In this document: positions 1 to 64,000 of the stretch, piece by piece
Numbering within the stretch: the first letter of the stretch is position 1
How the letters are laid out: each line of letters starts with the position of its first letter
Assembly (NCBI RefSeq): GCF_029854215.1
Contig: NZ_CP122961.1
Coordinates: 930,001-994,000, forward strand
Direction: 5' to 3'
DNA length: 64,000 nt
Source of the DNA: Halomonas alkaliantarctica
GTDB lineage: Bacteria > Pseudomonadota > Gammaproteobacteria > Pseudomonadales > Halomonadaceae
Translations under genes and position numbers: made by a program
Notes under the pieces: model-generated
Database searches by the model: none
Told to the model about the DNA's origin: nothing
The model's input: the letters and a program-made list of their open reading frames with translations, nothing else

Positions 1-1
1 C

Positions 2-1012
2 TCCGAGCTAGTGCGCCAATGGTTTGAGCGCTATCCGTCGATTCCCCTGGTCAATGCCTATGGCCCTGCTGAATGTGCCGATGACGTATCCCTGCACTTA
101 CTGCGTAGCGACGATGACGAATACGTAGCCGTGGTGCCGATCGGTAAGCCGGCCGATAACACTCAGCTAATCGTTCTCGACAACCAGCTGAACCCACTAC
201 TAACGGGGGTGAGTGGCGAGCTATATGTCGCCGGTGTTGGTGTTGGGCGGGGTTACCTGAACCAGCCGCAGCTGACGGCGGAGCGCTTCGTGCCCAACCC
301 GTTTTCCGATGTGCCTGGAGAGCGGCTTTACCGGACAGGCGATCTTGCCCGCTATCGCACCGATGGCGTGCTTGAATACATCGGACGCACCGATCAGCAG
401 GTCAAGATACGGGGCCAGCGCATTGAGCTGGGAGAGATAGCATCTCGGTTGGTGGAATTCGATGTTATACGAGAAGCGGTAGTGGTGGCCCAGAAAGGGC
501 CAGGAGGCGCCAGGTTAGTGGCTTATGCCGTCGCCCAGCCACATGAACTGATCGATACGGCCGAGCTACGCGAGCGTCTAGGGCAGGTATTGCCCGACTA
601 TATGGTGCCAAGTTTAGTGGTAATGCTCAATGCCTTACCACTAACGCCCAACGGCAAGGTGGATCGCAAAGCATTGCCCGAGCCCGACTTCGCCAGTAGC
701 GCGCAATATGAGCCACCCCAAGGTGAGACGGAAGAGACGCTAGCGGCGATTTGGAGCGAGGTGCTGGGTGTCGAGCGGGTAGGGCGTCACGACAACTTCT
801 TCGAGTTAGGGGGGCATTCGCTGTTGGCTCTTAAAGTGCAATCTAAAGTGGAAGAACATTTCGATATACGTCTCCCTCTCCGCAGCTATTTCGAACACGC
901 TACATTGGCCTCTATGGGTGAGCCCATTCAGGAAAGCAGGGGAGGTGCGAAAGAGAGCGAGAGCGCTCAACTCGAAAAGATGGCAGCGCTATTAGACGGT
1001 ATGGAGAGCTGA
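2..1012 (+). CDS. Non-ribosomal peptide synthetase, C-terminal fragment (A-T)
   Basis: This is the 3' end of an NRPS gene whose start lies before the window; the frame is open from base 2. It shows the second half of an adenylation domain (NAYGPAE core, GELYVAGVGVGRGY, YRTGDLARY, VKIRGQRIELGEI, NGKVDRKALP). A carrier domain follows with the pantetheine motif DNFFELGGHS. After the carrier there is only a tail of about 45 residues that may dock to the next protein. The visible specificity positions read A-D-D plus the invariant Lys, as in diaminobutyrate codes (DIWELTADDK); the first half of the code is outside the window, so Dab is a weak inference. The stop codon is one base before the next NRPS start. 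Confidence 0.93.
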   Translation, partial: SELVRQWFERYPSIPLVNAYGPAECADDVSLHLLRSDDDEYVAVVPIGKPADNTQLIVLDNQLNPLLTGVSGELYVAGVGVGRGYLNQPQLTAERFVPNPFSDVPGERLYRTGDLARYRTDGVLEYIGRTDQQVKIRGQRIELGEIASRLVEFDVIREAVVVAQKGPGGARLVAYAVAQPHELIDTAELRERLGQVLPDYMVPSLVVMLNALPLTPNGKVDRKALPEPDFASSAQYEPPQGETEETLAAIWSEVLGVERVGRHDNFFELGGHSLLALKVQSKVEEHFDIRLPLRSYFEHATLASMGEPIQESRGGAKESESAQLEKMAALLDGMES

Positions 1013-1013
1013 T

Positions 1014-4000
1014 ATGGAACTCAATAAACACACGATTGCTGAGCGCTTCGCACACCTGCCACGAGACAAGCAGAGCGTATTTCTTGAGGCATTAAGACAA
1101 CAGGGGATCGACTTTTCGCAGTTGCCAATCGTTAGGTCTAAGAACCAAGAGAGCAGAACACTCTCCTACGCCCAACTACGCCAGTGGTTTCTGTGGCGCA
1201 TGGATCCCCAAAGCAGCGCCTACCATATCACGGGTGCCGTGACCCTTAAGGGAACTCTTGACTCTGAAGCATTGCGGGGGAGCTTCGCGGCTTTAGTAGC
1301 ACGCCATGAGGCATTGCACACGGTGTTCCGTGACGATGGTGAAAGCGAGGCAGTGCAAGTGGTGCAGGCTGAAAATAACTTCGCATTGTCTGATATTGAC
1401 CTGAGCCATGTGCCGAAGGGTGAGCGAGAAGCGGCAATAGAGAGTCAGGTTACGCGGCTTTGCAATGACCCTTTCGATCTGGAGCAAGGGCCACTATTGC
1501 GGGTGGGACTATTGCGTTTAGCTGAAGAAGAGCAGCTGTTGGTGGTAGTAATGCACCACATTGTCTCCGATGGCTGGTCGATACAGTTGATCATCGATGA
1601 GTTTGCTGCGGACTACTCCGCTCGGGTAATGGGTGAGACGTGGCAGCCGCCAGCCTTGCCGATTCAGTACGCTGATTATGCACTCTGGCAGCGTCAATGG
1701 ATGGACGCGGGTGAGAAAGAGTGTCAACTCGCCTACTGGAAGGCGGAACTAGGTGACGAACACCCAGTGCTGCAACTGCCGACTGATCGCCCGCGTCGCA
1801 ACGATGGATATTATCACACTGCACGCCACCACATGGTACTTCCAGAACCGTTAGTGAGAGGATTGCGTCAACGAGTTCAGACTCAGGGAGCTACCCTGTT
1901 TATGACGCTACTGACGGGCTTACAGGTGTTGTTGTATCGATATACTGGGCAGGAAAATATTCGTATAGGCGTGCCAATCGCCAATCGGCATCGTACAGAA
2001 ACTCAAGGAGTGGTAGGGCTTTTCGTCAATACTCAGGTGATGTGCAATCAGTTAAATGGTCGCCTGAGTTTGGCCGAAGCGCTAGAGCAGGCAAAACGTG
2101 CGGCGCTTGGTGCTCAAGAACATCAAGATCTGCCTTTTGAGCAGTTAGTAGAAGCGCTGCAGCCGGAGCGCAGCCTGAGTCACACACCACTATTTCAAGT
2201 GATGTTCAATTATCAGCAGCAGGATCATAGTGCGCTGAAGACACTACCAGGATTGGAGTTGAGTACCAGGCCACTAGAAAAGAAAGAGGCAAAGTTCGAG
2301 CTGACGCTAAATGTGGAGGAGTGTAATGATGGTTACCTGAAGGCAAGTTTTATTTATGCTGAAGAGCTGTTTGATTCCATCACCATTGGACGACTGGCGC
2401 GGCATTATGTCGTTTTTTTAAAGGCGCTGGCAGAGATGCCAGAACGTGCGTTGAGTGATATCGAACTACTTGATAAGAATGAACAGCATCAATTGAAGAA
2501 ATGGGCAGGCAACACTCAACGATACCCCGATATTCTAGCTATTCATCATCTAATTGAACGCCAAGCAGCGGCAGCCTCCGATATCACAGCGCTAGTATTC
2601 GAAGATCAGTCACTCAGCTACGCCGAACTCAATACCCGCGCCAATCGCTTGGCGAACTATCTGATTGATTTAGGTGTAAAACCTGAAACCCGAGTAGGCA
2701 TCGCTATGGAGCGCTCAGTTGAGATGGTGGCGGGATTACTGGCTATTCTCAAGGCGGGTGGCACTTATGTGCCGCTGGATCCGGATTATCCCGCCGAGCG
2801 GCTGGATTATATGGTCGAAGACAGCGGCATAACGATGTTGGTCACACAGCAACACATACGTGAGACGCTGCCGGTAACTGATGGAGTGAGCATTATTGAG
2901 CTGGATCGATTAGATGTGGCACACCATGCCTCTACCAATCCGGAAGTGGTACTGCACAGCGAACATCTAGCCTACGTGATTTACACCTCAGGCTCTACTG
3001 GAAGACCTAAGGGGGTTGGGATCACGCATGGCGCTCTGAGCAATTACGTTGAAGGGGTGCTGGAGGTTTTAGCGTTATCTGATGATGCTCGTCGTTTTGC
3101 AATGGTGTCGACAATAGCCGCGGATTTAGGCCATACCATGCTATTCGGCGCCTTGTACAAGGGGCAAACTCTTCATTTGATTTCATCTGATAGCACGCTT
3201 GATCCAGACGCTTTTACTAGATACATGCATGATCATGAGATTGATGTCCTCAAAATAGTGCCTAGCCATTTGCGCGCACTAATGAGTGTAAAGAGTCCAT
3301 TAAATACATTGCCGAGAAGGTGTTTAGTTCTTGGGGGGGAGGTAAGCGATTGGTCTCTGGTTAAATGGATCTCAGACCTAAATCCATCTTGTCAAATTGT
3401 TAACCATTATGGCCCCACTGAGACAACTGTCGGAGCATTGACACAAAGATATGAAAGTGCTGATCAGCGAGCATCTACGCTACCGATTGGCGCCCCCTTG
3501 CGTAACATGCAAATTCGGGTACTTGACCCTTGGATGAACCTTGTGCCTCAAGGAGTGAACGGTGAACTTTATCTAGGGGGGGTGGGGTTGGCCCGCGGTT
3601 ATTTGGGGCGTCTTGATATGACGGCGGAACGATTTGTAGCTGACCCCTTTAGTGAAGGAGAACGTTTATATCGCACCGGTGATAGTGTGCGGCAATTGCC
3701 AGATGGTAGCTTGGAATTCCTTAGCCGTATGGATGATCAAGTTAAAATCCGCGGTTATCGGGTGGAGTTGGGGGAAGTTCAAGCGCAGTTGCTATTGCAA
3801 CTGGCGCTTCGCGAGGCGGTGGTGGTCTCCCAAGATGGAGCTAGTGGTTCGAGGCTGGTGGCTTATGTGGTTCCTCAGGCAGGCATTGAACTTGACGCCA
3901 CCTCAATACGCGAGCAGTTGAGCCAACATCTGCCAGACTATATGGTGCCGGGAGCCGTGGTCACGCTCGATGCACTGCCGCTGAATGCCAACGGTAAGGT

Positions 4001-7000
4001 AGACCGCAAGGCGCTGCCCGCACCGGATTTGGCCGGAAGCCAGCGGTACGAACCTCCGCAGGGCGAGGTAGAAGTCGTTCTCGCAAAAATCTGGTCCGAA
4101 ATATTTGGCGTGGAGCGGATTGGCCGTCACGACAACTTTTTTGAACTGGGTGGTCATTCCTTGCTAGCCCTGAAAGTGCTGGAGAAAATGCGGCAATGGG
4201 GCTTGACGGCGCAGGTACGCACGCTGTTCCAATCCCCTGAACTGACGGCCTTTGCCAAGGCATTAACTCAGGCATCAGAGCGGCAGGAAATCAGCATTCC
4301 GCCCAACCGGATTCCAGATGGCTGCTCGGCAATCCAGCCCGAGATGCTGCCTTTGATCGAACTCAATGGTGAAGAAATCAGCGCCATCGAAGCGGCAGTG
4401 CCCGGCGGCGCCCGCAATATTCAGGATATCTATCCCTTGGCACCGCTACAGGAGGGCATTCTTTTCCACCATCGGCTTCAGGAAGAGGGCGATGCCTATG
4501 TGACCCAACACTTGCTTGGCTTCGACAGCCGAGAGCAGCTGGAAGCCTTTACTGCCGGTTTTAACCAGCTGGTTACCCGCCACGATATCCTGCGTACCGC
4601 CGTGCTTTGGGAAGGATTACGAGAGCCGGTGCAGGTGGTATGTCGCCATGCTGAGCTTGAGCTTGAATGGTTAGACTTTGATTATGCTTCTTCGCTTAGT
4701 GTCGCTGAACAATTGAATGCTGAGGTGGATCCGGATCATCATCGCCTTGATGTGCGCCACGCACCGATGCTGCGGGCGGTAGCTGCATACGATGCCGGGC
4801 ATGGGCGATGGTTGCTACAGTTACCTAGCCACCATCTAGTCATGGATCACATCACCCTCGAACGACTGGTAGAAGAGATTGCCTTGATCCAGCAAGGCCG
4901 CGGAGATGAGCTACCTCAACCCCTTCCATTCCGCAATTTCGTTGCCCAGACCCGACTAGGGGTAAGCCAGGAAGAGCATGAAACCTTTTTCCGTGAGCGG
5001 TTGGGCGATATTGAAGAACCGACCGCGCCCTTCGGCCTGTTAGACGTTCGTGGCGATGGCAGCGATATAGAGGAAGTTCGCCTTCCTTTGCCAGCGGAGC
5101 TAGCCCAGCAAGTTCGGCAACAGGCACAGCGCCATGGTGTCAGCACGGCCAGCCTGTTCCATCTGGCCTGGGCGCTGGTGCTGAGTAAAACCACCGGACG
5201 GGACGACGTCGTGTTCGGCACCGTACTTTTCGGCCGCATGCAAGGCATCGAAGGTTCCGAGCGAGCTCTGGGGATGTTTATCAATACGCTTCCAGTGTGT
5301 GTCAAAACAGGTTCCCAGAGTGTTGATAAGTGTCTACGCCACACCCACGATACTCTTTCTGAGCTAATGCATCACGAACATGCCAGCCTCGGACTGGCGC
5401 AGCGATGCAGTGGGTTACCCGGTGGAGCTCCTCTATTCTCGAGCCTGTTGAACTATCGTTATAGCGTTCCCCAACAAGAGAAAAATCCAATCCATACCTG
5501 GGAGGGTATGGAGACATTGGGTGTCCAGGAACGTACTAACTACCCTATTGGCATGTCAGTGGATGACCAGGGGGAGGGCTTTCAGTTAGTAGGGCAGGTG
5601 AGCCGCACGATTGGTGCACAAAGGTTATGTGATTACATGGAAGCCGCTGTAGCGGGCATCGTGGCAAGCCTGCAGCATACACCGCAGCAAGCGATAAGTG
5701 AGATCAGCCTTCTAGGAGAAGAAGAACGGCGGTTGCTAAGCAAGTGGGGAGTGAATTCATACCAGCATCCCAATACTCAGCCAGTCCATCATTTGATCGA
5801 GCGCCATACCGAGGTAACGCCCGAGGCTACTGCATTAGTATTTGAAGATCAGTCACTCAGCTACGCCGAACTCAATACCCGTGCCAACCAATTGGCCCAC
5901 TATCTGATCGAACTAGGCGTAAAGCCCGAGACCCGGGTGGGTATCGCCATAGAACGCTCCATCGAAATGGTGGTGGGGCTGCTGGCTACTCTCAAGGCGG
6001 GGGGCGCCTATGTGCCACTGGATCCCGAGTATCCTTCAGAGCGGCTGGCCTTCATCGCCGAAGATAGTGGCATTGAACTGCTGCTGACCCAGCGCCACTT
6101 GCACGAGTCATTGCCGGTAGCGGATGGACTCAGCGTTATCGAATTGGATCGGCTGGACGTGGCACATCACGCTGCTACCAATCCAGCGGTGGCGCTGCAT
6201 GGCGAGCACCTCGCCTACGTGATTTACACCTCGGGTTCCACCGGGCGGCCCAAGGGCGCTGCCATCCGCCATGATGCCTTGACCAACTGCATGGTCTGGA
6301 TGCAGGAGACCTACCAGCTCACCGATACCGATGCCGTACTGCACAAGGCGCCATTCGGGTTCGACGTGTCGGTATGGGAGATTTTCTGGCCGCTGAGTGT
6401 TGGGGCCCGTTTGGTAATCGCCCAGCCGGGTGACCACCGGGATCCCGCACGCATCATTGAGCTGATTCAGCGGCACGGAGTCACCACGCTCAATTTTGTG
6501 CCCTCAATGCTCAAGGCCTTTCTGGCCTATCCCGATGTTAAAACCAAGACGCGGCTCAAGCATATTATGTGCGGTGGTGAGGCCGTTCCAGCGACGCTAC
6601 AGCAAGATGTGGCTGAATGTCTTGATGGTGCCCACCTGCATGATCTGTATGGCCCCACCGAAACTACTATTCATGTCACTCACTGGTGGTGTCGTGATGA
6701 CGCTCACCGCCAGATTCCCATTGGGCGATCCATTAGTGGTACCCGCACCTACGTCTTGGATGGTGATCTTAACTTGGCACCGCCAGGAGTCGCTGGCGAA
6801 CTCTATCTCGGCGGGGTAAGCCTGGCCCGTGGCTATCTCAATCGCAGTGATCTAACGTCGGAGCGCTTTATCGCTGATCCGTTCGCAGCAGGGGAACGTC
6901 TCTACCGCACCGGCGACTTGGTGCGCTGGCGGGAGGATGGCCAGCTTGAGTACCTGGGGCGTCTTGATCACCAGGTGAAGATTCGCGGCCTGCGCATTGA

Positions 7001-7586
7001 GCTTGGCGAGATCGAAGCCGAACTGCTCTCTCAGCCGGAGGTTCGGGAAGCGGTGGTGGTCGCTCAAGAAGGTCCCTATGGTTCCAGGCTGGTGGCCTAT
7101 GTGGTTTCCGAAGCTGACAGTGAACTCAATAGCACCTCACTACGCGAAGCACTGGGGCAACGACTACCAGATTATATGGTGCCGGGCGTCATGGTCACGC
7201 TCGATGCTCTGCCGCTGAATGCCAACGGCAAAGTCGACCGCAAGGCCCTGCCCGAGCCGGAGTTGACCAGTGGTTTGCAGTGCGAACCGCCTCAAGGTGA
7301 AACGGAAGAGGCGCTGGCGACGATTTGGAGCGAGGTGCTGGGTGTCAAGCGAGTAGGGCGTCACGACAACTTCTTCGAGTTAGGGGGGCATTCTCTGCTT
7401 GCTGTGCAGATGGTGGCACATGTTCAAGCTGATATGCAGGTTGAGCTTCATATATCTGAAGTATTCAAGAATCCGCTTCTACACGCTTTAGCAGAATGTA
7501 TTGTCGGGTTAAACCACGGGCACTCCTTAGAGCAGTCGCTCTCTGACATTGATTCCTTCATCGACAGCATGGATACCGTTCAATGA
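1014..7586 (+). CDS. Non-ribosomal peptide synthetase, two modules (C-A-T-C*-A-T)
   Basis: A 2190-residue bimodular siderophore synthetase. Domain order: C domain (HHIVSDG near residue 181), A domain (YTSGSTGRPKG near 657), carrier (GGHS near 1048), a second C-type domain (HHRLQEEGD near 1152; HHLVMDH near 1273), A domain (YTSGSTG near 1737) and carrier (Ser near 2127). Read by eye, the first A domain has code DLTKVGHVGK, one change from the Asp code DLTKVGHIGK. The second reads DVWNMGLIHK, between Thr (DFWNIGMVHK) and hydroxyornithine (DMENLGLINK). The second C domain matches the dual epimerization/condensation signature HH[I/L]xxxxGD except for Arg at position 3, so the Asp is probably converted to D. 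An acidic C-terminal tail may dock to the next synthetase, whose ATG overlaps this stop. Confidence 0.95.
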   Translation: MELNKHTIAERFAHLPRDKQSVFLEALRQQGIDFSQLPIVRSKNQESRTLSYAQLRQWFLWRMDPQSSAYHITGAVTLKGTLDSEALRGSFAALVARHEALHTVFRDDGESEAVQVVQAENNFALSDIDLSHVPKGEREAAIESQVTRLCNDPFDLEQGPLLRVGLLRLAEEEQLLVVVMHHIVSDGWSIQLIIDEFAADYSARVMGETWQPPALPIQYADYALWQRQWMDAGEKECQLAYWKAELGDEHPVLQLPTDRPRRNDGYYHTARHHMVLPEPLVRGLRQRVQTQGATLFMTLLTGLQVLLYRYTGQENIRIGVPIANRHRTETQGVVGLFVNTQVMCNQLNGRLSLAEALEQAKRAALGAQEHQDLPFEQLVEALQPERSLSHTPLFQVMFNYQQQDHSALKTLPGLELSTRPLEKKEAKFELTLNVEECNDGYLKASFIYAEELFDSITIGRLARHYVVFLKALAEMPERALSDIELLDKNEQHQLKKWAGNTQRYPDILAIHHLIERQAAAASDITALVFEDQSLSYAELNTRANRLANYLIDLGVKPETRVGIAMERSVEMVAGLLAILKAGGTYVPLDPDYPAERLDYMVEDSGITMLVTQQHIRETLPVTDGVSIIELDRLDVAHHASTNPEVVLHSEHLAYVIYTSGSTGRPKGVGITHGALSNYVEGVLEVLALSDDARRFAMVSTIAADLGHTMLFGALYKGQTLHLISSDSTLDPDAFTRYMHDHEIDVLKIVPSHLRALMSVKSPLNTLPRRCLVLGGEVSDWSLVKWISDLNPSCQIVNHYGPTETTVGALTQRYESADQRASTLPIGAPLRNMQIRVLDPWMNLVPQGVNGELYLGGVGLARGYLGRLDMTAERFVADPFSEGERLYRTGDSVRQLPDGSLEFLSRMDDQVKIRGYRVELGEVQAQLLLQLALREAVVVSQDGASGSRLVAYVVPQAGIELDATSIREQLSQHLPDYMVPGAVVTLDALPLNANGKVDRKALPAPDLAGSQRYEPPQGEVEVVLAKIWSEIFGVERIGRHDNFFELGGHSLLALKVLEKMRQWGLTAQVRTLFQSPELTAFAKALTQASERQEISIPPNRIPDGCSAIQPEMLPLIELNGEEISAIEAAVPGGARNIQDIYPLAPLQEGILFHHRLQEEGDAYVTQHLLGFDSREQLEAFTAGFNQLVTRHDILRTAVLWEGLREPVQVVCRHAELELEWLDFDYASSLSVAEQLNAEVDPDHHRLDVRHAPMLRAVAAYDAGHGRWLLQLPSHHLVMDHITLERLVEEIALIQQGRGDELPQPLPFRNFVAQTRLGVSQEEHETFFRERLGDIEEPTAPFGLLDVRGDGSDIEEVRLPLPAELAQQVRQQAQRHGVSTASLFHLAWALVLSKTTGRDDVVFGTVLFGRMQGIEGSERALGMFINTLPVCVKTGSQSVDKCLRHTHDTLSELMHHEHASLGLAQRCSGLPGGAPLFSSLLNYRYSVPQQEKNPIHTWEGMETLGVQERTNYPIGMSVDDQGEGFQLVGQVSRTIGAQRLCDYMEAAVAGIVASLQHTPQQAISEISLLGEEERRLLSKWGVNSYQHPNTQPVHHLIERHTEVTPEATALVFEDQSLSYAELNTRANQLAHYLIELGVKPETRVGIAIERSIEMVVGLLATLKAGGAYVPLDPEYPSERLAFIAEDSGIELLLTQRHLHESLPVADGLSVIELDRLDVAHHAATNPAVALHGEHLAYVIYTSGSTGRPKGAAIRHDALTNCMVWMQETYQLTDTDAVLHKAPFGFDVSVWEIFWPLSVGARLVIAQPGDHRDPARIIELIQRHGVTTLNFVPSMLKAFLAYPDVKTKTRLKHIMCGGEAVPATLQQDVAECLDGAHLHDLYGPTETTIHVTHWWCRDDAHRQIPIGRSISGTRTYVLDGDLNLAPPGVAGELYLGGVSLARGYLNRSDLTSERFIADPFAAGERLYRTGDLVRWREDGQLEYLGRLDHQVKIRGLRIELGEIEAELLSQPEVREAVVVAQEGPYGSRLVAYVVSEADSELNSTSLREALGQRLPDYMVPGVMVTLDALPLNANGKVDRKALPEPELTSGLQCEPPQGETEEALATIWSEVLGVKRVGRHDNFFELGGHSLLAVQMVAHVQADMQVELHISEVFKNPLLHALAECIVGLNHGHSLEQSLSDIDSFIDSMDTVQ

Positions 7587-10500
7587 GTAATATCGATACC
7601 CGTCGTATTGCGGAGCGCTTTGCCGGATTGCCTAGTGAGCAGCGCCGTGTGGTTTACGACAAGATTCGTACTCAAGGATTGGGCATTGGCCAATTTCCTA
7701 TTCTTAGGCGCCCTGTATCACAACAGACAATTTGCTCACCCTCTTATGCCCAACTTCGCCAGTGGTTCCTGTGGCGCTTGGATCCCCAGAGCAGCGCTTA
7801 CCATATTAGTGGTGCTCTGTCCCTTGAGGGGGCGCTGGATACTGAAGCACTGTGGGGTAGCTTCACCGCCTTGATTTCTCGTCATGAGGCATTGCGCACG
7901 GTGTTCCGTGACGACGGCGAGGGAGAGATGATGCAAGTGGTTCAGGCCGAGAACAACTTTGCATGGTGCGAAGTTGAGCTAAACCATATGCCGAAGGATG
8001 AGCGCAAAGCAGTATTAGAAGATCAGATTGATCGGCTTTGTAATGACCCTTTCGATCTGGAACAGGGGCCGCTGTTGCGTGTAGGGCTACTACGTTTAGC
8101 AGAAGAGAAGCACCTTTTGGTGGTGGTAATGCACCACATCATCTCCGATGGCTGGTCGATGCAGTTGATCATCGATGAGTTTGCTGCGGACTACTCCGCT
8201 CGAGTTACAGGAGGAGCCTGGCAGCCACCCGCTTTGCCGATTCAATATGCCGATTATGCACTATGGCAGCGTCAGTGGATGGAGGCGGGTGAAAAGGAGC
8301 GTCAACTGGCCTATTGGCAGGCGGAGCTGGGAGATGAACACCCGATATTGCAACTGCCGACCGACCGCCCACGCCGTAACGATGGCCACTATCACGCTGC
8401 ACGCCACGCAATAGTGCTTCCTGCCTCGGTAGTGAGCAAATTGCGTCAGCAGGCCCAGGCGAAGGGCGCCACCCTGTTTATGACGCTACTGACAGGTTTC
8501 CAGTCACTGCTATATCGCTATACGGGAGAAGAAGATATCCGGGTCGGAGTTCCGATCGCCAACCGCCACCGCACGGAAACCCAAGGCGTGGTGGGCTTCT
8601 TCGTTAATACGCAAGTACTCCGTAACCCGTTGAATGGTCGCCTGAGCTTGGCTAAGGCGCTGGAGCAGGGAAAACGTGCGGCGCTGGGCGCGCAAGAGCA
8701 TCAGGATCTTCCTTTTGAACAGTTAGTGGAGGCGCTGCAGCCGGATCGTAATCTGAGCCAGACGCCGCTATTCCAGGTGATGTTCAACCACCAGTGGCAG
8801 GATCATGGCGAGTTGCCGACTCTGCCAGGACTGAACCTAAGCAGTTGGCCACTAGATAAGGGCGAGGCGCAGTTCGAGCTGACGCTGGATGTGGTTGAGC
8901 GCGCGGATGATTTCCTGAAGGCAAGTTTTGTTTATGCAAAAGAGTTGTTCGATTCAATTACCATTGAGCGTCTAGCGCAGCACTATACGGCTATGCTACA
9001 GGCGCTGGTAGAGATGCCGGAGTGTGCGCTGGGCGATATTGAATTGCTAGATAAAGGCGAACAACGTCAATTACAGGAGTGGGGGGAAAGCTCTCAACGG
9101 TATCCCGACGCATCATCTGTTCACCACCTGATCGAGCTGCAGGCTGCTGCAACCCCAGAGACCACGGCACTAGTATTTGAAGAGCAGTCACTTAGCTACA
9201 CCGAACTTAACATCCGAGCTAATCGCTTGGCCCACTACCTGATCGGCCTAGGCGTAAAACCTGAGACGCGGGTGGGTATCGCTGTTGAGCGCTCCATCGA
9301 GATGGTGGTGGGGCTGCTGGCGATCCTCAAGGCGGGGGGCGCCTACGTGCCGTTGGATCCGGATTACCCTGCCGAGCGACTGGCCTATATGGTCAAGGAC
9401 AGCGGCATCGAGCTTCTGCTTACCCAGCAGCATCTTCGCGATACGCTGCCGGTGGCCGATGGGCTGAACGTCATTGAGTTGGATCAGTTGAATATTGCTC
9501 ACCATGCGCCGACCAATCCGAACGTGGCCCTGCACGGCGAAAATCTTGCTTATGTGATCTACACCTCAGGCTCCACCGGGCGGCCCAAGGGCGCAGCCAA
9601 CCGCCACCAAGCGCTGATCAATCGCCTACAGTGGATGCAGAAGGTCTACGGTCTAACGTCCGACGATGCGGTGCTGCAGAAGACGCCGTTCAGCTTCGAC
9701 GTCTCGGTGTGGGAGTTCTTCTGGCCGCTGATGCAGGGGGCACAACTGGTGATGGCGCCACCAGGTGCCCATCGTGAGCCGACGCTGTTGGTCGAATTAA
9801 TACGCACTCATAAGATTACCACGCTGCACTTCGTGCCGTCGATGCTGCAGGCCTTCCTGGCTCATGGTGAGGTAAAAACCTGTACCAGTCTGATGCGACT
9901 GGTATGCAGCGGCGAAGCGCTGCCGGCGGAGCTGCAGAATCAGATATTTGCTCGCTTGCCTCATACGGCGCTCTATAACCTCTACGGCCCCACCGAAGCG
10001 GCGATTGATGTTACCCACTGGACGTGCCAAGACGATGGGCGCAATCAGGTAGCGATTGGCCAACCGATCACCGGTATCCGCACCTACGTACTGGACGGCG
10101 ATCTCAACTTGGCGCCTCCCGGGGTCGCTGGCGAACTCTATCTTGGTGGCGTGGGCTTGGCGCGGGGCTATCTGCACCGCCCTGATCTGACCGCAGAACG
10201 CTTTATCACCGATCCATTTATGCAAGGCGAACGCCTCTACCGCACCGGCGACCTGGTGCGCTGGCGGGAGGATGGCCAGCTCGAGTACCTGGGCCGGCTC
10301 GATCATCAAGTGAAGATCCGCGGCCTGCGTATCGAGCTTGGCGAGATCGAAGCTGAACTGCTCTCTCAGCCGGAGGTTCGCGAGGCGGTAGTGGTGGCAC
10401 AAGAAAGTTATAGTGGCTCGAGGCTGGTGGCGTATGTGGTTCCCCAAGCCGACAGTGAACTCGATACCAGCTCACTGCGAGAAGCGCTGGGGCAACGACT

Positions 10501-13500
10501 GCCAGACTATATGGTACCGGGCGTCGTGGTCATCCTCGATACCTTGCCGTTGAATGCCAACGGCAAGGTAGACCGCAAGGCCCTGCCCGAGCCGGAGTCG
10601 ACCAGTGGCTCGCAGTACGAGCTGCCTCAAGGCGAGGTGGAAGAGGCGTTAGCGGAAGTCTGGTCAGAAGTATTGGGCGTTGAGCGAGTCGGCCGTCACG
10701 ACAACTTCTTTGAGCTGGGTGGTCATTCGCTGTTGGCTCTAAAAGTGCTGGAGCGAATGCGGCACCGGGGGCTGACAGCACAGGTACGAACCCTGTTCCA
10801 ACACCCAGAACTGGCAGCCTTTGCCGAGGCGATTGCACAGAAGCCAGAGCAGCAGGAACTCATCATTCCTCCTAACCGGATCCCACACGATTGTCAGGCT
10901 CTCCAGCCTGATATGCTGACACTGATAGAGCTTAATGCTGAAGAGCTTCGTGAGATTGAAGCGGCAGTGCCCGGCGGTGCTAGCAATATTCAGGATATCT
11001 ACCCACTGGCACCGTTGCAGGAGGGCATCCTTTTTCATCATCGGCTACAGCAGGAAGGAGATGCCTATGTAACTCAACACTTACTTGGCTTTGATTGCCA
11101 GGAGCGGTTGGAAGCATTCATTGTCTGTTTCAATAAACTAATTGCCCGCCATGACATCCTGCGTACTGCTGTGCTTTGGGAAGGACTCCGCGAACCGGTG
11201 CAGGTGGTGTATCGACATGCCATGCTGGATATCGAATGGCCGACCGCGCCAGATGCGGCCACCGACGGTGTGGCCGAATGGTTATACATCCAGGTGAATC
11301 CTGAGCACCATCGCCTCGATGTACGCCAAGCACCTATGATTCGGGCGCTGGCTGCATACGATGCTGAGCAGGGGCACTGGTTGCTACAGTTACCTAGCCA
11401 CCATCTAGTCATGGATCACACCACCCTTGAGCTACTGGTGGAAGAAATTGCCCTGATCCAGCAAGGCCACGATGACGAACTGCCCAAGCCGATCCCATTT
11501 CGCAACTTCGTGGCACAGGCGCATCTGGGAGTAAGCTCAGAAGAGCATGAAGCCTTCTTCCGCGAGCGATTGGGCGGCATAAAGGAACCTACAGCACCCT
11601 TCGGGCTGCTGGATGTACGCGGCGACGGTAGCGATATCGAAGAAATGCAGCTGCCGCTAGAGCCAGAGTTGGCTCAACAGGTACGGCAGCAGGCGCAGTA
11701 CCATGGTGTCAGTACGGCAAGCCTGTTCCACTTGGCCTGGGCCTTGGTGCTAAGCAAAACTACCGGGCGGGACGACGTGGTATTTGGCACTGTTTTGTTC
11801 GGCCGTATGCAGGGCACTGAAGGGGTTGAGCGGGCATTGGGGATGTTTATCAACACCTTGCCTGTGCGCATCAAAATAGGGTCTAAAACCGTTGATAAGT
11901 GCTTGTGGCAGACTCACAGCGCCCTTAGTGCGTTGTTGCACCACGAGCATGCCAGTCTCGGTCTAGCACAGCGCTGCAGTGGGCTGCCCAGGGGAATGCC
12001 ACTATTTACAAGCTTGCTGAACTATCGCTATAGCACACCCCTGACAGAAAGTAGACCCACTAATGTATGGAAAGGCATGGAGTCTCTGGGGGGGCAGGAG
12101 CGTACTAACTACCCCATTGGAATGTCGGTAGATGATCTGGGAGAAGGTTTTCGACTGGTGGGGCAAGTGAATCATGTAATCGGCGCTAAGCGGCTGTGTG
12201 AATACATGCGTTTGGCCGTAGCTGGTATCGCTGCAAGCCTGCAAACTGCATCACAGCAATCACTAAGTGAGATTAGTCTGCTAGGAAAAAACGAACTGCA
12301 ACTGTTGAGTGAATGGGGAGAGAACCCAGATCAGCACCCTGATGCTCCACCTATTTATCAATTGATTGAGCACCAAGCAGCGTCAACTCCAGAAGCCACG
12401 GCCCTCATCTTTGAAGACCAGCATCTTAGCTACGCCGAACTCAATACCCGTGCCAACCGCCTAGCCCATTATCTGATTGGGTTGGGCGTAAAACCCGAGA
12501 CTCGGGTGGGCATCGGTATGGAGCGCTCCCTTGAGATGGTGGTGGGGCTACTGGCTATTCTCAAGGCGGGGGGCGCTTATGTGCCGCTGGATGCGGATTA
12601 CCCCTCTGAGCGGTTGGCTTATATTGCTGAAGATAGTGGCATTGAGCTGCTACTGATCCAACAACATCTTCACGATACGTTGCCGGTAGTTGAAAACCTT
12701 AGCGTCATCGAGCTGGATCAGTTAGACGTTGATCACCATGCATCGTCCAACCCGGGTGTGGCGTTGCACGGTGAACATCTCGCCTACGTTATCTACACCT
12801 CGGGCTCAACTGGGAAGCCTAAAGGCGCCGCCATCCGCCATGATGCCTTAACCAACTGCATGGTCTGGATGCAGGAGACCTACCAGCTTACCCACACCGA
12901 TGCTGTACTGCATAAGGCGCCGTTCGGGTTCGACGTCTCGGTATGGGAGATTTTTTGGCCGCTGAGTGTTGGGGCACGTTTGGTGATCGCCCAGCCAGGC
13001 GACCATCGCGATCCAGAGCGCATTATTGAGCTGATTCAGCAGCACGGCGTCACCACACTCAACTTTGTGCCCTCAATGCTCAAGGCCTTCCTGGCCTATC
13101 CCGATGTTAAGGCCAAGACGCGGCTCAAGCATATTATGTGCGGTGGAGAGGCCGTTCCAGCTACGTTACAACAGGACGTAGCCGAGTGCCTTGATGGCGC
13201 CAGCCTTCACGATCTCTATGGCCCTACCGAAACCACCATTCATGTCACTCATTGGTGGTGTCGTGAAGATGCTCAACGCCAGATACCCATTGGGAGGCCT
13301 ATCAGTGGCACCCGTACCTACGTATTGGATGGTGAATTGAATCTAGTACCACAGGGCGTAGCAGGAGAGTTATACCTGGGTGGGGTGAGTTTGGCGCGGG
13401 GATACCTTAACCGTAGTGATCTCACGGCGGAGCGTTTTATCGCTGACCCGTTCAAAGAGGGTGAACGCCTCTACCGTACGGGCGATCTGGTGCGCTGGCG

Positions 13501-14950
13501 GGAGGATGGCCAGCTCGAGTACCTGGGCCGCCTCGATCAACAGGTGAAAATTCGTGGCCTGCGGATCGAACTTGGCGAGATCGAAGCTGAACTGCTCTCT
13601 CAGCCGGAGGTTCGCGAGGCGGTAGTGGTGGCACAAGAAAGTTTTAGTGGCTCGAGGCTGGTGGCGTATGTGGTTCCCCAAGCCGACAGTGAACTCGATA
13701 CCAGCTCACTGCGAGAAGCGCTGGGGCAACGACTGCCAGACTATATGGTACCGGGCGTCGTGGTCATCCTCGATACACTGCCGCTGAATGCCAACGGCAA
13801 GGTAGATCGCAAAGCACTGCCTGAACCTAATTTTGAGGAAAAACGCGAGTATGTGACGCCCTCTACACCAGAAGCCCAACAGCTTGCTGAGATATGGCAA
13901 GAAGTACTGGGTGTTGAGCGGGTCGGCGAGACCGACAATTTCTTCGAGCTGGGTGGAGACTCTCTGTTGAGTCTACAAGTAATGAGCCATGTACAGGCTC
14001 TAGAGTTGCCGCGGCCTGAGTTTAAACTGTTCGACCTAATGCAGAAGCCGACTATCGCTGATCTGCTGGGAGTAAGGAATAAACCTGGGGCGCTGCCAAA
14101 AGGGGCTGTGATGCTCAATGGCGAGTGTCGCAGTCAGGCGCCGCTGTTCTGCATTCATGCCGTAATGGGAACGGTTTTTGACTATCAGCCGTTAGCCCGA
14201 CGCTTGCAGGAAGTATGTACGGTTTACGGCCTACCTTGCCGAATGTTGACCGACCCACAGCATCGAGATACCTCACTTGAAACAATGGCTGATAACTATG
14301 TGGAGACGATACGTCTCATACAACCAGTGGGGCCTTATCGGCTATTGGGATGGTCTCTTGGTGGAGCATTGGCAGCACTGATCGCGGCTCGACTTGAAGG
14401 GCTGGGGCAAGATGTGAGTCAACTGGCTTTGATAGATCCCTATATACCTGGCGGTGAACTGCACCGCGAGGATAGCTGGCAGCGAGATTTTGTAAACTTT
14501 GCATCAGTGATACTGCCAGGTGTTTCGCTTGAAGAGCTCAATGGTAATGAGGAGAGCAACGAAGAAGAGAGTGAGGAAGAGGTTGCTATTAAGTTGTCGA
14601 GGTTAATGGCGTCCTTCGATGCATATGGTCGTGAGGGTTACGCAGCACTGGGTAGCGAGGAGCTTGCTCGAATATTCTGCGTGGCTCGGCACTTGAAGCA
14701 TCTTTCACTACAGCTTGATGCCTTGCCAGCGGTGATTTGTGAAGTGGATTGCTGGTGGGCGACGGGAAGAGATTGGAAAGAGCGTCAGGCGCTAGCGAAC
14801 CAGTTAAAGCGAATCCCGAGAACCTCAATTGAGACTCCTCATGACCACTTCTCAATCATTGGGGATGAGGATCTGATTTCTCAGGTAGTAAAGCGGATAC
14901 GAATAAGTACTAAACGATATTTTGACGAAGCAATGCAGGCGCTATTTTGA
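7583..14950 (+). CDS. Non-ribosomal peptide synthetase, two modules plus thioesterase (C-A-T-C*-A-T-TE)
   Basis: A 2455-residue terminal synthetase. It has a C domain (HHIISDG near residue 184), an A domain with code DVWHVSLIDK, one change from the serine code DVWHLSLIDK, and a carrier (GGHS). A dual E/C-like domain follows (HHRLQQEGD near 1152, HHLVMDH near 1273), then an A domain with code DVWNMGLIHK as in the preceding protein, and a carrier with GGDS near 2126. The C-terminal thioesterase has GWSLGG with the nucleophile near 2257 and a likely catalytic His in PHDHFS near 2420. The thioesterase makes this the chain-releasing protein. The ATG overlaps the upstream stop (ATGA), so translation is coupled. 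The final A domain shares a nearly identical 206-bp tract with the first A domain of this gene. Confidence 0.95.
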   Translation: MSNIDTRRIAERFAGLPSEQRRVVYDKIRTQGLGIGQFPILRRPVSQQTICSPSYAQLRQWFLWRLDPQSSAYHISGALSLEGALDTEALWGSFTALISRHEALRTVFRDDGEGEMMQVVQAENNFAWCEVELNHMPKDERKAVLEDQIDRLCNDPFDLEQGPLLRVGLLRLAEEKHLLVVVMHHIISDGWSMQLIIDEFAADYSARVTGGAWQPPALPIQYADYALWQRQWMEAGEKERQLAYWQAELGDEHPILQLPTDRPRRNDGHYHAARHAIVLPASVVSKLRQQAQAKGATLFMTLLTGFQSLLYRYTGEEDIRVGVPIANRHRTETQGVVGFFVNTQVLRNPLNGRLSLAKALEQGKRAALGAQEHQDLPFEQLVEALQPDRNLSQTPLFQVMFNHQWQDHGELPTLPGLNLSSWPLDKGEAQFELTLDVVERADDFLKASFVYAKELFDSITIERLAQHYTAMLQALVEMPECALGDIELLDKGEQRQLQEWGESSQRYPDASSVHHLIELQAAATPETTALVFEEQSLSYTELNIRANRLAHYLIGLGVKPETRVGIAVERSIEMVVGLLAILKAGGAYVPLDPDYPAERLAYMVKDSGIELLLTQQHLRDTLPVADGLNVIELDQLNIAHHAPTNPNVALHGENLAYVIYTSGSTGRPKGAANRHQALINRLQWMQKVYGLTSDDAVLQKTPFSFDVSVWEFFWPLMQGAQLVMAPPGAHREPTLLVELIRTHKITTLHFVPSMLQAFLAHGEVKTCTSLMRLVCSGEALPAELQNQIFARLPHTALYNLYGPTEAAIDVTHWTCQDDGRNQVAIGQPITGIRTYVLDGDLNLAPPGVAGELYLGGVGLARGYLHRPDLTAERFITDPFMQGERLYRTGDLVRWREDGQLEYLGRLDHQVKIRGLRIELGEIEAELLSQPEVREAVVVAQESYSGSRLVAYVVPQADSELDTSSLREALGQRLPDYMVPGVVVILDTLPLNANGKVDRKALPEPESTSGSQYELPQGEVEEALAEVWSEVLGVERVGRHDNFFELGGHSLLALKVLERMRHRGLTAQVRTLFQHPELAAFAEAIAQKPEQQELIIPPNRIPHDCQALQPDMLTLIELNAEELREIEAAVPGGASNIQDIYPLAPLQEGILFHHRLQQEGDAYVTQHLLGFDCQERLEAFIVCFNKLIARHDILRTAVLWEGLREPVQVVYRHAMLDIEWPTAPDAATDGVAEWLYIQVNPEHHRLDVRQAPMIRALAAYDAEQGHWLLQLPSHHLVMDHTTLELLVEEIALIQQGHDDELPKPIPFRNFVAQAHLGVSSEEHEAFFRERLGGIKEPTAPFGLLDVRGDGSDIEEMQLPLEPELAQQVRQQAQYHGVSTASLFHLAWALVLSKTTGRDDVVFGTVLFGRMQGTEGVERALGMFINTLPVRIKIGSKTVDKCLWQTHSALSALLHHEHASLGLAQRCSGLPRGMPLFTSLLNYRYSTPLTESRPTNVWKGMESLGGQERTNYPIGMSVDDLGEGFRLVGQVNHVIGAKRLCEYMRLAVAGIAASLQTASQQSLSEISLLGKNELQLLSEWGENPDQHPDAPPIYQLIEHQAASTPEATALIFEDQHLSYAELNTRANRLAHYLIGLGVKPETRVGIGMERSLEMVVGLLAILKAGGAYVPLDADYPSERLAYIAEDSGIELLLIQQHLHDTLPVVENLSVIELDQLDVDHHASSNPGVALHGEHLAYVIYTSGSTGKPKGAAIRHDALTNCMVWMQETYQLTHTDAVLHKAPFGFDVSVWEIFWPLSVGARLVIAQPGDHRDPERIIELIQQHGVTTLNFVPSMLKAFLAYPDVKAKTRLKHIMCGGEAVPATLQQDVAECLDGASLHDLYGPTETTIHVTHWWCREDAQRQIPIGRPISGTRTYVLDGELNLVPQGVAGELYLGGVSLARGYLNRSDLTAERFIADPFKEGERLYRTGDLVRWREDGQLEYLGRLDQQVKIRGLRIELGEIEAELLSQPEVREAVVVAQESFSGSRLVAYVVPQADSELDTSSLREALGQRLPDYMVPGVVVILDTLPLNANGKVDRKALPEPNFEEKREYVTPSTPEAQQLAEIWQEVLGVERVGETDNFFELGGDSLLSLQVMSHVQALELPRPEFKLFDLMQKPTIADLLGVRNKPGALPKGAVMLNGECRSQAPLFCIHAVMGTVFDYQPLARRLQEVCTVYGLPCRMLTDPQHRDTSLETMADNYVETIRLIQPVGPYRLLGWSLGGALAALIAARLEGLGQDVSQLALIDPYIPGGELHREDSWQRDFVNFASVILPGVSLEELNGNEESNEEESEEEVAIKLSRLMASFDAYGREGYAALGSEELARIFCVARHLKHLSLQLDALPAVICEVDCWWATGRDWKERQALANQLKRIPRTSIETPHDHFSIIGDEDLISQVVKRIRISTKRYFDEAMQALF
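10337..10542 (+). repeat. Copy 1 of near-identical 206-bp adenylation-domain tract
   Basis: Within the C-terminal subdomain of the serine-type A domain. It matches 13571-13776 with a single mismatch (tat versus ttt codon), while the flanking DNA diverges normally. This points to recent recombination or gene conversion between modules of the same gene. Confidence 0.9.
13571..13776 (+). repeat. Copy 2 of near-identical 206-bp adenylation-domain tract
   Basis: The partner of 10337-10542, in the last A domain. It runs from the ELGEIEAELLSQPEVREAVV region to just before the A10 motif. The specificity pocket lies outside the tract, so the exchange would not have changed substrate choice. Confidence 0.9.
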
Positions 14951-15143
14951 AGATACATTTTTGATGTGCTCTGCAATACCCGGTTTAAGAAAAAATGAAC
15001 TACAGGCATTACCAACGACCTGCTTGGGGTCGCGCAAGTAGCTAGAAACGCCGGTATTTATTGGTTCGAGAGATTTTTCTCAGAGTTCGATAACAGAAGG
15101 TGGCGAAGGGAGCTTGAGGGAGGGCAAGTTTTTACTATAAGAT

Positions 15144-15168
15144 GCAAATAATAATCATAATAATTTGC
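15144..15168 (+). promoter_or_regulatory. Probable Fur box upstream of siderophore receptor
   Basis: An AT-rich near-palindrome with GCAAAT and ATTTGC arms around AATAATCATAAT, 43 bp upstream of the receptor ATG. It resembles the NATWAT repeat structure of Fur operators. The rest of the 260-bp gap after the NRPS stop holds no recognisable gene. Confidence 0.65.
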
Positions 15169-15210
15169 TTTACCGTAAGTTTCACAAACTTCTAAAAGGG
15201 GTAAGGTTGT

Positions 15211-17385
15211 ATGTTCAAGGGAAAATACTCGCTGTCCTGTCAGAGCGGGTTGTTGGTTGCCACATTGGTTGCGGTGCCAGTTTATTCAGCAGCTCAGGAG
15301 GAAGAATCGATCTCGCAATTGGAGAGCCTAACGGTAACCGCAGAAAGGGTAGGGGCGCAGGGCCCGGATGTGGGCTATCAGGCGGAACGTAGCCTAACGG
15401 CAACCAAAACAGATACCCCACTGTCCGAGACACCACGCTCCATTTCGGTGGTAACGAGGAATCAGATTGAGGATCAGGGCGCACAAACGCTGGAAGATAT
15501 TCTGGAGTACGTACCAGGGGTTAACAGGTACAGCTCCCCTGGCGGCGAGGGGCTGGCTGGCGATATTTTCTACATTCGTGGCATGAACCAGCGTGATTAT
15601 GGTTATGGCATCTATCGTGATGGCCTACGTGTTCAGTCCAATGCCTACGCCACATCTGCAGAGCCTTATGGTCTAGAGAGGGTCGAAGTGCTCAAGGGGC
15701 CGACTTCGATTCTGTACGGAGAAAATGTGCCCGGTGGAATAGTGAACTTGGTCAGTAAACGCCCTACTTATGAACGTCAGAGAGAGGTCAATCTTAGCTA
15801 TGGAACCCATGATCGCAGGCAGTTTTCCTTTGATGTATCGGGCGCTCTGAATGAAGATGGCAGCGTCCGTGGTCGAATGGTGTCCTTGGTTCGCGATGCC
15901 GACACGCAAATCGATAGCATGGGGGATGACAGAATCTACTTTGCCCCTTCTTTGGCCATCGACCTTAGTGACAGGGACACCCTGACACTGCTGGGCCAAT
16001 ATCAAAAGGACAGCACCGAGATGCAATTGGGGCTGCCGGCGTCGGGCACACTGCTTGACAATCCAGGCGGTAAATTGGCTACCGATACCAACTTGGGGCA
16101 CCCCGACTGGGATGGTTTTGACCGAGAATTCTGGACATTGGGTTACGAATACGAGCACCGCTTTGATAATGAGTGGACGTTTCGCCAAAACGGGCGGTAT
16201 ACACGATCTCTGGTAGATCGGCAGGAAACTTGGTTGCAGTTCGTTGATGCAGGTTACGGCTCTAATATTGGCGCCTATAATCTTGACCGGGCCAATGAGT
16301 CTAGAATCTACTCTATTGATAACCAAGTGGTCGGCAACGTGACCACCGGAGCACTCGACAACACTCTGCTGTTCGGCGCCAGCTTCGATAGGACGTCATT
16401 CGTACAGAGCCAGTATGCTAGTGACATCGCCAGTGGTGAATTCTATCTTATTGATATTTTTGACCCTCAGTATAGCAGCGAGCCGCAAACCTCAAGTCTC
16501 TCTAGTGATGGCGATCTAAAGCAAAATTTGGCCGGAACTTATGCTCAATGGCAGGGCAAAGTCGGCGGATTGATTGCATTGGTGGGCGGTCGTTACGACT
16601 GGGCAGATAGTGAATACGATGATTATACCGCAGCCAATGACGATACTCAGCGCTCCGACGAAGCGTTCAGTTGGCAAACCGGATTGATGTATCAGTTTGC
16701 TAACGGCGTCTCTCCTTACGTTAGCTACTCTACTACTTTCGTACCGGTTCAGTTGAACACTGAAGATAACTTCAACCCCATCACTGGCGACCAGGTAGAG
16801 CTAGGAGTGAAGTATGAGCCTGAAGGCTGGAACACCCAGGTGACGGTTTCTGCTTATGACATCACTAAGCAAGATGACGTTAGCTACGACGGCAGCTCCG
16901 GTGACTATCGCCAGATTGGTGAGACACAATCTCAGGGTTTAGAAGTAGAGGTTAAGAGCGATATTAACGAAAGTCTGAGCCTTACTGCTGCCTATAGTTA
17001 TATCGATGCCAGGATTGTCGAAGATGCCGGTTCGCGTTTAGAAGATGAGCAAATTACCGGCATTCCGCGCCATCAGGCTTCTGTCTGGGCTAATTACACC
17101 TTCCGTCAAGGGGCGCTGAACGGCCTGCAAACGGGTCTCGGTGTCCGTTACTTGGGCAAATCCTACTCCTATCCGCCAGAGAGTCTTGATTATGGCACAC
17201 TCGAGGTAGGTAGCGAGACGCTAGTCGATGCGGCAATCGGTTATGATTTCGGCAATAACTGGAGTGCTAAGCTCAACGCCAAGAACCTCTTTGATCGCGA
17301 ATATGTTGCTCGCTGTAACAACGGAGGGCGTTGCTATTGGGGGGCCGAACGCACCGTTCTGGGTACCGTGTCCTACAAGTGGTAG
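15211..17385 (+). CDS. TonB-dependent siderophore receptor
   Basis: A 724-residue outer-membrane ferric-siderophore receptor. It has a signal peptide ending near AAQ, a plug domain (TPRSISVVTRNQIEDQGAQ, RGMNQRDYGYGIYRDGLR, ERVEVLKGPTSILYGENVPGG), then a 22-strand type barrel ending in an aromatic residue (VSYKW). The LESLTVTAE stretch near the N-terminus is a TonB-box candidate. The plug motifs place it in the FhuE/FpvA/FoxA-like hydroxamate receptor group. It has no extra N-terminal signalling domain, so it probably does not work through a sigma/anti-sigma relay. It follows the NRPS genes on the same strand, preceded by a Fur-like box, and is the best candidate importer of their product. Confidence 0.93.
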   Translation: MFKGKYSLSCQSGLLVATLVAVPVYSAAQEEESISQLESLTVTAERVGAQGPDVGYQAERSLTATKTDTPLSETPRSISVVTRNQIEDQGAQTLEDILEYVPGVNRYSSPGGEGLAGDIFYIRGMNQRDYGYGIYRDGLRVQSNAYATSAEPYGLERVEVLKGPTSILYGENVPGGIVNLVSKRPTYERQREVNLSYGTHDRRQFSFDVSGALNEDGSVRGRMVSLVRDADTQIDSMGDDRIYFAPSLAIDLSDRDTLTLLGQYQKDSTEMQLGLPASGTLLDNPGGKLATDTNLGHPDWDGFDREFWTLGYEYEHRFDNEWTFRQNGRYTRSLVDRQETWLQFVDAGYGSNIGAYNLDRANESRIYSIDNQVVGNVTTGALDNTLLFGASFDRTSFVQSQYASDIASGEFYLIDIFDPQYSSEPQTSSLSSDGDLKQNLAGTYAQWQGKVGGLIALVGGRYDWADSEYDDYTAANDDTQRSDEAFSWQTGLMYQFANGVSPYVSYSTTFVPVQLNTEDNFNPITGDQVELGVKYEPEGWNTQVTVSAYDITKQDDVSYDGSSGDYRQIGETQSQGLEVEVKSDINESLSLTAAYSYIDARIVEDAGSRLEDEQITGIPRHQASVWANYTFRQGALNGLQTGLGVRYLGKSYSYPPESLDYGTLEVGSETLVDAAIGYDFGNNWSAKLNAKNLFDREYVARCNNGGRCYWGAERTVLGTVSYKW

Positions 17386-17420
17386 CGCATAGAGACTGAA
17401 CGAAGTGTTTTAATCGCTCG

Positions 17421-17453
17421 CGCCGCATCGCCTATCTTGCTGGCGGTGCGGCG
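17421..17453. terminator. Hairpin between convergent receptor and binding-protein genes
   Basis: An inverted repeat with 12-base arms CGCCGCATCGCC and GGCGGTGCGGCG, one G-T type mismatch and a 9-base loop. It lies between two convergent genes and overlaps the last codons of the minus-strand gene. It probably works in both directions, although no long T-tract follows. Confidence 0.6.
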
Positions 17454-18379
17454 CTTTCAATTAGATGGCTGGCAAGACTGTCGGCAAAATGCCGTGCGGC
17501 AGGTAGCCCTCCCCAAGACCAGTAGTTGGTAGAAATAATAAGATAGTTGCCTTCTTTCACGATGGGTAAGTGCCGCCACTGGCCATCAGCGAGTAGTTGA
17601 CGTTGCCCCCCTGGAGGGTCATAGGGGCTTTCAAGGAATATCATTTTAGCGTCGATGCTAAATAGAGGTGTCGCGCTAACGGTCGTCATACCCCACTGGC
17701 CTAGGTCGCCTTGCCAGGCGTTCTGAAGGCCAAGGCGATTGAATACCATGCCTTCCACGCTTCCTTTGCCATACACACGGGCATGGCGCTCATCCACGAG
17801 GCGTACCATTAAGACAGGTTCGTCGATGCTGCTAAGCTGGCTTTTTAAGTCGTCAAAGTAACGGTTGGTTTGCTCAATGTACTGCTCAGATGCGGCAGCG
17901 TCATCGACGAGGGTACCCAACTGACGAGTCAACGCTTCAATCGTTTCCCAGTCGCTATGGTTGCCATCACCATCGGCATAGTTATAAAGCGGATACTCAA
18001 TAACATCAGTAATTTTTCTTAGCCTCGGCAGTAAGCTGGCATGGGCGGGCGGAGAAATCAGAATATGCTGGGGAGGGTGGCTTGCTAGAAGCTCATAATT
18101 AGGAAGAAAACGGGAACCAAGATTAGTCGCCAGGGGGATGACGCCCTCCTGGCGCGAGTAGGTTTCGTAACCCTTTAAACCTGCTAAAAACCTGGGAGGG
18201 TGACCAATCGCGCTGAGAGTCTCTGCAATGGCGAAATCAAATGTCGCTAATGGCGCTTCATCGTTTTCATTTCCCGCCACTGAAGCGGAACTCATCAATA
18301 AACTGATTAGCAGAGTACCCGATAATGCAGTGGCTTTACGGCGTACGTAACGACAAAAAGTACCATTTTGATATTCCAC
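17432..18379 (-). CDS. FhuD-like iron-siderophore ABC transporter substrate-binding protein
   Basis: A periplasmic binding protein of about 315 residues of the FhuD/BtuF type. The mature part starts after a signal peptide (RRKATALSGTLLISLLMSSASVAG) and has the AIAETLSAIGHPPRFLAG opening and ILISPPAH strand typical of the family. The frame stays open upstream to 18655, but that part has no protein character and overlaps the truncated receptor. I chose the GTG at 18379, with AGG a few bases upstream; GTG at 18385 is equally possible. It would deliver ferric siderophore to a FecCD permease such as the one at 25273. It lies directly downstream of a truncated receptor on the same strand, so the two were probably once an operon. 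Confidence 0.8.
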   Translation of the reverse strand: MEYQNGTFCRYVRRKATALSGTLLISLLMSSASVAGNENDEAPLATFDFAIAETLSAIGHPPRFLAGLKGYETYSRQEGVIPLATNLGSRFLPNYELLASHPPQHILISPPAHASLLPRLRKITDVIEYPLYNYADGDGNHSDWETIEALTRQLGTLVDDAAASEQYIEQTNRYFDDLKSQLSSIDEPVLMVRLVDERHARVYGKGSVEGMVFNRLGLQNAWQGDLGQWGMTTVSATPLFSIDAKMIFLESPYDPPGGQRQLLADGQWRHLPIVKEGNYLIISTNYWSWGGLPAARHFADSLASHLIESAAPPAR

Positions 18380-18422
18380 GATCACGCCTGTGTTGAGTGG
18401 ATGAACAGCTTCGTAATGAATA

Positions 18423-19175
18423 TTAAATGCCCAAATTACGATCATCGGGCACATGGTCGATGAAGGTATTGCTGTCACGGTGCAGCATAGTGAGTCGGTA
18501 GCTCCAGACCCCATCCTCATCAAGGGCATCGGAGAAGTCTGCAGAGATTTGGCGCCGATCATAGCTGCCTGCTTGGACGTTAACTTCGCGCAAAGGCTCA
18601 TTGGTGGGACGTTTACTAATAGCGTTAACCACACCACCAGGAGAGGACACGCCATAGAGAACCGAAGAAGCGCCTCTCAGTACCTCTATTCGTTCGAGGC
18701 CATAGAGCTCCTGTTGGCCGTCGGAAGTATTAGCTTGAAATTTGCTTCCATCGCGATAGTTTTCGTAGACGGGAAAACCGCGAACCATCAGAGAGTCATT
18801 AGTAGTATCGATAGCTCCGGCAAAGGTGCTAGTAATTCCGGCTGTGTAACCCAGAGCACCGGTGAAATTTTGGGCTCCATAGTTGCGAAATTCCTCGCTT
18901 CCCACTACCGAGATAGATTGGGGTGTTTCAATAATCGGTATATCGGTCTTAGTCCCTGTTGCGCTTCGGGTTGCTGCAATCCCTTGCACTGGCCCTGTGG
19001 CTTCTTCATAGATACGGCTTTCTGTCACTTGCAGTGTAGGTAGCTCGGTATAAGATCCACTACCTGACGAGGTACGTTGTTCAGCATCCTGAGCAAGCAC
19101 AGCCGTTGGGGCACTACAGGCAGCAACAGCAATAGCTGTGGTTAGCCACCGTTTGCAGAAAGAAGGTTGGTTCAC
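18423..19175 (-). pseudogene. Truncated TonB-dependent siderophore receptor (plug only)
   Basis: A 250-residue reading frame starting at GTG with a GGAGAA ribosome-binding site. It encodes a signal peptide, an N-terminal TonB-box-like stretch and a complete plug (TPQSISVVGSEEFRNYGAQNF, RGFPVYENYRDGS, ERIEVLRGASSVLYGVSSPGG), then only the first barrel strands. It ends abruptly at HVPDDRNLGI, where relatives continue for roughly 450 more residues. No barrel remnant was found downstream; the binding-protein gene follows within about 45 bases. A deletion fused the plug to the next gene. A plug without a barrel cannot form a channel, so this is called a pseudogene, although its promoter region still carries a Fur-like site. 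Confidence 0.85.
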
Positions 19176-19215
19176 GAATGTTCTCCTTGCATTAGATTCA
19201 TTCTGATTTTTTTGT

Positions 19216-19253
19216 AAATGCTAATTGTTATTGTTTTTATTATGAGTATTTGC
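19216..19253 (-). promoter_or_regulatory. Fur-like AT-rich operator upstream of truncated receptor
   Basis: On the minus strand the region reads GCAAATACTCATAATAAA followed by AACAATAACAATTAGC and a run of A/T, giving several overlapping NATWAT-type hexamers 40-80 bp before the GTG start. It may also drive the binding-protein gene. Confidence 0.5.
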
Positions 19254-19344
19254 AACTTGATGTCAACTTCGTGTGAGCATCCGAAAGGGGGTAATCCTGA
19301 ATTCAAACCAAAATTGAGGATTGGCTTAAGATTATGGTGCGATG

Positions 19345-19376
19345 ACTTCGTGCTCACAGGTAAGGGAGCACGAAGT
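19345..19376. terminator. Perfect 11-bp inverted repeat downstream of pvdF-like gene
   Basis: Arms ACTTCGTGCTC and GAGCACGAAGT with a 10-base loop, about 40 bases after the stop of the formyltransferase gene. There is no T-run, so it may be a weak terminator or an mRNA 3' stabiliser rather than a classical intrinsic terminator. Confidence 0.5.
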
Positions 19377-19414
19377 GTCGTTGTCTGATTTAGTGCTGCG
19401 GCTATTCAATTAAT

Positions 19415-20260
19415 TCAGCACGTTGAGGAAGCCTTGATGTCGTTTTTTAGAGCTTCCAGCCCCTCGTGAAGCGCGGGAAATAGGCTTTTATTAAAGTTTC
19501 TCCACCGTAATTCAATGATGGAGTCATCTGGGTCGATATGAGTTTCCAATAGGTCGTAGATGACTTCGCCAGAATCAATTCCACTGTCTACATAATGGAG
19601 TGAGGCGCCAGTCTTGTTGATAGCAGGAACGCTTTCGGTCTCCATTGTCTGCCAGTTGATAACTTTTTTTCCTTGAGCCGCGTATAGTGCATCAAATGTT
19701 GCAGAGGCACCCCGTCTTTGATATGGAGAGTCTTGGCGCGTAAGCCCAGGATGGATATTGACGATCTTGCGATAAAAAGGGCTCTGGGGGCGGATGAGCT
19801 CGTCTAGAATGACTAATAGGCCATCAAGGACGACGACATCTGCTCCGACTGCCACTAACTTTTCTAGCAAGCTTTTTTCGAAAGTCGATTTCGCAGGGAG
19901 TCTATCGGGCGAGTCGGTTGGTAAGCGTCGGTAAGTGGATGGTATAGAGCAGAAAAGATCGTCAATGTGGCATCCCTTCACAAAGAGTTCTTGTGGCAAG
20001 ATCCATGGCTTTCCTAGTTGACGACAGAAACCATAGTCTTTGAGCTTCTCTTGGTCTTTTATTGAGCCTTCATCGTCATCATAAATCACAGTCTCCAGAG
20101 AGTAGGCATCGCCTAGCGGAGTCTCGTTGAGAGATGTCACCAGATACTCAAGAGGGGACATCATGTACTGTTTCTCCCCCTTATACTCAATGTATTGCCC
20201 AGCTTTATCGGCTGCAGCATTTCTCAGTGACAGGATATAAGCTAGTTTTAATTTAGACAT
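19415..20260 (-). CDS. pvdF: N5-hydroxyornithine formyltransferase, PvdF-like
   Basis: A 281-residue formyltransferase of the methionyl-tRNA formyltransferase fold. The PvdF-type opening (KLAYILSLRNAAADKAGQYI, MMSPLEYLVTSLNETPLGDA) and the active-site block with NIHPG, followed by a His-containing strand (ASLHYVDSGIDSGEVI), match the pyoverdine enzyme that transfers a formyl group from formyl-tetrahydrofolate to N5-hydroxyornithine. It lies downstream of a PvdA-like oxygenase on the same strand with a 174-bp gap. Its presence indicates that the NRPS product contains N5-formyl-N5-hydroxyornithine as an iron ligand. Confidence 0.88.
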   Translation of the reverse strand: MSKLKLAYILSLRNAAADKAGQYIEYKGEKQYMMSPLEYLVTSLNETPLGDAYSLETVIYDDDEGSIKDQEKLKDYGFCRQLGKPWILPQELFVKGCHIDDLFCSIPSTYRRLPTDSPDRLPAKSTFEKSLLEKLVAVGADVVVLDGLLVILDELIRPQSPFYRKIVNIHPGLTRQDSPYQRRGASATFDALYAAQGKKVINWQTMETESVPAINKTGASLHYVDSGIDSGEVIYDLLETHIDPDDSIIELRWRNFNKSLFPALHEGLEALKNDIKASSTC

Positions 20261-20434
20261 GTTTTACCCATGCTTTTTAATAGTAGATGGTGGCCTTAAG
20301 GTGCATCAGCCATGCTGCTTCAACGCCTGTGCTCTAACCGAGAATGTATTGAAGAACGGCATCTAGTTGCTACGTCCAGTGGCCAAGAGGTGGCCTGACC
20401 ACTGGTACGATTTATGAAAGTGAGTTGGTGAAAA

Positions 20435-21727
20435 CTAAGGTGTAGTAGCTGCCTCCTTGCAGGGTGAAGGGGCATAAAAAGCTGCTGCATGATCTAATGC
20501 ATCGCATATCTCGCTTGTTCGTGCCGCCAAAATCGACAGCAGGGTATCGCTTAAACCATGGGTGGGCTCGCAGCTGCCTTGCAGGAAAATAGCTGGTTTG
20601 AACTCGGGCTTGGTGTAGAGCTGATAGTGGCGGTTGACGGCAAAGTCAGGCAGGTAGTCCGCTACGGGGGCCAGTAGCTGTTTATGGGTGTCGCGTACAT
20701 AGCCGGTGGCTAACACAACGGCGTCGTAGCGAGTGGACTCTGTATGGCCACTCTCTAAATCGCGAACATTTAGCTCAATACCTTCGGGGCCTGCTTGACT
20801 ACCAATAACCTCATGGCGGCGGCGGAAGCGGTGGCGGGTCTGGCCAGTTACTTTTTGCTGATAGAACACATCGTAAATCTCCTGAATCAACGCCAAATCA
20901 GGGGCTGAGTAGTTGGTGCTTTTATACTCCTGCAGCAGTGCTTCCCGCTGGCCGATGGGGTTGTTGAACACGTAGTCGGTGTATTCGGGATTGAAAATCT
21001 CGTTGACGAAGGGGCTATCGTCGGAGGGTTTAAAGGCCCACGCCCGGCTAATGAGATCCACCTGGATGCCTTCGCGGCCGTGCAGATCCAGGAATATCTC
21101 AGCGGCGCTCTGGCCCGCACCGATTACGGCGATGCGTTTGGGGGCGTCTTGCTTCGCCAGCTCTCTCAGATAGTGGCTGGAGTGGAAGACCCGTGGGTCG
21201 TCTTTTAGCCCGGCGAAGCATTCAGGAACATTGGGCGCACCGCCCACGCTAATTACCAATGAACGGGTGAGCCTTTCCTGCACCGCGCCACTCTCATCCC
21301 GTGAACGCACGCGGAGATAGGCGACCTCGTCGTTGTCAGTTTCGGGCAGCACTTCAAACACATCCTCCCCATAGGTGCACTGGTGTTCAAAATGGCTGGC
21401 AGTCCAGCTTAGGTAGTCATTGAACTCGTGGCGGCTGGGGAAGAAGGTCTGCAGGTTGATAAAGTCCTGCAGGCGGCCTTTGCTGTGAAGATAATTGAGG
21501 AAACTGAAACGGCTCCCTGGGTTACGCGGCGTGACCAGATCTTTGAGGAAAGAAATCTGCATATGGACATTGTCCAGCAGCATATGCGGGTGCCAAGCAA
21601 AGCAGGGCTGACGCTCAATAAACAAGGCATCCTTCGCTTGCCCTGCCTGGCGCTGTTCGTCGAGCGCAATGGCCAGGGCAATATTGGAGGGGCCGAAGCC
21701 GATGCCGATCAAGTCGTGAATATGCAT
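20435..21727 (-). CDS. pvdA: L-ornithine N5-monooxygenase, PvdA-like
   Basis: A 430-residue flavin- and NADPH-dependent N-hydroxylating monooxygenase that makes N5-hydroxyornithine, the hydroxamate precursor. It shows the FAD motif IGIGFGPSNIALAIAL near the N-terminus, the NADPH motif VIGAGQSAAEIF, and the C-terminal ATGY motif (VLATGYVRDTH). An in-frame ATG 12 codons upstream exists, but the ATG at 21727 has GAGGACT at proper distance and begins with the family's usual MHIHDLIGIG, so it is preferred. It is divergent from the PvdE-like exporter, as in other hydroxyornithine siderophore loci. An inverted repeat CCAGTGG/CCACTGG (20376-20405) lies after its stop. Confidence 0.93.
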   Translation of the reverse strand: MHIHDLIGIGFGPSNIALAIALDEQRQAGQAKDALFIERQPCFAWHPHMLLDNVHMQISFLKDLVTPRNPGSRFSFLNYLHSKGRLQDFINLQTFFPSRHEFNDYLSWTASHFEHQCTYGEDVFEVLPETDNDEVAYLRVRSRDESGAVQERLTRSLVISVGGAPNVPECFAGLKDDPRVFHSSHYLRELAKQDAPKRIAVIGAGQSAAEIFLDLHGREGIQVDLISRAWAFKPSDDSPFVNEIFNPEYTDYVFNNPIGQREALLQEYKSTNYSAPDLALIQEIYDVFYQQKVTGQTRHRFRRRHEVIGSQAGPEGIELNVRDLESGHTESTRYDAVVLATGYVRDTHKQLLAPVADYLPDFAVNRHYQLYTKPEFKPAIFLQGSCEPTHGLSDTLLSILAARTSEICDALDHAAAFYAPSPCKEAATTP

Positions 21728-21796
21728 AAGAGTCCTCGTGGCTGATGTGTCAATAAAAAACACCGAAGGGCGGCGTACTGACTTCTTTATCTAAAG

Positions 21797-21814
21797 ACGA
21801 ATGAGAATGAGGCA
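21797..21814. promoter_or_regulatory. Possible Fur half-sites between pvdA-like and pvdE-like genes
   Basis: GACGAATGAGAATGAGGC contains two GAATGAG/GAATGAG-like hexamers resembling gammaproteobacterial Fur sites, between divergent siderophore genes. It matches the consensus less well than the sites at 15144 and 25122. No clear PvdS-type (TAAAT-N16-CGT) promoter was seen. Confidence 0.4.
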
Positions 21815-21887
21815 TGTTTACAAAAAAGGTGTTTAACTTTTCGCAGCGGTGGTTCGTCTGTATGGGTAGGTACTGCTTTCCAATGAG

Positions 21888-23540
21888 GTGAATGTGCTTC
21901 CCTATCTAATTCGTCGAACCCGCGGGTTGATGACCGCTGCTGCGCTGGCCAGTATTCTCTCGGGGCTTTTCAGCGTGCTGCTGATTGCCCAAATCAACGC
22001 GGCGTTAAACAGCGATGCCGCCAGTCGTGCCAATGCGGCTTGGGGCTTCGCGGGGATTGCTGTGGCCCTAATGGTCTGTCGGATGGTGTCGACGGCGCTG
22101 TTTGAGCGGCTGGGGCAGCGTGCTCTGGCCGAGTTGCGCAGTTTTGTCGCCCAGTGCGTGGCCGAGACCCCCTTTGCTCAGTTCGAGCGTGTGGGCAGTG
22201 CGAGGATCCAGTCGGCACTCACCGAGCACAGCAACAACGTGGCGGTACTGTTCGTTAGCTTGCCGGTGATTTTGACCAATACGGTCATCGTGGTGGGGTG
22301 CTTGGGCTATCTGGCAATGCTTTCATGGCAGGTGTTTTTGTTTGCACTTGGGGTGATTGGGTTGGGTGCTGTCGGTTACCACCTTGTGCACTTACGCGCT
22401 ATCCACTACCTCCAGGATGCCTCGTCAGAGCAGGATCGTCTGTTTGGACATTTCCGCGCGCTAACCGATGGAGCAAAAGAGCTGCGCCTGCACCAGCGCA
22501 AGAGCCGGGTCTTTATGGATCAGATACTGGGGGAGTCGGTTGAAGGCGTGCGGCGGCTGCGTACCTATGGCATGTCGCTGTTCGTGATCTCGACCAGTTG
22601 GGGGCAGTTCCTGATGTACGCCTTTATCGGTCTGGTGTTGTTCGTGTTGGCGGGCGATGGGCCTAACCAAACCCAGGTAATGACCGGTTTTGCCCTGGTG
22701 TTTGTGTTTATGGTGACGCCCCTTGAAGGCCTGCTGATCAATATTCCACGGATCAATATGGCACGGGTAGCCGCTAGTCGAATTGATGACATCACACGAG
22801 AGATGCCCCAGGGGCAGGAGAGGCAAGCGTCACCTCGGGTGTCTGATTTGCAGCGTCTTGAGTTGCGCGACGTCACCCATCAGTACTACCACGAGCAGAG
22901 CGATGACTTCTTTGAGCTGGGGCCGATTAATCTGAGCTTTACGCCGGGGGAAGTGGTGTTTCTGGTGGGGGGCAACGGTAGCGGTAAGACCACGCTGGCC
23001 AAAGTAGTGGTGGGACTTTACCCGCCGGAAGGTGGTGAGGTATTGCTCAATGGCGAGCGGGTCGAAGCGGATGGCTGGGATGCCTACCGGCAGCTCTTCT
23101 CGGTGGTGTTCTCAGACTTCCACCTCTTCGAGCGCCTGTTGGAAGCGCCGCGGGAAGATCTTGACGAAGAGGGCAACCGCCTGGTGGCCAAGTTGCATCT
23201 GCAACACAAGGTGCGAGTTGAAAACGGTGCGTTTACCACCCAAGCACTCTCCCAGGGCCAGCGTAAGCGTCTGGCGCTGGTGGTTGCCTACCTTGAGGAT
23301 CGGCCCTTCTTGGTGTTTGATGAGTGGGCGGCGGATCAGGATCCATTATTCAAAGAGGTGTTTTACTGCGAGGTGTTGCCCGAGCTAAAACGCATGGGCA
23401 AAGCGGTGCTGGTCATCACCCACGATGACAGCTATTTCCACCTCGCAGATCGATTGGTGCGGCTAGAGAGTGGCAAGCTGTTGACTGCTGAGTCAGAGAT
23501 TGCCGAAGAGCCGCTGGCGGAACCCTCACCGGCCACTTGA
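21888..23540 (+). CDS. pvdE: Cyclic-peptide/siderophore export ABC transporter, PvdE-like
   Basis: A 550-residue fused membrane/ATPase exporter, the same size as pyoverdine PvdE. Six N-terminal membrane segments (to about residue 280) precede an ATPase with Walker A GGNGSGKTT near 360, the family-typical signature LSQGQRKRLAL near 457 and Walker B FLVFDEWAADQDP near 473. This SyrD/PvdE subfamily exports NRPS peptides across the inner membrane. The ORF begins at GTG 21888, but GTG 21894 has a better spaced GAGGTG and may be the true start. It is divergent from the PvdA-like gene. Its last 15 bases overlap tail-to-tail with the cytochrome gene on the other strand. Confidence 0.9.
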   Translation: MNVLPYLIRRTRGLMTAAALASILSGLFSVLLIAQINAALNSDAASRANAAWGFAGIAVALMVCRMVSTALFERLGQRALAELRSFVAQCVAETPFAQFERVGSARIQSALTEHSNNVAVLFVSLPVILTNTVIVVGCLGYLAMLSWQVFLFALGVIGLGAVGYHLVHLRAIHYLQDASSEQDRLFGHFRALTDGAKELRLHQRKSRVFMDQILGESVEGVRRLRTYGMSLFVISTSWGQFLMYAFIGLVLFVLAGDGPNQTQVMTGFALVFVFMVTPLEGLLINIPRINMARVAASRIDDITREMPQGQERQASPRVSDLQRLELRDVTHQYYHEQSDDFFELGPINLSFTPGEVVFLVGGNGSGKTTLAKVVVGLYPPEGGEVLLNGERVEADGWDAYRQLFSVVFSDFHLFERLLEAPREDLDEEGNRLVAKLHLQHKVRVENGAFTTQALSQGQRKRLALVVAYLEDRPFLVFDEWAADQDPLFKEVFYCEVLPELKRMGKAVLVITHDDSYFHLADRLVRLESGKLLTAESEIAEEPLAEPSPAT

Positions 23541-24149
23541 ACCCACCATGCGCGCCAGTACCCGGTCTTTAAGCCAGAAGCGGTGAACCAGCCCTATTGC
23601 GATGTGGCCTATGACTAATCCACCTAGCAGCCATGAGAGCGGGCCGTGAAGAAGCTCGGCGGGGGCGATCATCCAAGTGATCTCGCGTTCCGCTTCGGGT
23701 AGCAGCTCCATGCCATAAAAGCGTAGCGCCCCGCCGCGGCCGTACTGGCGCAAAATAGCGAAAGCGGGCAACCACATTAGTAGCCCATAAAAGGTGATAT
23801 GGACAAAGCGCGCCAAGCGCCCACCTAGCCCTGGCGTGTGGGGCGGGCGTTGTTTGCGATTTATCCATGCCCAGCCAAGGCGAACCAGCGTCACGATCAG
23901 AATCATAAATCCTAATGAGCCGTGAGGCCCGATGCTCGCCAAGAACAGCGTGATAGCGTTTTCGCCCATTCCCCGCCAAGCCAGCAACACGGTAAATTGC
24001 AGCGTGACTAGCGCTGCGGTCAACCAGTGAAGCGCACGGCTGACTCGCCCATAGCAGTTGGAGCTGTCTCGCCAACCAATAGGCGTTTGAGCTGGCTTGC
24101 TTGTGTGTCTACTGTTTAACGACGTGTTGTTTACCGTTCCCTTAACCAT
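23526..24149 (-). CDS. Cytochrome b561 family membrane protein
   Basis: A 207-residue four-helix membrane cytochrome. Histidines suited to bind two b haems occur in RALHWLTAAL, GPHGSLGF, FVHITFYGLL and LLHGPLSWLLGG. Its start overlaps the 3' end of the siderophore-interacting-protein gene by 8 bp, so the two are translationally coupled. Such cytochromes pass electrons between the quinone pool and a partner. Here the context suggests a role in membrane-associated reduction of ferric siderophore, which is an inference. The first 25 residues are polar and atypical, so a slightly later start is possible. Confidence 0.85.
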   Translation of the reverse strand: MVKGTVNNTSLNSRHTSKPAQTPIGWRDSSNCYGRVSRALHWLTAALVTLQFTVLLAWRGMGENAITLFLASIGPHGSLGFMILIVTLVRLGWAWINRKQRPPHTPGLGGRLARFVHITFYGLLMWLPAFAILRQYGRGGALRFYGMELLPEAEREITWMIAPAELLHGPLSWLLGGLVIGHIAIGLVHRFWLKDRVLARMVGSSGR

Positions 24150-25086
24150 TGGCCTTGCCCAGTCGCCAGTAGCCCATGCTGGTTACGTACTGCTTGGGTA
24201 GACCGCACTCGTTGACCAGATAGCGACGCAGCTTCATGGCGACCTTGGTTTCAGCGGCGATCCAGGCGTAGAAGGGCGCGTTGTCGTCCAGGGTGGCGGG
24301 TTCCCAGAGCGGGCCGTCCTCATCGTTGCTTTCTTCGTTGGTCGTGGCGCTGGTAGTGGTATTAGCAGGCATGCCGCCTAGCGTTTGAATCTCCCTATGC
24401 AAATCGATATCACGCAGCGCTCTCATCAGCAGCTCACCGTGTTGGCATGCGGGCTCAGCGTCACGGGCCAGCCAGCGCAGTTTGGCGGCCTGGGGCAGCG
24501 GCTGAACGTCGTCACCGCGAGGCACTTCGAGCAGCGCTTCGACTTTGGGTTTGAGCGGCAGGTCATTAAGGGATTCCAAAATACCGGCGGCGGCGGGGAG
24601 GGCGGTTTCATCGGCGATGATCAGAATACGCTGTACGCCTTGGGGTGGCTTCCACTCGTAGCCCAGCTTTGGGCCTTCCGCACTGGCGTCGGGAGCTGTC
24701 ATGGCTAGCCTGTCACCCGGGCGGGCGTGCATTGCCCAGCGTGAGGCGGGGCCATTGTCGCCGTGGAGTACAAACTCAACGTCCACCTCGGCCTGCTCCT
24801 GGCGCAGGGCGCGAATAGTGTAGGTGCGCGCAGCGGGGCGCTGGGCATCCGGCAGTGCGCGGTAGGCGCCGTACCAGTCGTGCTCTTCCAGCTTGGCAAT
24901 CTCAAACAGCGGGTCAAGACTGCCACCGCCTTCGGGGAAGAACAGCTTGATGCGCTGATCCGGGGCGTAGGTATCCATTTGACCAACATCTGGGCCAGTA
25001 AAGGTGAACCTGACTAATGAGGGGCTGACTTGGGTGCGCCGGGCGAGGGTGATATCGAAAAGCCGGTAGCTCGGTTTGGCTGCCAT
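24142..25086 (-). CDS. Siderophore-interacting protein (ferric-siderophore reductase)
   Basis: A 314-residue flavoprotein of the ViuB/YqjH family, which releases iron in the cytoplasm by reducing ferric siderophores. It shows the N-terminal FAD-binding beta-barrel with ARTYTIR, the following VEFVLHGDNGPASRWA segment, and the C-terminal NAD(P)H-binding part (RILIIADETALPAAAGIL, FYAWIAAETK, RRYLVNECGLPKQYV). An acidic, Asn/Thr/Glu-rich insertion (TTTSATTNEESNDEDG) sits before the last domain and is unusual. AGGAG lies 8 bases before the ATG. The gene is divergent from the FhuB-like permease across a shared Fur-like region and overlaps the cytochrome gene. Confidence 0.93.
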   Translation of the reverse strand: MAAKPSYRLFDITLARRTQVSPSLVRFTFTGPDVGQMDTYAPDQRIKLFFPEGGGSLDPLFEIAKLEEHDWYGAYRALPDAQRPAARTYTIRALRQEQAEVDVEFVLHGDNGPASRWAMHARPGDRLAMTAPDASAEGPKLGYEWKPPQGVQRILIIADETALPAAAGILESLNDLPLKPKVEALLEVPRGDDVQPLPQAAKLRWLARDAEPACQHGELLMRALRDIDLHREIQTLGGMPANTTTSATTNEESNDEDGPLWEPATLDDNAPFYAWIAAETKVAMKLRRYLVNECGLPKQYVTSMGYWRLGKANG

Positions 25087-25121
25087 ATGATGTCTCCTTT
25101 ATATAAGGAGTCAATTGTAGT

Positions 25122-25157
25122 GCTAATCGTTATCATTTAGAATCATTGTTAATTATT
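25122..25157. promoter_or_regulatory. Fur box between divergent SIP and FhuB-like genes
   Basis: GCTAATCGTTATCATTTAG followed by AATCATTGTTAATTATT gives several adjacent Fur-type hexamers (AATCGT, TATCAT, AATCAT). The position 36-71 bp before the minus-strand ATG and over 110 bp before the plus-strand ATG could control both genes. Confidence 0.65.
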
Positions 25158-25272
25158 CAATCGCTAATTTCCATAAACTCGTTTCTTTAAATAGTAAGGC
25201 TAAGAAAATGACGCTGCTGCCTATCACGTCTCTTTTAGTGAACTTTCCGGTTATCACAAAAGGGTGCTCGCT

Positions 25273-27273
25273 ATGCTAGGCGCTACGCAATTTGCCCAAA
25301 GAATGGGGGGAATGTCGCCCGCTAAAGCCTGCCTATTACTTAGTCTGCCGATGGTGGTGCTGTTTTGGGTGGGGCTAGAGGGCCAGGGCGGTTTCGCGCT
25401 GGGCCTGCAGGCATTAGTGGCCCCTTCTTTTGAGAACGTTGACGAGCTGCTGCTTTACTACGCTTGGTGGCCGCGCCTTTCGATCGCGCTACTCGCTGGT
25501 GGCGGCTTGGGGTTGGCAGGCGTGCTGATGCAGCAGGTGCTGCGCAACCCGTTGGCCTCGCCCACCACCCTGGGGGTGGCATCGGGCGCTAATCTGGCGC
25601 TGATGACCGCCACCTTGCTGGCGCCGGGACTGCTTGTCGCCGGGCGCGAATGGGTCGCCTTGTTGGGTGGTGCGCTGGCGGTTGGGCTAGTTTTCCTGCT
25701 CTCCTGGCGGCGTGGGCTGGCGCCGATCGTGGTGGTGCTGGCGGGCCTGGTGGTCAATCTGTACCTGGGGGCACTCTCCACGGCACTGCTGCTGTTCAAC
25801 CACGAGGCGCTTTCGGGGCTACTGATTTGGGGCGCGGGCTCTCTGGCGCAAAACGGCTGGGACGGCGTTGCCATCCTTTGGCCTCGGCTGGCGATTAGCT
25901 GCGTAGCTGCATGGTTTTTGCTGCGCCCCTTGGCGGTGCTGGAGTTGGATGATGCCAGCGCCAAGAGCCTGGGAGTCTCGCTGACCTATCTGCGCTTTGC
26001 GGGCATGGGGTTGGCGGTGTTTATTACCGGCAGCATTGTCAGCGTGGTAGGCATCATCGGTTTTATCGGCTTGGCAGCGCCCAATATCGTGCGCATGGCC
26101 GGTGCGCGCCGTTTAGGGCCGCGGCTAATCTGGTCGACGCTATTAGGGGCGGTGCTCTTGGCTACCACTGATCTGCTGTTGCAGCAGTTCGGTGGCATGG
26201 TGGCGGCCTTTATTCCTACCGGGGCGATTACCGGTGCCCTGGGGGCGCCGCTGTTAATGTGGCTGATTCCGCGCCTGAAACTCCAGGGCGACCAGCCGCC
26301 GAAAGGAGCGGGTGTTTTCGCCCATCGTCATCCTGCGCCTTCCCGTTTGGCTACCGGTTTAATCCTTGCGCTACTGGGCGCCACGCTGCTTGGGCTGCTC
26401 GTTGGACAGGGGGTTGATGGCTGGTACTTGCTGTCGCCGGATAACTGGAATGTGATGCAGTGGCGCATGCCCCGGGTGATGGCGGCCGCCGCCAGCGGAT
26501 TGATGTTGGCGATTGCCGGGACGATACTCCAGCGGCTTTCTGCCAATCCCATGGCCAGCCCTGAAGTGCTGGGTATCAGCGGTGGCTGTGCCATTGCGCT
26601 GATTCTGGGGATTTTCCTGCTGCCTGCGCCCACCAATATGATGCTGATTGGTGTGGGTACCCTGGGTGCTTTCGCGACGCTGCTGGTGTTGGTGGGTATC
26701 AACCGCAAGAGCGGTTATCTCCCCGAGCGTTTGCTGCTCACCGGGGTGGCGATCAGCGCGCTGTTTGATGCGGTGCGCAGCGTAATGCTGGCAGGCGGCG
26801 ACCCGCGTGGCCAGCAGGTGATTGCCTGGCTGGCGGGCTCCACCTACTACGTGGATATCACCAATGCGGTGGTGGTCGGGGGCATTGCCGCCGTGCTGGC
26901 GCTTGTCACGCTGCCCTTTACTCGCTGGCTGGATATTTTGCCGTTAGGCGCGCCGACGGCCAAGGCGCTTGGAGTAACGCTCAACCGTGCCCGTTTGGCG
27001 TTGCTGCTACTGGTGGCGCTGCTAACCGCCTGCGCCACCTTAGTGGTGGGGCCGCTGTCGTTTATCGGCCTGCTGGCGCCGCATATGGCGCGCTTGGTCG
27101 GCTTCTCTCGGGCGGGTCAGCATCTGCTGGGTGGTGCGTTGATCGGCATGCTATTGATGGTGCTGGCGGACTGGGTGGGTCGTCAGATTATTTTCCCCTA
27201 TGAAATTCCGGCGGGTCTGGTCGCTTCACTGATTGGCGGGGCTTACTTTATGTGGGGGCTGCGGCGGTTGTAA
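25273..27273 (+). CDS. fhuB: Fused Fe3+-siderophore ABC transporter permease, FhuB-like
   Basis: A 666-residue permease in which two FecCD-type permease units are fused, as in FhuB (about 660 residues). Each half carries the family hallmarks: [20 protein letters not shown] near residue 95 and [20 protein letters not shown] in the second half, plus paired [16 protein letters not shown] and [16 protein letters not shown] loops that contact the ATPase. The frame opens at GTG 25264, but ATG 25273 has AGGG at good distance. No FhuC-type ATPase gene is present in the window; the only periplasmic partner seen is the FhuD-like gene at 17432. The gene lies downstream of a Fur-like region. Confidence 0.9.
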
Positions 27274-27608
27274 TCACTAGCACCTTTAACAGCGACAGAA
27301 AACAAGATACTGGGGAGTGACGTTAGGTGTCCCGCTTTACTTGACCTAGTTCTCGCTTGCTATACCGGGCGTTATCGCGCTCGTGACGGTGTTGGTTGGT
27401 ATGCTTTGGTCGTCCAGGTTGATGGGCGCATGGCGAAACTGCGCGACATACGGGATCGTCTATACGCGGATTTTTCGTCGGTGAGAAGCGTGAAGCGGCC
27501 AGCCGCGATGGGCTGGCCTGGGGGTGTGAATAAGGATTTTAAAATTAGCGACAAGAGGACATTTTAAACTGGCCTCCTACCGTTCTGTCTGTTTGCGTGA
27601 CTGATCGG
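27274..27608. other. Intergenic region with an open but startless frame
   Basis: The 335 bases between the permease and the antiporter hold no recognised gene. A plus-strand frame stays open from about 27304 to a stop at 27565; its only ATG (27430) lacks a ribosome-binding site. The translation around GWYALVVQVDGRMAKLRDIR looks protein-like, so this may be a decayed gene remnant. Confidence 0.35.
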
Positions 27609-29507
27609 CTAGGATAAAATCATTGATAAGTAACCCCCTATTAGCGCTAGAACGGTCGTCAGGGCGTAGCTCACAGGGTAGGGAACAGCGGCCACCGAAC
27701 TTCCCGATTCTTCAATAATGGCGTTCAGTCCAGGTGTGCTATTGCGCCCACCGGTAGTCGCGCCATCGGCGATAATCGAGTTGAGACCGAAAAATTTAAT
27801 GCCTACCCAAAAAGCAATTAGTGGCGGCAGTAGCGCCCCCATGGTACCAATCAATGCCAACCATAAGATTGTGTCGCCCCCCAACGCCGTAATGACTTTT
27901 GGCCCGACATTGGCGGAGAGAACGGCAACAAATGCATTCAGTCCAAAGTCCTGTAGAAAGCTACGCGCTCCCTCATGGACAGGTCCCCCAAACTCCGGGT
28001 TCCTGCTTCGGAAATAGCTAACACCGACACCCGCAAGAATGCACCCTGCTGAGGTACCTAGCGAAAAAGGAATACCAGAAATATTTACAGTGACAATGCC
28101 GACTAGATAACCTACCAGCATGGCTAATGCCAGATAAAGTACTTCGGATTTCATGGTGGGCAGGATGGCGTGGCCGCCAAGTTGTTTTGCCGCTGCCTTG
28201 AGTGCGATGTCAGGCCCTGTCAAACGAAGTACGTCGCCAAACGTAACCATGCTTTTAGGCCCAAGTGGGATTTCGTTACCTGCCCGAAATAGTGCCTGTA
28301 CCTCAATGCCCCCTGTCCCATGGCTGGCTAGTTCTTTGAGAGTCTTACCGGAGACCGCATGCGAGCCCACATGGATATCTGCAACCTCCAAAGGCACGTT
28401 ACGAGCAAGTGGGTTATCTGACTCTGGGCCGATCAACTCGCCTTCCTTGAGGATTAGGTCGTGTACATTCGCACGTACGGTCACGATATCGTCCCTAGCA
28501 AGAACAGTCTCGTCAGAAAGCGCCAAAACCGCCCCGTCCCGCACGACACGTAAGATTGGAACCTGGGGAAACTCACTGGTCAGCTGTGATAGGTTACGAC
28601 CGATTAGGCTGTCGTGGGTGACAACAAAGGCGCGTAGATCATAGGGAGAAAAGCCTATGGTTAACGCCCCAGGCGCCCCAGGTACTGGATGCGTAGCACC
28701 ACCACTATAATCGGCCTCAGCCAGTATTGCGTCGGCCTTCGCATCACGACCGAAAATACGAGGAAGATAGCGGATCAACAAGATGATGCCGATACTCGAT
28801 AGCACATAGCTAATGGCATAGGCTGCGGCCATGTTGGCCCCAATTTCTTCAATGGTCATCCCCGACGGGGGAGTATAGGCGCCGCTAGCTAACGCTCCTT
28901 GGCCTACCCCGAGAATCGCCGTAATAGTATAGCTGCCCGAAATCAGCCCCGTGGCATAGCCTGGTGCCAGCCCTGCCCACGATGCGCCGACATAGCAAAT
29001 GATCCAATTCAAAGCCCAAACGATAATACCTATGCCAATAAAGGCGAGCCCGCCTTTGCGTAGCCCTGAAAAAAACTGCGGCCCAACTTTCAGGCCAAGG
29101 GCGTACATGAAAAGCAAAAGCATGAATGAGGATAAAATTCCAGGGATGGAATAGGTTATTCCATAAGCGGCCTCGGCGATCATCGAGAGCACCACCCCAA
29201 CAAGCAAGGTGCCTGCAGTAGAACCGAGCGAAACTCCTTTTACATTCAACTTTCCGATCAGCGTGCCAAGAGTTAGCACAAGGAGAATGAACGCGATTGG
29301 CTGATTGCCTAAGAGCTGAAAAAAACCGTGAAGGCCAGTTTCAACAACGGGTTCTACTCTGTCGAACACCTGCCCGATCACGCGCCCCCCCTCGGAGGGC
29401 GCATCACGTTGGGCCGCTGCAGGCCCTGTGACAAATATTAATGGTAAACAAGCACTGAAAACGAAGGATGTATTGACCGCTTTAGTGCATTTTTTCCTCT
29501 CAACCAT
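27609..29507 (-). CDS. AspT-type aspartate/alanine-exchanger family antiporter
   Basis: A 632-residue inner-membrane carrier of the aspartate:alanine exchanger family. Two membrane halves (about residues 60-240 and 450-632) flank two RCK_C-like soluble domains (AFVVTHDSLIGRNLSQL and DIHVGSHAVSGKTLKEL). The repeated glycine-rich motifs GLISGSYTITAILGVGQGA and ADGATTGGRNSTPGLNAI occupy equivalent positions in each half. It is about 90 residues longer than classical AspT, and the extra N-terminus looks like a cleavable signal peptide (VFSACLPLIFVTGPAAAQ). It overlaps the decarboxylase by 8 bp, so it most likely exchanges the decarboxylase's amino-acid substrate for its product, consuming protons. 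Confidence 0.87.
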   Translation of the reverse strand: MVERKKCTKAVNTSFVFSACLPLIFVTGPAAAQRDAPSEGGRVIGQVFDRVEPVVETGLHGFFQLLGNQPIAFILLVLTLGTLIGKLNVKGVSLGSTAGTLLVGVVLSMIAEAAYGITYSIPGILSSFMLLLFMYALGLKVGPQFFSGLRKGGLAFIGIGIIVWALNWIICYVGASWAGLAPGYATGLISGSYTITAILGVGQGALASGAYTPPSGMTIEEIGANMAAAYAISYVLSSIGIILLIRYLPRIFGRDAKADAILAEADYSGGATHPVPGAPGALTIGFSPYDLRAFVVTHDSLIGRNLSQLTSEFPQVPILRVVRDGAVLALSDETVLARDDIVTVRANVHDLILKEGELIGPESDNPLARNVPLEVADIHVGSHAVSGKTLKELASHGTGGIEVQALFRAGNEIPLGPKSMVTFGDVLRLTGPDIALKAAAKQLGGHAILPTMKSEVLYLALAMLVGYLVGIVTVNISGIPFSLGTSAGCILAGVGVSYFRSRNPEFGGPVHEGARSFLQDFGLNAFVAVLSANVGPKVITALGGDTILWLALIGTMGALLPPLIAFWVGIKFFGLNSIIADGATTGGRNSTPGLNAIIEESGSSVAAVPYPVSYALTTVLALIGGYLSMILS

Positions 29508-30882
29508 GATGGAACCCCGGTTTTGCGGTCGAATGTGGCACAGGGTTCTGCGATAGATGACTAATCGCGCGCTTTATGTCATCAAGAAGAAGGTGCGCCA
29601 GATCACGACTGACACCGTGTCGGATCAGAATGCGTTGAACGACGGTTTCTTGCCGGTTTGATGGCAGCGGGTAGGAGGCTATCTGCCAACCACGCATTCG
29701 TAATCGTTCTGAAAGATCATAAAGGGTAAAACCATGGTCAGCGTCAGTTAGCTTGTAGGCGACAGCAGGTAAACCGCCATGCCCGTTATACACCATTTCG
29801 AAGGGCCCAATGTTGGCTAGTTTAGCGCCTAACCACCGCGCCGTATCGGCGCAGGCTTGCTGAACGGCGGTGTAGCCATCGCGGCCGAGGCGCAAGAAAT
29901 TGTAGTATTGAGCGATGATCTCACCGCCTGGACGGGAAAAGTTGAGCGCGAAGGTCGGCATGTTACCGCCGAGATAGTCAACGTAGAAGATCAGGTCTTC
30001 GGGCAGGTCTTCCTTCGATGCCCAAATAATCCAACCCACACCTAAGGGGGCTAGCCCATACTTATGTCCTGATGCATTAATAGATCGAACCCGCTCAATT
30101 TGAAAATCCCACACCAAGTCACGTTGTATAAAGGGAGCAATAAAACCACCGGATGCAGCATCGACATGAATGGGGATATCTAATCCTAGATCGCGCTCTA
30201 ACGCATCCAACTCACAGGCCAAAGCCTCAACCGGTTCATAGATACCCGTGAACGTAACGCCGAGCGTAGCAACGACACCGATGGTATTCTCATCGCAATA
30301 CTTTCGAAGATCCTCTGGCTGCAGGCCAAGAGCTTCTCCTTCAAGGGGAACTTCCCTGATTTCAACATCGAAATACCGCGCGAATTTTTTCCAGCAGATT
30401 TGCACAGGTCCAGTCACGATGTTCGGCTTGCTGGTGTCTTTACCTTCTGCTTCCCTGCGCTGGCGCCACTTCCACTTTAATGCCAGGCCGCCCAGCATTG
30501 CTGCTTCGCTTGAACCCGTTGTAGAGCACCCAACTGTTTCCCATGATTTCTGGGCGTGCCAGAGGTCTGCGAGGATATGTACGCAGCGGTTCTCGATCTC
30601 CGCTGTTTGAGGATACTCATCCTTGTCGATCATGTTTTTGTCGACGGCATCCGTCATCAATTGTTTAACTTCATCATCCACCCATGTGGTGCAGAACGTG
30701 GCGAGGTTTTGTCGAGCATTGCCATCCAACAAAAGCTCATCTCTCACCAGCGAGTATGCTGCATGGGGTTCAGTACGCTGCTCTGGTATCCGAAATTTAG
30801 GTAGGCTCCTTTCTGAAGTGTTGGTTGCATAAACATCTCGTAAGCTCGATTGGTCATCTAAATTAACGTGATGAATGGGCAT
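29500..30882 (-). CDS. gadB: Glutamate decarboxylase (PLP-dependent)
   Basis: A 460-residue group II decarboxylase close in length to E. coli GadB (466). It carries HVDAASGGFIAPF, with the PLP-nitrogen Asp, and INASGHKYGLAPLGVGW, with the PLP Lys near residue 274. TTGSSEAAMLGGLALKWKWR binds the phosphate. The C-terminus ends GFHHG, recalling the His-containing tail that gates E. coli GadB at neutral pH. An in-frame ATG 17 codons upstream exists, but the ATG at 30882 has AAGGAAA upstream. Converts glutamate to GABA and CO2, using up a cytoplasmic proton. It forms an operon with the AspT-type antiporter. Confidence 0.93.
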   Translation of the reverse strand: MPIHHVNLDDQSSLRDVYATNTSERSLPKFRIPEQRTEPHAAYSLVRDELLLDGNARQNLATFCTTWVDDEVKQLMTDAVDKNMIDKDEYPQTAEIENRCVHILADLWHAQKSWETVGCSTTGSSEAAMLGGLALKWKWRQRREAEGKDTSKPNIVTGPVQICWKKFARYFDVEIREVPLEGEALGLQPEDLRKYCDENTIGVVATLGVTFTGIYEPVEALACELDALERDLGLDIPIHVDAASGGFIAPFIQRDLVWDFQIERVRSINASGHKYGLAPLGVGWIIWASKEDLPEDLIFYVDYLGGNMPTFALNFSRPGGEIIAQYYNFLRLGRDGYTAVQQACADTARWLGAKLANIGPFEMVYNGHGGLPAVAYKLTDADHGFTLYDLSERLRMRGWQIASYPLPSNRQETVVQRILIRHGVSRDLAHLLLDDIKRAISHLSQNPVPHSTAKPGFHHG

Positions 30883-31558
30883 GCTAAATTTCCTTATGGC
30901 GTAGGTACGATAGTGGGGTTGCGACTGAGCCATGATTCGCCTATTGGATAGTCAATCCATATCCAATCGCTTTCCCTACTAGTGCCCAAAAGCTCTTTTT
31001 CCATCCAGTGGCAGGCTGGTGAGAGGGCTGGCTGATAGCCTCACGGCAAAATTGGCTCGCTAAGGCCAGAGGCGGGAACTTGATAATCCGCCAGGGAAAG
31101 CAGCAATATTAGTTTAGTTTAATTAAGCTAATTCTGCTGATATTTTCACCGCATATATCAAGCGATAATGCATGTCGAGGAGCTGTCAGCGAGCTATCGG
31201 AGAATGCCTGGGTAGACTCTACTAACGATTGGGGGAGCATCGCATTATTATTCCAGTGGCATTCCAGCCCAGCTAGAGGGGAAACGTTTTGCTCCATCCG
31301 GCTTACTTTGATTCAGCCTTGTTAAAGTGAGGTTATGGCATTACTGGTTAGATGATGCTTCAGTAAGTATCAATAGTATCGGTCATGGGGGCTCCTAAGC
31401 ACTGATTCGCTGTGCGTTTTCCTGCCTTAATAAACGGCTGCATAATAAGAAAAACTAATACCCCATTAGCAGGATGATTTTTAGTTATCTATTTTGCCCG
31501 TTACCTTGGTGCCATGATTGTTTAACACGGTACTTATTCTGGCACTGGGAGCTAGGCA
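30883..31558. other. Long intergenic region without a recognised gene
   Basis: About 675 bases between divergent gadB and the exporter gene. It is relatively AT-rich around 31110-31160 and presumably holds both promoters. No convincing small gene, hairpin-T-tract terminator or operator repeat was found. A 62-codon minus-strand frame at 31109-31297 has no clear ribosome-binding site. Confidence 0.6.
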
Positions 31559-32173
31559 ATGTGGGAAAGCTACTTAACGGGCTTAGTAGTGTGCGGCGGG
31601 ATTATCATGGCGATTGGGGCGCAGAACGCCTACATTTTGGGGCTGGCTATTCGTCGTGAGTACCACTGGTGGTCGGCAGGGTTATGCATGAGTGCGGATA
31701 TTATCCTGCTCACGGCGGGTATGTTTGGGGTAAGTGCTTTTCTGCTAACAATGCCCAACGCATTGGAGGCAATGCGCTGGGTGGGCGTAGTGTTTTTGAG
31801 CTGGCTAGCGGCTCAGGCGCTGTTTAGAGCCTTTAGCGGGCGGCAAGGGTTAAGCGCTGAAGCCGGCAAAGCGCGCAGCTTAACCAAAGTGATTTTCGCT
31901 ACCCTTGCCGTCACCGTGCTCAACCCCCAGGTATATCTGGATACGCTGCTACTGATACCCACCATTGGTGCCCAGCAAGAGAGTGCCGGAGTTTTTGTGG
32001 CGGGGGCATCTACTGCTTCCATACTCTGGTTTAGCCTATTGGCCTGGGGTGGTGCCGCGCTGTCACCTTGGCTTTCAAAACCCATCGCATGGCGCATTAT
32101 CGATGGCCTGATTGGCTTGATGATGGCGGGCATCGCCGTGAATCTTGCCTTGGGGGCGTCATCTCTTAGCTAA
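31559..32173 (+). CDS. LysE/ArgO family basic amino-acid exporter
   Basis: A 204-residue protein with six hydrophobic segments of the LysE/ArgO superfamily, which exports L-arginine or L-lysine. It carries the conserved GAQNAYILGLAIRREY after the first helix and LAVTVLNPQVYLDTLLLIP in the middle. It is convergent with the threonine aldolase gene, with only 12 bases between stops. No adjacent ArgP/LysG-type regulator is present, so substrate specificity cannot be fixed from context; ArgO-like arginine export is most likely. Confidence 0.88.
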   Translation: MWESYLTGLVVCGGIIMAIGAQNAYILGLAIRREYHWWSAGLCMSADIILLTAGMFGVSAFLLTMPNALEAMRWVGVVFLSWLAAQALFRAFSGRQGLSAEAGKARSLTKVIFATLAVTVLNPQVYLDTLLLIPTIGAQQESAGVFVAGASTASILWFSLLAWGGAALSPWLSKPIAWRIIDGLIGLMMAGIAVNLALGASSLS

Positions 32174-32185
32174 GCCGCTTACTGG

Positions 32186-33193
32186 CTAATGGCGACTAAA
32201 GTAGGCCTCCATCACCGCAATTACTTTTTCGATATCCGCGTCATTAACATCGCGATGGGTAACGAAGCGCGTGGCGTAAAGCAGCTCGATCAAAATGCCG
32301 TGCTCTTTTAGCCAGGTGGCTAGAGGTTTTACATGTTCGTCGGGGAAGTGGGCGAACACCATATTGGTTGCCTGTGCGGTGATCGCGACCCCTGGCAGCT
32401 TTGCCAAGCCTTCCGCCAAGCGTGTTGCACGGCGGTGGTCGTCAGCTAAGTCCTCCACGTGATTATCTAGAGCATACTGGCAGGCGGCGGCGATAATCCC
32501 TGATTGGCGCATGCCACCACCCACCACTTTTCGCCAGCGCCGTGCCCGGTCAATCAATGCTTGCGATCCCACCAGTGCCGAGCCGATGGGGGTGCCCAGC
32601 CCTTTTGAGAAGCATAGTGAAACGCTATCAAACGGCAGGCACAGTTGTTTGATTGAGGTATCCGTGGCTACCGCTGCATTAAACAGTCGCGCGCCGTCTA
32701 AGTGTGCTGCCAACCCATGTTCGCGTGCCAGTTCGGTAGCTTTTAATACGTAGTCCGTGGGCAGCACTTTGCCGCCGATGGTGTTTTCCAATGCCAGCAA
32801 CTTAGTACGTGCAAAATGAAAATCATCGGCTTTTATCGAGGTGATGATTTTTTCCAGCGGCAGCGTGCCATCAGCGGCGTTCTCAATGGGCTGTGGCTGG
32901 ATACTGCCTAACACCGCTGCACCACCGCCTTCATAACGGTAAGTGTGGGCTGACTGCCCAACAATGTACTCATCGCCTCGTTCGCAGTGGGCCATGAGTG
33001 CCACTAGGTTGCTTTGTGTACCGCTAGGAAACAGTAACGCCGCCTCTTTGCCTGTCTGCTCCGCAAGGTTCGCTTGGAACGCGTTCACCGTTGGGTCATC
33101 GCCCCACACGTCATCGCCAACCGGCGCGGCCATCATGGCATCTTTCATGGCGGAGGAGGGGCGGGTCACCGTGTCACTGCGTAAATCAATCAT
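32186..33193 (-). CDS. ltaE: Low-specificity L-threonine aldolase
   Basis: A 335-residue PLP enzyme cleaving L-threonine or L-allo-threonine to glycine and acetaldehyde. It has the fold-type I pattern with MIDLRSDTVTRPS at the start, FPSGTQSNLVALMAHC, the active-site SAHTYRYEGGGAA, HLDGARLFNA with the cofactor Asp, and the PLP Lys at about 197 in CFSKGLGTPIGSALVG. Length and Lys position equal those of E. coli LtaE. AAGGAG lies close upstream of the ATG. It is transcribed alone. Confidence 0.95.
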   Translation of the reverse strand: MIDLRSDTVTRPSSAMKDAMMAAPVGDDVWGDDPTVNAFQANLAEQTGKEAALLFPSGTQSNLVALMAHCERGDEYIVGQSAHTYRYEGGGAAVLGSIQPQPIENAADGTLPLEKIITSIKADDFHFARTKLLALENTIGGKVLPTDYVLKATELAREHGLAAHLDGARLFNAAVATDTSIKQLCLPFDSVSLCFSKGLGTPIGSALVGSQALIDRARRWRKVVGGGMRQSGIIAAACQYALDNHVEDLADDHRRATRLAEGLAKLPGVAITAQATNMVFAHFPDEHVKPLATWLKEHGILIELLYATRFVTHRDVNDADIEKVIAVMEAYFSRH

Positions 33194-33321
33194 GGAAACT
33201 CCTTTTTAAGGCTGAATTCAACTAACAAGGGCAGCCACTTAGGGACGCTTTAACGAGCAAGTTGTCTGTAACCATCTATGGTTAACAGCATACTGCAAGA
33301 CTCTCAAGCAAAGGAAAACAG

Positions 33322-34542
33322 ATGGATCTGAAAAGTGGTTATCCCTTTTGGGCGGTCAAAAATGGCCTATTGAAAACCTTTCCTCAATTGACTCGTGATC
33401 ACCAATGCGAGGTGGTGGTGATTGGCGGCGGGATTACAGGTGCGTTGATTGCTGATGAGCTAAGCCGCAATGGCCACCATGTGGTAGTGCTTGAACGGCG
33501 GGATGTGGGCTGGGGAAGCTCAGCCGCCAGCACGGCTTTGTTGCAGTACGAAATTGATACGCATATGACAGAGTTAGCCGAGCGCTACGATGAGGCTGAT
33601 GCAGTTCTCGCTTACCGCGCTTGTGCAGATGCCATTGGTGAGCTTGAAGCTTTAGCAGCAGGCATGGGTGATGTGGATTTTGAACGTCAGCAAAGCCTTT
33701 ACTACGCCAGTAACGAAGAGGATGTGGCGCCTCTTAAAGAGGAGCTAGCACTGCGCCAAAAACACGGTTTTGAAGCCGAATGGCTTGAGCGCGAGGTCAT
33801 TTTGGCGGAGTACGGTTTTGAGGCACCTGGCGCTATTCTTACCCAGCTTGCTGCCAGTATTGACCCCTATCGTATGGCGTATCAGCTGTTCTCCCAGGTG
33901 GTCGAGCGCGGGGGAGAAGTATATGACCGCACGCAAATGGAGGCGATGGCGTCGGATGATCAAGGCGTCACGCTCACGCTAGTCAATGGTGCCAAGTTGC
34001 GTTGCCAGAATGTTGTTATGGCGGCGGGGTATGAGTCGCAGTCTTGGTTGCCAGAAAAAGTGGCTATTAATCGCAGTAGCTACGCGCTAATCACCGACCC
34101 CCTGCCACCAGAGGCTTTGGGTAAGTTATGCCACACCATGATGTGGGAATCGGCGCGCCCCTATCTCTATATGCGCACTACCTGTGATGGCCGCCTGCTC
34201 GTGGGTGGCGACGATGACGACGAAGATATTCCCAAACGCCGCGACGCGCGGGTAGAGGAAAAGGCAAAAGGGCTGGCAGCTAAAATAGAAGCGCTATGGC
34301 CTAAGCTCGATATCAACCCTACCTTTTCTTGGGGCGGCACCTTTGCTGAAACCGACGACGGCCTACCTTTTTTCGGCCCCCATGACGCTCTGGGCCCACG
34401 CGTTCATTTTGCTATGGCCTACGGCGGCAACGGGATCAGCTATAGCATGATAGGTGCCAAACTGCTGCGAGCGTTTATTGAGGGTAGAGAACACCCCTTG
34501 GCGGAGCTATTTTCATTTAGACGCCTGGCCATAATGTCCTAA
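33322..34542 (+). CDS. FAD-dependent oxidoreductase, DAO family
   Basis: A 406-residue D-amino-acid-oxidase/DadA-type flavoprotein. It starts with a Rossmann dinucleotide-binding motif (VVVIGGGITGALIADELSRNG) followed by VVVLERRDVGWGSSAASTALL. It ends with the family's FAD-binding segment (WGGTFAETDDGLPFFGPH and FAMAYGGNGISYSMIGAKLL). It lacks membrane helices. The substrate, an amine or amino acid, is not predictable; polyamine-related oxidation is conceivable because speG follows on the same strand 75 bases later. Confidence 0.85.
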   Translation: MDLKSGYPFWAVKNGLLKTFPQLTRDHQCEVVVIGGGITGALIADELSRNGHHVVVLERRDVGWGSSAASTALLQYEIDTHMTELAERYDEADAVLAYRACADAIGELEALAAGMGDVDFERQQSLYYASNEEDVAPLKEELALRQKHGFEAEWLEREVILAEYGFEAPGAILTQLAASIDPYRMAYQLFSQVVERGGEVYDRTQMEAMASDDQGVTLTLVNGAKLRCQNVVMAAGYESQSWLPEKVAINRSSYALITDPLPPEALGKLCHTMMWESARPYLYMRTTCDGRLLVGGDDDDEDIPKRRDARVEEKAKGLAAKIEALWPKLDINPTFSWGGTFAETDDGLPFFGPHDALGPRVHFAMAYGGNGISYSMIGAKLLRAFIEGREHPLAELFSFRRLAIMS

Positions 34543-34617
34543 CCTAAATGCAAAAACCGAGTAACGAGCAAGTTTAAAACGGGTATTCTTAACGGATATT
34601 CATAAGGATAGCGGGCA

Positions 34618-35169
34618 ATGGGCCACACACTTTTTTTGCGTGCACTGGAGCGTAACGACCTGCGCTTTGTTCATGAGCTAAATAATAACCAGAGCATTAT
34701 GTCGTACTGGTTTGAAGAGCCTTACGAGTCATTTGATGAGCTGGAGGAGCTGTATAATAAGCATATCCATGACAACGCCGAACGGCGCTTTGTCGCTGAA
34801 GATAGCCATGGTAATGCGATTGGTCTGGTAGAGCTGATTGAGATCGACTACATCCATCGCAGCGGCGAGTTTCAAATCATTATTACCCCAGAGCATCAGG
34901 GCAAAGGATTTGCCCGCTCCTTAATCCGTCAAGCGCTGCACTACTCGTTCACCATTCTAAACCTGCACAAGGTATATCTCATTGTGGCGGTAGAAAATGT
35001 CAAAGCGATTCATCTTTATGAGGAGAGTGGCTTTATTGAAGAGGGGCACTTGGTGCAGGAGTTCTTTATCAATGGCAAGTACCGCGATGTAAAGCGGATG
35101 TATATCTTGCAGAATACCTATCTTGGCCAGCTAAACACTGCCGAAGACCCCGAAACCAACTGGTTGTAA
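34618..35169 (+). CDS. speG: Spermidine N1-acetyltransferase
   Basis: A 183-residue GNAT acetyltransferase very similar to E. coli SpeG (186 residues). It shares [38 protein letters not shown] and [10 protein letters not shown] at the allosteric polyamine region. The acetyl-CoA loop [13 protein letters not shown] and the C-terminal [18 protein letters not shown] also match. It acetylates spermidine or spermine to relieve polyamine toxicity. AAGGA lies upstream of the ATG. The hairpin 8 bases beyond the stop has its T-run on the opposite strand and serves the convergent small gene. Confidence 0.94.
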
Positions 35170-35177
35170 AACTCCCT

Positions 35178-35207
35178 AAAAAAAACGCCTCGGTGGGATG
35201 AGGCGTT
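35178..35207 (-). terminator. Intrinsic terminator of small gene at 35238
   Basis: On the minus strand, AACGCCTC-N8-GAGGCGTT is followed by a run of at least seven T. It begins about 30 bases after the small-gene stop. Confidence 0.85.
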
Positions 35208-35237
35208 GGATAGGCAGAAACCAGGTCGGCTAGATAC

Positions 35238-35354
35238 TTAACCCAGGTAAGCCTTGATAGCGTCAAGTGCCGCACGCTGCTGGCGGGCACGCTGCGCCCA
35301 TACTTCCATAACATCTACTTCTGACGCTTGAGTTGGGGTAACTAATTGTTGCAT
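35238..35354 (-). CDS. Small protein of 38 residues, unknown function (paralogue 1)
   Basis: A 38-codon gene with ATG preceded by AGAGGAG at 8-base spacing, and its own intrinsic terminator after the stop. The product starts MQQLVTPTQASEVDVMEVWA and ends with RAALDAIKAYLG. It is not recognised. The last 27 residues would form an amphipathic helix with a conserved Trp, and 12 of them match the second small protein at 35723. It has no signal peptide and no membrane helix. The translation signals, terminator and paralogue make it a real gene rather than a chance frame. Function cannot be inferred. Confidence 0.8.
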   Translation of the reverse strand: MQQLVTPTQASEVDVMEVWAQRARQQRAALDAIKAYLG

Positions 35355-35431
35355 GGCATCTACTCCTCTTTCAGGGGGTCAGGGGATAACAGGATCAGGG
35401 TATTCCTTGAGAAACTGATTGGAAATGCTAA

Positions 35432-35491
35432 TGTTGTAAAAGCTTAAATTTTAAAAACTTATATTGTAAAAGCTCATGTTGTACACAGCCT
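35432..35491 (+). repeat. Degenerate 15-bp tandem repeats, four units
   Basis: Four consecutive 15-base units: TGTTGTAAAAGCTTA, AATTTTAAAAACTTA, TATTGTAAAAGCTCA and TGTTGTACACAGCCT, with a possible fifth decayed unit to about 35506. They lie 78 bp upstream of the first small gene's ATG, in its probable promoter region. Confidence 0.6.
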
Positions 35492-35653
35492 GTGTTGTGC
35501 TAAGCAGCAATTTAGCTGTTGTGGGATATTAAGAGCTTTCGACGGCCATAGCTAGTACTAACGATGTAGGTGATTCGCTACTTTGTGTAAGCATAAGATT
35601 ACATATTGAGAGCTGTTACTATTACGCCATTGAATGGAAAAGGATTTTATAAG

Positions 35654-35681
35654 AAAAAAAGCCGGAACTTATTCCGGCTTT
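35654..35681 (-). terminator. Intrinsic terminator of small gene at 35723
   Basis: On the minus strand, AAAGCCGGAA-N4-TTCCGGCTTT followed by a T-run (CTTTTTTTCTT). It begins about 40 bases after the second small gene's stop. Confidence 0.85.
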
Positions 35682-35722
35682 GGTGTTTCGTTTGTGGTCT
35701 TTAGGGTACAAAAGCACCTGAA

Positions 35723-35836
35723 TTAACCTAAATAGGCGTTCAGCGCTTCGACTGCGGCACGATGCCACTGGGCAGTCAAGCTCCAGAATTCTAGAACTTC
35801 ATTATCGCGTGCAGGGGGAGTTGTTAAAAAAGTCAT
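35723..35836 (-). CDS. Small protein of 37 residues, unknown function (paralogue 2)
   Basis: A 37-codon gene with a near-perfect AGGAGG eight bases before its ATG, a TATAAT box about 30 bases further upstream, and a strong intrinsic terminator downstream. The product starts MTFLTTPPARDNEVLEFWSL and ends WHRAAVEALNAYLG. It aligns without gaps to the C-terminal 27 residues of the protein at 35238, sharing V, E, W, A, R, A-A, A and the terminal AYLG. The two genes are same-strand neighbours 368 bp apart but separately terminated, so they are independently expressed duplicates. No known family was recognised. Confidence 0.82.
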   Translation of the reverse strand: MTFLTTPPARDNEVLEFWSLTAQWHRAAVEALNAYLG

Positions 35837-35867
35837 TATGCGGTCCTCCTATTGGGACTACATCGTC

Positions 35868-35873
35868 ATTATA
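35868..35873 (-). promoter_or_regulatory. Probable -10 box of small gene at 35723
   Basis: TATAAT on the minus strand, 31 bases before the ATG. The -35 region is poor (TGCTGCA-like). Confidence 0.5.
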
Positions 35874-36086
35874 GTCTATTTTTGTTGCAGTGCAGCATAA
35901 TTGTGTTGAGAAACCTCGGATTGAGGGCGGGGGCAGCGCACAATTGGCATTAACCAGCTGTATGGATGAGGTAGTGCCTCTGGTCAAAAGTGATTTTCTG
36001 AAGCGTTGAACGCTCCTTGCCTGGGTTTGAGGTTGCGCCGGGTTTTGATTAGATTGCGTTTTAGTAATGTCTCTATGGGGAGTTGT

Positions 36087-36848
36087 ATGCGTCTGCGTAT
36101 TTTGTCTGATCTGCATCTGGAGTTTTTTGACGGGAACCGCGAGCTGCCAGAGAAAGATGCCGATGTAGTGGTTCTGGCGGGTGATATACACCGTAAGTGT
36201 GAGGGCCTTGGCTGGGCGCGTCGCCGCTTCCCGGATATGCCGATTATCTATGTGCCAGGCAACCATGAATTCTACGGTACCTGCATGCCACTGCTACGTG
36301 ATGAGCTGGCGCTCGAAGCCGAGCGGCTCGACATTGAACTGCTGGATAATCGTGCCGTGACCCTCAATGGCGTACGTTTTTACGGCACTACGCTTTGGAC
36401 TGACTTTGCGCTGTACGCTGGTGACCCGACCCAAAACCCCGCCGATACTGAGTCGAAGGCGCTGCGTTATATGCCGGATTTTAAAATCGTCCAAACATCG
36501 CCTGGGGTAACGTTCACACCACAGGCAAGTCAGCAGGTGCACGCTGAAGCACTTGCCTGGCTTGAAAATGAGCTGTCCCAGCCATTTGATGGCCCCAAGG
36601 TGGTGGTTAGCCACCATGCCCCGCTACACGACTGTATTCCTGACCAATACCTGGGCGACGCGTTATCGCCCGCCTTTGCCTCACACTTGCCTCATTTAAT
36701 GGGCAGGATGAATGTATGGGTGCATGGGCATGTCCATGAGCCCGTGGATATTCTGCGCAACGGCACGCGGATTATTGCCAACCCCGGTGGATACCCTGAT
36801 GAGTTTACGCCAGAGTTGTTTAAGACAGACTATATGATTGAAATATAA
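36087..36848 (+). CDS. Calcineurin-like metallophosphoesterase
   Basis: A 253-residue cytosolic phosphoesterase with the full two-metal motif set: DLHLE (Asp8, His10), GDIH (Asp33), GNHE, SHHAP and HGHVHE. A longer frame starts at 36006, but the ATG at 36087 is preceded by GGGGAG and begins directly with the strand leading to the first motif. The substrate is unknown; relatives act on phosphodiesters or phosphoproteins. Transcribed alone. Confidence 0.9.
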   Translation: MRLRILSDLHLEFFDGNRELPEKDADVVVLAGDIHRKCEGLGWARRRFPDMPIIYVPGNHEFYGTCMPLLRDELALEAERLDIELLDNRAVTLNGVRFYGTTLWTDFALYAGDPTQNPADTESKALRYMPDFKIVQTSPGVTFTPQASQQVHAEALAWLENELSQPFDGPKVVVSHHAPLHDCIPDQYLGDALSPAFASHLPHLMGRMNVWVHGHVHEPVDILRNGTRIIANPGGYPDEFTPELFKTDYMIEI

Positions 36849-36916
36849 AATAAAATTAAGTGACTTAATGTTTTTGTTAGGGTGTTGATTAATCACTTTC
36901 AGCCATGCAGGTAAGT

Positions 36917-36935
36917 GCTACTTTGGTTTAATTTT
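36917..36935 (+). promoter_or_regulatory. ACTTTGGT upstream element, copy 1
   Basis: GCTACTTTGGTTTAATTTT. The ACTTTGGT core starts 62 bp before the operator at 36982. The same core and spacing recur at 42731 and 50051. Confidence 0.6.
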
Positions 36936-36981
36936 CACTATAGCAGCTTGCGTCTGCAAGCCATGCTACTTATCTTCTTGC

Positions 36982-37000
36982 TTGTATGATGTATGACATA
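36982..37000 (+). promoter_or_regulatory. GntR/FCD-type operator, copy 1 (gudD-TTT1 operon)
   Basis: TTGTATGATGTATGACATA, an imperfect palindrome of the kind bound by FadR-family regulators. It contains a TATGAT that could be a -10 box, so binding would occlude RNA polymerase. It lies 212 bp upstream of the first glucarate dehydratase gene. The 364-bp gap holds no gene. Confidence 0.75.
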
Positions 37001-37212
37001 TGGGGTTGAGTAATTGGATTGCCTATACCTAGCAACGAAGAGTGGGTTTTATAGAAAAGTGTCGTGCGGTATCTGTAGTCGATTGATATTCAATGTCTTT
37101 TAAAAGTCTTTGATTGACCAGCAAAGGCTATGGTTGTCCGCTTCGTTATTTTAATGCGGCAATGAGTGGAATGCGGGTCAGCACGCTATCACCGCCTAAT
37201 GGAGAATTATTT

Positions 37213-38553
37213 ATGTCGAGCCACGATACGCCCACGATAACCGATATGCAGGTCATTCCCGTGGCAGGGCGCGATAGCATGTTACTCAATATCGGTGGAG
37301 CTCACTCTCCTTATTTTACGCGCAACCTCGTTATCCTCAAAGATAGTCACGGCAATGTGGGGGTTGGCGAAGCCCCTGGTGGTGAGACGATTCAGACATC
37401 TCTAGAGCAGTCGCGAGAGCGGGTGATTGGGCAAACAATTGGAAAAATGCGCTCCATGGTTGCGTCGTTGCACAATGCCGGACGGAGTGCCGATTTTGAG
37501 GATTTCGGCAAAGGATCCTGGACATTCGAGCTACGCATCAATGCAGTTGCCGCGCTTGAAGCGGCGTTACTCGATTTGATGGGTAAGTTTCTGGGAGTAC
37601 CAGTGGCAGAGCTGCTAGGCAACGGCAAGCAACGTGACAGCGTTGACGTGCTGGGATACTTGTTCTTTATCGGTGATGGGTATTCTACGCCGTTGGATTA
37701 CCGCCGTGGCACCGGGGGCTTAGATCACGACTGGTACCGTTTGCGTGACGAGGCGGCCATGACGCCTCAACATATTGTTGAGCTAGCTCATGCGGTGCAA
37801 GATCGATACGGCTTTAAAGACTTTAAGTTAAAAGGTGGGGCTCTAGCTGGCGAGCAAGAAATCGAGGCCGTCACGGCGCTGCACAATGCATTCCCAGAGG
37901 CGCGCACGACCATTGATCCTAATGGTGCCTGGTCGCTCGAAGAGGCGATCCGGCTGTGCAAGGACCTTCACGGTGTGATCGCCTACGCCGAGGATCCTTG
38001 TGGCGCGGAACAAGGATTCTCGGGCCGTGAGATTTTAGCTGAGTTTCGCCACGCCACTGGCTTACCCGTCGCTACCAACATGGTGGCCACCAACTGGCGA
38101 GAAATGGCCCACGCATTAATGTTGCGTTCGGTCGATATTCCATTAGCCGACCCGCATTTCTGGACGCTTTCCGGTGCCGTACGTGTCTCCCAGCTCTGCC
38201 AGGATCATGGTATGACCTGGGGTTCTCACTCCAACAACCACTTCGATATTTCTCTTGCCATGTTCGCCCAGGTGGGGGCTGCCGCCGTGGGACGCACAAC
38301 CGCGCTTGATACCCACTGGATATGGCAGGAGGGTGATGCCCGTTTGACGCGAAATCCGCCTGAGATTGTGGGTGGCAAAGTGGCCGTCACAGATGCGCCG
38401 GGGCTTGGGGTCGACATCGACATGAAGGCCATAGAGGAGGCTAATAAGCTCTATCTTTCGCTGCCTGCGGGTGCTCGGGATGATGCGATGGCCATGCAGT
38501 ATTTGATAGATGACTGGAAGTGTGATCCGAAAAAGCCAGCGTTAGTGCGCTGA
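37213..38553 (+). CDS. gudD: Glucarate dehydratase, first copy
   Basis: A 446-residue enolase-superfamily enzyme, exactly E. coli GudD length. It dehydrates D-glucarate (and L-idarate) to 5-keto-4-deoxyglucarate. Family residues are present: the KLKGG base, DPNGAW and EDPCG metal ligands, ATNMVAT, and the [12 protein letters not shown]is paired with Asp in DIPLAD. A longer frame starts at 37114, but ATG 37213 has GGAG upstream and MSSHDTP matches the family start. The middle loop ([20 protein letters not shown]) differs from the copy at 48646. It is the first gene of an operon with TTT1, under the operator at 36982. Confidence 0.92.
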
Positions 38554-38589
38554 GTGAACACCCTAAACGTGACAAAGAAGGACATTACA

Positions 38590-39534
38590 ATGAAAAAGTT
38601 AGCGCTAAGCTTATCTGTAGCAACAGCAATGATGACAAGTGCTGTTGCATTTGCTGAATATCCTGAGAAAAACATCGATATGATCGTGCCCTTCTCAGCC
38701 GGTGGCGGTAACGACACTTTCGTTCGCGCACTACAGCCGCTTCTAGAAGAAAAACTTGATACCAATTTGGTCATTCGCAATATCTCGGGTGGCGGCGGAG
38801 CAGTTGGGCTGACGCGCGCTCAAGCTTCAGATGCGGATGGCTATACCTTAGCTGCCGCCAGTAATGCATTACTGACCTTGGAAGCGTTGGGTAATGTTGA
38901 TTTTACCTACGAAGATTTTGATTTTATCGCCAAGATTCTTGAAGAGCCCTACGTCATCGCCGTCGGTGAAGACAGCGAATACGCTGACCTGGACGCTATG
39001 GTTGAGGCTGCGAGGGCAGGCACTTCGGTTCAAGTGGGGGTTTCTGGGGTAGGGTCATCGGCTCACATCGCGGCGGTAGCCTTTGCTGATACCGCTGAAG
39101 TCGATTTCAATTTCATTCCCTACCCCGGCGGTTCTGAGACCATCTCCGCTGCAATGGGAGGGCACATTGATGCCGTGGTGCTAGGTGGGGCGGAACTTCG
39201 CTCAGCGCTAGAATCAGGTCGTCTGAAAGCTTTGGGTATGTCCTACGCAGAGCGTAGCGAGTCTCTGCCTGATGTCCCTACTTTTCAAGAGGAAGGCTAC
39301 GCTCTGTCGCTGACAGTATGGCGCGGCATAGCGGGACCTGATGGCCTGCCGGAAGAGGCTAAGGAAGCGTGGGTTAACGCTATTAAAGAAATTGTAGAAG
39401 AAGGCTCCTTCGAAGAGACCGCTTCGAACCTGGGGTTAGATATTGTGCCGCTGTATGGGGATGAGCTAGAGGCGTTTATCGCTGAATCTGCTGAAGTGAT
39501 GAAAGAAAGTGCTGGCGACTTAGCTGCTGAATAA
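38590..39534 (+). CDS. TTT system 1 solute-binding protein, TctC/BUG family
   Basis: A 314-residue periplasmic binding protein with a signal peptide ending in AFA. The BUG fold opening YPEKNIDMIVPFSAGGGNDTFVRAL and the later FIPYPGGSETISAAMGGHIDAV are typical of TctC proteins that bind carboxylates through water-mediated contacts. ATG 38590 has AAGGA upstream and is preferred over the earlier GTG. It lies between gudD and the small and large membrane subunits, so the ligand is probably glucarate or a related aldarate. Confidence 0.92.
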   Translation: MKKLALSLSVATAMMTSAVAFAEYPEKNIDMIVPFSAGGGNDTFVRALQPLLEEKLDTNLVIRNISGGGGAVGLTRAQASDADGYTLAAASNALLTLEALGNVDFTYEDFDFIAKILEEPYVIAVGEDSEYADLDAMVEAARAGTSVQVGVSGVGSSAHIAAVAFADTAEVDFNFIPYPGGSETISAAMGGHIDAVVLGGAELRSALESGRLKALGMSYAERSESLPDVPTFQEEGYALSLTVWRGIAGPDGLPEEAKEAWVNAIKEIVEEGSFEETASNLGLDIVPLYGDELEAFIAESAEVMKESAGDLAAE

Positions 39535-39553
39535 AATAAGGAGTTAGTGACTG

Positions 39554-40069
39554 ATGGCAAAGGATATAGGTAAACCGATCTTTGATCTGTTTCTTGTGGT
39601 GGTATCGGCAATTGGGTTTTATATGGCCACTACGCTGCCAGCAGTCAGCATGGCGGGGGGGCTTTCCCCCGCTTCTTTCCCAAAGTTGATTTCTGGCTTG
39701 ATTTTTGTGTGTGCCGTGCCCTGCTTAATACGCGATTCTTATGAATGGCTTGTTGCAAGGCGAGTGCAGGAAGGCGCGACAGCCCTTAATGCCACTGCTC
39801 CGAAGAAAGGCATTTTGCAATGGCTGACCATCGTGGCTTTGATTATTGTTTATATCAACTTTTTCGAGCGGCTGGGGTATATCGCAAGCACAACAATATT
39901 CTGTTTTTTAAATGTTGTTTTTCTTGTCATAACTAGCGGTGAATTTCAAAAGTTAAGCAATAAACGAAAACTTCGAAACCTAGCAGCGTATACAGTTTTT
40001 GCGTTCGCTTTATCATTGGTTATTTATTATGTATTTACCGAACTATTCAATATCCCCCTGCCGGATTGA
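39554..40069 (+). CDS. TTT system 1 small membrane subunit, TctB family
   Basis: A 171-residue protein with four predicted membrane helices and the poorly conserved TctB pattern (MAGGLSPASFPKLISGLIFV near the first helices). Located between binding protein and large permease with short gaps, it completes the three-part secondary transporter. GGAGTTAGTG precedes the start. Confidence 0.85.
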   Translation: MAKDIGKPIFDLFLVVVSAIGFYMATTLPAVSMAGGLSPASFPKLISGLIFVCAVPCLIRDSYEWLVARRVQEGATALNATAPKKGILQWLTIVALIIVYINFFERLGYIASTTIFCFLNVVFLVITSGEFQKLSNKRKLRNLAAYTVFAFALSLVIYYVFTELFNIPLPD

Positions 40070-40084
40070 GGAAGGAGAAGTGAG

Positions 40085-41593
40085 ATGCTAACGGGTTATA
40101 TTGATGGTTTGGGGTTGGTCTTCCAGTTGGGTACATTATTGGCGATTGCTGGCGGGACTTTTTTAGGCATTATCATGGGAGTATTGCCTGGCCTAACATC
40201 GGCCATGGCGATAGCGCTATTGCTGCCGGTAACCTTTGGAATGCCACCTGTGATGGGTATAGGCATGCTGCTTGGTACCCTGTGTGGTGCTGGTGCCAGT
40301 GGCTCGATACCCGCCATATTGTTGAATATTCCTGGCACTCCATCCTCGGTCGCGACTACGTTCGATGGCTTTCCAATGGCTCAAAAGGGGGAGGCGGGGA
40401 GAGCCCTGGGGCTGGCAATCGTTGCCTCTTTCTTTGGCGGTGTAGCTAGTATGGTGGTGTTAAGTCTTCTCGCACCACCCATCGCTGAGTTTGCATTGCG
40501 ATTTGGTGCTGCGGAGTATTTTTCGCTGAGCATTTTCGGGCTCGTCATTATTGCTTCCGTTGCAGGCAAGTCCCTCCTTAAAGGTTTGATTGCAGGCCTG
40601 ATAGGTTTCTTTTGCTCTACGATTGGTACAGATCCTATTGCGGGGGTCGACCGCTTTACGTTTGGACAGCTTTCTTTATTGACCGGCATTAACCTCTTAC
40701 CGGCGCTGATTGGGTTATTCGCTGTCTCACAAGTGCTGAAAGATGCCTTTGAATATGATCCCTCAAGTAAACTTCAGAACAGTGCTCACAAAGTCGATAT
40801 TGCACGTCCACGGTTTGTGGAAACGTTGCGCAATTGGCGCGCTCTTCTTGTTGGTATCGTGTCCGGCTCTGTTGTAGGCCCAGTGCCTGGCGCGGGAGGC
40901 AGTATTGCCTCGTTGGTAGCCTACGACCAAGCACGTCGTTTTTCTAAAACACCTGAAAAGTTTGGTAAGGGGCATAGTGCTGGCATTGTTTCGGTTGAGA
41001 GCGCGAACAATGCTTTGTTAGGTGGGGCGTTAATTCCTACGCTTGCATTGGGCATCCCTGGCGAGGCCGCGACGGCTGTTCTATTGGGTGGTTTAATGAT
41101 TCAAGGCGTTACGCCAGGACCGATGCTATTCGAAAGCCAGAGCGGCATCATTTACGGGATATTTTTAGCGTACTTAGTCGCTAACTTCTTCATGCTTATC
41201 ATCATGTGTTTAGGTATCAAGCTGTTTGTTCGAGTACTGCTAGTGCCAAGAAAACAGTTGATTTCGGCTATCATTGTTTTCTGTTTTATCGGTGTTTACG
41301 GAGTTGATGGGGATGTGTTTAACCTCTACATAATGCTGGCTTTTGGATTGCTCGGCTATTTTCTCAACCGATATGGCTTTGGAACTGCTCCGGTAATACT
41401 GGGTTTAATTCTGGGGCCTATAGCGGAATCTAACTTGAGACGGGGGCTGCAGACCTTCGGTGGAGATTGGTCGCCGTTTTTCACCCGCCCCATCAGCGTT
41501 ACCTTTTTAGTCATCGCCTTAGGGTTGCTGGCGCTGACACTGTGGCAGAACTACCGTACTCGTCAACAAGACGTGGCGTCTGGCGCTGCTTGA
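40085..41593 (+). CDS. TTT system 1 large membrane subunit, TctA family
   Basis: A 502-residue permease with about twelve helices. The duplicated TctA signatures are present: GGTFLGIIMGVLPGLTSAMA and the matching GSVVGPVPGAGGSIASLVAY in the second half, plus [20 protein letters not shown] and SANNALLGGALIPTLALGIPG. It carries the substrate using an ion gradient and TctC. It is the last gene of the gudD operon, followed by two hairpins. Confidence 0.93.
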   Translation: MLTGYIDGLGLVFQLGTLLAIAGGTFLGIIMGVLPGLTSAMAIALLLPVTFGMPPVMGIGMLLGTLCGAGASGSIPAILLNIPGTPSSVATTFDGFPMAQKGEAGRALGLAIVASFFGGVASMVVLSLLAPPIAEFALRFGAAEYFSLSIFGLVIIASVAGKSLLKGLIAGLIGFFCSTIGTDPIAGVDRFTFGQLSLLTGINLLPALIGLFAVSQVLKDAFEYDPSSKLQNSAHKVDIARPRFVETLRNWRALLVGIVSGSVVGPVPGAGGSIASLVAYDQARRFSKTPEKFGKGHSAGIVSVESANNALLGGALIPTLALGIPGEAATAVLLGGLMIQGVTPGPMLFESQSGIIYGIFLAYLVANFFMLIIMCLGIKLFVRVLLVPRKQLISAIIVFCFIGVYGVDGDVFNLYIMLAFGLLGYFLNRYGFGTAPVILGLILGPIAESNLRRGLQTFGGDWSPFFTRPISVTFLVIALGLLALTLWQNYRTRQQDVASGAA

Positions 41594-41599
41594 AGTCCA

Positions 41600-41656
41600 C
41601 AGCCGCCATTCGAGGCGGCTGGGGTGTTGAAGCCCACTCGTGGAGTGGGCTTTTTT
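41600..41656 (+). terminator. Tandem hairpins ending the gudD-TTT1 operon
   Basis: First hairpin CAGCCGCC/GGCGGCTG (41600-41621). The second, AGCCCACTC-GTG-GAGTGGGCT, is followed by six T (41631-41656) and forms a strong intrinsic terminator just before the dehydrogenase ribosome-binding site. Confidence 0.88.
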
Positions 41657-41674
41657 AATGGTGGGGGGTAAGTG

Positions 41675-42685
41675 ATGGCTAACATCGATTTTGAGACGTT
41701 GCGCAGTACGATTGAAAAATCACTATTGAAGGCGGGGTTAAAGCCCGCTGATGCTGAGACCTGCGCGCAAATCCATGCTGAAAGTACCCGCGACGGCGTG
41801 CATTCGCATGGTATCGGGCGGGTTCCGCGTTTCATTGAGTATGTCGGGAAAGGCTGGGTCGATATCGACGCTAAGCCTAGCCTTGTCCAGCGATTGGGCG
41901 CGATTGAGGTGCTTGATGGAGGTTTTGGAATAGGTGTTGTCAATGCACTTCATGCCACAGAGCGTGCCATGGCGTTGGCGCGTGAGCATGGTATGGGGCT
42001 GGTTGCGTTACGTGATACAACCCACTGGATGCGCGGCGGAAGCTATGGCTGGCATGCGGTTGAGCAGGGGTTCGCTACGATCATGTGGACCAATACCGAG
42101 TCGTGCATGCCTGCCTGGGGCGGTGCTTCCCAATCGATTGGCAATAATCCGTTGGTGATGGCCGTACCGCATAACTCTGGGCCTCTGGTGCTCGATATGG
42201 CGATGTCTCAGTTTTCCTATGGGAAGCTACAGACGACTCAGCTGAAGGGCGAGTATTTGCCCGTTGACGGCGGTTTTGATGCGCGTGGAGAATTGAGCCG
42301 TGATCCTGCGGCGATCGCTGCGACGCGTCGCTTGCTGCCGACCGGGTACTGGAAAGGCTCTGGGTTGTCGATCTTACTGGATGCGTTGGCAGCACTGCTT
42401 GCCCAAGGGCGTCCTAGCCATGCCATTGACAAGGTTCAGCGCGGCAGTGGTGGCGGTTGCAGCCAAGTGTATATGGTGTTTGACCCTGAGCAACTCGGTG
42501 GCCGCGAGGCTTGCGATAGCATTGTCGAAGGCATTCAGTCTCATCTTGGCGCCACAACGCCTGCCGAGCCGGGGCGCAAAGTGCGCTGGCCAGGTGAGTC
42601 GACCGCTGAACAGCGATATGGAGAGAGGTTGATTGTTATCGATGACATGCTATGGCGCTCTGTTTGCGAGCTGGCGGGTGGTTAG
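41675..42685 (+). CDS. Ldh2/malate-L-sulfolactate dehydrogenase family oxidoreductase
   Basis: A 336-residue NAD(P)-dependent dehydrogenase with the non-Rossmann Ldh2 fold. It shows the N-terminal HAESTRDGVHSHGIGRVPRF with catalytic His, and VALRDTTHWMRGGSYGWHA, SIGNNPLVMAVPH and VLDMAMSQFSYGKL in the cofactor region. Relatives reduce 2-keto acids or oxidise lactate, malate or 2,3-diketogulonate. Its ATG (41675) has GGGGGG upstream; a GTG three bases earlier is possible. It starts only 19 bases after the terminator of the preceding operon, so it depends on readthrough or a promoter inside the hairpin region. A link to aldarate metabolism is inferred only from position. Confidence 0.88.
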   Translation: MANIDFETLRSTIEKSLLKAGLKPADAETCAQIHAESTRDGVHSHGIGRVPRFIEYVGKGWVDIDAKPSLVQRLGAIEVLDGGFGIGVVNALHATERAMALAREHGMGLVALRDTTHWMRGGSYGWHAVEQGFATIMWTNTESCMPAWGGASQSIGNNPLVMAVPHNSGPLVLDMAMSQFSYGKLQTTQLKGEYLPVDGGFDARGELSRDPAAIAATRRLLPTGYWKGSGLSILLDALAALLAQGRPSHAIDKVQRGSGGGCSQVYMVFDPEQLGGREACDSIVEGIQSHLGATTPAEPGRKVRWPGESTAEQRYGERLIVIDDMLWRSVCELAGG

Positions 42686-42727
42686 TTAAAGGCGTTTTAA
42701 TCCTCAACAGGTTTACAGGGCATGGCT

Positions 42728-42746
42728 GCTACTTTGGTTTAAATTA
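42728..42746 (+). promoter_or_regulatory. ACTTTGGT upstream element, copy 2
   Basis: GCTACTTTGGTTTAAATTA; the ACTTTGGT core at 42731 begins 62 bp before the operator at 42793. It is the closest match to copy 1. Confidence 0.6.
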
Positions 42747-42792
42747 TGATAGTTCTGCTTGCACCCCGCTAGGAGGATACTTATATTTTAGG

Positions 42793-42811
42793 TTGTATGA
42801 TGTATGACATA
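42793..42811 (+). promoter_or_regulatory. GntR/FCD-type operator, copy 2 (kdgD-TTT2-garD operon)
   Basis: TTGTATGATGTATGACATA, identical over all 19 bases to copy 1, 65 bp before the kdgD GTG start. Confidence 0.77.
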
Positions 42812-42876
42812 AGGTTGTTGGCTAACTCGTGATGTCTGCTTATTCAGTGGTCAATACATTTTAAAGAGGGCGCAAA

Positions 42877-43794
42877 GTGACGTTTTCAAGACAAGAAGTA
42901 ACAACAGCCATCGGCGATGGTTTGCTATCGTTTCCGATTACCGATTTCGATAGTCAAGGTCGTTTCGATGAAGCGAGCTATCGCAAGCGACTTGAGTGGT
43001 TCATCAGCCACGAGATTTCGGCGGTCTTCGTCGCGGGTGGCACGGGGGAGTTTTTTAACTTGTCACTTGATGAGTATCGCAAGATTGTTCGCGTCGCTGT
43101 CGAAGTAATTGACGGTCGCTTACCCGTCATTGCCAGCGCTGGATTAAGTGTTGAAGCCGGCACGGCCTTTGCACAAGCGGCCGAAGAAGCGGGCGCTGAC
43201 GGAATTCTACTGATGCCGCCATACCTTACCGAGTGTCCGCAGGATGGCTTGGTGGAGTATGCCCGCCAGATTTGTGATGCCACGTCCGTCAACGTGATTT
43301 ATTACAACCGCGGTAATGGCATCTTGAATGCTCATTCTGTTCAGCAGCTCGCCGACCAGTGTCCTAACTTGGTGGGGCTAAAAGATGGCAAAGGCGATAT
43401 TCAGGCGCTCAACAAAATCGTCAAAACCGTCGGAGACCGGTTGGTCTATATCGGCGGTGTGCCCACAGCTGAAATTTTTGCCGAGGCCTATGTATCCATT
43501 GGTGTGAATACCTACTCTTCGGCCGTGTTCAATTTCGTGCCGGAAATGGCGGTGAAATTCTATAAGGAGTTGCGTAAAGGAAATAAAGAGGCTGTTAAAC
43601 AGATCACTAACGACTTTTTTATTCCTTTCGTGGATCTCAGGGATCGTAAGGCTGGCTACGCCGTTAGCCTGATCAAAGCAGGCGCTGACATTGTTGGCCG
43701 TCCTGCGGGGAGTGTTCGTGCGCCACTTGTAATGCCAACCGAGGAGGAGTGCCAAGCGCTTAAAAAGCTGATTGATCGTGTTAAGTCGTCATAA
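42877..43794 (+). CDS. kdgD: 5-dehydro-4-deoxyglucarate dehydratase
   Basis: A 305-residue class I aldolase-fold enzyme (DHDPS family). It decarboxylates and dehydrates 5-keto-4-deoxyglucarate to 2-oxoglutarate semialdehyde. Visible features are FPITDFDSQGRFD near the start, GGTGEFFNLS, the active-site Tyr in VIYYNRGNG, the Schiff-base Lys in GLKDGKGD near residue 169, and YIGGVPTAE. The start is GTG with AGAGGG upstream. It is first in an operon with the second TTT system and garD, which supplies its substrate from galactarate. Confidence 0.95.
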   Translation: MTFSRQEVTTAIGDGLLSFPITDFDSQGRFDEASYRKRLEWFISHEISAVFVAGGTGEFFNLSLDEYRKIVRVAVEVIDGRLPVIASAGLSVEAGTAFAQAAEEAGADGILLMPPYLTECPQDGLVEYARQICDATSVNVIYYNRGNGILNAHSVQQLADQCPNLVGLKDGKGDIQALNKIVKTVGDRLVYIGGVPTAEIFAEAYVSIGVNTYSSAVFNFVPEMAVKFYKELRKGNKEAVKQITNDFFIPFVDLRDRKAGYAVSLIKAGADIVGRPAGSVRAPLVMPTEEECQALKKLIDRVKSS

Positions 43795-43866
43795 ATGACT
43801 GAGTAGTACGCCACTCACCACTCAATAAGCCATAACAATTTAACAACGAGCGAAAGAGGTGAATGT

Positions 43867-44922
43867 ATGATCATCACTAAAAAAATAATGACAAGTGTCG
43901 GATCCGCAGCGCTGATGGCAACGTTGAACATCAGCTCTGGTGTGGCAATGGCCCAGGATGGCCCGTTGCGCGGTAATATTCGCGTGGTCATCGGCTCAAC
44001 GTCCACCGGTGGCGACACTTATCAAAACTCTGCCATTGTCGTGGATCAATTAGCTGAAAAGCTGGATCTAAACATGAAGGTGGATGCCGTGGGCGCAAGT
44101 TCTGCTTTTCGCACCCTCGACCGGGACTCGCGCGGCAATACCCTGATGATCTTCCACGATCAGTCCTATCTTGGCCATCTGTATGGGGTTGAGGGCTATG
44201 ACGATATTTTCGATAAATATACCGTTGGGCCGACCCTTGCTATCAACCCTGGCAATGCCTATCTGGTGCCGAAAAACTCGCCTTACGAAACTCTTGACGA
44301 CGTCATCGCTGCAGTAGGCAATGGCGAGACCGTACGCGTGGCGATCCAGCCGGGCGGCGTCTCTGAGATTGGGTTTAGTGCCCTGAAAAATGCCATCGCT
44401 ATTGAGCATCCCGGGCAGGAAGATAACCTAGTCGCTGTTAATACAGGGTCTCAATCCGACAAAAATCAGCAACTGTTTGACGGTCAAGCCGACGTGATTA
44501 ACGGCTCCGTGCAGGCCAACGAGCAGTACACACGCTTGCCTGAAGATGATCAAAAAGCGATGCGCTTTGTCTGGTTGACGGCGCGTCAAGATACCATTGA
44601 ACAAGCGCCGGAAGAGGGGCTTGGGCAGACGTCTCGTGAGCAGTTGCTTGAGTATGTAGAACCGAACGTGCATGTCACCATGGGAGACGACGAGAGCTTC
44701 ACGTTCGATAAAGAGTTCTTCTTCCTCTACAACAAAGACATGGACCCGGCGATTGTTGAGCAAATCGATGAGGCGCTAGCGGAGATCTACGCAGAGGGAG
44801 AAATACAGGAAATTCAAAAGAACGCCTTCTTCATCCCCAACTTCAAGCCCTCTGATGAAGCCTCTGAGTATCTCGCCGATAAAATGGCCCGCTACGAAGA
44901 AATCATTAGCAACATCCAGTAA
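43867..44922 (+). CDS. TTT system 2 solute-binding protein, divergent TctC type
   Basis: A 351-residue secreted binding protein with a signal peptide ending in AMA. It is longer than typical TctC and the usual glycine-rich ligand loop is replaced by GSTSTGGDTYQNSAIV. The C-terminal part is strongly acidic (DDESFTFDKEFFF, EALAEIYAEGEIQ). It lies directly upstream of TctB/TctA genes and between kdgD and garD, so galactarate or another C6 aldarate is the likely ligand. Annotation as TctC rests on size, context and overall fold pattern. Confidence 0.82.
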   Translation: MIITKKIMTSVGSAALMATLNISSGVAMAQDGPLRGNIRVVIGSTSTGGDTYQNSAIVVDQLAEKLDLNMKVDAVGASSAFRTLDRDSRGNTLMIFHDQSYLGHLYGVEGYDDIFDKYTVGPTLAINPGNAYLVPKNSPYETLDDVIAAVGNGETVRVAIQPGGVSEIGFSALKNAIAIEHPGQEDNLVAVNTGSQSDKNQQLFDGQADVINGSVQANEQYTRLPEDDQKAMRFVWLTARQDTIEQAPEEGLGQTSREQLLEYVEPNVHVTMGDDESFTFDKEFFFLYNKDMDPAIVEQIDEALAEIYAEGEIQEIQKNAFFIPNFKPSDEASEYLADKMARYEEIISNIQ

Positions 44923-45026
44923 AGGGTATGGCACTCGCTGCGTGGGCGGCGGGTGCCTCACCTCTGCGTGAGCCGCTATAGAACAATGGTAAGCAGGATA
45001 CCCTGTTGCTTTTGCCCGGAGCCGTT

Positions 45027-45470
45027 ATGGAATCAGGTCTGTCAAGTCTGCTCAGTGTCTCAATCGATTTCGAGACCTCCCACCTGTTTTTTCCGAGGAT
45101 TATTCACTGGATCATGGCGGGACTCTTTGTCTTAATTTTAATGACAAAGGTAGCTCCCTTTATGGCAGCAGTGAAACGAGGAGAGCGCACACTGCCCATT
45201 GTTGGTGAGGCTAGGGATAACTTCCGTTTCTTCGGAACCCTCGTCTTAATCGTGGCGTATTTTTATTTTATGGCAGTGGTGGGTGACATGTTCCCCTACA
45301 CGGGCTACGGCTTCCTAATGGTTTCGATGGCTTTCGTGCTCCTCATGTCACTGCTCTATTTGCATGACTGGTCAAAAAAGGCCCTTACCATTGTGGTGGT
45401 CAATGCCATCGTTGCTCCTAGTCTGGCCTGGTTCGTTCTCGCCAAGCTGTTCACCATCACCTTACCGTGA
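45027..45470 (+). CDS. TTT system 2 small membrane subunit, TctB-like
   Basis: A 147-residue protein with four hydrophobic segments between TctC-like and TctA genes. The ATG at 45027 follows GGAG; the longer frame from 45006 is a TTG start and less likely. Sequence similarity within TctB is low, so the call relies on topology and gene order. Confidence 0.78.
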   Translation: MESGLSSLLSVSIDFETSHLFFPRIIHWIMAGLFVLILMTKVAPFMAAVKRGERTLPIVGEARDNFRFFGTLVLIVAYFYFMAVVGDMFPYTGYGFLMVSMAFVLLMSLLYLHDWSKKALTIVVVNAIVAPSLAWFVLAKLFTITLP

Positions 45471-45487
45471 CCGAAGCGAGTGCCACC

Positions 45488-47044
45488 ATGGAATTTCTCT
45501 CCCTTCTCGATATAACGTTTTTTTTACTCGCTGGACTTGGTGCCCTGGTCGGCATCATCTTCGGCGCTATACCCGGTATGACCGCTACCATGGCGGTGGC
45601 TGTTTGCCTGCCGCTGACCTATGCGCTTGGGTTGCACCATGGCCTAGCGCTCTTGCTCGGCCTCTATGTGGGGGGGATCTCAGGCGGCATGGTTCCGGCG
45701 GTGCTTCTCAATATTCCCGGCACGCCGTCTTCAATCACTACCACCTTTGATGGCTACCCTATGGCTCAAAAGGGTGAGGGTGAGAAAGCGCTGAAGATAT
45801 GTGTCATCGCTTCTGTCATCGGGGGGCTTATCAGCGCCGCAATACTTTTCTTGTTTGCGCCGCTGTTGGCAGATTTCTCGATCAAGTTCTCCTACGTGGA
45901 GAAATTTTTGATCATTTTGTTGGCGCTGAGTGTCATTGCTTCGCTCTCTACCAGCATGCTGGTTGGCATCTTTAGTGGCGTTATCGGCATCTGGCTGAGC
46001 TTGATCGGGGACTACAGCATCTCGGATGGCGGTAATGGCAAGACCCGTTTGATGTTCGATTTCATGGAGCCCTACTTATTTGAAGGGTTTTCGCTATTGC
46101 CGGTGCTGATCGGTGTCTTTGGTATTTCCACGATTCTGCTCGAGGCGGAAAAGGGAGCGAAGAGCGGGTTGGTCAGCGAACGCATCAAAATCAGTAAAGG
46201 AGGAGGCTTTTCACTTTCGGTCTTTAAGGGCCGCCTGACTAACCTGGTGCGTTCGTCCTTCATCGGTACCTTTGTGGGCATGCTACCTGGGGTCGGTGGT
46301 AGTGCAGCCTCTGTGCTGGCTTATACCCAAGAGAAAAACTTGACGCGAGATTCGTCACAAATGGGCAAAGGGGCGCCCCAGGGTCTTATCGCCTCGGAGT
46401 CAGCCAACAATGCGTTGACCGGTGGTGCACTGATTCCATTGCTATCGCTGGGTATTCCTGGTGACTCAACCACCGCTGTTCTGATTGGTGCGTTCACGCT
46501 GCAGGGCATCCAGGTGGGGCCGCTATTCATCCCAGAAAATCCCGAGACTTGGTACGTCATGATGACTGCATTGGTCTTTGCCAACATCGTGATGTTCTTC
46601 TTAATGTTTTATGCCATTAAGTACATCGCCAAAGTGGTGATGGTGCCGAAGCATATTCTTTTTCCCATCATTGTGATGATGTGTGTAGTGGGTGCTTATG
46701 CCATCAACTACGGGATTATGTTCGACGTCTGGACGCTGCTTATTTTCGGCATTTTAGGCTATCTGGTGCAGAAGATTGGCCTGGAGGTCGCCCCGCTCAT
46801 TATTGGCTTCATCTTGGGGGGGCAAGCCGAGGTCTACTTCGTCAAGAGCCTGGAATCGTTCGGTACTTACTCGATCTTTTTCACCAAAAGCCCCATTGCC
46901 ATGGTGCTGTGGGGATTGATTATTGCCTCGTTAATGTTCGCGATCGTGATGGGCTTTAATTCCCGCGCCAGACAAAAAATGGAACTGACCCAGGTAACTG
47001 GCAGCACACACACCGCCTCAGGAAAGGGTCATGACACAAACTAA
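45488..47044 (+). CDS. TTT system 2 large membrane subunit, TctA family
   Basis: A 518-residue permease with the TctA signatures [60 protein letters not shown] and [24 protein letters not shown] 45488 is taken as start; GTG 45467, overlapping the tctB stop, is an alternative that would add seven residues. The C-terminus overlaps garD by 14 bp, showing tight coupling of transport to the dehydratase. Confidence 0.92.
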
Positions 47045-48593
47045 TACTCGCATTATTCGCGTACACCCCAACGATAATGTCGCCATTGTGGTCGAGCAGG
47101 GGGGACTTGCTGAAAGCACCGTTATTGAGGGTGGCATCACCACTACGATGGCTATCCCTCAGGGCCACAAGGTGGCATTGACTGAACTGGCCGAGGGTGA
47201 CCAAGTCGTTCGCTATGGCGAGGTCATCGGTACAGCGCTGGCGGCCATTGCCTGTGGCAGTCACGTGAATGAGACGAATGTGCGCCTTCCTACCGCGCCT
47301 GCTCTCGATGAATTGTCGTTGGCCTCGCGCGAGGTGCCTGCAATGGTGCCTCTGGAAGGGTACACCTTTGAAGGCTTCCGCAATCCGGATGGCAGTGTGG
47401 GTACCAAAAACGTGCTGGGTATCACCACCAGCGTGCAATGCGTCGCCGGTACCGTTGATTTCGTGGTGCAGCGGATCAAGCGCGAACTGCTGCCACGCTT
47501 TCCTAATGTCGACGATGTAGTGGGGCTCAATCATGCTTACGGGTGCGGTGTCGCGATCAATGCGCCCTCAGCTATTGTGCCGATTCGGACGCTTAAAAAT
47601 ATTGCCCTGAACCCTAATTTCGGCAACGAGATAATGATCATCGGCTTGGGCTGCGAGAAGTTGCAACCTTCCACTCTGCTTTCTGATCGGCCAGTGAGAA
47701 TTTACGAAAACACCGAAGCAGCAGACCCCAATGCCAATGTGCTGAGCCTTCAGGATTACTCCTTCCAGGGCTTTGGCGAAATGGTCGAGGGTATCCTGGC
47801 CATGGCCGAACGCCACTTAGAACGACTCAATCGACGTCAACGCGAAACCTGCCCAGCGTCCGAGCTGGTCGTCGGTATGCAGTGTGGCGGCAGCGATGCT
47901 TTTTCCGGAGTAACGGCTAACCCTGCGGTAGGCTTTGCGACCGACTTGATCGTGCGTGCGGGTGGCAGCGTGATGTTCTCAGAAGTTACCGAGGTGCGTG
48001 ACGCCATCCATCTGCTGACGCCCAGGACAATTGATGAGCAGGTGGGCAGGGCGTTGATCGAGCAGATGGCCTGGTACGACGACTACCTGTCTCAAGGGCA
48101 GGCGGATCGCAGTGCTAACCCCTCCCCAGGCAACAAGAAAGGCGGGCTCAGCAATGTGGTTGAGAAGGCGTTGGGGTCGGTAATTAAGTCGGGCAACTCA
48201 CCCATTGTGGATGTTATTGGCCCCGGTGAGCGGCTGCGCCGAAAAGGGCTGACCTTCGCTGCCACCCCGGCCAGCGATTTTATCTGCGGCACACTGCAAC
48301 TAGCAGCGGGTATGAACTTGCAGGTGTTTACCACGGGGCGTGGCACGCCATATGGCCTGGCCATGGTGCCTGTACTCAAGGTCTCCTCTAACTCCACGCT
48401 GGGCAAACGTTGGCACGACATAATCGATCTGGATGCGGGGCGCATTGCCACAGGCGATGCCAGCATTGAAGAGGTGGGCTGGGAGCTTTTTCATCTCATT
48501 CTTGAGGTGGCCAGCGGCCGTCAACAGGCCGCCGCTGATCGTCTAGGGATTCATAACGATTTGGTGTTGTTTAATCCTGCGCCAGTGACTTGA
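47031..48593 (+). CDS. garD: Galactarate dehydratase
   Basis: A 520-residue enzyme of the UxaA/GarD family, near-identical in layout to E. coli GarD (523). An N-terminal SAF domain ([26 protein letters not shown]) is followed by the catalytic part with [62 protein letters not shown] and [15 protein letters not shown]. The conserved Cys/His residues are consistent with a metal-dependent mechanism. It converts galactarate to 5-keto-4-deoxyglucarate, the KdgD substrate. It overlaps the TctA gene and has AGGAAAGG upstream of its ATG. Confidence 0.96.
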
Positions 48594-48645
48594 TTCCATA
48601 AATAATTTTTCAACTTGGGGCAATAATAAGAGAGGCTTACGACCT

Positions 48646-49971
48646 ATGTTTCCAAAGATTAAATCAATGAAAGTGGTTCCAGTCGCTGGCTATGACGGCT
48701 TCTTGCTAAATCTCAGCGGCGGTCATGCACCCTGGTTTATTCGCTGTGTCGTTATCCTTGAAGATGATGCGGGCAATCAAGGCGTCGGTGAGATTCCTTC
48801 CAGCAGCGGTATTCTTGGGGGATTGGAGCAGTGCCGCGCGCTGGTAGAAGGCTCTCCGATCAATAATATTAAGCACACCCTTAATCAGGTTCGGCTGCAA
48901 TTGGCGCAGAATGGACGCGAAGAGCGGGGCCCTCAGACGTTTGATTTGCGCGTAGCGGTGCATGTGATCACTGGGATTGAATCCGCCCTATTAGACCTCT
49001 TTGGGCAGGCACTGCAACTACCCGTAGTTGACCTGCTCGGCCAGTATGGTCGTCAGCGTGATGAAGTAGAGGCATTGGGCTATCTGTTTTTATTGGGTGA
49101 CCCTGGCAAGACAGACCTACCATATCCTCAAGCGCAGAACCCTCAGGACACCTGGGACGAAATACGCTACCAAGGGGCGCTGACACCCGAGGCCGTGGCG
49201 AGTTTAGCCAAAGCCGCCTATGAGCGATATGGGTTTAAAGACTTCAAGCTAAAGGGTGGTGTATTACGTGGGAATGAGGAGGCCGATTGCATTCGCGCGC
49301 TACATGAAGCGTTCCCAGAGGCGCGACTAACGCTTGACCCTAACGGGGCCTGGACGCTTGATGAAGCGGTGCGAGTATTGGAGCCGATCAAACATCTGCT
49401 CAGCTACGCCGAAGACCCATGTGGCCAGGAAGAGGGCTACTCCGGGCGTGAGACCATGGCCGAATTTAAGAAGCGCACCGGCCTGCCTACGGCTACCAAT
49501 ATGATTGCGACGGATTTTAAACAGCTGCAGTACGCCGTCCAGCTCACTTCCGTTGATATACCTTTGGCTGACTGTCACTTCTGGACCATGCAAGGTGCGG
49601 TAAAAGTGGGTGAGCTTTGCAACGAATGGGGCATGACCTGGGGCTCCCACAGCAATAACCACTTCGATATTTCGCTTGCCATGATGACCCACGTTGCCGC
49701 TGCGTGCCCGGGCGACATCACGGCAATCGATACTCACTGGATCTGGCAAGATGGGCAGCGAATCACCAAAAATCCTTTGCTTATCCGCGATGGCAAACTC
49801 AAAGTGCCCACTATGCCTGGGTTAGGCGTTGAGTTGGATGAAGAGAAACTCATGGAGGCACACAATCTCTATAAGTCGCTTGATACCACGCAGCGAAATG
49901 ACGCTATGGCTATGCAGTTCCTGATTCCTGGTTGGGAGTTTGATGCGAAGCGACCTGCACTCGTTCGCTAG
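48646..49971 (+). CDS. Glucarate dehydratase, second copy
   Basis: A 441-residue GudD paralogue, five residues shorter than the copy at 37213 and clearly diverged from it. All key enolase-superfamily residues remain: [29 protein letters not shown] and [12 protein letters not shown]. Middle loops ([20 protein letters not shown]) differ, which may mean a different aldarate stereoisomer. It follows garD by 52 bases with AGAGAGG upstream, so it is probably the last gene of the kdgD operon. Confidence 0.92.
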
Positions 49972-50050
49972 AGCGTTCTCTCTCAATCCTTACCGGTTAA
50001 GCCTGACGGTATTAACGATTGGGAGATAAGGCCAAGTGATTCGGTGCTCG

Positions 50051-50070
50051 ACTTTGGTCTAGTTTTTACA
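50051..50070 (+). promoter_or_regulatory. ACTTTGGT upstream element, copy 3
   Basis: ACTTTGGTCTAGTTTTTACA; the core starts exactly 62 bp before the operator at 50113, although the intervening sequence is unrelated to that of copies 1 and 2. Confidence 0.58.
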
Positions 50071-50112
50071 TCTCTCTATTGTAGTACCGGCAAGAACACT
50101 CTAAGTTTCAAG

Positions 50113-50131
50113 TTGTATGATGTATGACATA
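50113..50131 (+). promoter_or_regulatory. GntR/FCD-type operator, copy 3 (TTT3 operon)
   Basis: TTGTATGATGTATGACATA, identical to copies 1 and 2, 48 bp before the start of the third binding-protein gene. Confidence 0.77.
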
Positions 50132-50178
50132 TATGTAGCCAAGTTTGCCGATAGGTTTTAAACCAAGGAGTACACACA

Positions 50179-51162
50179 ATGTACAAAAATAAGAAATCCA
50201 TCATGACGCTGGCCAGTGTTATCGCCCTAACCTCGCTGTCTGGAGCGGTGCTCGCTGATTACCCAGAGCGCGATATTCGCGTAATTGTGCCTTGGGGAGC
50301 TGGTGGTGGTACCGATGGCATCGTTCGTAAGCTGACCAGCATTGCTGAAGATAGCCTTGATGTTTCCATGTATGCAGAAAACATCGAGGGGGGGGTTAGC
50401 GCCACCGGTATTGGCCAGCTTATGAGTGCCCGCCCCGACGGCTATACCATTGGCGCGTTAACCTACGACAGCCTGGTAACAGTGCCCTGGCAGGCCATGC
50501 TGCCCAGTTACGATATCGATAAGTTGAAGCTGATTGCACGGGTAACAAGCGAACCTGATGCAATCGTCGTTGACGCCAATTCCGACTATCAAACGATTCA
50601 TGACCTTATCGAGGCGGCTAAGGCTGATCCCGGCGAAATTCGCGTTGCCATTCAGAATCTGGGCGGGCGTGTCCATCTGGCGATCCTACAGCTTCAGGAG
50701 TTGACGGGCACGGAGTTCCGGATCGTCTCTTATCCCGGTGGTGCCGCCCCACAAAAAGAAGCCATTCTGTCCGATGAGGTCGATGTGGCTCTCACCAGTC
50801 TGGGCGATTTTTCCAATCTCCTGGAAGATGGCACCGTGCGCGGTCTCGTTGAGTTTTCTGATACGCAAAACCCGACGTATCCCGATGTTCCCACCACAGC
50901 TGACGAGGGGATCGACCTCCAAATTGGCAGCTTTATTGTCTTCGCCGCCCCAGTAGACACCCCGGAAGACGTTATTAACGTACTGGAAAGCGCTTACAAA
51001 ACGGCATACGACAGCGAAGAGTTTCAAGAGTGGGTTGCCAACGTCGGGGTAACGCCGAACTGGCTGGGTACCGGTGAGGTGACTACTTGGGCTGATGAAA
51101 CGGCCGAGTCACTGTTCAGCGAAATGGATGCGCTGGTTGAAGCAGGCGTGATGTCCAAGTAA
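50179..51162 (+). CDS. TTT system 3 solute-binding protein, TctC/BUG family
   Basis: A 327-residue periplasmic binding protein with a signal peptide ending VLA. It has the canonical opening YPERDIRVIVPWGAGGGTDGIVRKL and the second ligand-loop pattern IVSYPGGAAPQKEAILSDEVDVALTS. It is first in an operon with its TctB and TctA partners and the thiamine-diphosphate enzyme. The shared operator suggests its ligand belongs to the same aldarate or sugar-acid regulon. Confidence 0.93.
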   Translation: MYKNKKSIMTLASVIALTSLSGAVLADYPERDIRVIVPWGAGGGTDGIVRKLTSIAEDSLDVSMYAENIEGGVSATGIGQLMSARPDGYTIGALTYDSLVTVPWQAMLPSYDIDKLKLIARVTSEPDAIVVDANSDYQTIHDLIEAAKADPGEIRVAIQNLGGRVHLAILQLQELTGTEFRIVSYPGGAAPQKEAILSDEVDVALTSLGDFSNLLEDGTVRGLVEFSDTQNPTYPDVPTTADEGIDLQIGSFIVFAAPVDTPEDVINVLESAYKTAYDSEEFQEWVANVGVTPNWLGTGEVTTWADETAESLFSEMDALVEAGVMSK

Positions 51163-51179
51163 CTCGCAGCTCAAAGAGC

Positions 51180-51202
51180 GTGGCATCGGTAGCCGGTGCC
51201 AC
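51180..51202 (+). terminator. Intercistronic hairpin between TctC3 and TctB3
   Basis: GTGGCA and TGCCAC arms, extended by CGG/CCG pairs, 18 bases after the binding-protein stop and without a T-run. Such hairpins often stabilise or partly terminate, giving more binding protein than permease. Confidence 0.55.
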
Positions 51203-51231
51203 GGCTAGCTCAATAAGAGGATTTTGAGTCA

Positions 51232-51702
51232 ATGAACAACGTCGAACGCTTCAGAAGATCGGCAATGCTGTTTCCAGCTTTCTTGCTGGTATTGACCACG
51301 ATCTATCTGGCGGAAGCCTTAAGCATACGCTCTCAGTTTGGTGGTGACACCATTGTGGGGCCCCGTTTCATGCCCATCCTAATGGCGATCATCATGTATG
51401 TGGCGCTTATTGTGGTGATGGTGGGGGAGTGGCGAAAAGAGTCTGAGGTAACCGCTACCGGCTCTTTCCTGCGGCCAATGATGGTGGTATTGGCGACGGC
51501 TATTTATATTGCGGTCTTTCGTCCCTTGGGTTACGTGCCTGCCACATTGTGTTTTGCGGCAGCCCTGTTTCTTATTTTTGATTTTGAGAGGAAGCGGCCG
51601 GTCTTCTTTGTAATGTATGTCATCGCCGTTACAGCGCTCTTTTATGGATTGTTTGCCGGTATTTTCGGGGTGCGGCTACCCCCCATGTTGGGAGGATTCT
51701 GA
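51232..51702 (+). CDS. TTT system 3 small membrane subunit, TctB family
   Basis: A 156-residue four-helix protein with GGDTIVGPRFMPILMAIIMYV near the N-terminus, the usual TctB pattern. Its TGA overlaps the ATG of the TctA gene by one base (TGATG), which indicates coupled translation. AAGAGGA precedes the start. Confidence 0.87.
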   Translation: MNNVERFRRSAMLFPAFLLVLTTIYLAEALSIRSQFGGDTIVGPRFMPILMAIIMYVALIVVMVGEWRKESEVTATGSFLRPMMVVLATAIYIAVFRPLGYVPATLCFAAALFLIFDFERKRPVFFVMYVIAVTALFYGLFAGIFGVRLPPMLGGF

Positions 51703-53219
51703 TGGATACCTTTGTCAGTTTCCTGGGTGGTTTTGAAGCATTGCTGAGTTGGGAAGTGCTTGGCTTCATGATTGCTGGTTTCTTAATTGGCACATTTTTC
51801 GGTGCGATGCCGGGTCTTACCTCCGTGCTGGCTATTGCGCTGCTATTGCCCATTACTTACACGATTGACGTGGTTCCTGCACTGGTCATGTGTGCGTCAA
51901 TTTTCATGGCAGGGATGTATTCGGGGAGCATAACGGCCACGACCATCAATATTCCCGGCGCACCCTCCTCAATGATGACTGCCGTGGAAGGCAACGCCCT
52001 GATGTTAAAAGGGCACGGCGCCAATGCGCTAGGCCACGCGGCGCTGGGTTCGATGATCGGTGGCTCTATTGGCGCGTTATTGCTGATGGCATTTATGCCG
52101 ATTGCGGGTGAGTTGGCGTTGTTGATCCGCACGCCTGGGAAATTCTCCCTTGTTCTCTTCGCTCTGGTGGTCATCATCATTGTCGATAAGGGCGCCATCG
52201 CTAAAGGTATTGTCGCTACTACGCTGGGTATTATGCTGGCGACAGTGGGCATCGATGTGCTTCAGCCGATTCCGCGCTTTGAATTTGGAACCGAACTGCT
52301 GGTCGAAGGTATTGGTTTAATGCCCGTGGTAATCGGGGCGTTTGCGGTGAGTGAGTTGCTGGTGCAGGCGCAGAACTGGAACCTCTCACTTGAAGGCACT
52401 CTTAAGCGAGCGAAAGATTTAAAAATTCGTCGCCGCGACTTCATTCCGCCCTGGTCTGAAATCCGCGAGATCGGATTCTTTGCTTATGTTAAGAGCGCGT
52501 TCATTGGCTATTCCATTGGTATTCTGCCGGGTGCGGGTGGATCGATGGCCGCCTTTGTTGCCTATGCTGATGCTAAACGCAGCTCGAAGAAACCCGAGGA
52601 GTATGGCCATGGCAGTCGTGAAGGCATAGCAGCTGCTGAATCGGCTAATAACTCTATGTGCGGTGGTGCCTTCGTGCCGATGTTGATGTTCGGCATTCCG
52701 GGTGATCCGACGACTGCAATCGTGCTCGGTGTATTGGTGATCAACGGCTTGCAGCCTGGCCCTCGTCTGCTCGAGCAGCAGGCCGACCTTATCGCACCCA
52801 TGTTTGCCTCTCTATTTGTCAGCGCCTTGATCCTTATCCCGTTGACGCTATATCTGCTTGGGCCTTATTTCATCAAGATTGTCTCGATCCCGCGTGGTCT
52901 TCTCTACAGCTCTATTGCCGTCGTAGCGCTCGTTGGAAGCTACGTAGCCACTTACTCGACTTTCCAGATGTTTCTAGCGTTGATCTTTGGTGTGCTGGCT
53001 TTCTTCCTACGCAAACATAACTACTCGGTAGTGGCTATGCTGTTGGGCTTTATCCTCGGGCCGGACCTAGAGCAGTACTTGAGGCGTTCCTTGTCGTTCA
53101 ATGACGGTAACCCGATCGTCTTTCTAACGAGTCTGGACAGTCTGGCGTTTATAGCGTTAACCGTCGTTTTCGCCTATCTGATTCTGCGCAAGAAGCCGAA
53201 GCTTGACGCCATTCCCTAG
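51702..53219 (+). CDS. TTT system 3 large membrane subunit, TctA family
   Basis: A 505-residue permease with the duplicated signatures GTFFGAMPGLTSVLAIALLL and YSIGILPGAGGSMAAFVAYA, and TINIPGAPSSMMTAVEGNAL and SANNSMCGGAFVPMLMFGIPG. The ATG overlaps the tctB stop. It is followed by a 9-bp stem-loop (CGCCTCCAG/CTGGAGGCG, 53250-53286) before the thiamine-diphosphate enzyme gene. Confidence 0.93.
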   Translation: MDTFVSFLGGFEALLSWEVLGFMIAGFLIGTFFGAMPGLTSVLAIALLLPITYTIDVVPALVMCASIFMAGMYSGSITATTINIPGAPSSMMTAVEGNALMLKGHGANALGHAALGSMIGGSIGALLLMAFMPIAGELALLIRTPGKFSLVLFALVVIIIVDKGAIAKGIVATTLGIMLATVGIDVLQPIPRFEFGTELLVEGIGLMPVVIGAFAVSELLVQAQNWNLSLEGTLKRAKDLKIRRRDFIPPWSEIREIGFFAYVKSAFIGYSIGILPGAGGSMAAFVAYADAKRSSKKPEEYGHGSREGIAAAESANNSMCGGAFVPMLMFGIPGDPTTAIVLGVLVINGLQPGPRLLEQQADLIAPMFASLFVSALILIPLTLYLLGPYFIKIVSIPRGLLYSSIAVVALVGSYVATYSTFQMFLALIFGVLAFFLRKHNYSVVAMLLGFILGPDLEQYLRRSLSFNDGNPIVFLTSLDSLAFIALTVVFAYLILRKKPKLDAIP

Positions 53220-53312
53220 CAACAAGATTGGTTTCTGTTACTTGATCTGCGCCTCCAGTATTGCTCATCACAAGGCGCTGGAGGCGTTCTTCTCTGCTAT
53301 TAGGATGTCAAC

Positions 53313-54998
53313 ATGACAACAAAAACTCACCCATTACCGCGTACTGGGGGGAAAGTGCTGGTTGACCAACTCCTCATACACGGCGCTGATAGTGGCTATT
53401 GCGTACCTGGGGAGAGCTACCTGGAGGTGCTTGATGCCCTTTATGATCAGCGTGAACATTTCACGCTCTACAATGCGCGCCATGAGGCCGGAGCGGCGAA
53501 TATGGCCGAGGCCTATGGAAAGCTGACGGGGCGCCCCGGTATTTGCTTGGTGACACGGGGGCCAGGGGCCTGCCATGCCGCTATTGGTGTGCATATTGCC
53601 CAACAGGATTCGACGCCCATGATTCTGTTAGTCGGTCAGGTCGACCGTGGCTCTATGGATCGAGAGGCGTTTCAGGAGATTGACTACCGGGTAATGTTCG
53701 GCGGTATAGCCAAGTGGGTTGCGCAGATCGAGGATGCTCGCCGAATTCCCGAATACATGGCGCGCGCCTTTCGGGTCGCCACCTCAGGCCGACCTGGCCC
53801 GGTAGTGCTGGCACTTCCCGAAGACATGCTGACCGATATCGTAGAAGTCGAAGATGCTGCACCCTATACACCGTCGCGGCCCAGTGTTGCCGCAGAAGAA
53901 GTTGAGAAAATAGCTGCCATGGTGGCGCGAGCCGAGCGCCCCATGATGTTGGTAGGGGGTTCAGGCTGGACGGATGAAGCCTGTGCACAAATACGCACCT
54001 TCGCCGAAGCCAACGGCATTCCGGTAGCCTGTTCCTTTCGGCGCCAGGATATTCTGGATAATGCCTCAGAATGCTATGTGGGCGATTTTGGTACTGCCGT
54101 GGTGCCCTCACTTATTAAGCGTTTGGCCGAAGCAGACCTGCTCTTGGTGATAGGCGCCCGGCTCGGCGAGATGACCACCCGAACCTACACCACGCTGACG
54201 TCCCCGAACCCCAGCCAGACACTGATACACGTGCATATCGACCCGGATGAGATAGGCCGTGTGTATAGTCCGACGCTGGGTGTTGTTTCGGCACCAGGTA
54301 AGCTGGCCGCCGCGTTAGCAACTCACGATTGGGGGCAGCGCAGCCGCTGGAGTGATTGGTGCAAAACGCTTCGTGATGAGTACCTAGCCGATACGCTCCC
54401 CCCACCGCACGATTACCCGCTCGATATGGGCACGGCGATGAATGAATTGCGCGATAGCTTGCCCAAGGATTGTATCGTTACTCTGGACGCCGGGAATCAC
54501 ACCGGGTGGGCGCAGCGCTTTTTGGCCTACCAGCGGCCTGGCCGGATTATTGGCTCCACCTGCGGTGCGATGGGGTATTCGGTTCCTGCCGCCGTGGCGG
54601 CTTCTTTACGCGAGCCTGATAAGTGTGTGCTGGCATTTGTTGGCGATGGTGGCTTTATGATGAGCGGTGTTGAGATCGCCACCGCCGTTCAGCATGGCGG
54701 GCGGCCCATCGTGCTGCTATTCAATAACGGTACTTACGGCACGATTCGCATGCATCAGGAGCGTGAACATCCCAACCGCGTCTCGGGAACCGACCTGGTG
54801 AATCCAGACTTCGGTCAACTGGCAGAAGGGCTGGGCGCGCATTTCGAGCGCGTCAGCGATACGGGCAGTTTCAAGCCCGCATTAGAGCGGGCCATGGCCT
54901 CGGGCCGCCCGGCCGTGATCGAACTCGTCACCGACCCGGAGCGGATTTCGACGCGCACCACCGTTACGGCACTACGTTCAGCGAAAGCCAGTTCATGA
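53313..54998 (+). CDS. Thiamine-diphosphate-dependent enzyme, acetolactate-synthase-like
   Basis: A 561-residue enzyme with three domains: Pyr (about 10-180; catalytic Glu58 in ARHEAGAANMAEAYG), central (about 200-330) and PP (about 380-540; GDGGFMMSG near 444 with NNGTYG closing the Mg-diphosphate motif). The retained Glu argues against glyoxylate carboligase, which has Val there. Family members include acetolactate synthase and 2-keto-acid decarboxylases. No acetolactate regulatory subunit is adjacent, so a catabolic carboligase or decarboxylase is more likely than branched-chain amino-acid synthesis. It sits 93 bases after TctA3, separated by a hairpin. Substrate unknown. Confidence 0.85.
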   Translation: MTTKTHPLPRTGGKVLVDQLLIHGADSGYCVPGESYLEVLDALYDQREHFTLYNARHEAGAANMAEAYGKLTGRPGICLVTRGPGACHAAIGVHIAQQDSTPMILLVGQVDRGSMDREAFQEIDYRVMFGGIAKWVAQIEDARRIPEYMARAFRVATSGRPGPVVLALPEDMLTDIVEVEDAAPYTPSRPSVAAEEVEKIAAMVARAERPMMLVGGSGWTDEACAQIRTFAEANGIPVACSFRRQDILDNASECYVGDFGTAVVPSLIKRLAEADLLLVIGARLGEMTTRTYTTLTSPNPSQTLIHVHIDPDEIGRVYSPTLGVVSAPGKLAAALATHDWGQRSRWSDWCKTLRDEYLADTLPPPHDYPLDMGTAMNELRDSLPKDCIVTLDAGNHTGWAQRFLAYQRPGRIIGSTCGAMGYSVPAAVAASLREPDKCVLAFVGDGGFMMSGVEIATAVQHGGRPIVLLFNNGTYGTIRMHQEREHPNRVSGTDLVNPDFGQLAEGLGAHFERVSDTGSFKPALERAMASGRPAVIELVTDPERISTRTTVTALRSAKASS

Positions 54999-55019
54999 AG
55001 AGACCCATTAATTAAGAGG

Positions 55020-55337
55020 TCAGTCTTTAAAGAAGGGGGCGGGGACGACAATCTTATTCTCCTGACTGATGAGATAACCCGCCTCACCGCTTTTCTTGAG
55101 ATAGGCGGCCCACTCCGGATCGCTCTGCATGGCCGCGCGCCGTTGGCTACGGTCAGCTGCGTCCTTGAACACCCAGATATGCACATACGAATTCACATTG
55201 CCGGTCTCAACCGGTCCATAAAGCAGTGGTTCACCTAGGTGGCGTTTCTGAATTGGCCAGCCGTGCTCTTCATAGAGCGCCATTTGCTTCTTCAGCGTGC
55301 CAGGAATGCAGGTATAAGTACGGTGGTCATACAGCAT
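55020..55337 (-). CDS. NIPSNAP family protein
   Basis: A 105-residue dimeric alpha-beta barrel protein of the NIPSNAP family, with YDHRTYTCIPGTLKKQMALY at the start, SYVHIWVFKDAADRSQRRAA in the middle and SDPEWAAYL near the end. AAGGAG precedes the ATG. The function of this family in bacteria is mostly unknown. It has its own copy of the operator (55415) 78 bp upstream, so it belongs to the aldarate regulon. It is convergent with the thiamine-diphosphate enzyme, with 21 bases between stops, and its role may be linked to that reaction. Confidence 0.88.
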   Translation of the reverse strand: MLYDHRTYTCIPGTLKKQMALYEEHGWPIQKRHLGEPLLYGPVETGNVNSYVHIWVFKDAADRSQRRAAMQSDPEWAAYLKKSGEAGYLISQENKIVVPAPFFKD

Positions 55338-55414
55338 GTTGATACTCCTTGGATGTAATAGCTTGGATTTATTAGCGTCGTGATTAATTAGTTAACAAAA
55401 GCTGGCTTTTGATG

Positions 55415-55432
55415 CTGTATTACATCATACAG
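55415..55432 (-). promoter_or_regulatory. GntR/FCD-type operator, copy 4 (NIPSNAP gene)
   Basis: On the minus strand CTGTATGATGTAATACAG, a near-perfect palindrome (CTGTAT/ATACAG arms) aligned to the other operators. The 400-bp gap to the regulator gene holds only this site and copy 5. Confidence 0.75.
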
Positions 55433-55692
55433 CATTGCAATAAAAAAATGCTGCCCTGGAAGTTTGCTCAATGATTCAGGCCATAATAAATTTCTTCATC
55501 GAAAGATAGGGAGTATCGTTATTGATGACATGTTGTAGGGTTCTGTTTGTGAGCTCGCTGGTGAGCCGTAACAGGATGCTTATTCAACCGCAAAAGCAAC
55601 GGTTGCAAGATGGTATGGTATAGCGCCTTCTTCTCATGAGCGAGGAGGAACATTCACTCATATAACGTTTAATGGTACTTATGAGATCTAGG

Positions 55693-55710
55693 TTGTACGA
55701 TATAATACAA
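55693..55710 (+). promoter_or_regulatory. GntR/FCD-type operator, copy 5 (regulator autoregulation)
   Basis: TTGTACGATATAATACAA, palindromic with TTGTA/TACAA arms and a TATAAT -10 box inside. It lies 28 bp upstream of the regulator ATG, which suggests autorepression. Confidence 0.77.
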
Positions 55711-55737
55711 CTTGGACATTATTGAAGGATTGCTTTC

Positions 55738-56493
55738 ATGGCCAAACCTAGCGCAAAGGCTTCTCCCCTAAAACCGCTTCAAGTAAGCAAAGTGACGCAG
55801 CAAGGAAGCTTGTCCGTTCACGTGGCCGACCAGTTGGAAGCTTTGATCACCCAGGGAAAAGTCGCCGTGGGGGAGAAACTGCCCACTGAGAACAGCCTTT
55901 GTGACTCCTTTGGCGTTAGCCGCACGGTGATTCGCGAGGCGATTACGCATCTTAAATCCCTAGGTCTGGTAGAGACCCGGCGTGGCGTAGGCACCTCTGT
56001 GCTGCGCTCTTCTACGGTAGAGGCGCGGCCTGCAGAGCGCATAAACCCCACTACCGTAGAAGATATCTTGCACCTGCTGGAACTGCGGCTAACCTTAGAG
56101 CCAGCGGCGGCTGAACTGGCTGCTTTACGCTATGACGATGAAGATCGACAGCGACTCGAGGCGCAGCACATTGCCTTTAGCAATGCATATACTGCAAAAA
56201 CTCAAGCTCGCGAAGAGGATTATCTTTTTCACTTTGCGATTGCCACGGCGACCAAAAATCCCTTTTTCCAATCTTTTTACAAGCAGTGGAGCCAGAGCGT
56301 GATTCCCCGTGCAAAGCTGCTGAGTATTGATATTAACCCGATCTCTTCTGAACGCTATTTAGAGCGAGTTCAGGAAGAGCACAGCTATATTCTCGAAGCT
56401 ATTCTTTCCCGCGATGCGCAGGCTGCCCGCGAAACAATGTTTCAGCACCTTAACCGGGCTCGCAACACTTACGCCCAGTATCGAGACCAGTGA
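55738..56493 (+). CDS. GntR family transcriptional regulator, FadR/FCD subfamily
   Basis: A 251-residue regulator. The N-terminal winged helix (about 22-85) has VADQLEALITQGKVAVGEKL, PTENSLCDSFGVSRTVIREA and a basic wing ETRRGVGTSVL. The FCD effector domain (about 108-245) is all-helical with the metal-site pattern YLFHFAIATA, EEHSYILEAI and MFQHLNRAR. It is 27 bases upstream of the 2-oxoglutarate semialdehyde dehydrogenase gene and cotranscribed with it. It is the obvious candidate to bind the five operator copies; the effector is probably an aldarate or 5-keto-4-deoxyglucarate. Confidence 0.92.
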   Translation: MAKPSAKASPLKPLQVSKVTQQGSLSVHVADQLEALITQGKVAVGEKLPTENSLCDSFGVSRTVIREAITHLKSLGLVETRRGVGTSVLRSSTVEARPAERINPTTVEDILHLLELRLTLEPAAAELAALRYDDEDRQRLEAQHIAFSNAYTAKTQAREEDYLFHFAIATATKNPFFQSFYKQWSQSVIPRAKLLSIDINPISSERYLERVQEEHSYILEAILSRDAQAARETMFQHLNRARNTYAQYRDQ

Positions 56494-56520
56494 AATCACT
56501 GACAATATAAGGAGCGACCT

Positions 56521-58095
56521 ATGACGATTCGAGGCGAAATGCTGATCGGTCAACAAGCAGTAACCGGTACCCAAGCCAAGATCCAAGCGGTTAACCCCGC
56601 TACAGGCGAAAAGCTTGAACCTACCTATGTCGGGGGCAGCAGGGCACATGTTGAGCAAGCCTGTGAGCTGGCTGAAACCGCCTACGGCGTCTACCGCGAA
56701 ACATCGCTCGAAGAGCGCGCTACGTTTTTGGAAACCATCGCCAGTGAAATAGAAGCCATCGGCAGTGAGCTTATTGAGCGCGCCATGGCTGAAACGGGCC
56801 TGCCTCAAGCACGTATTGAGGGCGAGCGGGGCAGAACTTGCGGGCAACTGCGGTTGTTCGCTTCAGTCGTACGTGCCGGTGAGTGGCTCGATGTTCGCAT
56901 TGACCCAGCCATGCCGGATCGCCAGCCGCTGCCCCGTGCCGATCTGCGTCAGCGCCATATCGCCCTGGGGCCTGTTGCTGTATTCGGCGCCAGCAACTTT
57001 CCTTTGGCGTTCTCAGTCGCTGGGGGCGATACCGCTTCGGCCTTAGCAGCTGGCTGCCCGGTAGTGGTTAAAGGCCACTCAGCGCACCCAGGCACCTCAG
57101 AGTTGGTAGGACAGGCGATCCAAAAAGCCGTGAAAGCCTGCAACTTACCGGAAGGCGTTTTCTCACTGTTGTTTGGTGCTGGTAACGAAATCGGCCAGGC
57201 GCTGGTCGATGATCCGCGTATTCAAGCCGTTGGTTTCACCGGCTCGCGCAGCGGCGGTATGGCGCTAATGAAAACGGCCCAAGCGCGGCCTCAGCCGATA
57301 CCCGTTTACGCTGAGATGAGCAGCATTAACCCCGTCTTCTTGCTACCGGCAGCGCTAAAAGCGCGCGGTAAAGACTTGGGCGAGGCTTTTGTCGGTTCGC
57401 TCAATATGGGCGCGGGCCAGTTCTGCACCAACCCCGGTCTAGTAATCGCCGTAAAAGGCCCGGAGCTGGACGCCTTCATCGAGGCCGCGCGTGTTGCAGT
57501 GGAAAACAGCGGTGCGCAGACAATGCTGACGCCGGGTATTCACCGCGCTTATCAAGAGGGCGTAGCCAGCCTTAGCAGTGCCGACAAGGTGCGTGAAATC
57601 GCCCGTGGCCAAACCGGTAGTGACTATCAGTGCCAGACAGGCCTGTTTGCTGCCTCCGCAAGCGATTTCCTCGCATCAGAAGCGCTGCAGGCGGAAGTGT
57701 TCGGCGCCACCTCGCTGGTTGTTGAGTGCGACGATGCGGCGGAAGTAAAACGTGTTGCTGAACAGCTTGAGGGGCAGCTCACCGCTACGTTGCATATGGA
57801 CGACGCCGACCTGGATGCCGCTAAAGCACTGCTACCCATCCTAGAGCGTAAAGCAGGCCGTATTCTCGCCAATGGTTGGCCCACCGGTGTTGAGGTTTGT
57901 CACGCCATGGTGCACGGCGGACCGTTCCCGGCAACGTCTGATTCCCGCACCACCTCAGTCGGTTCGGCAGCTATTCACCGCTTCTTACGGCCGGTTTGTT
58001 ACCAGTCCCTGCCTGAAGGCTTGTTGCCCGATGCGCTTAAAGAGGGTAACCCGCTGAAGGTATCGCGGTTAGTCGACGGTAAGCGCGAACTTTAA
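56521..58095 (+). CDS. 2-oxoglutarate semialdehyde (2,5-dioxovalerate) dehydrogenase
   Basis: A 524-residue aldehyde dehydrogenase of the bacterial KGSADH type. It oxidises the KdgD product to 2-oxoglutarate and so connects aldarates to the TCA cycle. It shows [20 protein letters not shown] and [15 protein letters not shown] for cofactor binding, [10 protein letters not shown], general-base Glu in [11 protein letters not shown] and catalytic Cys near residue 302 in [17 protein letters not shown] precedes the ATG. The gene follows the FCD regulator in one operon and ends before a strong terminator. Confidence 0.94.
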
Positions 58096-58130
58096 TTAAT
58101 GGGTTGTTGTGCTAAATAATTGTATTCTTT

Positions 58131-58153
58131 AGCGGCCTTCGGGCCGCTTTTTT
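58131..58153 (+). terminator. Intrinsic terminator of regulator-KGSADH operon
   Basis: AGCGGCC-TTCG-GGCCGCT followed by a T-run: a seven-pair stem with a stable UUCG tetraloop, 35 bases after the stop. Confidence 0.93.
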
Positions 58154-58290
58154 ATGCGCTTCGCTTGAGGGCTGATTCAAAAACTGTCTAGACTAATCGG
58201 CATGGTTCTAACACTTACTGGGCCAACTTAGCACGTCGGGTCAGGGCAAATACTCACGTGTACACAAGCAACTAATTGGAGAGCATGCCC

Positions 58291-59796
58291 ATGGAGACCC
58301 TCGAAGTACTTATTGCCCCGCTGCGCGATGGTCTCTATACCATCATGATGCCGGTCAGTAACTTTATTTGGAGCTACATTCTTGTTTATCTGCTGCTAGG
58401 CGCTGGCCTGCTGTTTACCATTATGACTCGGGGTATGCAGTTTCGTCTGTTCAGGCATATGGCCTATGTGACGTTCAGCGCTCGCGGTGCCGGGGATGGC
58501 ATTAGCGGCTTTCAGGCGTTTGCCACCTCCATGGCGGCAAGGGTCGGCACCGGTAATTTAGCTGGGGTGGCGCTGGCACTGTGGATTGGTGGGCCGGGAG
58601 CAATTTTTTGGATGTGGGTCACAGCATTGCTTGGTTTTGCCACGGCGTTTATCGAATCGACCCTGGCCCAGGTCTATAAGCATCGCAACGAGGATGGCGT
58701 ATTTCGTGGTGGGCCAGCCTACTACATCGAACGCTGCCTGGGGTGGCGCTGGCTCGGTGCGCTGTTTGCGGTGTTTCTGATCATTGCTTACGGCTTAGCG
58801 TTTAACGCCGCCCAATCCAATACCATCGCGCAAGGTATGAACGGCGCCTTCGGCATACCCAACTGGCTCACCGGGGTGGTGATTGCCATCTTGGCGGGCG
58901 TGGTTATTTATGGCGGCCTCAAATCGGTGGCGCGCACCGCCGAGAAGATTGTCCCGGCAATGGCGATTGCTTATTTACTAGTCGCGCTATGGATCCTGGT
59001 AAATAACCTTTCTGCCGTCCCCGATATGCTCTCGCTGATTGTGATGAGTGCCTTTGGCCTTGGCCCTGCGGTGGGTGGTGCTGCCGGCTATGCGATTAAA
59101 GCGGCGATGGAAAATGGCGTCAAGCGCGGCCTGTTTTCCAACGAGGCGGGCATGGGTTCAACGCCTAACGCGGCGGCCCAAGCGACGGTCAAACACCCGG
59201 CGGCCCAAGGGCTGGTGCAGTCATTCGGTGTGTTCGTCGATACCATTGTGATTTGTAGCTGCACGGCGGTGGTGATTCTGCTCTCCGGCGTTTACGAACG
59301 GCTGATGTCGGAGTCTCCGGGAGACAGCATCGAAGGCATTCAGCTTACTCAGGATGCCATGGTTGACCACTTAGGCGGCTTTGGGGAAATCTTTATCGCC
59401 TTGGCGATTCTGTTTTTTGCGTTCACCTCCATTTTGGCCAACTTCTCGTTCTCATCGGTGAATATCGAATTCCTGTTCCGCCGCCACGCCAAGAAAGCGG
59501 TCAGCGTATTCAAGGTGATTATCATCGCTATGGTGCTGCTGGGTTCCGTCGCTGAACTGAGCGTAGTCTGGGACTTTGCTGACCTGGCCATGGGGCTAAT
59601 GGCAACCACCAACTTATTCGCCATTTTGATCATGGGGCCAATTGCCGTAGCCGTGCTGAAAGATTATGAGCGCCAGCGCCGTGACGGTATCAAAGAGCCG
59701 ATATTTGACCCGGCCATTCTTAAACGCCCCGAGCTGGTGGATGCGGATGTGTGGCCGGTGAAAGAAGCAAAAGAAACAGAAGCAAAAGAGGAGTAG
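58291..59796 (+). CDS. Alanine/sodium symporter, AGCS family
   Basis: A 501-residue amino-acid:cation symporter with about eleven helices. Family signatures include GGDGISGFQAFATSMAARVG-like GISGFQAFATSMAARVGTGN near the N-terminus, GGPGAIFWMWVTALLGFATA, and NGVKRGLFSNEAGMGSTPNA in the middle. It imports alanine or glycine with Na+, as expected for a salt-adapted cell. ATG 58291 is preferred (GGAG 9 bases upstream); ATG 58285 is possible. It is convergent with the MocR gene, only 4 bases between stops. Confidence 0.93.
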   Translation: METLEVLIAPLRDGLYTIMMPVSNFIWSYILVYLLLGAGLLFTIMTRGMQFRLFRHMAYVTFSARGAGDGISGFQAFATSMAARVGTGNLAGVALALWIGGPGAIFWMWVTALLGFATAFIESTLAQVYKHRNEDGVFRGGPAYYIERCLGWRWLGALFAVFLIIAYGLAFNAAQSNTIAQGMNGAFGIPNWLTGVVIAILAGVVIYGGLKSVARTAEKIVPAMAIAYLLVALWILVNNLSAVPDMLSLIVMSAFGLGPAVGGAAGYAIKAAMENGVKRGLFSNEAGMGSTPNAAAQATVKHPAAQGLVQSFGVFVDTIVICSCTAVVILLSGVYERLMSESPGDSIEGIQLTQDAMVDHLGGFGEIFIALAILFFAFTSILANFSFSSVNIEFLFRRHAKKAVSVFKVIIIAMVLLGSVAELSVVWDFADLAMGLMATTNLFAILIMGPIAVAVLKDYERQRRDGIKEPIFDPAILKRPELVDADVWPVKEAKETEAKEE

Positions 59797-59800
59797 GGGG

Positions 59801-61189
59801 TTAACTGGCTGCTTCAATAAACGCCTTCGCCCTGGGATCCTGCATATAGGCAACGTTGAGCCGGAGCCAGGGCGTTGGTTGATGATCGGCGAAAAACAGA
59901 TGCCCTGGCGATAGCGTGATTTCCCACCGGTTACTCAACTCGCTCAGAGTTTCGGGCGGAATGGCTGCCGGTGGTTTTGCCCAAACAAACATCCCACCAG
60001 CCGGATGGGTATACACCTCCCAACCGGCATTTTTCAGCATCGTTAGCGCCAATGCCATTTGATTGGCGAGCTTGGTGCGCAGCCGTTCGGTAAGTTTTCG
60101 GTAGCTGCCGTTTTGCAGCATGGTAGTGATTACCTGCTCGGCGAACCGTGAAGCGGAGATGCTGGTCAACATCTTGATATCTACAAAGCGCTGCACCCAA
60201 TCCATGGGGGCGGCGACAAAGCCTACCCGTAGCGAAGAGGAGAGGCTTTTCGAAAAGCTGCCTAGGTAGAACACCCGACTTAAACTGTCTAGCGCTGCCA
60301 AGCGAGTGGTGGGAGTGTGCTGAAAATCCGCGTAGATATCGTCTTCAATAATCTGAAAATCGTGTTGTTCGGCAAGCTGTAACACTCGGTGAGCCACCGC
60401 TGGGGTGAGCGTGCTGCCCGTGGGGTTGTGAAAAACGCTGTTGATGTAGAACAGCTTTGGGCGGTGCTCGGCCAACAACGCCTCCAAGCGCTCAATATCA
60501 GGCCCATCGGCTAATCGCGGCACGCCAATCACGCGGATTCGCTGTAAGTGCAGCAGGCCGAACAGATTGTAATAGCCCGGTGATTCCACAAACACCACAT
60601 CGCCGGGCTCAAGCAGCATCCGCACCAATAAATCCAGCGAATGGCTGCCGCCACCGGTCATCACAATCTGCTGGGCGTCCGCAGTAATCGCCAGTGGGCG
60701 TAGGCGTTCCTGGATTAAATCGCGTAAATCCTGCGGCCCTTGCGGGGTACTGTACTCGAAAATTCCCGAACGGCTTTTACGTGCCACTTGGCGGATGGCG
60801 TGAGTGAGGTCATCGCCTTCGCGCCAATCACTGGGCAGCCAGCCGCAGCCCAGCTTGAGCGTGTGCTCATTGGCACTGAAAAGCCCCCATAGCCCGTTGG
60901 TGACCTCTTCTAATCCGCTCGAAGCTGCTGATTGTGATACCAGTGCTGCTGCGCTATCCGCCACATAAAAACCTAAACCGGGTCGTGAGCGCACTAAGCC
61001 AGAAGCCACAAGCCGTTCGTAGGCTTCAATCACCGCATTACGGCTGATGTGGTGGGTGGCGGCTAAGCGACGAATAGAGGGTAAGCGACGACCACCGCCC
61101 GCACCGTGCCCGGCAATCCAAGCGCGAATGCCTGCTTCGAGCTGCTGAGCGATGGGCGTTGTGGCGTTCCGATTAACCTCTAGTTTCAT
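59801..61189 (-). CDS. MocR-type regulator (GntR wHTH fused to aminotransferase domain)
   Basis: A 462-residue PdxR/MocR regulator. The N-terminal winged helix (about 10-78) has RRLPSIRRLAATHHISRNAV and a linker leads to a fold-type I aminotransferase domain with HNPTGS near 255, EDDIY near 281 and the PLP Lys near 314 in SFSKSLSSSLRVGF. The longer frame starts at TTG; ATG 61189 with AGGG upstream is preferred. Divergent from an MFS exporter gene, which it most likely controls through the inverted repeats between them. Confidence 0.92.
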   Translation of the reverse strand: MKLEVNRNATTPIAQQLEAGIRAWIAGHGAGGGRRLPSIRRLAATHHISRNAVIEAYERLVASGLVRSRPGLGFYVADSAAALVSQSAASSGLEEVTNGLWGLFSANEHTLKLGCGWLPSDWREGDDLTHAIRQVARKSRSGIFEYSTPQGPQDLRDLIQERLRPLAITADAQQIVMTGGGSHSLDLLVRMLLEPGDVVFVESPGYYNLFGLLHLQRIRVIGVPRLADGPDIERLEALLAEHRPKLFYINSVFHNPTGSTLTPAVAHRVLQLAEQHDFQIIEDDIYADFQHTPTTRLAALDSLSRVFYLGSFSKSLSSSLRVGFVAAPMDWVQRFVDIKMLTSISASRFAEQVITTMLQNGSYRKLTERLRTKLANQMALALTMLKNAGWEVYTHPAGGMFVWAKPPAAIPPETLSELSNRWEITLSPGHLFFADHQPTPWLRLNVAYMQDPRAKAFIEAAS

Positions 61190-61209
61190 AACGTGCCCTA
61201 TGGCTTTCA

Positions 61210-61280
61210 ACTGTTCACTAAAAAGGCGGAACAGTGTCTGGAAAGTGGAGGTTAAGTGTACCTTACCGCTGGACGGTAAG
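61210..61280. promoter_or_regulatory. Two inverted repeats between MocR and MFS genes
   Basis: ACTGTTC-N12-GAACAGT (61210-61235) and CTTACC-N7-GGTAAG (61262-61280) lie in the 137-bp divergent promoter region. They are candidate MocR operators. The CTTACC repeat is closer to the MFS gene. Confidence 0.5.
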
Positions 61281-61326
61281 CGTGCGAGCTTAGTAGCTCA
61301 ATGACTTACATCTTCAGGATTTCGCC

Positions 61327-62496
61327 ATGAGCTACTCGATTAATCACGCGGTCAATAGACGAAGCGCTGCCTGCTTGGCCTTTGCGCTATGTACGATTAC
61401 CACGGCGGTTAATTTACAGGCTCCACTTTACGATGCGCTGGCGGCGCGGGATGGTTTGGGCGTTGGTGCCACCAGCATTGCCTTTGCCTGCTATGTGGTG
61501 GGCATTATACCGGTGTTGCTGGGGTTAAATGGCTTGGCCGATCGGGTAGGACGCAAGCCATTAATAATGACTGCACTGCTGTTATGCCTCTTGGCGACCG
61601 GGATCACCCTGATAGCGCCCGGTTTGCTGGCGCTGGGTGTTGCTCGCTTTCTGCTGGGTATTAGTACGGGGTTAACGTCTGCGGTGGCTCCCGCTTATAT
61701 GCAGATGTTGTTGGGGGGGCAGGATACCCGTGTGGCGACTAACTACGTAACGGCCAGTACCGCGCTCGGGTTTGGGTTAGGGGCCGCGGTGACGAGCCTG
61801 TTTGTTTTCCACACACCAAGCGTATCGCCACCCAGCCTGTGGATTTATTTGGCTACCGCTTCGCTGGCGCTGGTGGGAGTCAAAACACTTAAAGATCGTG
61901 CACCGAGCGCCACTAAACGTCCTATGCTGCGTTTGCCCAGCTATCCCCAAGGAACTATCTCCTATGGGTTGGCGATTTTGTTGGCCTGGGCGTTGGTGGG
62001 GCTAGTGATTGCGATTCTGCCCTCGGCATTGAGCCAACACGGTTTGTCCGCCTGGAGTGGCTTCGCCACCTTCGGTATCTGCAGCTGCGGGGTGCTGTTT
62101 CAGCCTTGGGCGAGAAGGCTTGCGCCGCGCAGCGCTACCCAACTGGGGCTGGTGATTTTGCCGATTGCTTATGGGTTGATCGCCTGGGGCGCTGTTCACG
62201 GCAATCTTGTGGCGGTGTTACTGGGCACGGTGGCTGCCAGCAGCGCCTGCTATGGGTTTATCTACCTGGGGGGATTAAGCGGCGTGTTGGCGATTGCGGA
62301 TACCTCGGCTAGCCAACAAGCCACCCAAGCCAGCGCGGGCTATTTTTTGATGGCCTATCTGGGCTTCAGTATTCCGGTGATCACTACTGGGGTACTCATT
62401 GATGCGGTAGGGCATACCTTGGCGTTAGCGCTATTTGGCCTTGCGCTGCTGTTTGGCGTGATCGCCACGTTAGTTCTATTGCGCAAGGCTCGGTAA
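61327..62496 (+). CDS. MFS transporter
   Basis: A 389-residue major facilitator with twelve hydrophobic segments. Motif A between helices 2 and 3 reads GLADRVGRKPL. The general layout resembles small-molecule exporters rather than sugar importers. Its substrate is unknown; divergence from a MocR regulator, whose ligands are often amino compounds or pyridoxal derivatives, hints at amine or amino-acid efflux. Its stop is 15 bases before the convergent CDF gene's stop. Confidence 0.88.
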   Translation: MSYSINHAVNRRSAACLAFALCTITTAVNLQAPLYDALAARDGLGVGATSIAFACYVVGIIPVLLGLNGLADRVGRKPLIMTALLLCLLATGITLIAPGLLALGVARFLLGISTGLTSAVAPAYMQMLLGGQDTRVATNYVTASTALGFGLGAAVTSLFVFHTPSVSPPSLWIYLATASLALVGVKTLKDRAPSATKRPMLRLPSYPQGTISYGLAILLAWALVGLVIAILPSALSQHGLSAWSGFATFGICSCGVLFQPWARRLAPRSATQLGLVILPIAYGLIAWGAVHGNLVAVLLGTVAASSACYGFIYLGGLSGVLAIADTSASQQATQASAGYFLMAYLGFSIPVITTGVLIDAVGHTLALALFGLALLFGVIATLVLLRKAR

Positions 62497-62510
62497 TTTT
62501 GACAACCGAT

Positions 62511-63443
62511 CTATGGTTGCTTCTCTACCAAGAGCCCACAGGAGGGCGCGGCCCAGCGTGTATTGGTGGTAAACACTACGTCACATACCACGGGAGAATA
62601 GTAGCGGCGCACCTCGTCATCGACGCGTGCCCTGAGTAAATCCTGGCTGGTGACCGAAATGTCGGATGCTTCTGGCAGTACCACATGCACCATCACATAC
62701 AGCAGGCGCCCAGGGCGAACCATGCGCACGCGCACTTCTTGGGTGTCGATATCTGCCAGGGCACTCGCCACGGCTTGGCGAACGGGCACCGCGATAACTT
62801 CTTCTGGAGTTTTGTTGAGCAGCTCCTTCAATGCTTGGGAGGCCATCCGCACCGGCACGCCCAAACATAGCACCACCACAGCAATGACCAACACTGAATC
62901 CACGTAGGGCAGAATCGCCTGCCAGCCTAGGCGCTCAAACAGCATCACCAGGCAGAAGGCGGCGAGTACAGCGGCAGAAATGACGCTGTTGACTAACCAG
63001 TTGAGTTTGTCTGCCGCTACCAGTGGGCTGCTTACGTGGCGCTGGCTGCGGTGCATCACCCAGGCGGTGAGTGAACAAGCCGCGGTGGCGAATAGCGCGT
63101 ACAGCACCGCCAAGCCCGCCGCGATCTCACGGCCGCCGGTGAGAAGGGCGGCAATGGCATCGACCAAGGCAAAAATAGACACGCCTAAAATAAGCAGCCC
63201 TTTGCACAGGTTCACCAGCGACTCAAAATAGCTATAGCCGAACGGATAAGATTCGCTATCGGGGCGGCTGGCTAACTTGCTCACTTTGATGGTCACCAGG
63301 GCAACGCTGAAATAGATCAGATTGAAAAGCCCATCCAACAGGATCGCTTGGGAGTTGGAGGCGAGTGTAGCTACGATGCCTGCACAACCAATCAGCAGCG
63401 CCATAAAGGCTGAAAACGCTAAAGTACTCGATTCTGTCTTCAC
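62511..63443 (-). CDS. Cation diffusion facilitator (CDF) family transporter
   Basis: A 310-residue membrane protein with the six-helix CDF core and a C-terminal cytoplasmic ferredoxin-like domain (VRVRMVRPGRLLYVMVHVVL). It has the family's FGYSYFESLVNL stretch after helix 2. The usual metal residues are altered: helix 2 has DGLFN (D-x-x-x-N instead of H/D-x-x-x-D), and no His precedes the helix-5 Asp in PYVDSVLV. This may shift metal choice away from Zn2+. The start codon is GTG. Transcribed alone. Confidence 0.86.
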   Translation of the reverse strand: MKTESSTLAFSAFMALLIGCAGIVATLASNSQAILLDGLFNLIYFSVALVTIKVSKLASRPDSESYPFGYSYFESLVNLCKGLLILGVSIFALVDAIAALLTGGREIAAGLAVLYALFATAACSLTAWVMHRSQRHVSSPLVAADKLNWLVNSVISAAVLAAFCLVMLFERLGWQAILPYVDSVLVIAVVVLCLGVPVRMASQALKELLNKTPEEVIAVPVRQAVASALADIDTQEVRVRMVRPGRLLYVMVHVVLPEASDISVTSQDLLRARVDDEVRRYYSPVVCDVVFTTNTRWAAPSCGLLVEKQP

Positions 63444-63590
63444 AAAGGTTTCTTCCGGTATACATAGTCAAAATAGCCAATAAGCATAGCAACTTTGTTA
63501 GCGAATTATCGCATGCCGGCTCATTACGCACTTTTGGAAAGCATCATAAGTTCTACTAACCTAATGAGGCGTTTGTTTGATTCACGTTAA

Positions 63591-64000
<410 letters not shown>

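Follow-up and report, generated by a model that had tools for sequence, protein, structure and literature searches.

The window analysed here, 64,000 nucleotides of Halomonas alkaliantarctica (contig NZ_CP122961.1, positions 930,001 to 994,000), opens inside a run of synthetase genes on the forward strand. A 5'-open reading frame (2..1012) encodes the C-terminal 336 aa of a first synthetase, NRPS1, with the later part of a Dab adenylation (A) domain and a T domain. It is followed by NRPS2 (1014..7586; 2,190 aa) and NRPS3 (7583..14950; 2,455 aa). Pfam retrieved C, A and T domains, two of each, in NRPS2, and likewise in NRPS3 together with a thioesterase (TE), all well above cut-off. Combined with the specificity codes, this gives C-A(Asp)-T / dual C/E-A(DVWNMGLIH, hydroxyornithine)-T for NRPS2, predicted to add residues 3 and 4, and C-A(Ser, DVWHVSLID)-T / dual C/E-A(DVWNMGLIH)-T-TE for NRPS3, predicted to add residues 5 and 6 and release the chain. 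The type I thioesterase domain (14141..14698, forward strand; PF00975, aa 2187-2372) lies in the C-terminal part of NRPS3, in agreement with the release proposed in an initial annotation of the window.

That annotation was only partly right because the window's edge cuts the cluster. The whole NRPS1 (G000:C1:921122-931012; 3,296 aa) starts 8.9 kb upstream of the window and reads FAAL-ACP / C-A(Asp)-T-E / C-A(Dab)-T; in structure comparisons, its first domain resembles fatty acyl-AMP ligases of solved structure (3pbk and 8hd4 among them). Also upstream are a TauD hydroxylase and MbtH, both recognised by Pfam, a PPTase, a type II thioesterase and an ECF sigma factor. The starter module, hydroxylase and MbtH that the initial annotation proposed to look for upstream are, thus, all present. 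A PvdS-type box precedes mbtH in 16 out of the 16 clusters with that stretch in view; no Fur box was found within 3 mismatches of the 19-base consensus in the window or in L009.

Transport and tailoring genes adjoin the synthetases downstream. A TonB-dependent siderophore receptor (15211..17385, forward strand) scored above the TIGR01783 cut-off, its nearest NCBIfam models, FhuA and FoxA, remaining below theirs. On the reverse strand follow a FhuD-like periplasmic binding protein (17432..18394; the frame is open to 18655, with homology beginning near 18385-18394) and the relic of a second TonB receptor (18438..19175), consisting of the first 246 aa only and 83% identical to an intact receptor at the same place in G256. 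Next come a PvdF-type N5-hydroxyornithine formyltransferase (19415..20260, reverse; PDB 6cul, residues 1-271, E 1.8e-112), as initially annotated, and a PvdA-type L-ornithine N5-monooxygenase (20435..21763, reverse; PDB 3s5w, E 1.2e-135). Pfam further identified an ABC transporter combining membrane and ATPase parts, a putative exporter (21888..23540, forward), a cytochrome b561-family membrane protein (23526..24149, reverse), a siderophore-interacting (SIP) flavoprotein (24142..25086, reverse) and, in two stretches, a FhuB-like double FecCD inner-membrane importer (25264..27273, forward). No Dab transaminase was found among the 23 cluster-region proteins scanned; elsewhere in the genome, EctB, the Dab-making enzyme for ectoine, gave one match above cut-off.

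By pairwise identity, the receptor adjoining the synthetases is of the marinobactin type. It is 62% identical to the receptor of the marinobactin-type cluster in G458, 55% in G635, 59-63% in G192 and 71-73% in G012, whose cluster is spread over broken contigs. Identities reach 59-61% in G219 and 91-93% in G206 and G023, against at most 39% for the usual-place receptors beside 16 other family clusters. Judged by these sequences, the marinobactin-type receptor is not exclusive to this type of cluster: in G269, a copy with 94% identity lies upstream of a cluster for a different backbone, copies at 57-59% occur in G201, G208, G060 and G270, and G206 has, in addition, a receptor at the usual place that is 28% identical.

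Alignment of the A domains gave the codes DLTKVGHVG and DVWNMGLIH for NRPS2, DVWHVSLID and DVWNMGLIH for NRPS3 and, for the Dab module at the window's edge, the full code DIWQLTADD. These were mapped over nine residues, the tenth (K) being seen only as the motif NGKVDRKALP in the translations. All five codes read by eye in the initial annotation have identical residues in the alignment; the complete Dab code shows its partial ADD(K) to be correct.

The two residues it had left as hydroxyornithine-type X, at positions 4 and 6, are supported by the PvdA- and PvdF-type enzymes and by cluster genetics across the family, sampled as 21 siderophore clusters with 33 Asp modules. PvdA is in view in 19 out of 21 clusters; 16 of these 19 lack a DGE-type Orn code, and all 16 carry DVWNMGLIH (one of them, G265, shows its last module only). 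Position, enzymes and family genetics fit acylated hydroxyornithine, although the code differs from the DGEAYAGVT of marinobactin-type clusters. In the A-core tree, DVWNMGLIH cores cluster with Ser cores (support 0.991), apart from the DGE-type Orn cores of marinobactin-type clusters; the basis of the Orn assignment is therefore genetic, not the code itself. The affinity with Ser cores, together with the resemblance of DVWNMGLIH to the family code DFWN[IV]GMVH, which we take to specify Thr, could instead indicate that X is Thr or another small residue, giving a siderophore without hydroxamates (calculated C12:0 mass, 818.414). We regard this as very unlikely: Thr-coded cores fall outside the Ser and DVWNMGLIH clade, 16 out of the 19 PvdA-bearing clusters show no other hydroxyornithine candidate, and the cluster combines PvdA and PvdF with a marinobactin-type receptor whose nearest models are FhuA and FoxA. 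DVWNIGLIHK, one letter from DVWNMGLIHK, is listed for modified Orn in the part of PMC12283262 consulted. If hydroxyornithine is confirmed, DVWNMGLIHK would be a Ser-derived code for it, liable to misreading as Thr or Ser.

The motif HHxxxxxGD is the signature of dual condensation/epimerisation domains. It occurs once in NRPS2, in C4 (4389..5693, forward strand; HHRLQEEGD ... HHLVMDH), and once in NRPS3, in C6 (10958..12262, forward; HHRLQQEGD ... HHLVMDH). It was not found in NRPS1 and is absent from C3, the LCL-type condensation domain of the Asp3 module (1146..2495, forward; Pfam aa 45-494). C4 and C6 predict D-Asp3 and D-Ser5, the configurations already proposed in the initial annotation. 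In the marinobactin-type clusters G458, G635 and G192, which supplied the codes and E-domain places compared here in lieu of the fmb cluster of formomarinobactin itself, E domains follow Ser3 and the last Orn; here, none was found after residue 3 or the last residue, and dual C/E domains precede residues 4 and 6. The predicted stereochemistry is, therefore, reversed at residues 5 and 6, with D-Ser5/L-Orn6 here versus L-Ser5/D-Orn6 there. Modules 4-6 are classed as non-marinobactin modules because they combine dual C/E domains with DVWNMGLIHK, a code derived from Ser.

The initial annotation had the in-window Asp β-hydroxylated by an enzyme outside the window. The enzyme exists upstream, but the residue is probably another one. 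Two hydroxylase marks were considered: a GGDSI carrier, on which a stand-alone TauD is taken to act under the rule used in PMC10391617 (as far as the text consulted goes), and a fused TauD directly ahead. Out of the 33 family Asp modules, 17 belong to the Asp1 type (GGDSI is in view in 16; the G201 carrier is on the next reading frame) and 13 directly follow a fused TauD. Only the Asp3 modules of G000, G206 and G023 have neither mark; the Asp3 carrier is GGHSL, with no fused TauD ahead. A stand-alone TauD is in view in 16 out of 21 clusters, all 16 of which have an Asp1-type module, and the present cluster contains both this TauD and a GGDSI Asp carrier. Since 30 of the 33 modules bear a mark that Asp3 lacks, Asp3 is probably not the β-hydroxylated iron ligand. 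GGDSI is common before E domains and, hence, not a clean mark of hydroxylation; nor is it merely a mark of epimerisation, as G259 has a GGDSI Asp without a following E domain. Comparison of the TauD with solved structures gave no match to a characterised aspartyl hydroxylase, and it passed no NCBIfam cut-off, so the enzyme's role is assigned from context.

Two other readings concern the same residue. In the first, which we consider unlikely, the same TauD also hydroxylates Asp3, yielding four bidentate groups (two β-OH-Asp, two hydroxamates), more than one iron-binding mode and a calculated C12:0 mass of 948.452. Three bidentate groups already occupy the six sites of iron, which, with the unmarked Asp3 modules, speaks against it. 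In its favour, the hydroxylase is present, Asp1 and Asp3 cores share one clade, and other lipid siderophores with two β-OH-Asp are described in the part of PMC7100376 consulted. In the second, the chain would begin at or near Dab, as tentatively annotated, with Asp3 as the β-hydroxylated ligand. Dab does precede Asp3 and a TauD enzyme is nearby, yet a start at Dab is contradicted by the FAAL-ACP and complete Asp-E module of NRPS1, which make Dab residue 2 after a fatty acid and D-Asp. As GGDSI is on Asp1 and marinobactin-type clusters begin alike, we give this reading almost no credence.

The predicted product is acyl-D-(β-OH)Asp-L-Dab-D-Asp-L-fOHOrn-D-Ser-L-fOHOrn. FAAL-ACP would load the fatty acid; NRPS1 would add Asp1, epimerised by its E domain and β-hydroxylated by the stand-alone TauD on the GGDSI carrier, and then L-Dab. 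NRPS2 would add Asp3, turned D by the following dual C/E domain, and N5-formyl-N5-hydroxyornithine, and NRPS3 D-Ser and a second formyl-hydroxyornithine before thioesterase release. β-OH-Asp1 and the two hydroxamates would bind iron, leaving Asp3 as an extra unhydroxylated acid, and the marinobactin-type receptor would import the product. Domain order, codes, accessory genes, the mosaic structure of one A domain and receptor class are read directly from the sequence; the residues loaded, the Asp hydroxylated, the stereochemistry, the form of release and the function we infer from them. On this basis, the locus is likely a complete acyl-siderophore cluster. Its lipopeptide would be of the formomarinobactin type, carry Asp in place of Ser as residue 3 and enter the cell through a marinobactin-type receptor. 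The cyclised C12:0 form has a calculated [M+H]+ of 932.457; calculated likewise, formomarinobactin D comes to 904.4622, against an observed 904.4655 (PMC13037486, in part). Because nominal mass 932 is common to this form, marinobactin A and formomarinobactin F, with a calculated difference of only 0.036 Da, low-resolution mass spectrometry would misname the product.

The predicted residue order, which the initial annotation could match to no known siderophore, fits that of marinobactin and formomarinobactin in five out of six residues. Shared features include FAAL-ACP, D-Asp (E, GGDSI)-Dab on the first synthetase, Ser5 and the thioesterase; residue 3 is DLTKVGHVG (Asp), not Ser. After the same FAAL-Asp-E-Dab beginning, with GGDSI, the marinobactin-type clusters G458, G635 and G192 read Asp-Dab-Ser-Orn-Ser-Orn; together with G012, they share the receptor type, and their Dab code is DIWELTADD where DIWQLTADD occurs here. 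Formomarinobactin, whose fmb cluster is reported from the Pseudomonas graminis and P. lutea group, supplies the residue order and PvdF/TauD/FAAL logic (PMC13037486, from the text consulted, as for the following points). Common to both are the FAAL starter, the order Asp-Dab-X-OHOrn-Ser-OHOrn (as predicted here), PvdA- and PvdF-type enzymes, TauD, MbtH, an ECF sigma factor, a TE and a dedicated TonB receptor. The present cluster differs in Asp3 for Ser, three synthetases for two, the lack of a Dab transaminase in the scanned region (EctB is elsewhere) and other transport genes (FhuD, FhuB, SIP, b561). Its formyltransferase contrasts with the GNAT acetyltransferase reported for marinobactin in the same source. 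Potashchelins of Halomonas sp. MG34 (PMC7100376, in part) share a related host, FAAL, TauD enzymes, dual C domains and the MbtH, type II TE and PPTase adjoining the synthetases, but are nonapeptides without Dab, with two β-OH-Asp, a cyclic OH-Orn and one fused plus one stand-alone TauD.

The cluster is now tied to a definite structure that can be tested by mass. The marinobactin/formomarinobactin kind was already known, and the Asp-for-Ser3 variant is predicted to be new. That the compound already bears another name, only its genes being new, is a little less likely than hydroxylation of Asp3: the compositions of aquachelin and loihichelin do not fit, and no Asp-Dab-Asp siderophore was found in the portions of open-licence literature searched. 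Several Halomonas lipid siderophores were, however, published outside that literature. Sodachelins and halochelins are named in the part of PMC10291192 consulted, where a reference title describes halochelins as cysteine-, phenylalanine- and proline-containing.

The Asp3 A domain is itself a mosaic. Its flanks are of the Ser/Gly/Orn type, while NRPS2 aa 668-917 (3015..3764, forward strand), from just past motif A3 to A8, are of the Asp type, with junctions at aa 664/668 and 917/919. Informative residues run as 34 scaffold, then 50 Asp and 6 scaffold, then 25 scaffold and 1 Asp, a pattern reached in 0 out of 10,000 shuffles. The core sits among Asp cores (43 tips, support 1.0) and the N flank within a Ser/Gly/Gln/Orn/Thr clade (support 0.887-0.911); taken from A5 on, the C flank groups with Asp as well (support 0.995), the 3' junction being placed later by the residue analysis. 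Core and flanks, thus, belong to different clades, as expected of natural A-core subdomain exchange. The N flanks of the three Asp3 domains do not group together as a single clade; the node uniting them covers 75 tips (support 0.635). No donor was found among 119 A domains, the best core beyond the three Asp3 modules being 66% identical. Within a Ser/Gly/Orn-class house module, an A-core segment appears to have been swapped, giving rise to Asp3. The wollamide/desotamide recombination likewise swapped the core and retained the C-A interface and C-terminal part, though from motif A2 to A5/A6 and from Orn to Gly (PMC9205934, in part). The junctions seen here mark exchange points evidently tolerated in evolution and useful to NRPS engineering.

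The three Asp3 clusters, with their Ser3 and Gly3 relatives, constitute a natural experiment on the effect of one residue with the receptor type otherwise kept. For the Halomonadaceae, we tentatively propose a joint reading that falls somewhat short of probable: a single siderophore locus, constant at its ends and variable inside, where A cores and whole modules are exchanged on a shared scaffold and receptors change along with them. The marinobactin constitution would have been rebuilt, with the marinobactin receptor kept, from house modules whose hydroxyornithine specificity newly evolved from a serine pocket, the stereochemistry of residues 5 and 6 being reversed.

The host contig carrying the window is a single sequence of 4,228,891 bases. 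The ORFs named in the initial annotation are all present, namely a 5'-open ORF at 2-1012 and the synthetase genes NRPS2 (1014-7586; C-A-T-C-A-T) and NRPS3 (7583-14950; C-A-T-C-A-T-TE), and its specificity codes are those re-read by alignment. The upstream genes, identified through Pfam and all oriented like these synthetases, encode an ECF sigma factor (917230-917835 on contig NZ_CP122961.1, G000:C1), MbtH (918374-918664), a type II thioesterase and a PPTase between MbtH and TauD, a TauD dioxygenase (920006-921076) and the 3296-aa NRPS1 (921122-931012). NRPS1 has the layout FAAL-ACP / C-A-T-E / C-A-T, with a first domain that matches solved fatty acyl-AMP ligases and the codes DLTKIGHVG (Asp) and DIWQLTADD (Dab). 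Because of this layout, the chain would open with a fatty acid and D-Asp (Asp1), Dab being residue 2, which contradicts the earlier placement of Dab at the chain start. The D-Asp and D-Ser proposed at the same time are backed by the motif HHxxxxxGD, the signature of dual C/E domains; it occurs once in NRPS2 (condensation domain C4) and once in NRPS3 (C6), with zero copies in NRPS1. Read by domain logic, the product would be D-Asp1, L-Dab2, D-Asp3, L-Orn4, D-Ser5, L-Orn6, Asp3 being loaded by the first module of NRPS2.

The genes from mbtH to NRPS3 probably form one iron-starvation operon. We searched for TAAAT-N16-CGT, the consensus of the PvdS-type box, and found it starting 41-45 bases 5' of mbtH in 16/16 clusters with that stretch in view, although these 16 sequences are related and do not represent 16 independent events. 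The box is informative solely through this fixed place, its count in the window and in the fetched upstream stretch (L009) being at chance level with no excess. No Fur box was found in either at <=3 mismatches. The MbtH and type II thioesterase ORFs overlap as listed (L009:3374-3664 and 3534-4394), and the length of many thioesterase homologues (246 aa) suggests a later start for the latter.

Downstream of NRPS3 lie a TonB receptor (15211-17385), a FhuD-like binding protein, a PvdF-type formyltransferase (PDB 6cul over residues 1-271, E 1.8e-112), a PvdA-type ornithine hydroxylase (PDB 3s5w, E 1.2e-135), an ABC transporter, cytochrome b561, a SIP protein and FhuB, the binding protein and the last four assigned by Pfam. 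No Dab transaminase was detected among the 23 cluster-region proteins scanned by Pfam; the PLP decarboxylase at 29500-30933, considered for this role, is a glutamate decarboxylase. It exceeds the TIGR01788 cut-off and adjoins an Asp-Al_Ex-type permease, the two (27609-30933) perhaps being an acid-stress pair outside the siderophore cluster. A genome-wide search for EctB, which forms Dab in ectoine synthesis and was the sole transaminase family sought, gave one match over the family cut-off, 1.1 Mb off, and Dab may be drawn from the ectoine pathway. Since the host genome has zero matches to PF01804, the family of PvdQ-type acylases, no removal of the fatty acid tail is predicted.

The query for relatives covered the A end, T and TE of the final module and matched 105 of 275 family genomes at E <= 1e-20. 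The clusters of 20 of the 105 were fetched and read with the same scripts, and counts are over 21 clusters; weaker and contig-broken matches (e.g. G221, G151, G267, G222) were left unannotated. Six of the nine loci from a separate pattern scan lie in family genomes; its patterns were so specific that they could not reach Marinobacter or Pseudomonas. The outer genes (sigma factor, type II thioesterase, PPTase and TauD; on the opposite side PvdA and the ABC transporter) are mostly 80-98% identical where in view, with lower values in G010 (Chromohalobacter marismortui), G023 (Halomonas salipaludis WRN001), G024 and G027 (Billgrantia aerodenitrificans). Despite these conserved outer genes, the backbones vary widely: the twenty related clusters (L042-L081) have very different module orders, with four to nine residues where whole, and their Asp-Dab pairs stand at the chain start or close to its end. 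One of them, in H. campaniensis SK03 (G201), predicts an unusual tetrapeptide, acyl-Orn-Asp-Dab-Orn, and carries, besides a PvdF formyltransferase, an ORF of 370 aa where other clusters have a GNAT acetyltransferase (L049:14314-17774). Among the 20 clusters, the window's backbone recurs only in Vreelandella glaciei DD39 (G206) and G023. In the stretches read, both have the GNAT (PF13523) and lack PvdF, which makes the N-acetyl form the probable product of these two. Among the best 120 of 7984 matches of a protein search with NRPS2, the only ones of its own size and high identity were P0002 itself (7 member sequences) and P0010 from Halomonas salipaludis (2192 aa, 88%). A plasmid search with TauD listed a match in Tistrella mobilis, at 57% across 66% of the query.

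The residues specified by DVWNMGLIH, left as X in the initial annotation (residues 4 and 6), are predicted to be hydroxyornithine. Of the 21 clusters, 19 have PvdA in view; 16 of these 19 lack a DGE-type Orn code, and all 16 contain DVWNMGLIH (G265 shows the last module only). DGE codes occur in the remaining three PvdA clusters (G010, G258 and G259); G213 and G247, with no PvdA in view, have DGE codes only. A similar code, DVWNIGLIHK, is listed for modified Orn in PMC12283262. Counting against hydroxyornithine is the origin of the pocket: all 32 DVWNMGLIH cores fall into a single clade (0.926) whose sister group is 40 Ser cores (0.991), making the pocket Ser-derived, unlike the DGE pocket of marinobactin-type clusters. 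Thr is disfavoured for X, as Thr-type cores, whose codes DFWN[IV]GMVH coexist with DVWNMGLIH, fall outside the Ser + DVWNMGLIH clade.

A survey of hydroxylase marks in 33 Asp modules of the 21 clusters disfavours the earlier view that the in-window Asp binds iron. Seventeen modules are Asp1-type (16 with the GGDSI carrier in view, that of G201 on the next ORF) and 13 directly follow a fused TauD; the three with neither mark are the Asp3 modules of the host, G206 and G023. Sixteen clusters show a stand-alone TauD, and each of them has an Asp1-type module. The stand-alone enzyme is absent from G024 and G232, where the upstream genes are in view and there is no Asp1-type module; it is also not in view in three cut clusters, G242 and G265 (no Asp1-type module seen) and G258 (which has one). 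PMC10391617 uses the GGDSI rule and also points out the link of GGDSI to epimerisation; G259 has a GGDSI Asp without an E domain behind it. Based on this distribution and on G259, Asp1 is likely the beta-OH-Asp ligand, and Asp3 probably stays unhydroxylated.

Several analyses of Asp3 indicate that it is a graft of an Asp core into a Ser-module scaffold. In sliding-identity comparisons, its C domain windows are 63-90% identical to the window's own Ser module, while core windows within aa 691-840 are 22-28% identical to Ser and 58-67% to Asp1. Across 119 A domains, the flanks have medians of 75-78% and 66-69% to the Ser/Gly/Gln/Orn classes, whereas the core has 27-34% to these classes and 64% to Asp1. 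The 116 informative residues run as 34 scaffold, then 50 Asp and 6 scaffold, then 25 scaffold and 1 Asp; the best Asp segment (aa 668-917) was matched by 0/10,000 shuffles, and its borders are identical in domain numbering for each of the three Asp3 genomes taken singly. The core tree (163 A domains) places the Asp3 core with Asp (43 tips, support 1.0), whereas the N-flank tree places the Asp3 flanks inside the scaffold clade (0.887-0.911) but not as a single group (0.635), a split that may reflect further exchange. With the C flank cut at motif A5, an early position, it continued to group with Asp (0.995); the informative-residue analysis puts the junction later. A-core exchange is already known in NRPS (PMC9205934). 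The best candidate donor in the sampled clusters reached 66%. A recent copy of the cluster's own Asp1 was rejected as the source, the sampled Asp1-type cores lying at much the same distance (64-66% in the best list) from the Asp3 core.

Marinobactin-type clusters were found in G635 and G458, from an order-level sample of 390 genomes, and in G192 and G012 of the window's own family (G012 on broken contigs); among the weaker matches of that sample only G459, G581 and G417 were read, all different. Where complete, their order is FAAL-Asp(GGDSI)-E-Dab / Ser-E-Orn-Ser-Orn-E, the residue order that PMC13037486 reports for formomarinobactin and marinobactin. The window's cluster agrees with it at residues 1, 2, 4, 5 and 6 and differs at residue 3, which is Asp. 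The enzymes differ further: in G458, G635 and G192 the dual motif is missing, and Ser3 and the last Orn are each followed by an E domain, whereas in the window C4 and C6 are dual, have no close counterpart in marinobactin-type clusters (best 28-32%), and no E domain follows residue 6. By the same domain logic, those three clusters would give L-Ser5 and D-Orn6. The G012 and window lineages probably recombined at the siderophore locus, because identity falls along NRPS1 from 88-89% over FAAL, C1 and A1 to 45-56% from E through Dab. A further cluster, in G219 (L076-L077), reads Asp-Dab-Gly-Orn-Ser-Orn. Its Orn cores carry DVWNMGLIH, but it ends in an E domain and lacks the dual motif, which gives it the look of an intermediate between the house lineage and the marinobactin lineage.

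The window's receptor is 62% identical to that of G458, 55% to G635, 59-63% to G192, 71-73% to G012 and 59-61% to G219, and <=39% to the receptors that occupy the usual place next to 16 other clusters. Its type occurs in 14/275 family genomes at E <= 1e-150, the host included. In G269, a 94% copy sits immediately before the sigma gene of a cluster with a different backbone; G206 has a 93% copy plus a 28% receptor at the usual place. Copies of 57-59% occur in G201, G208, G060 and G270, with no synthetase within the 20 kb read around those of G201 and G208. The 40 kb read in G143, which has a 71% copy, contain no synthetase; the match in G058 is partial (62%), and the receptor of G245 lies on a 5-kb contig. 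In G206 (L042/L043) and G269 (L138), the window's receptor and binding-protein pair lies upstream of the sigma gene. Such pairs seem to move as a cassette. A truncated TonB receptor, a 250-aa Plug ORF at 18423-19175, corresponds to the N-terminal 246 aa of the receptor found intact at the same position in G256 (83%), and is best read as the relic of a receptor replacement.

Masses were modelled as the linear sum minus one water. Formomarinobactin D comes out at 904.4622, against 904.4655 observed, and marinobactin A at 932.4935, against a published 932; both of these literature values are from PMC13037486. For the window's predicted product with a C12:0 tail, the calculation gives 932.4571, or 948.4520 with a hydroxylated Asp3; with C10:0, C12:1 and C14:0 tails, the [M+H]+ values would be 904.426, 930.442 and 960.488. 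No Asp-Dab-Asp siderophore was found in the open-licence literature searched. In the window's cluster, different modules seem to have been assembled anew into the marinobactin constitution. Judged from its genes, which support this reading well, the cluster would represent a new variant on marinobactin, and its mosaic enzyme is instructive.
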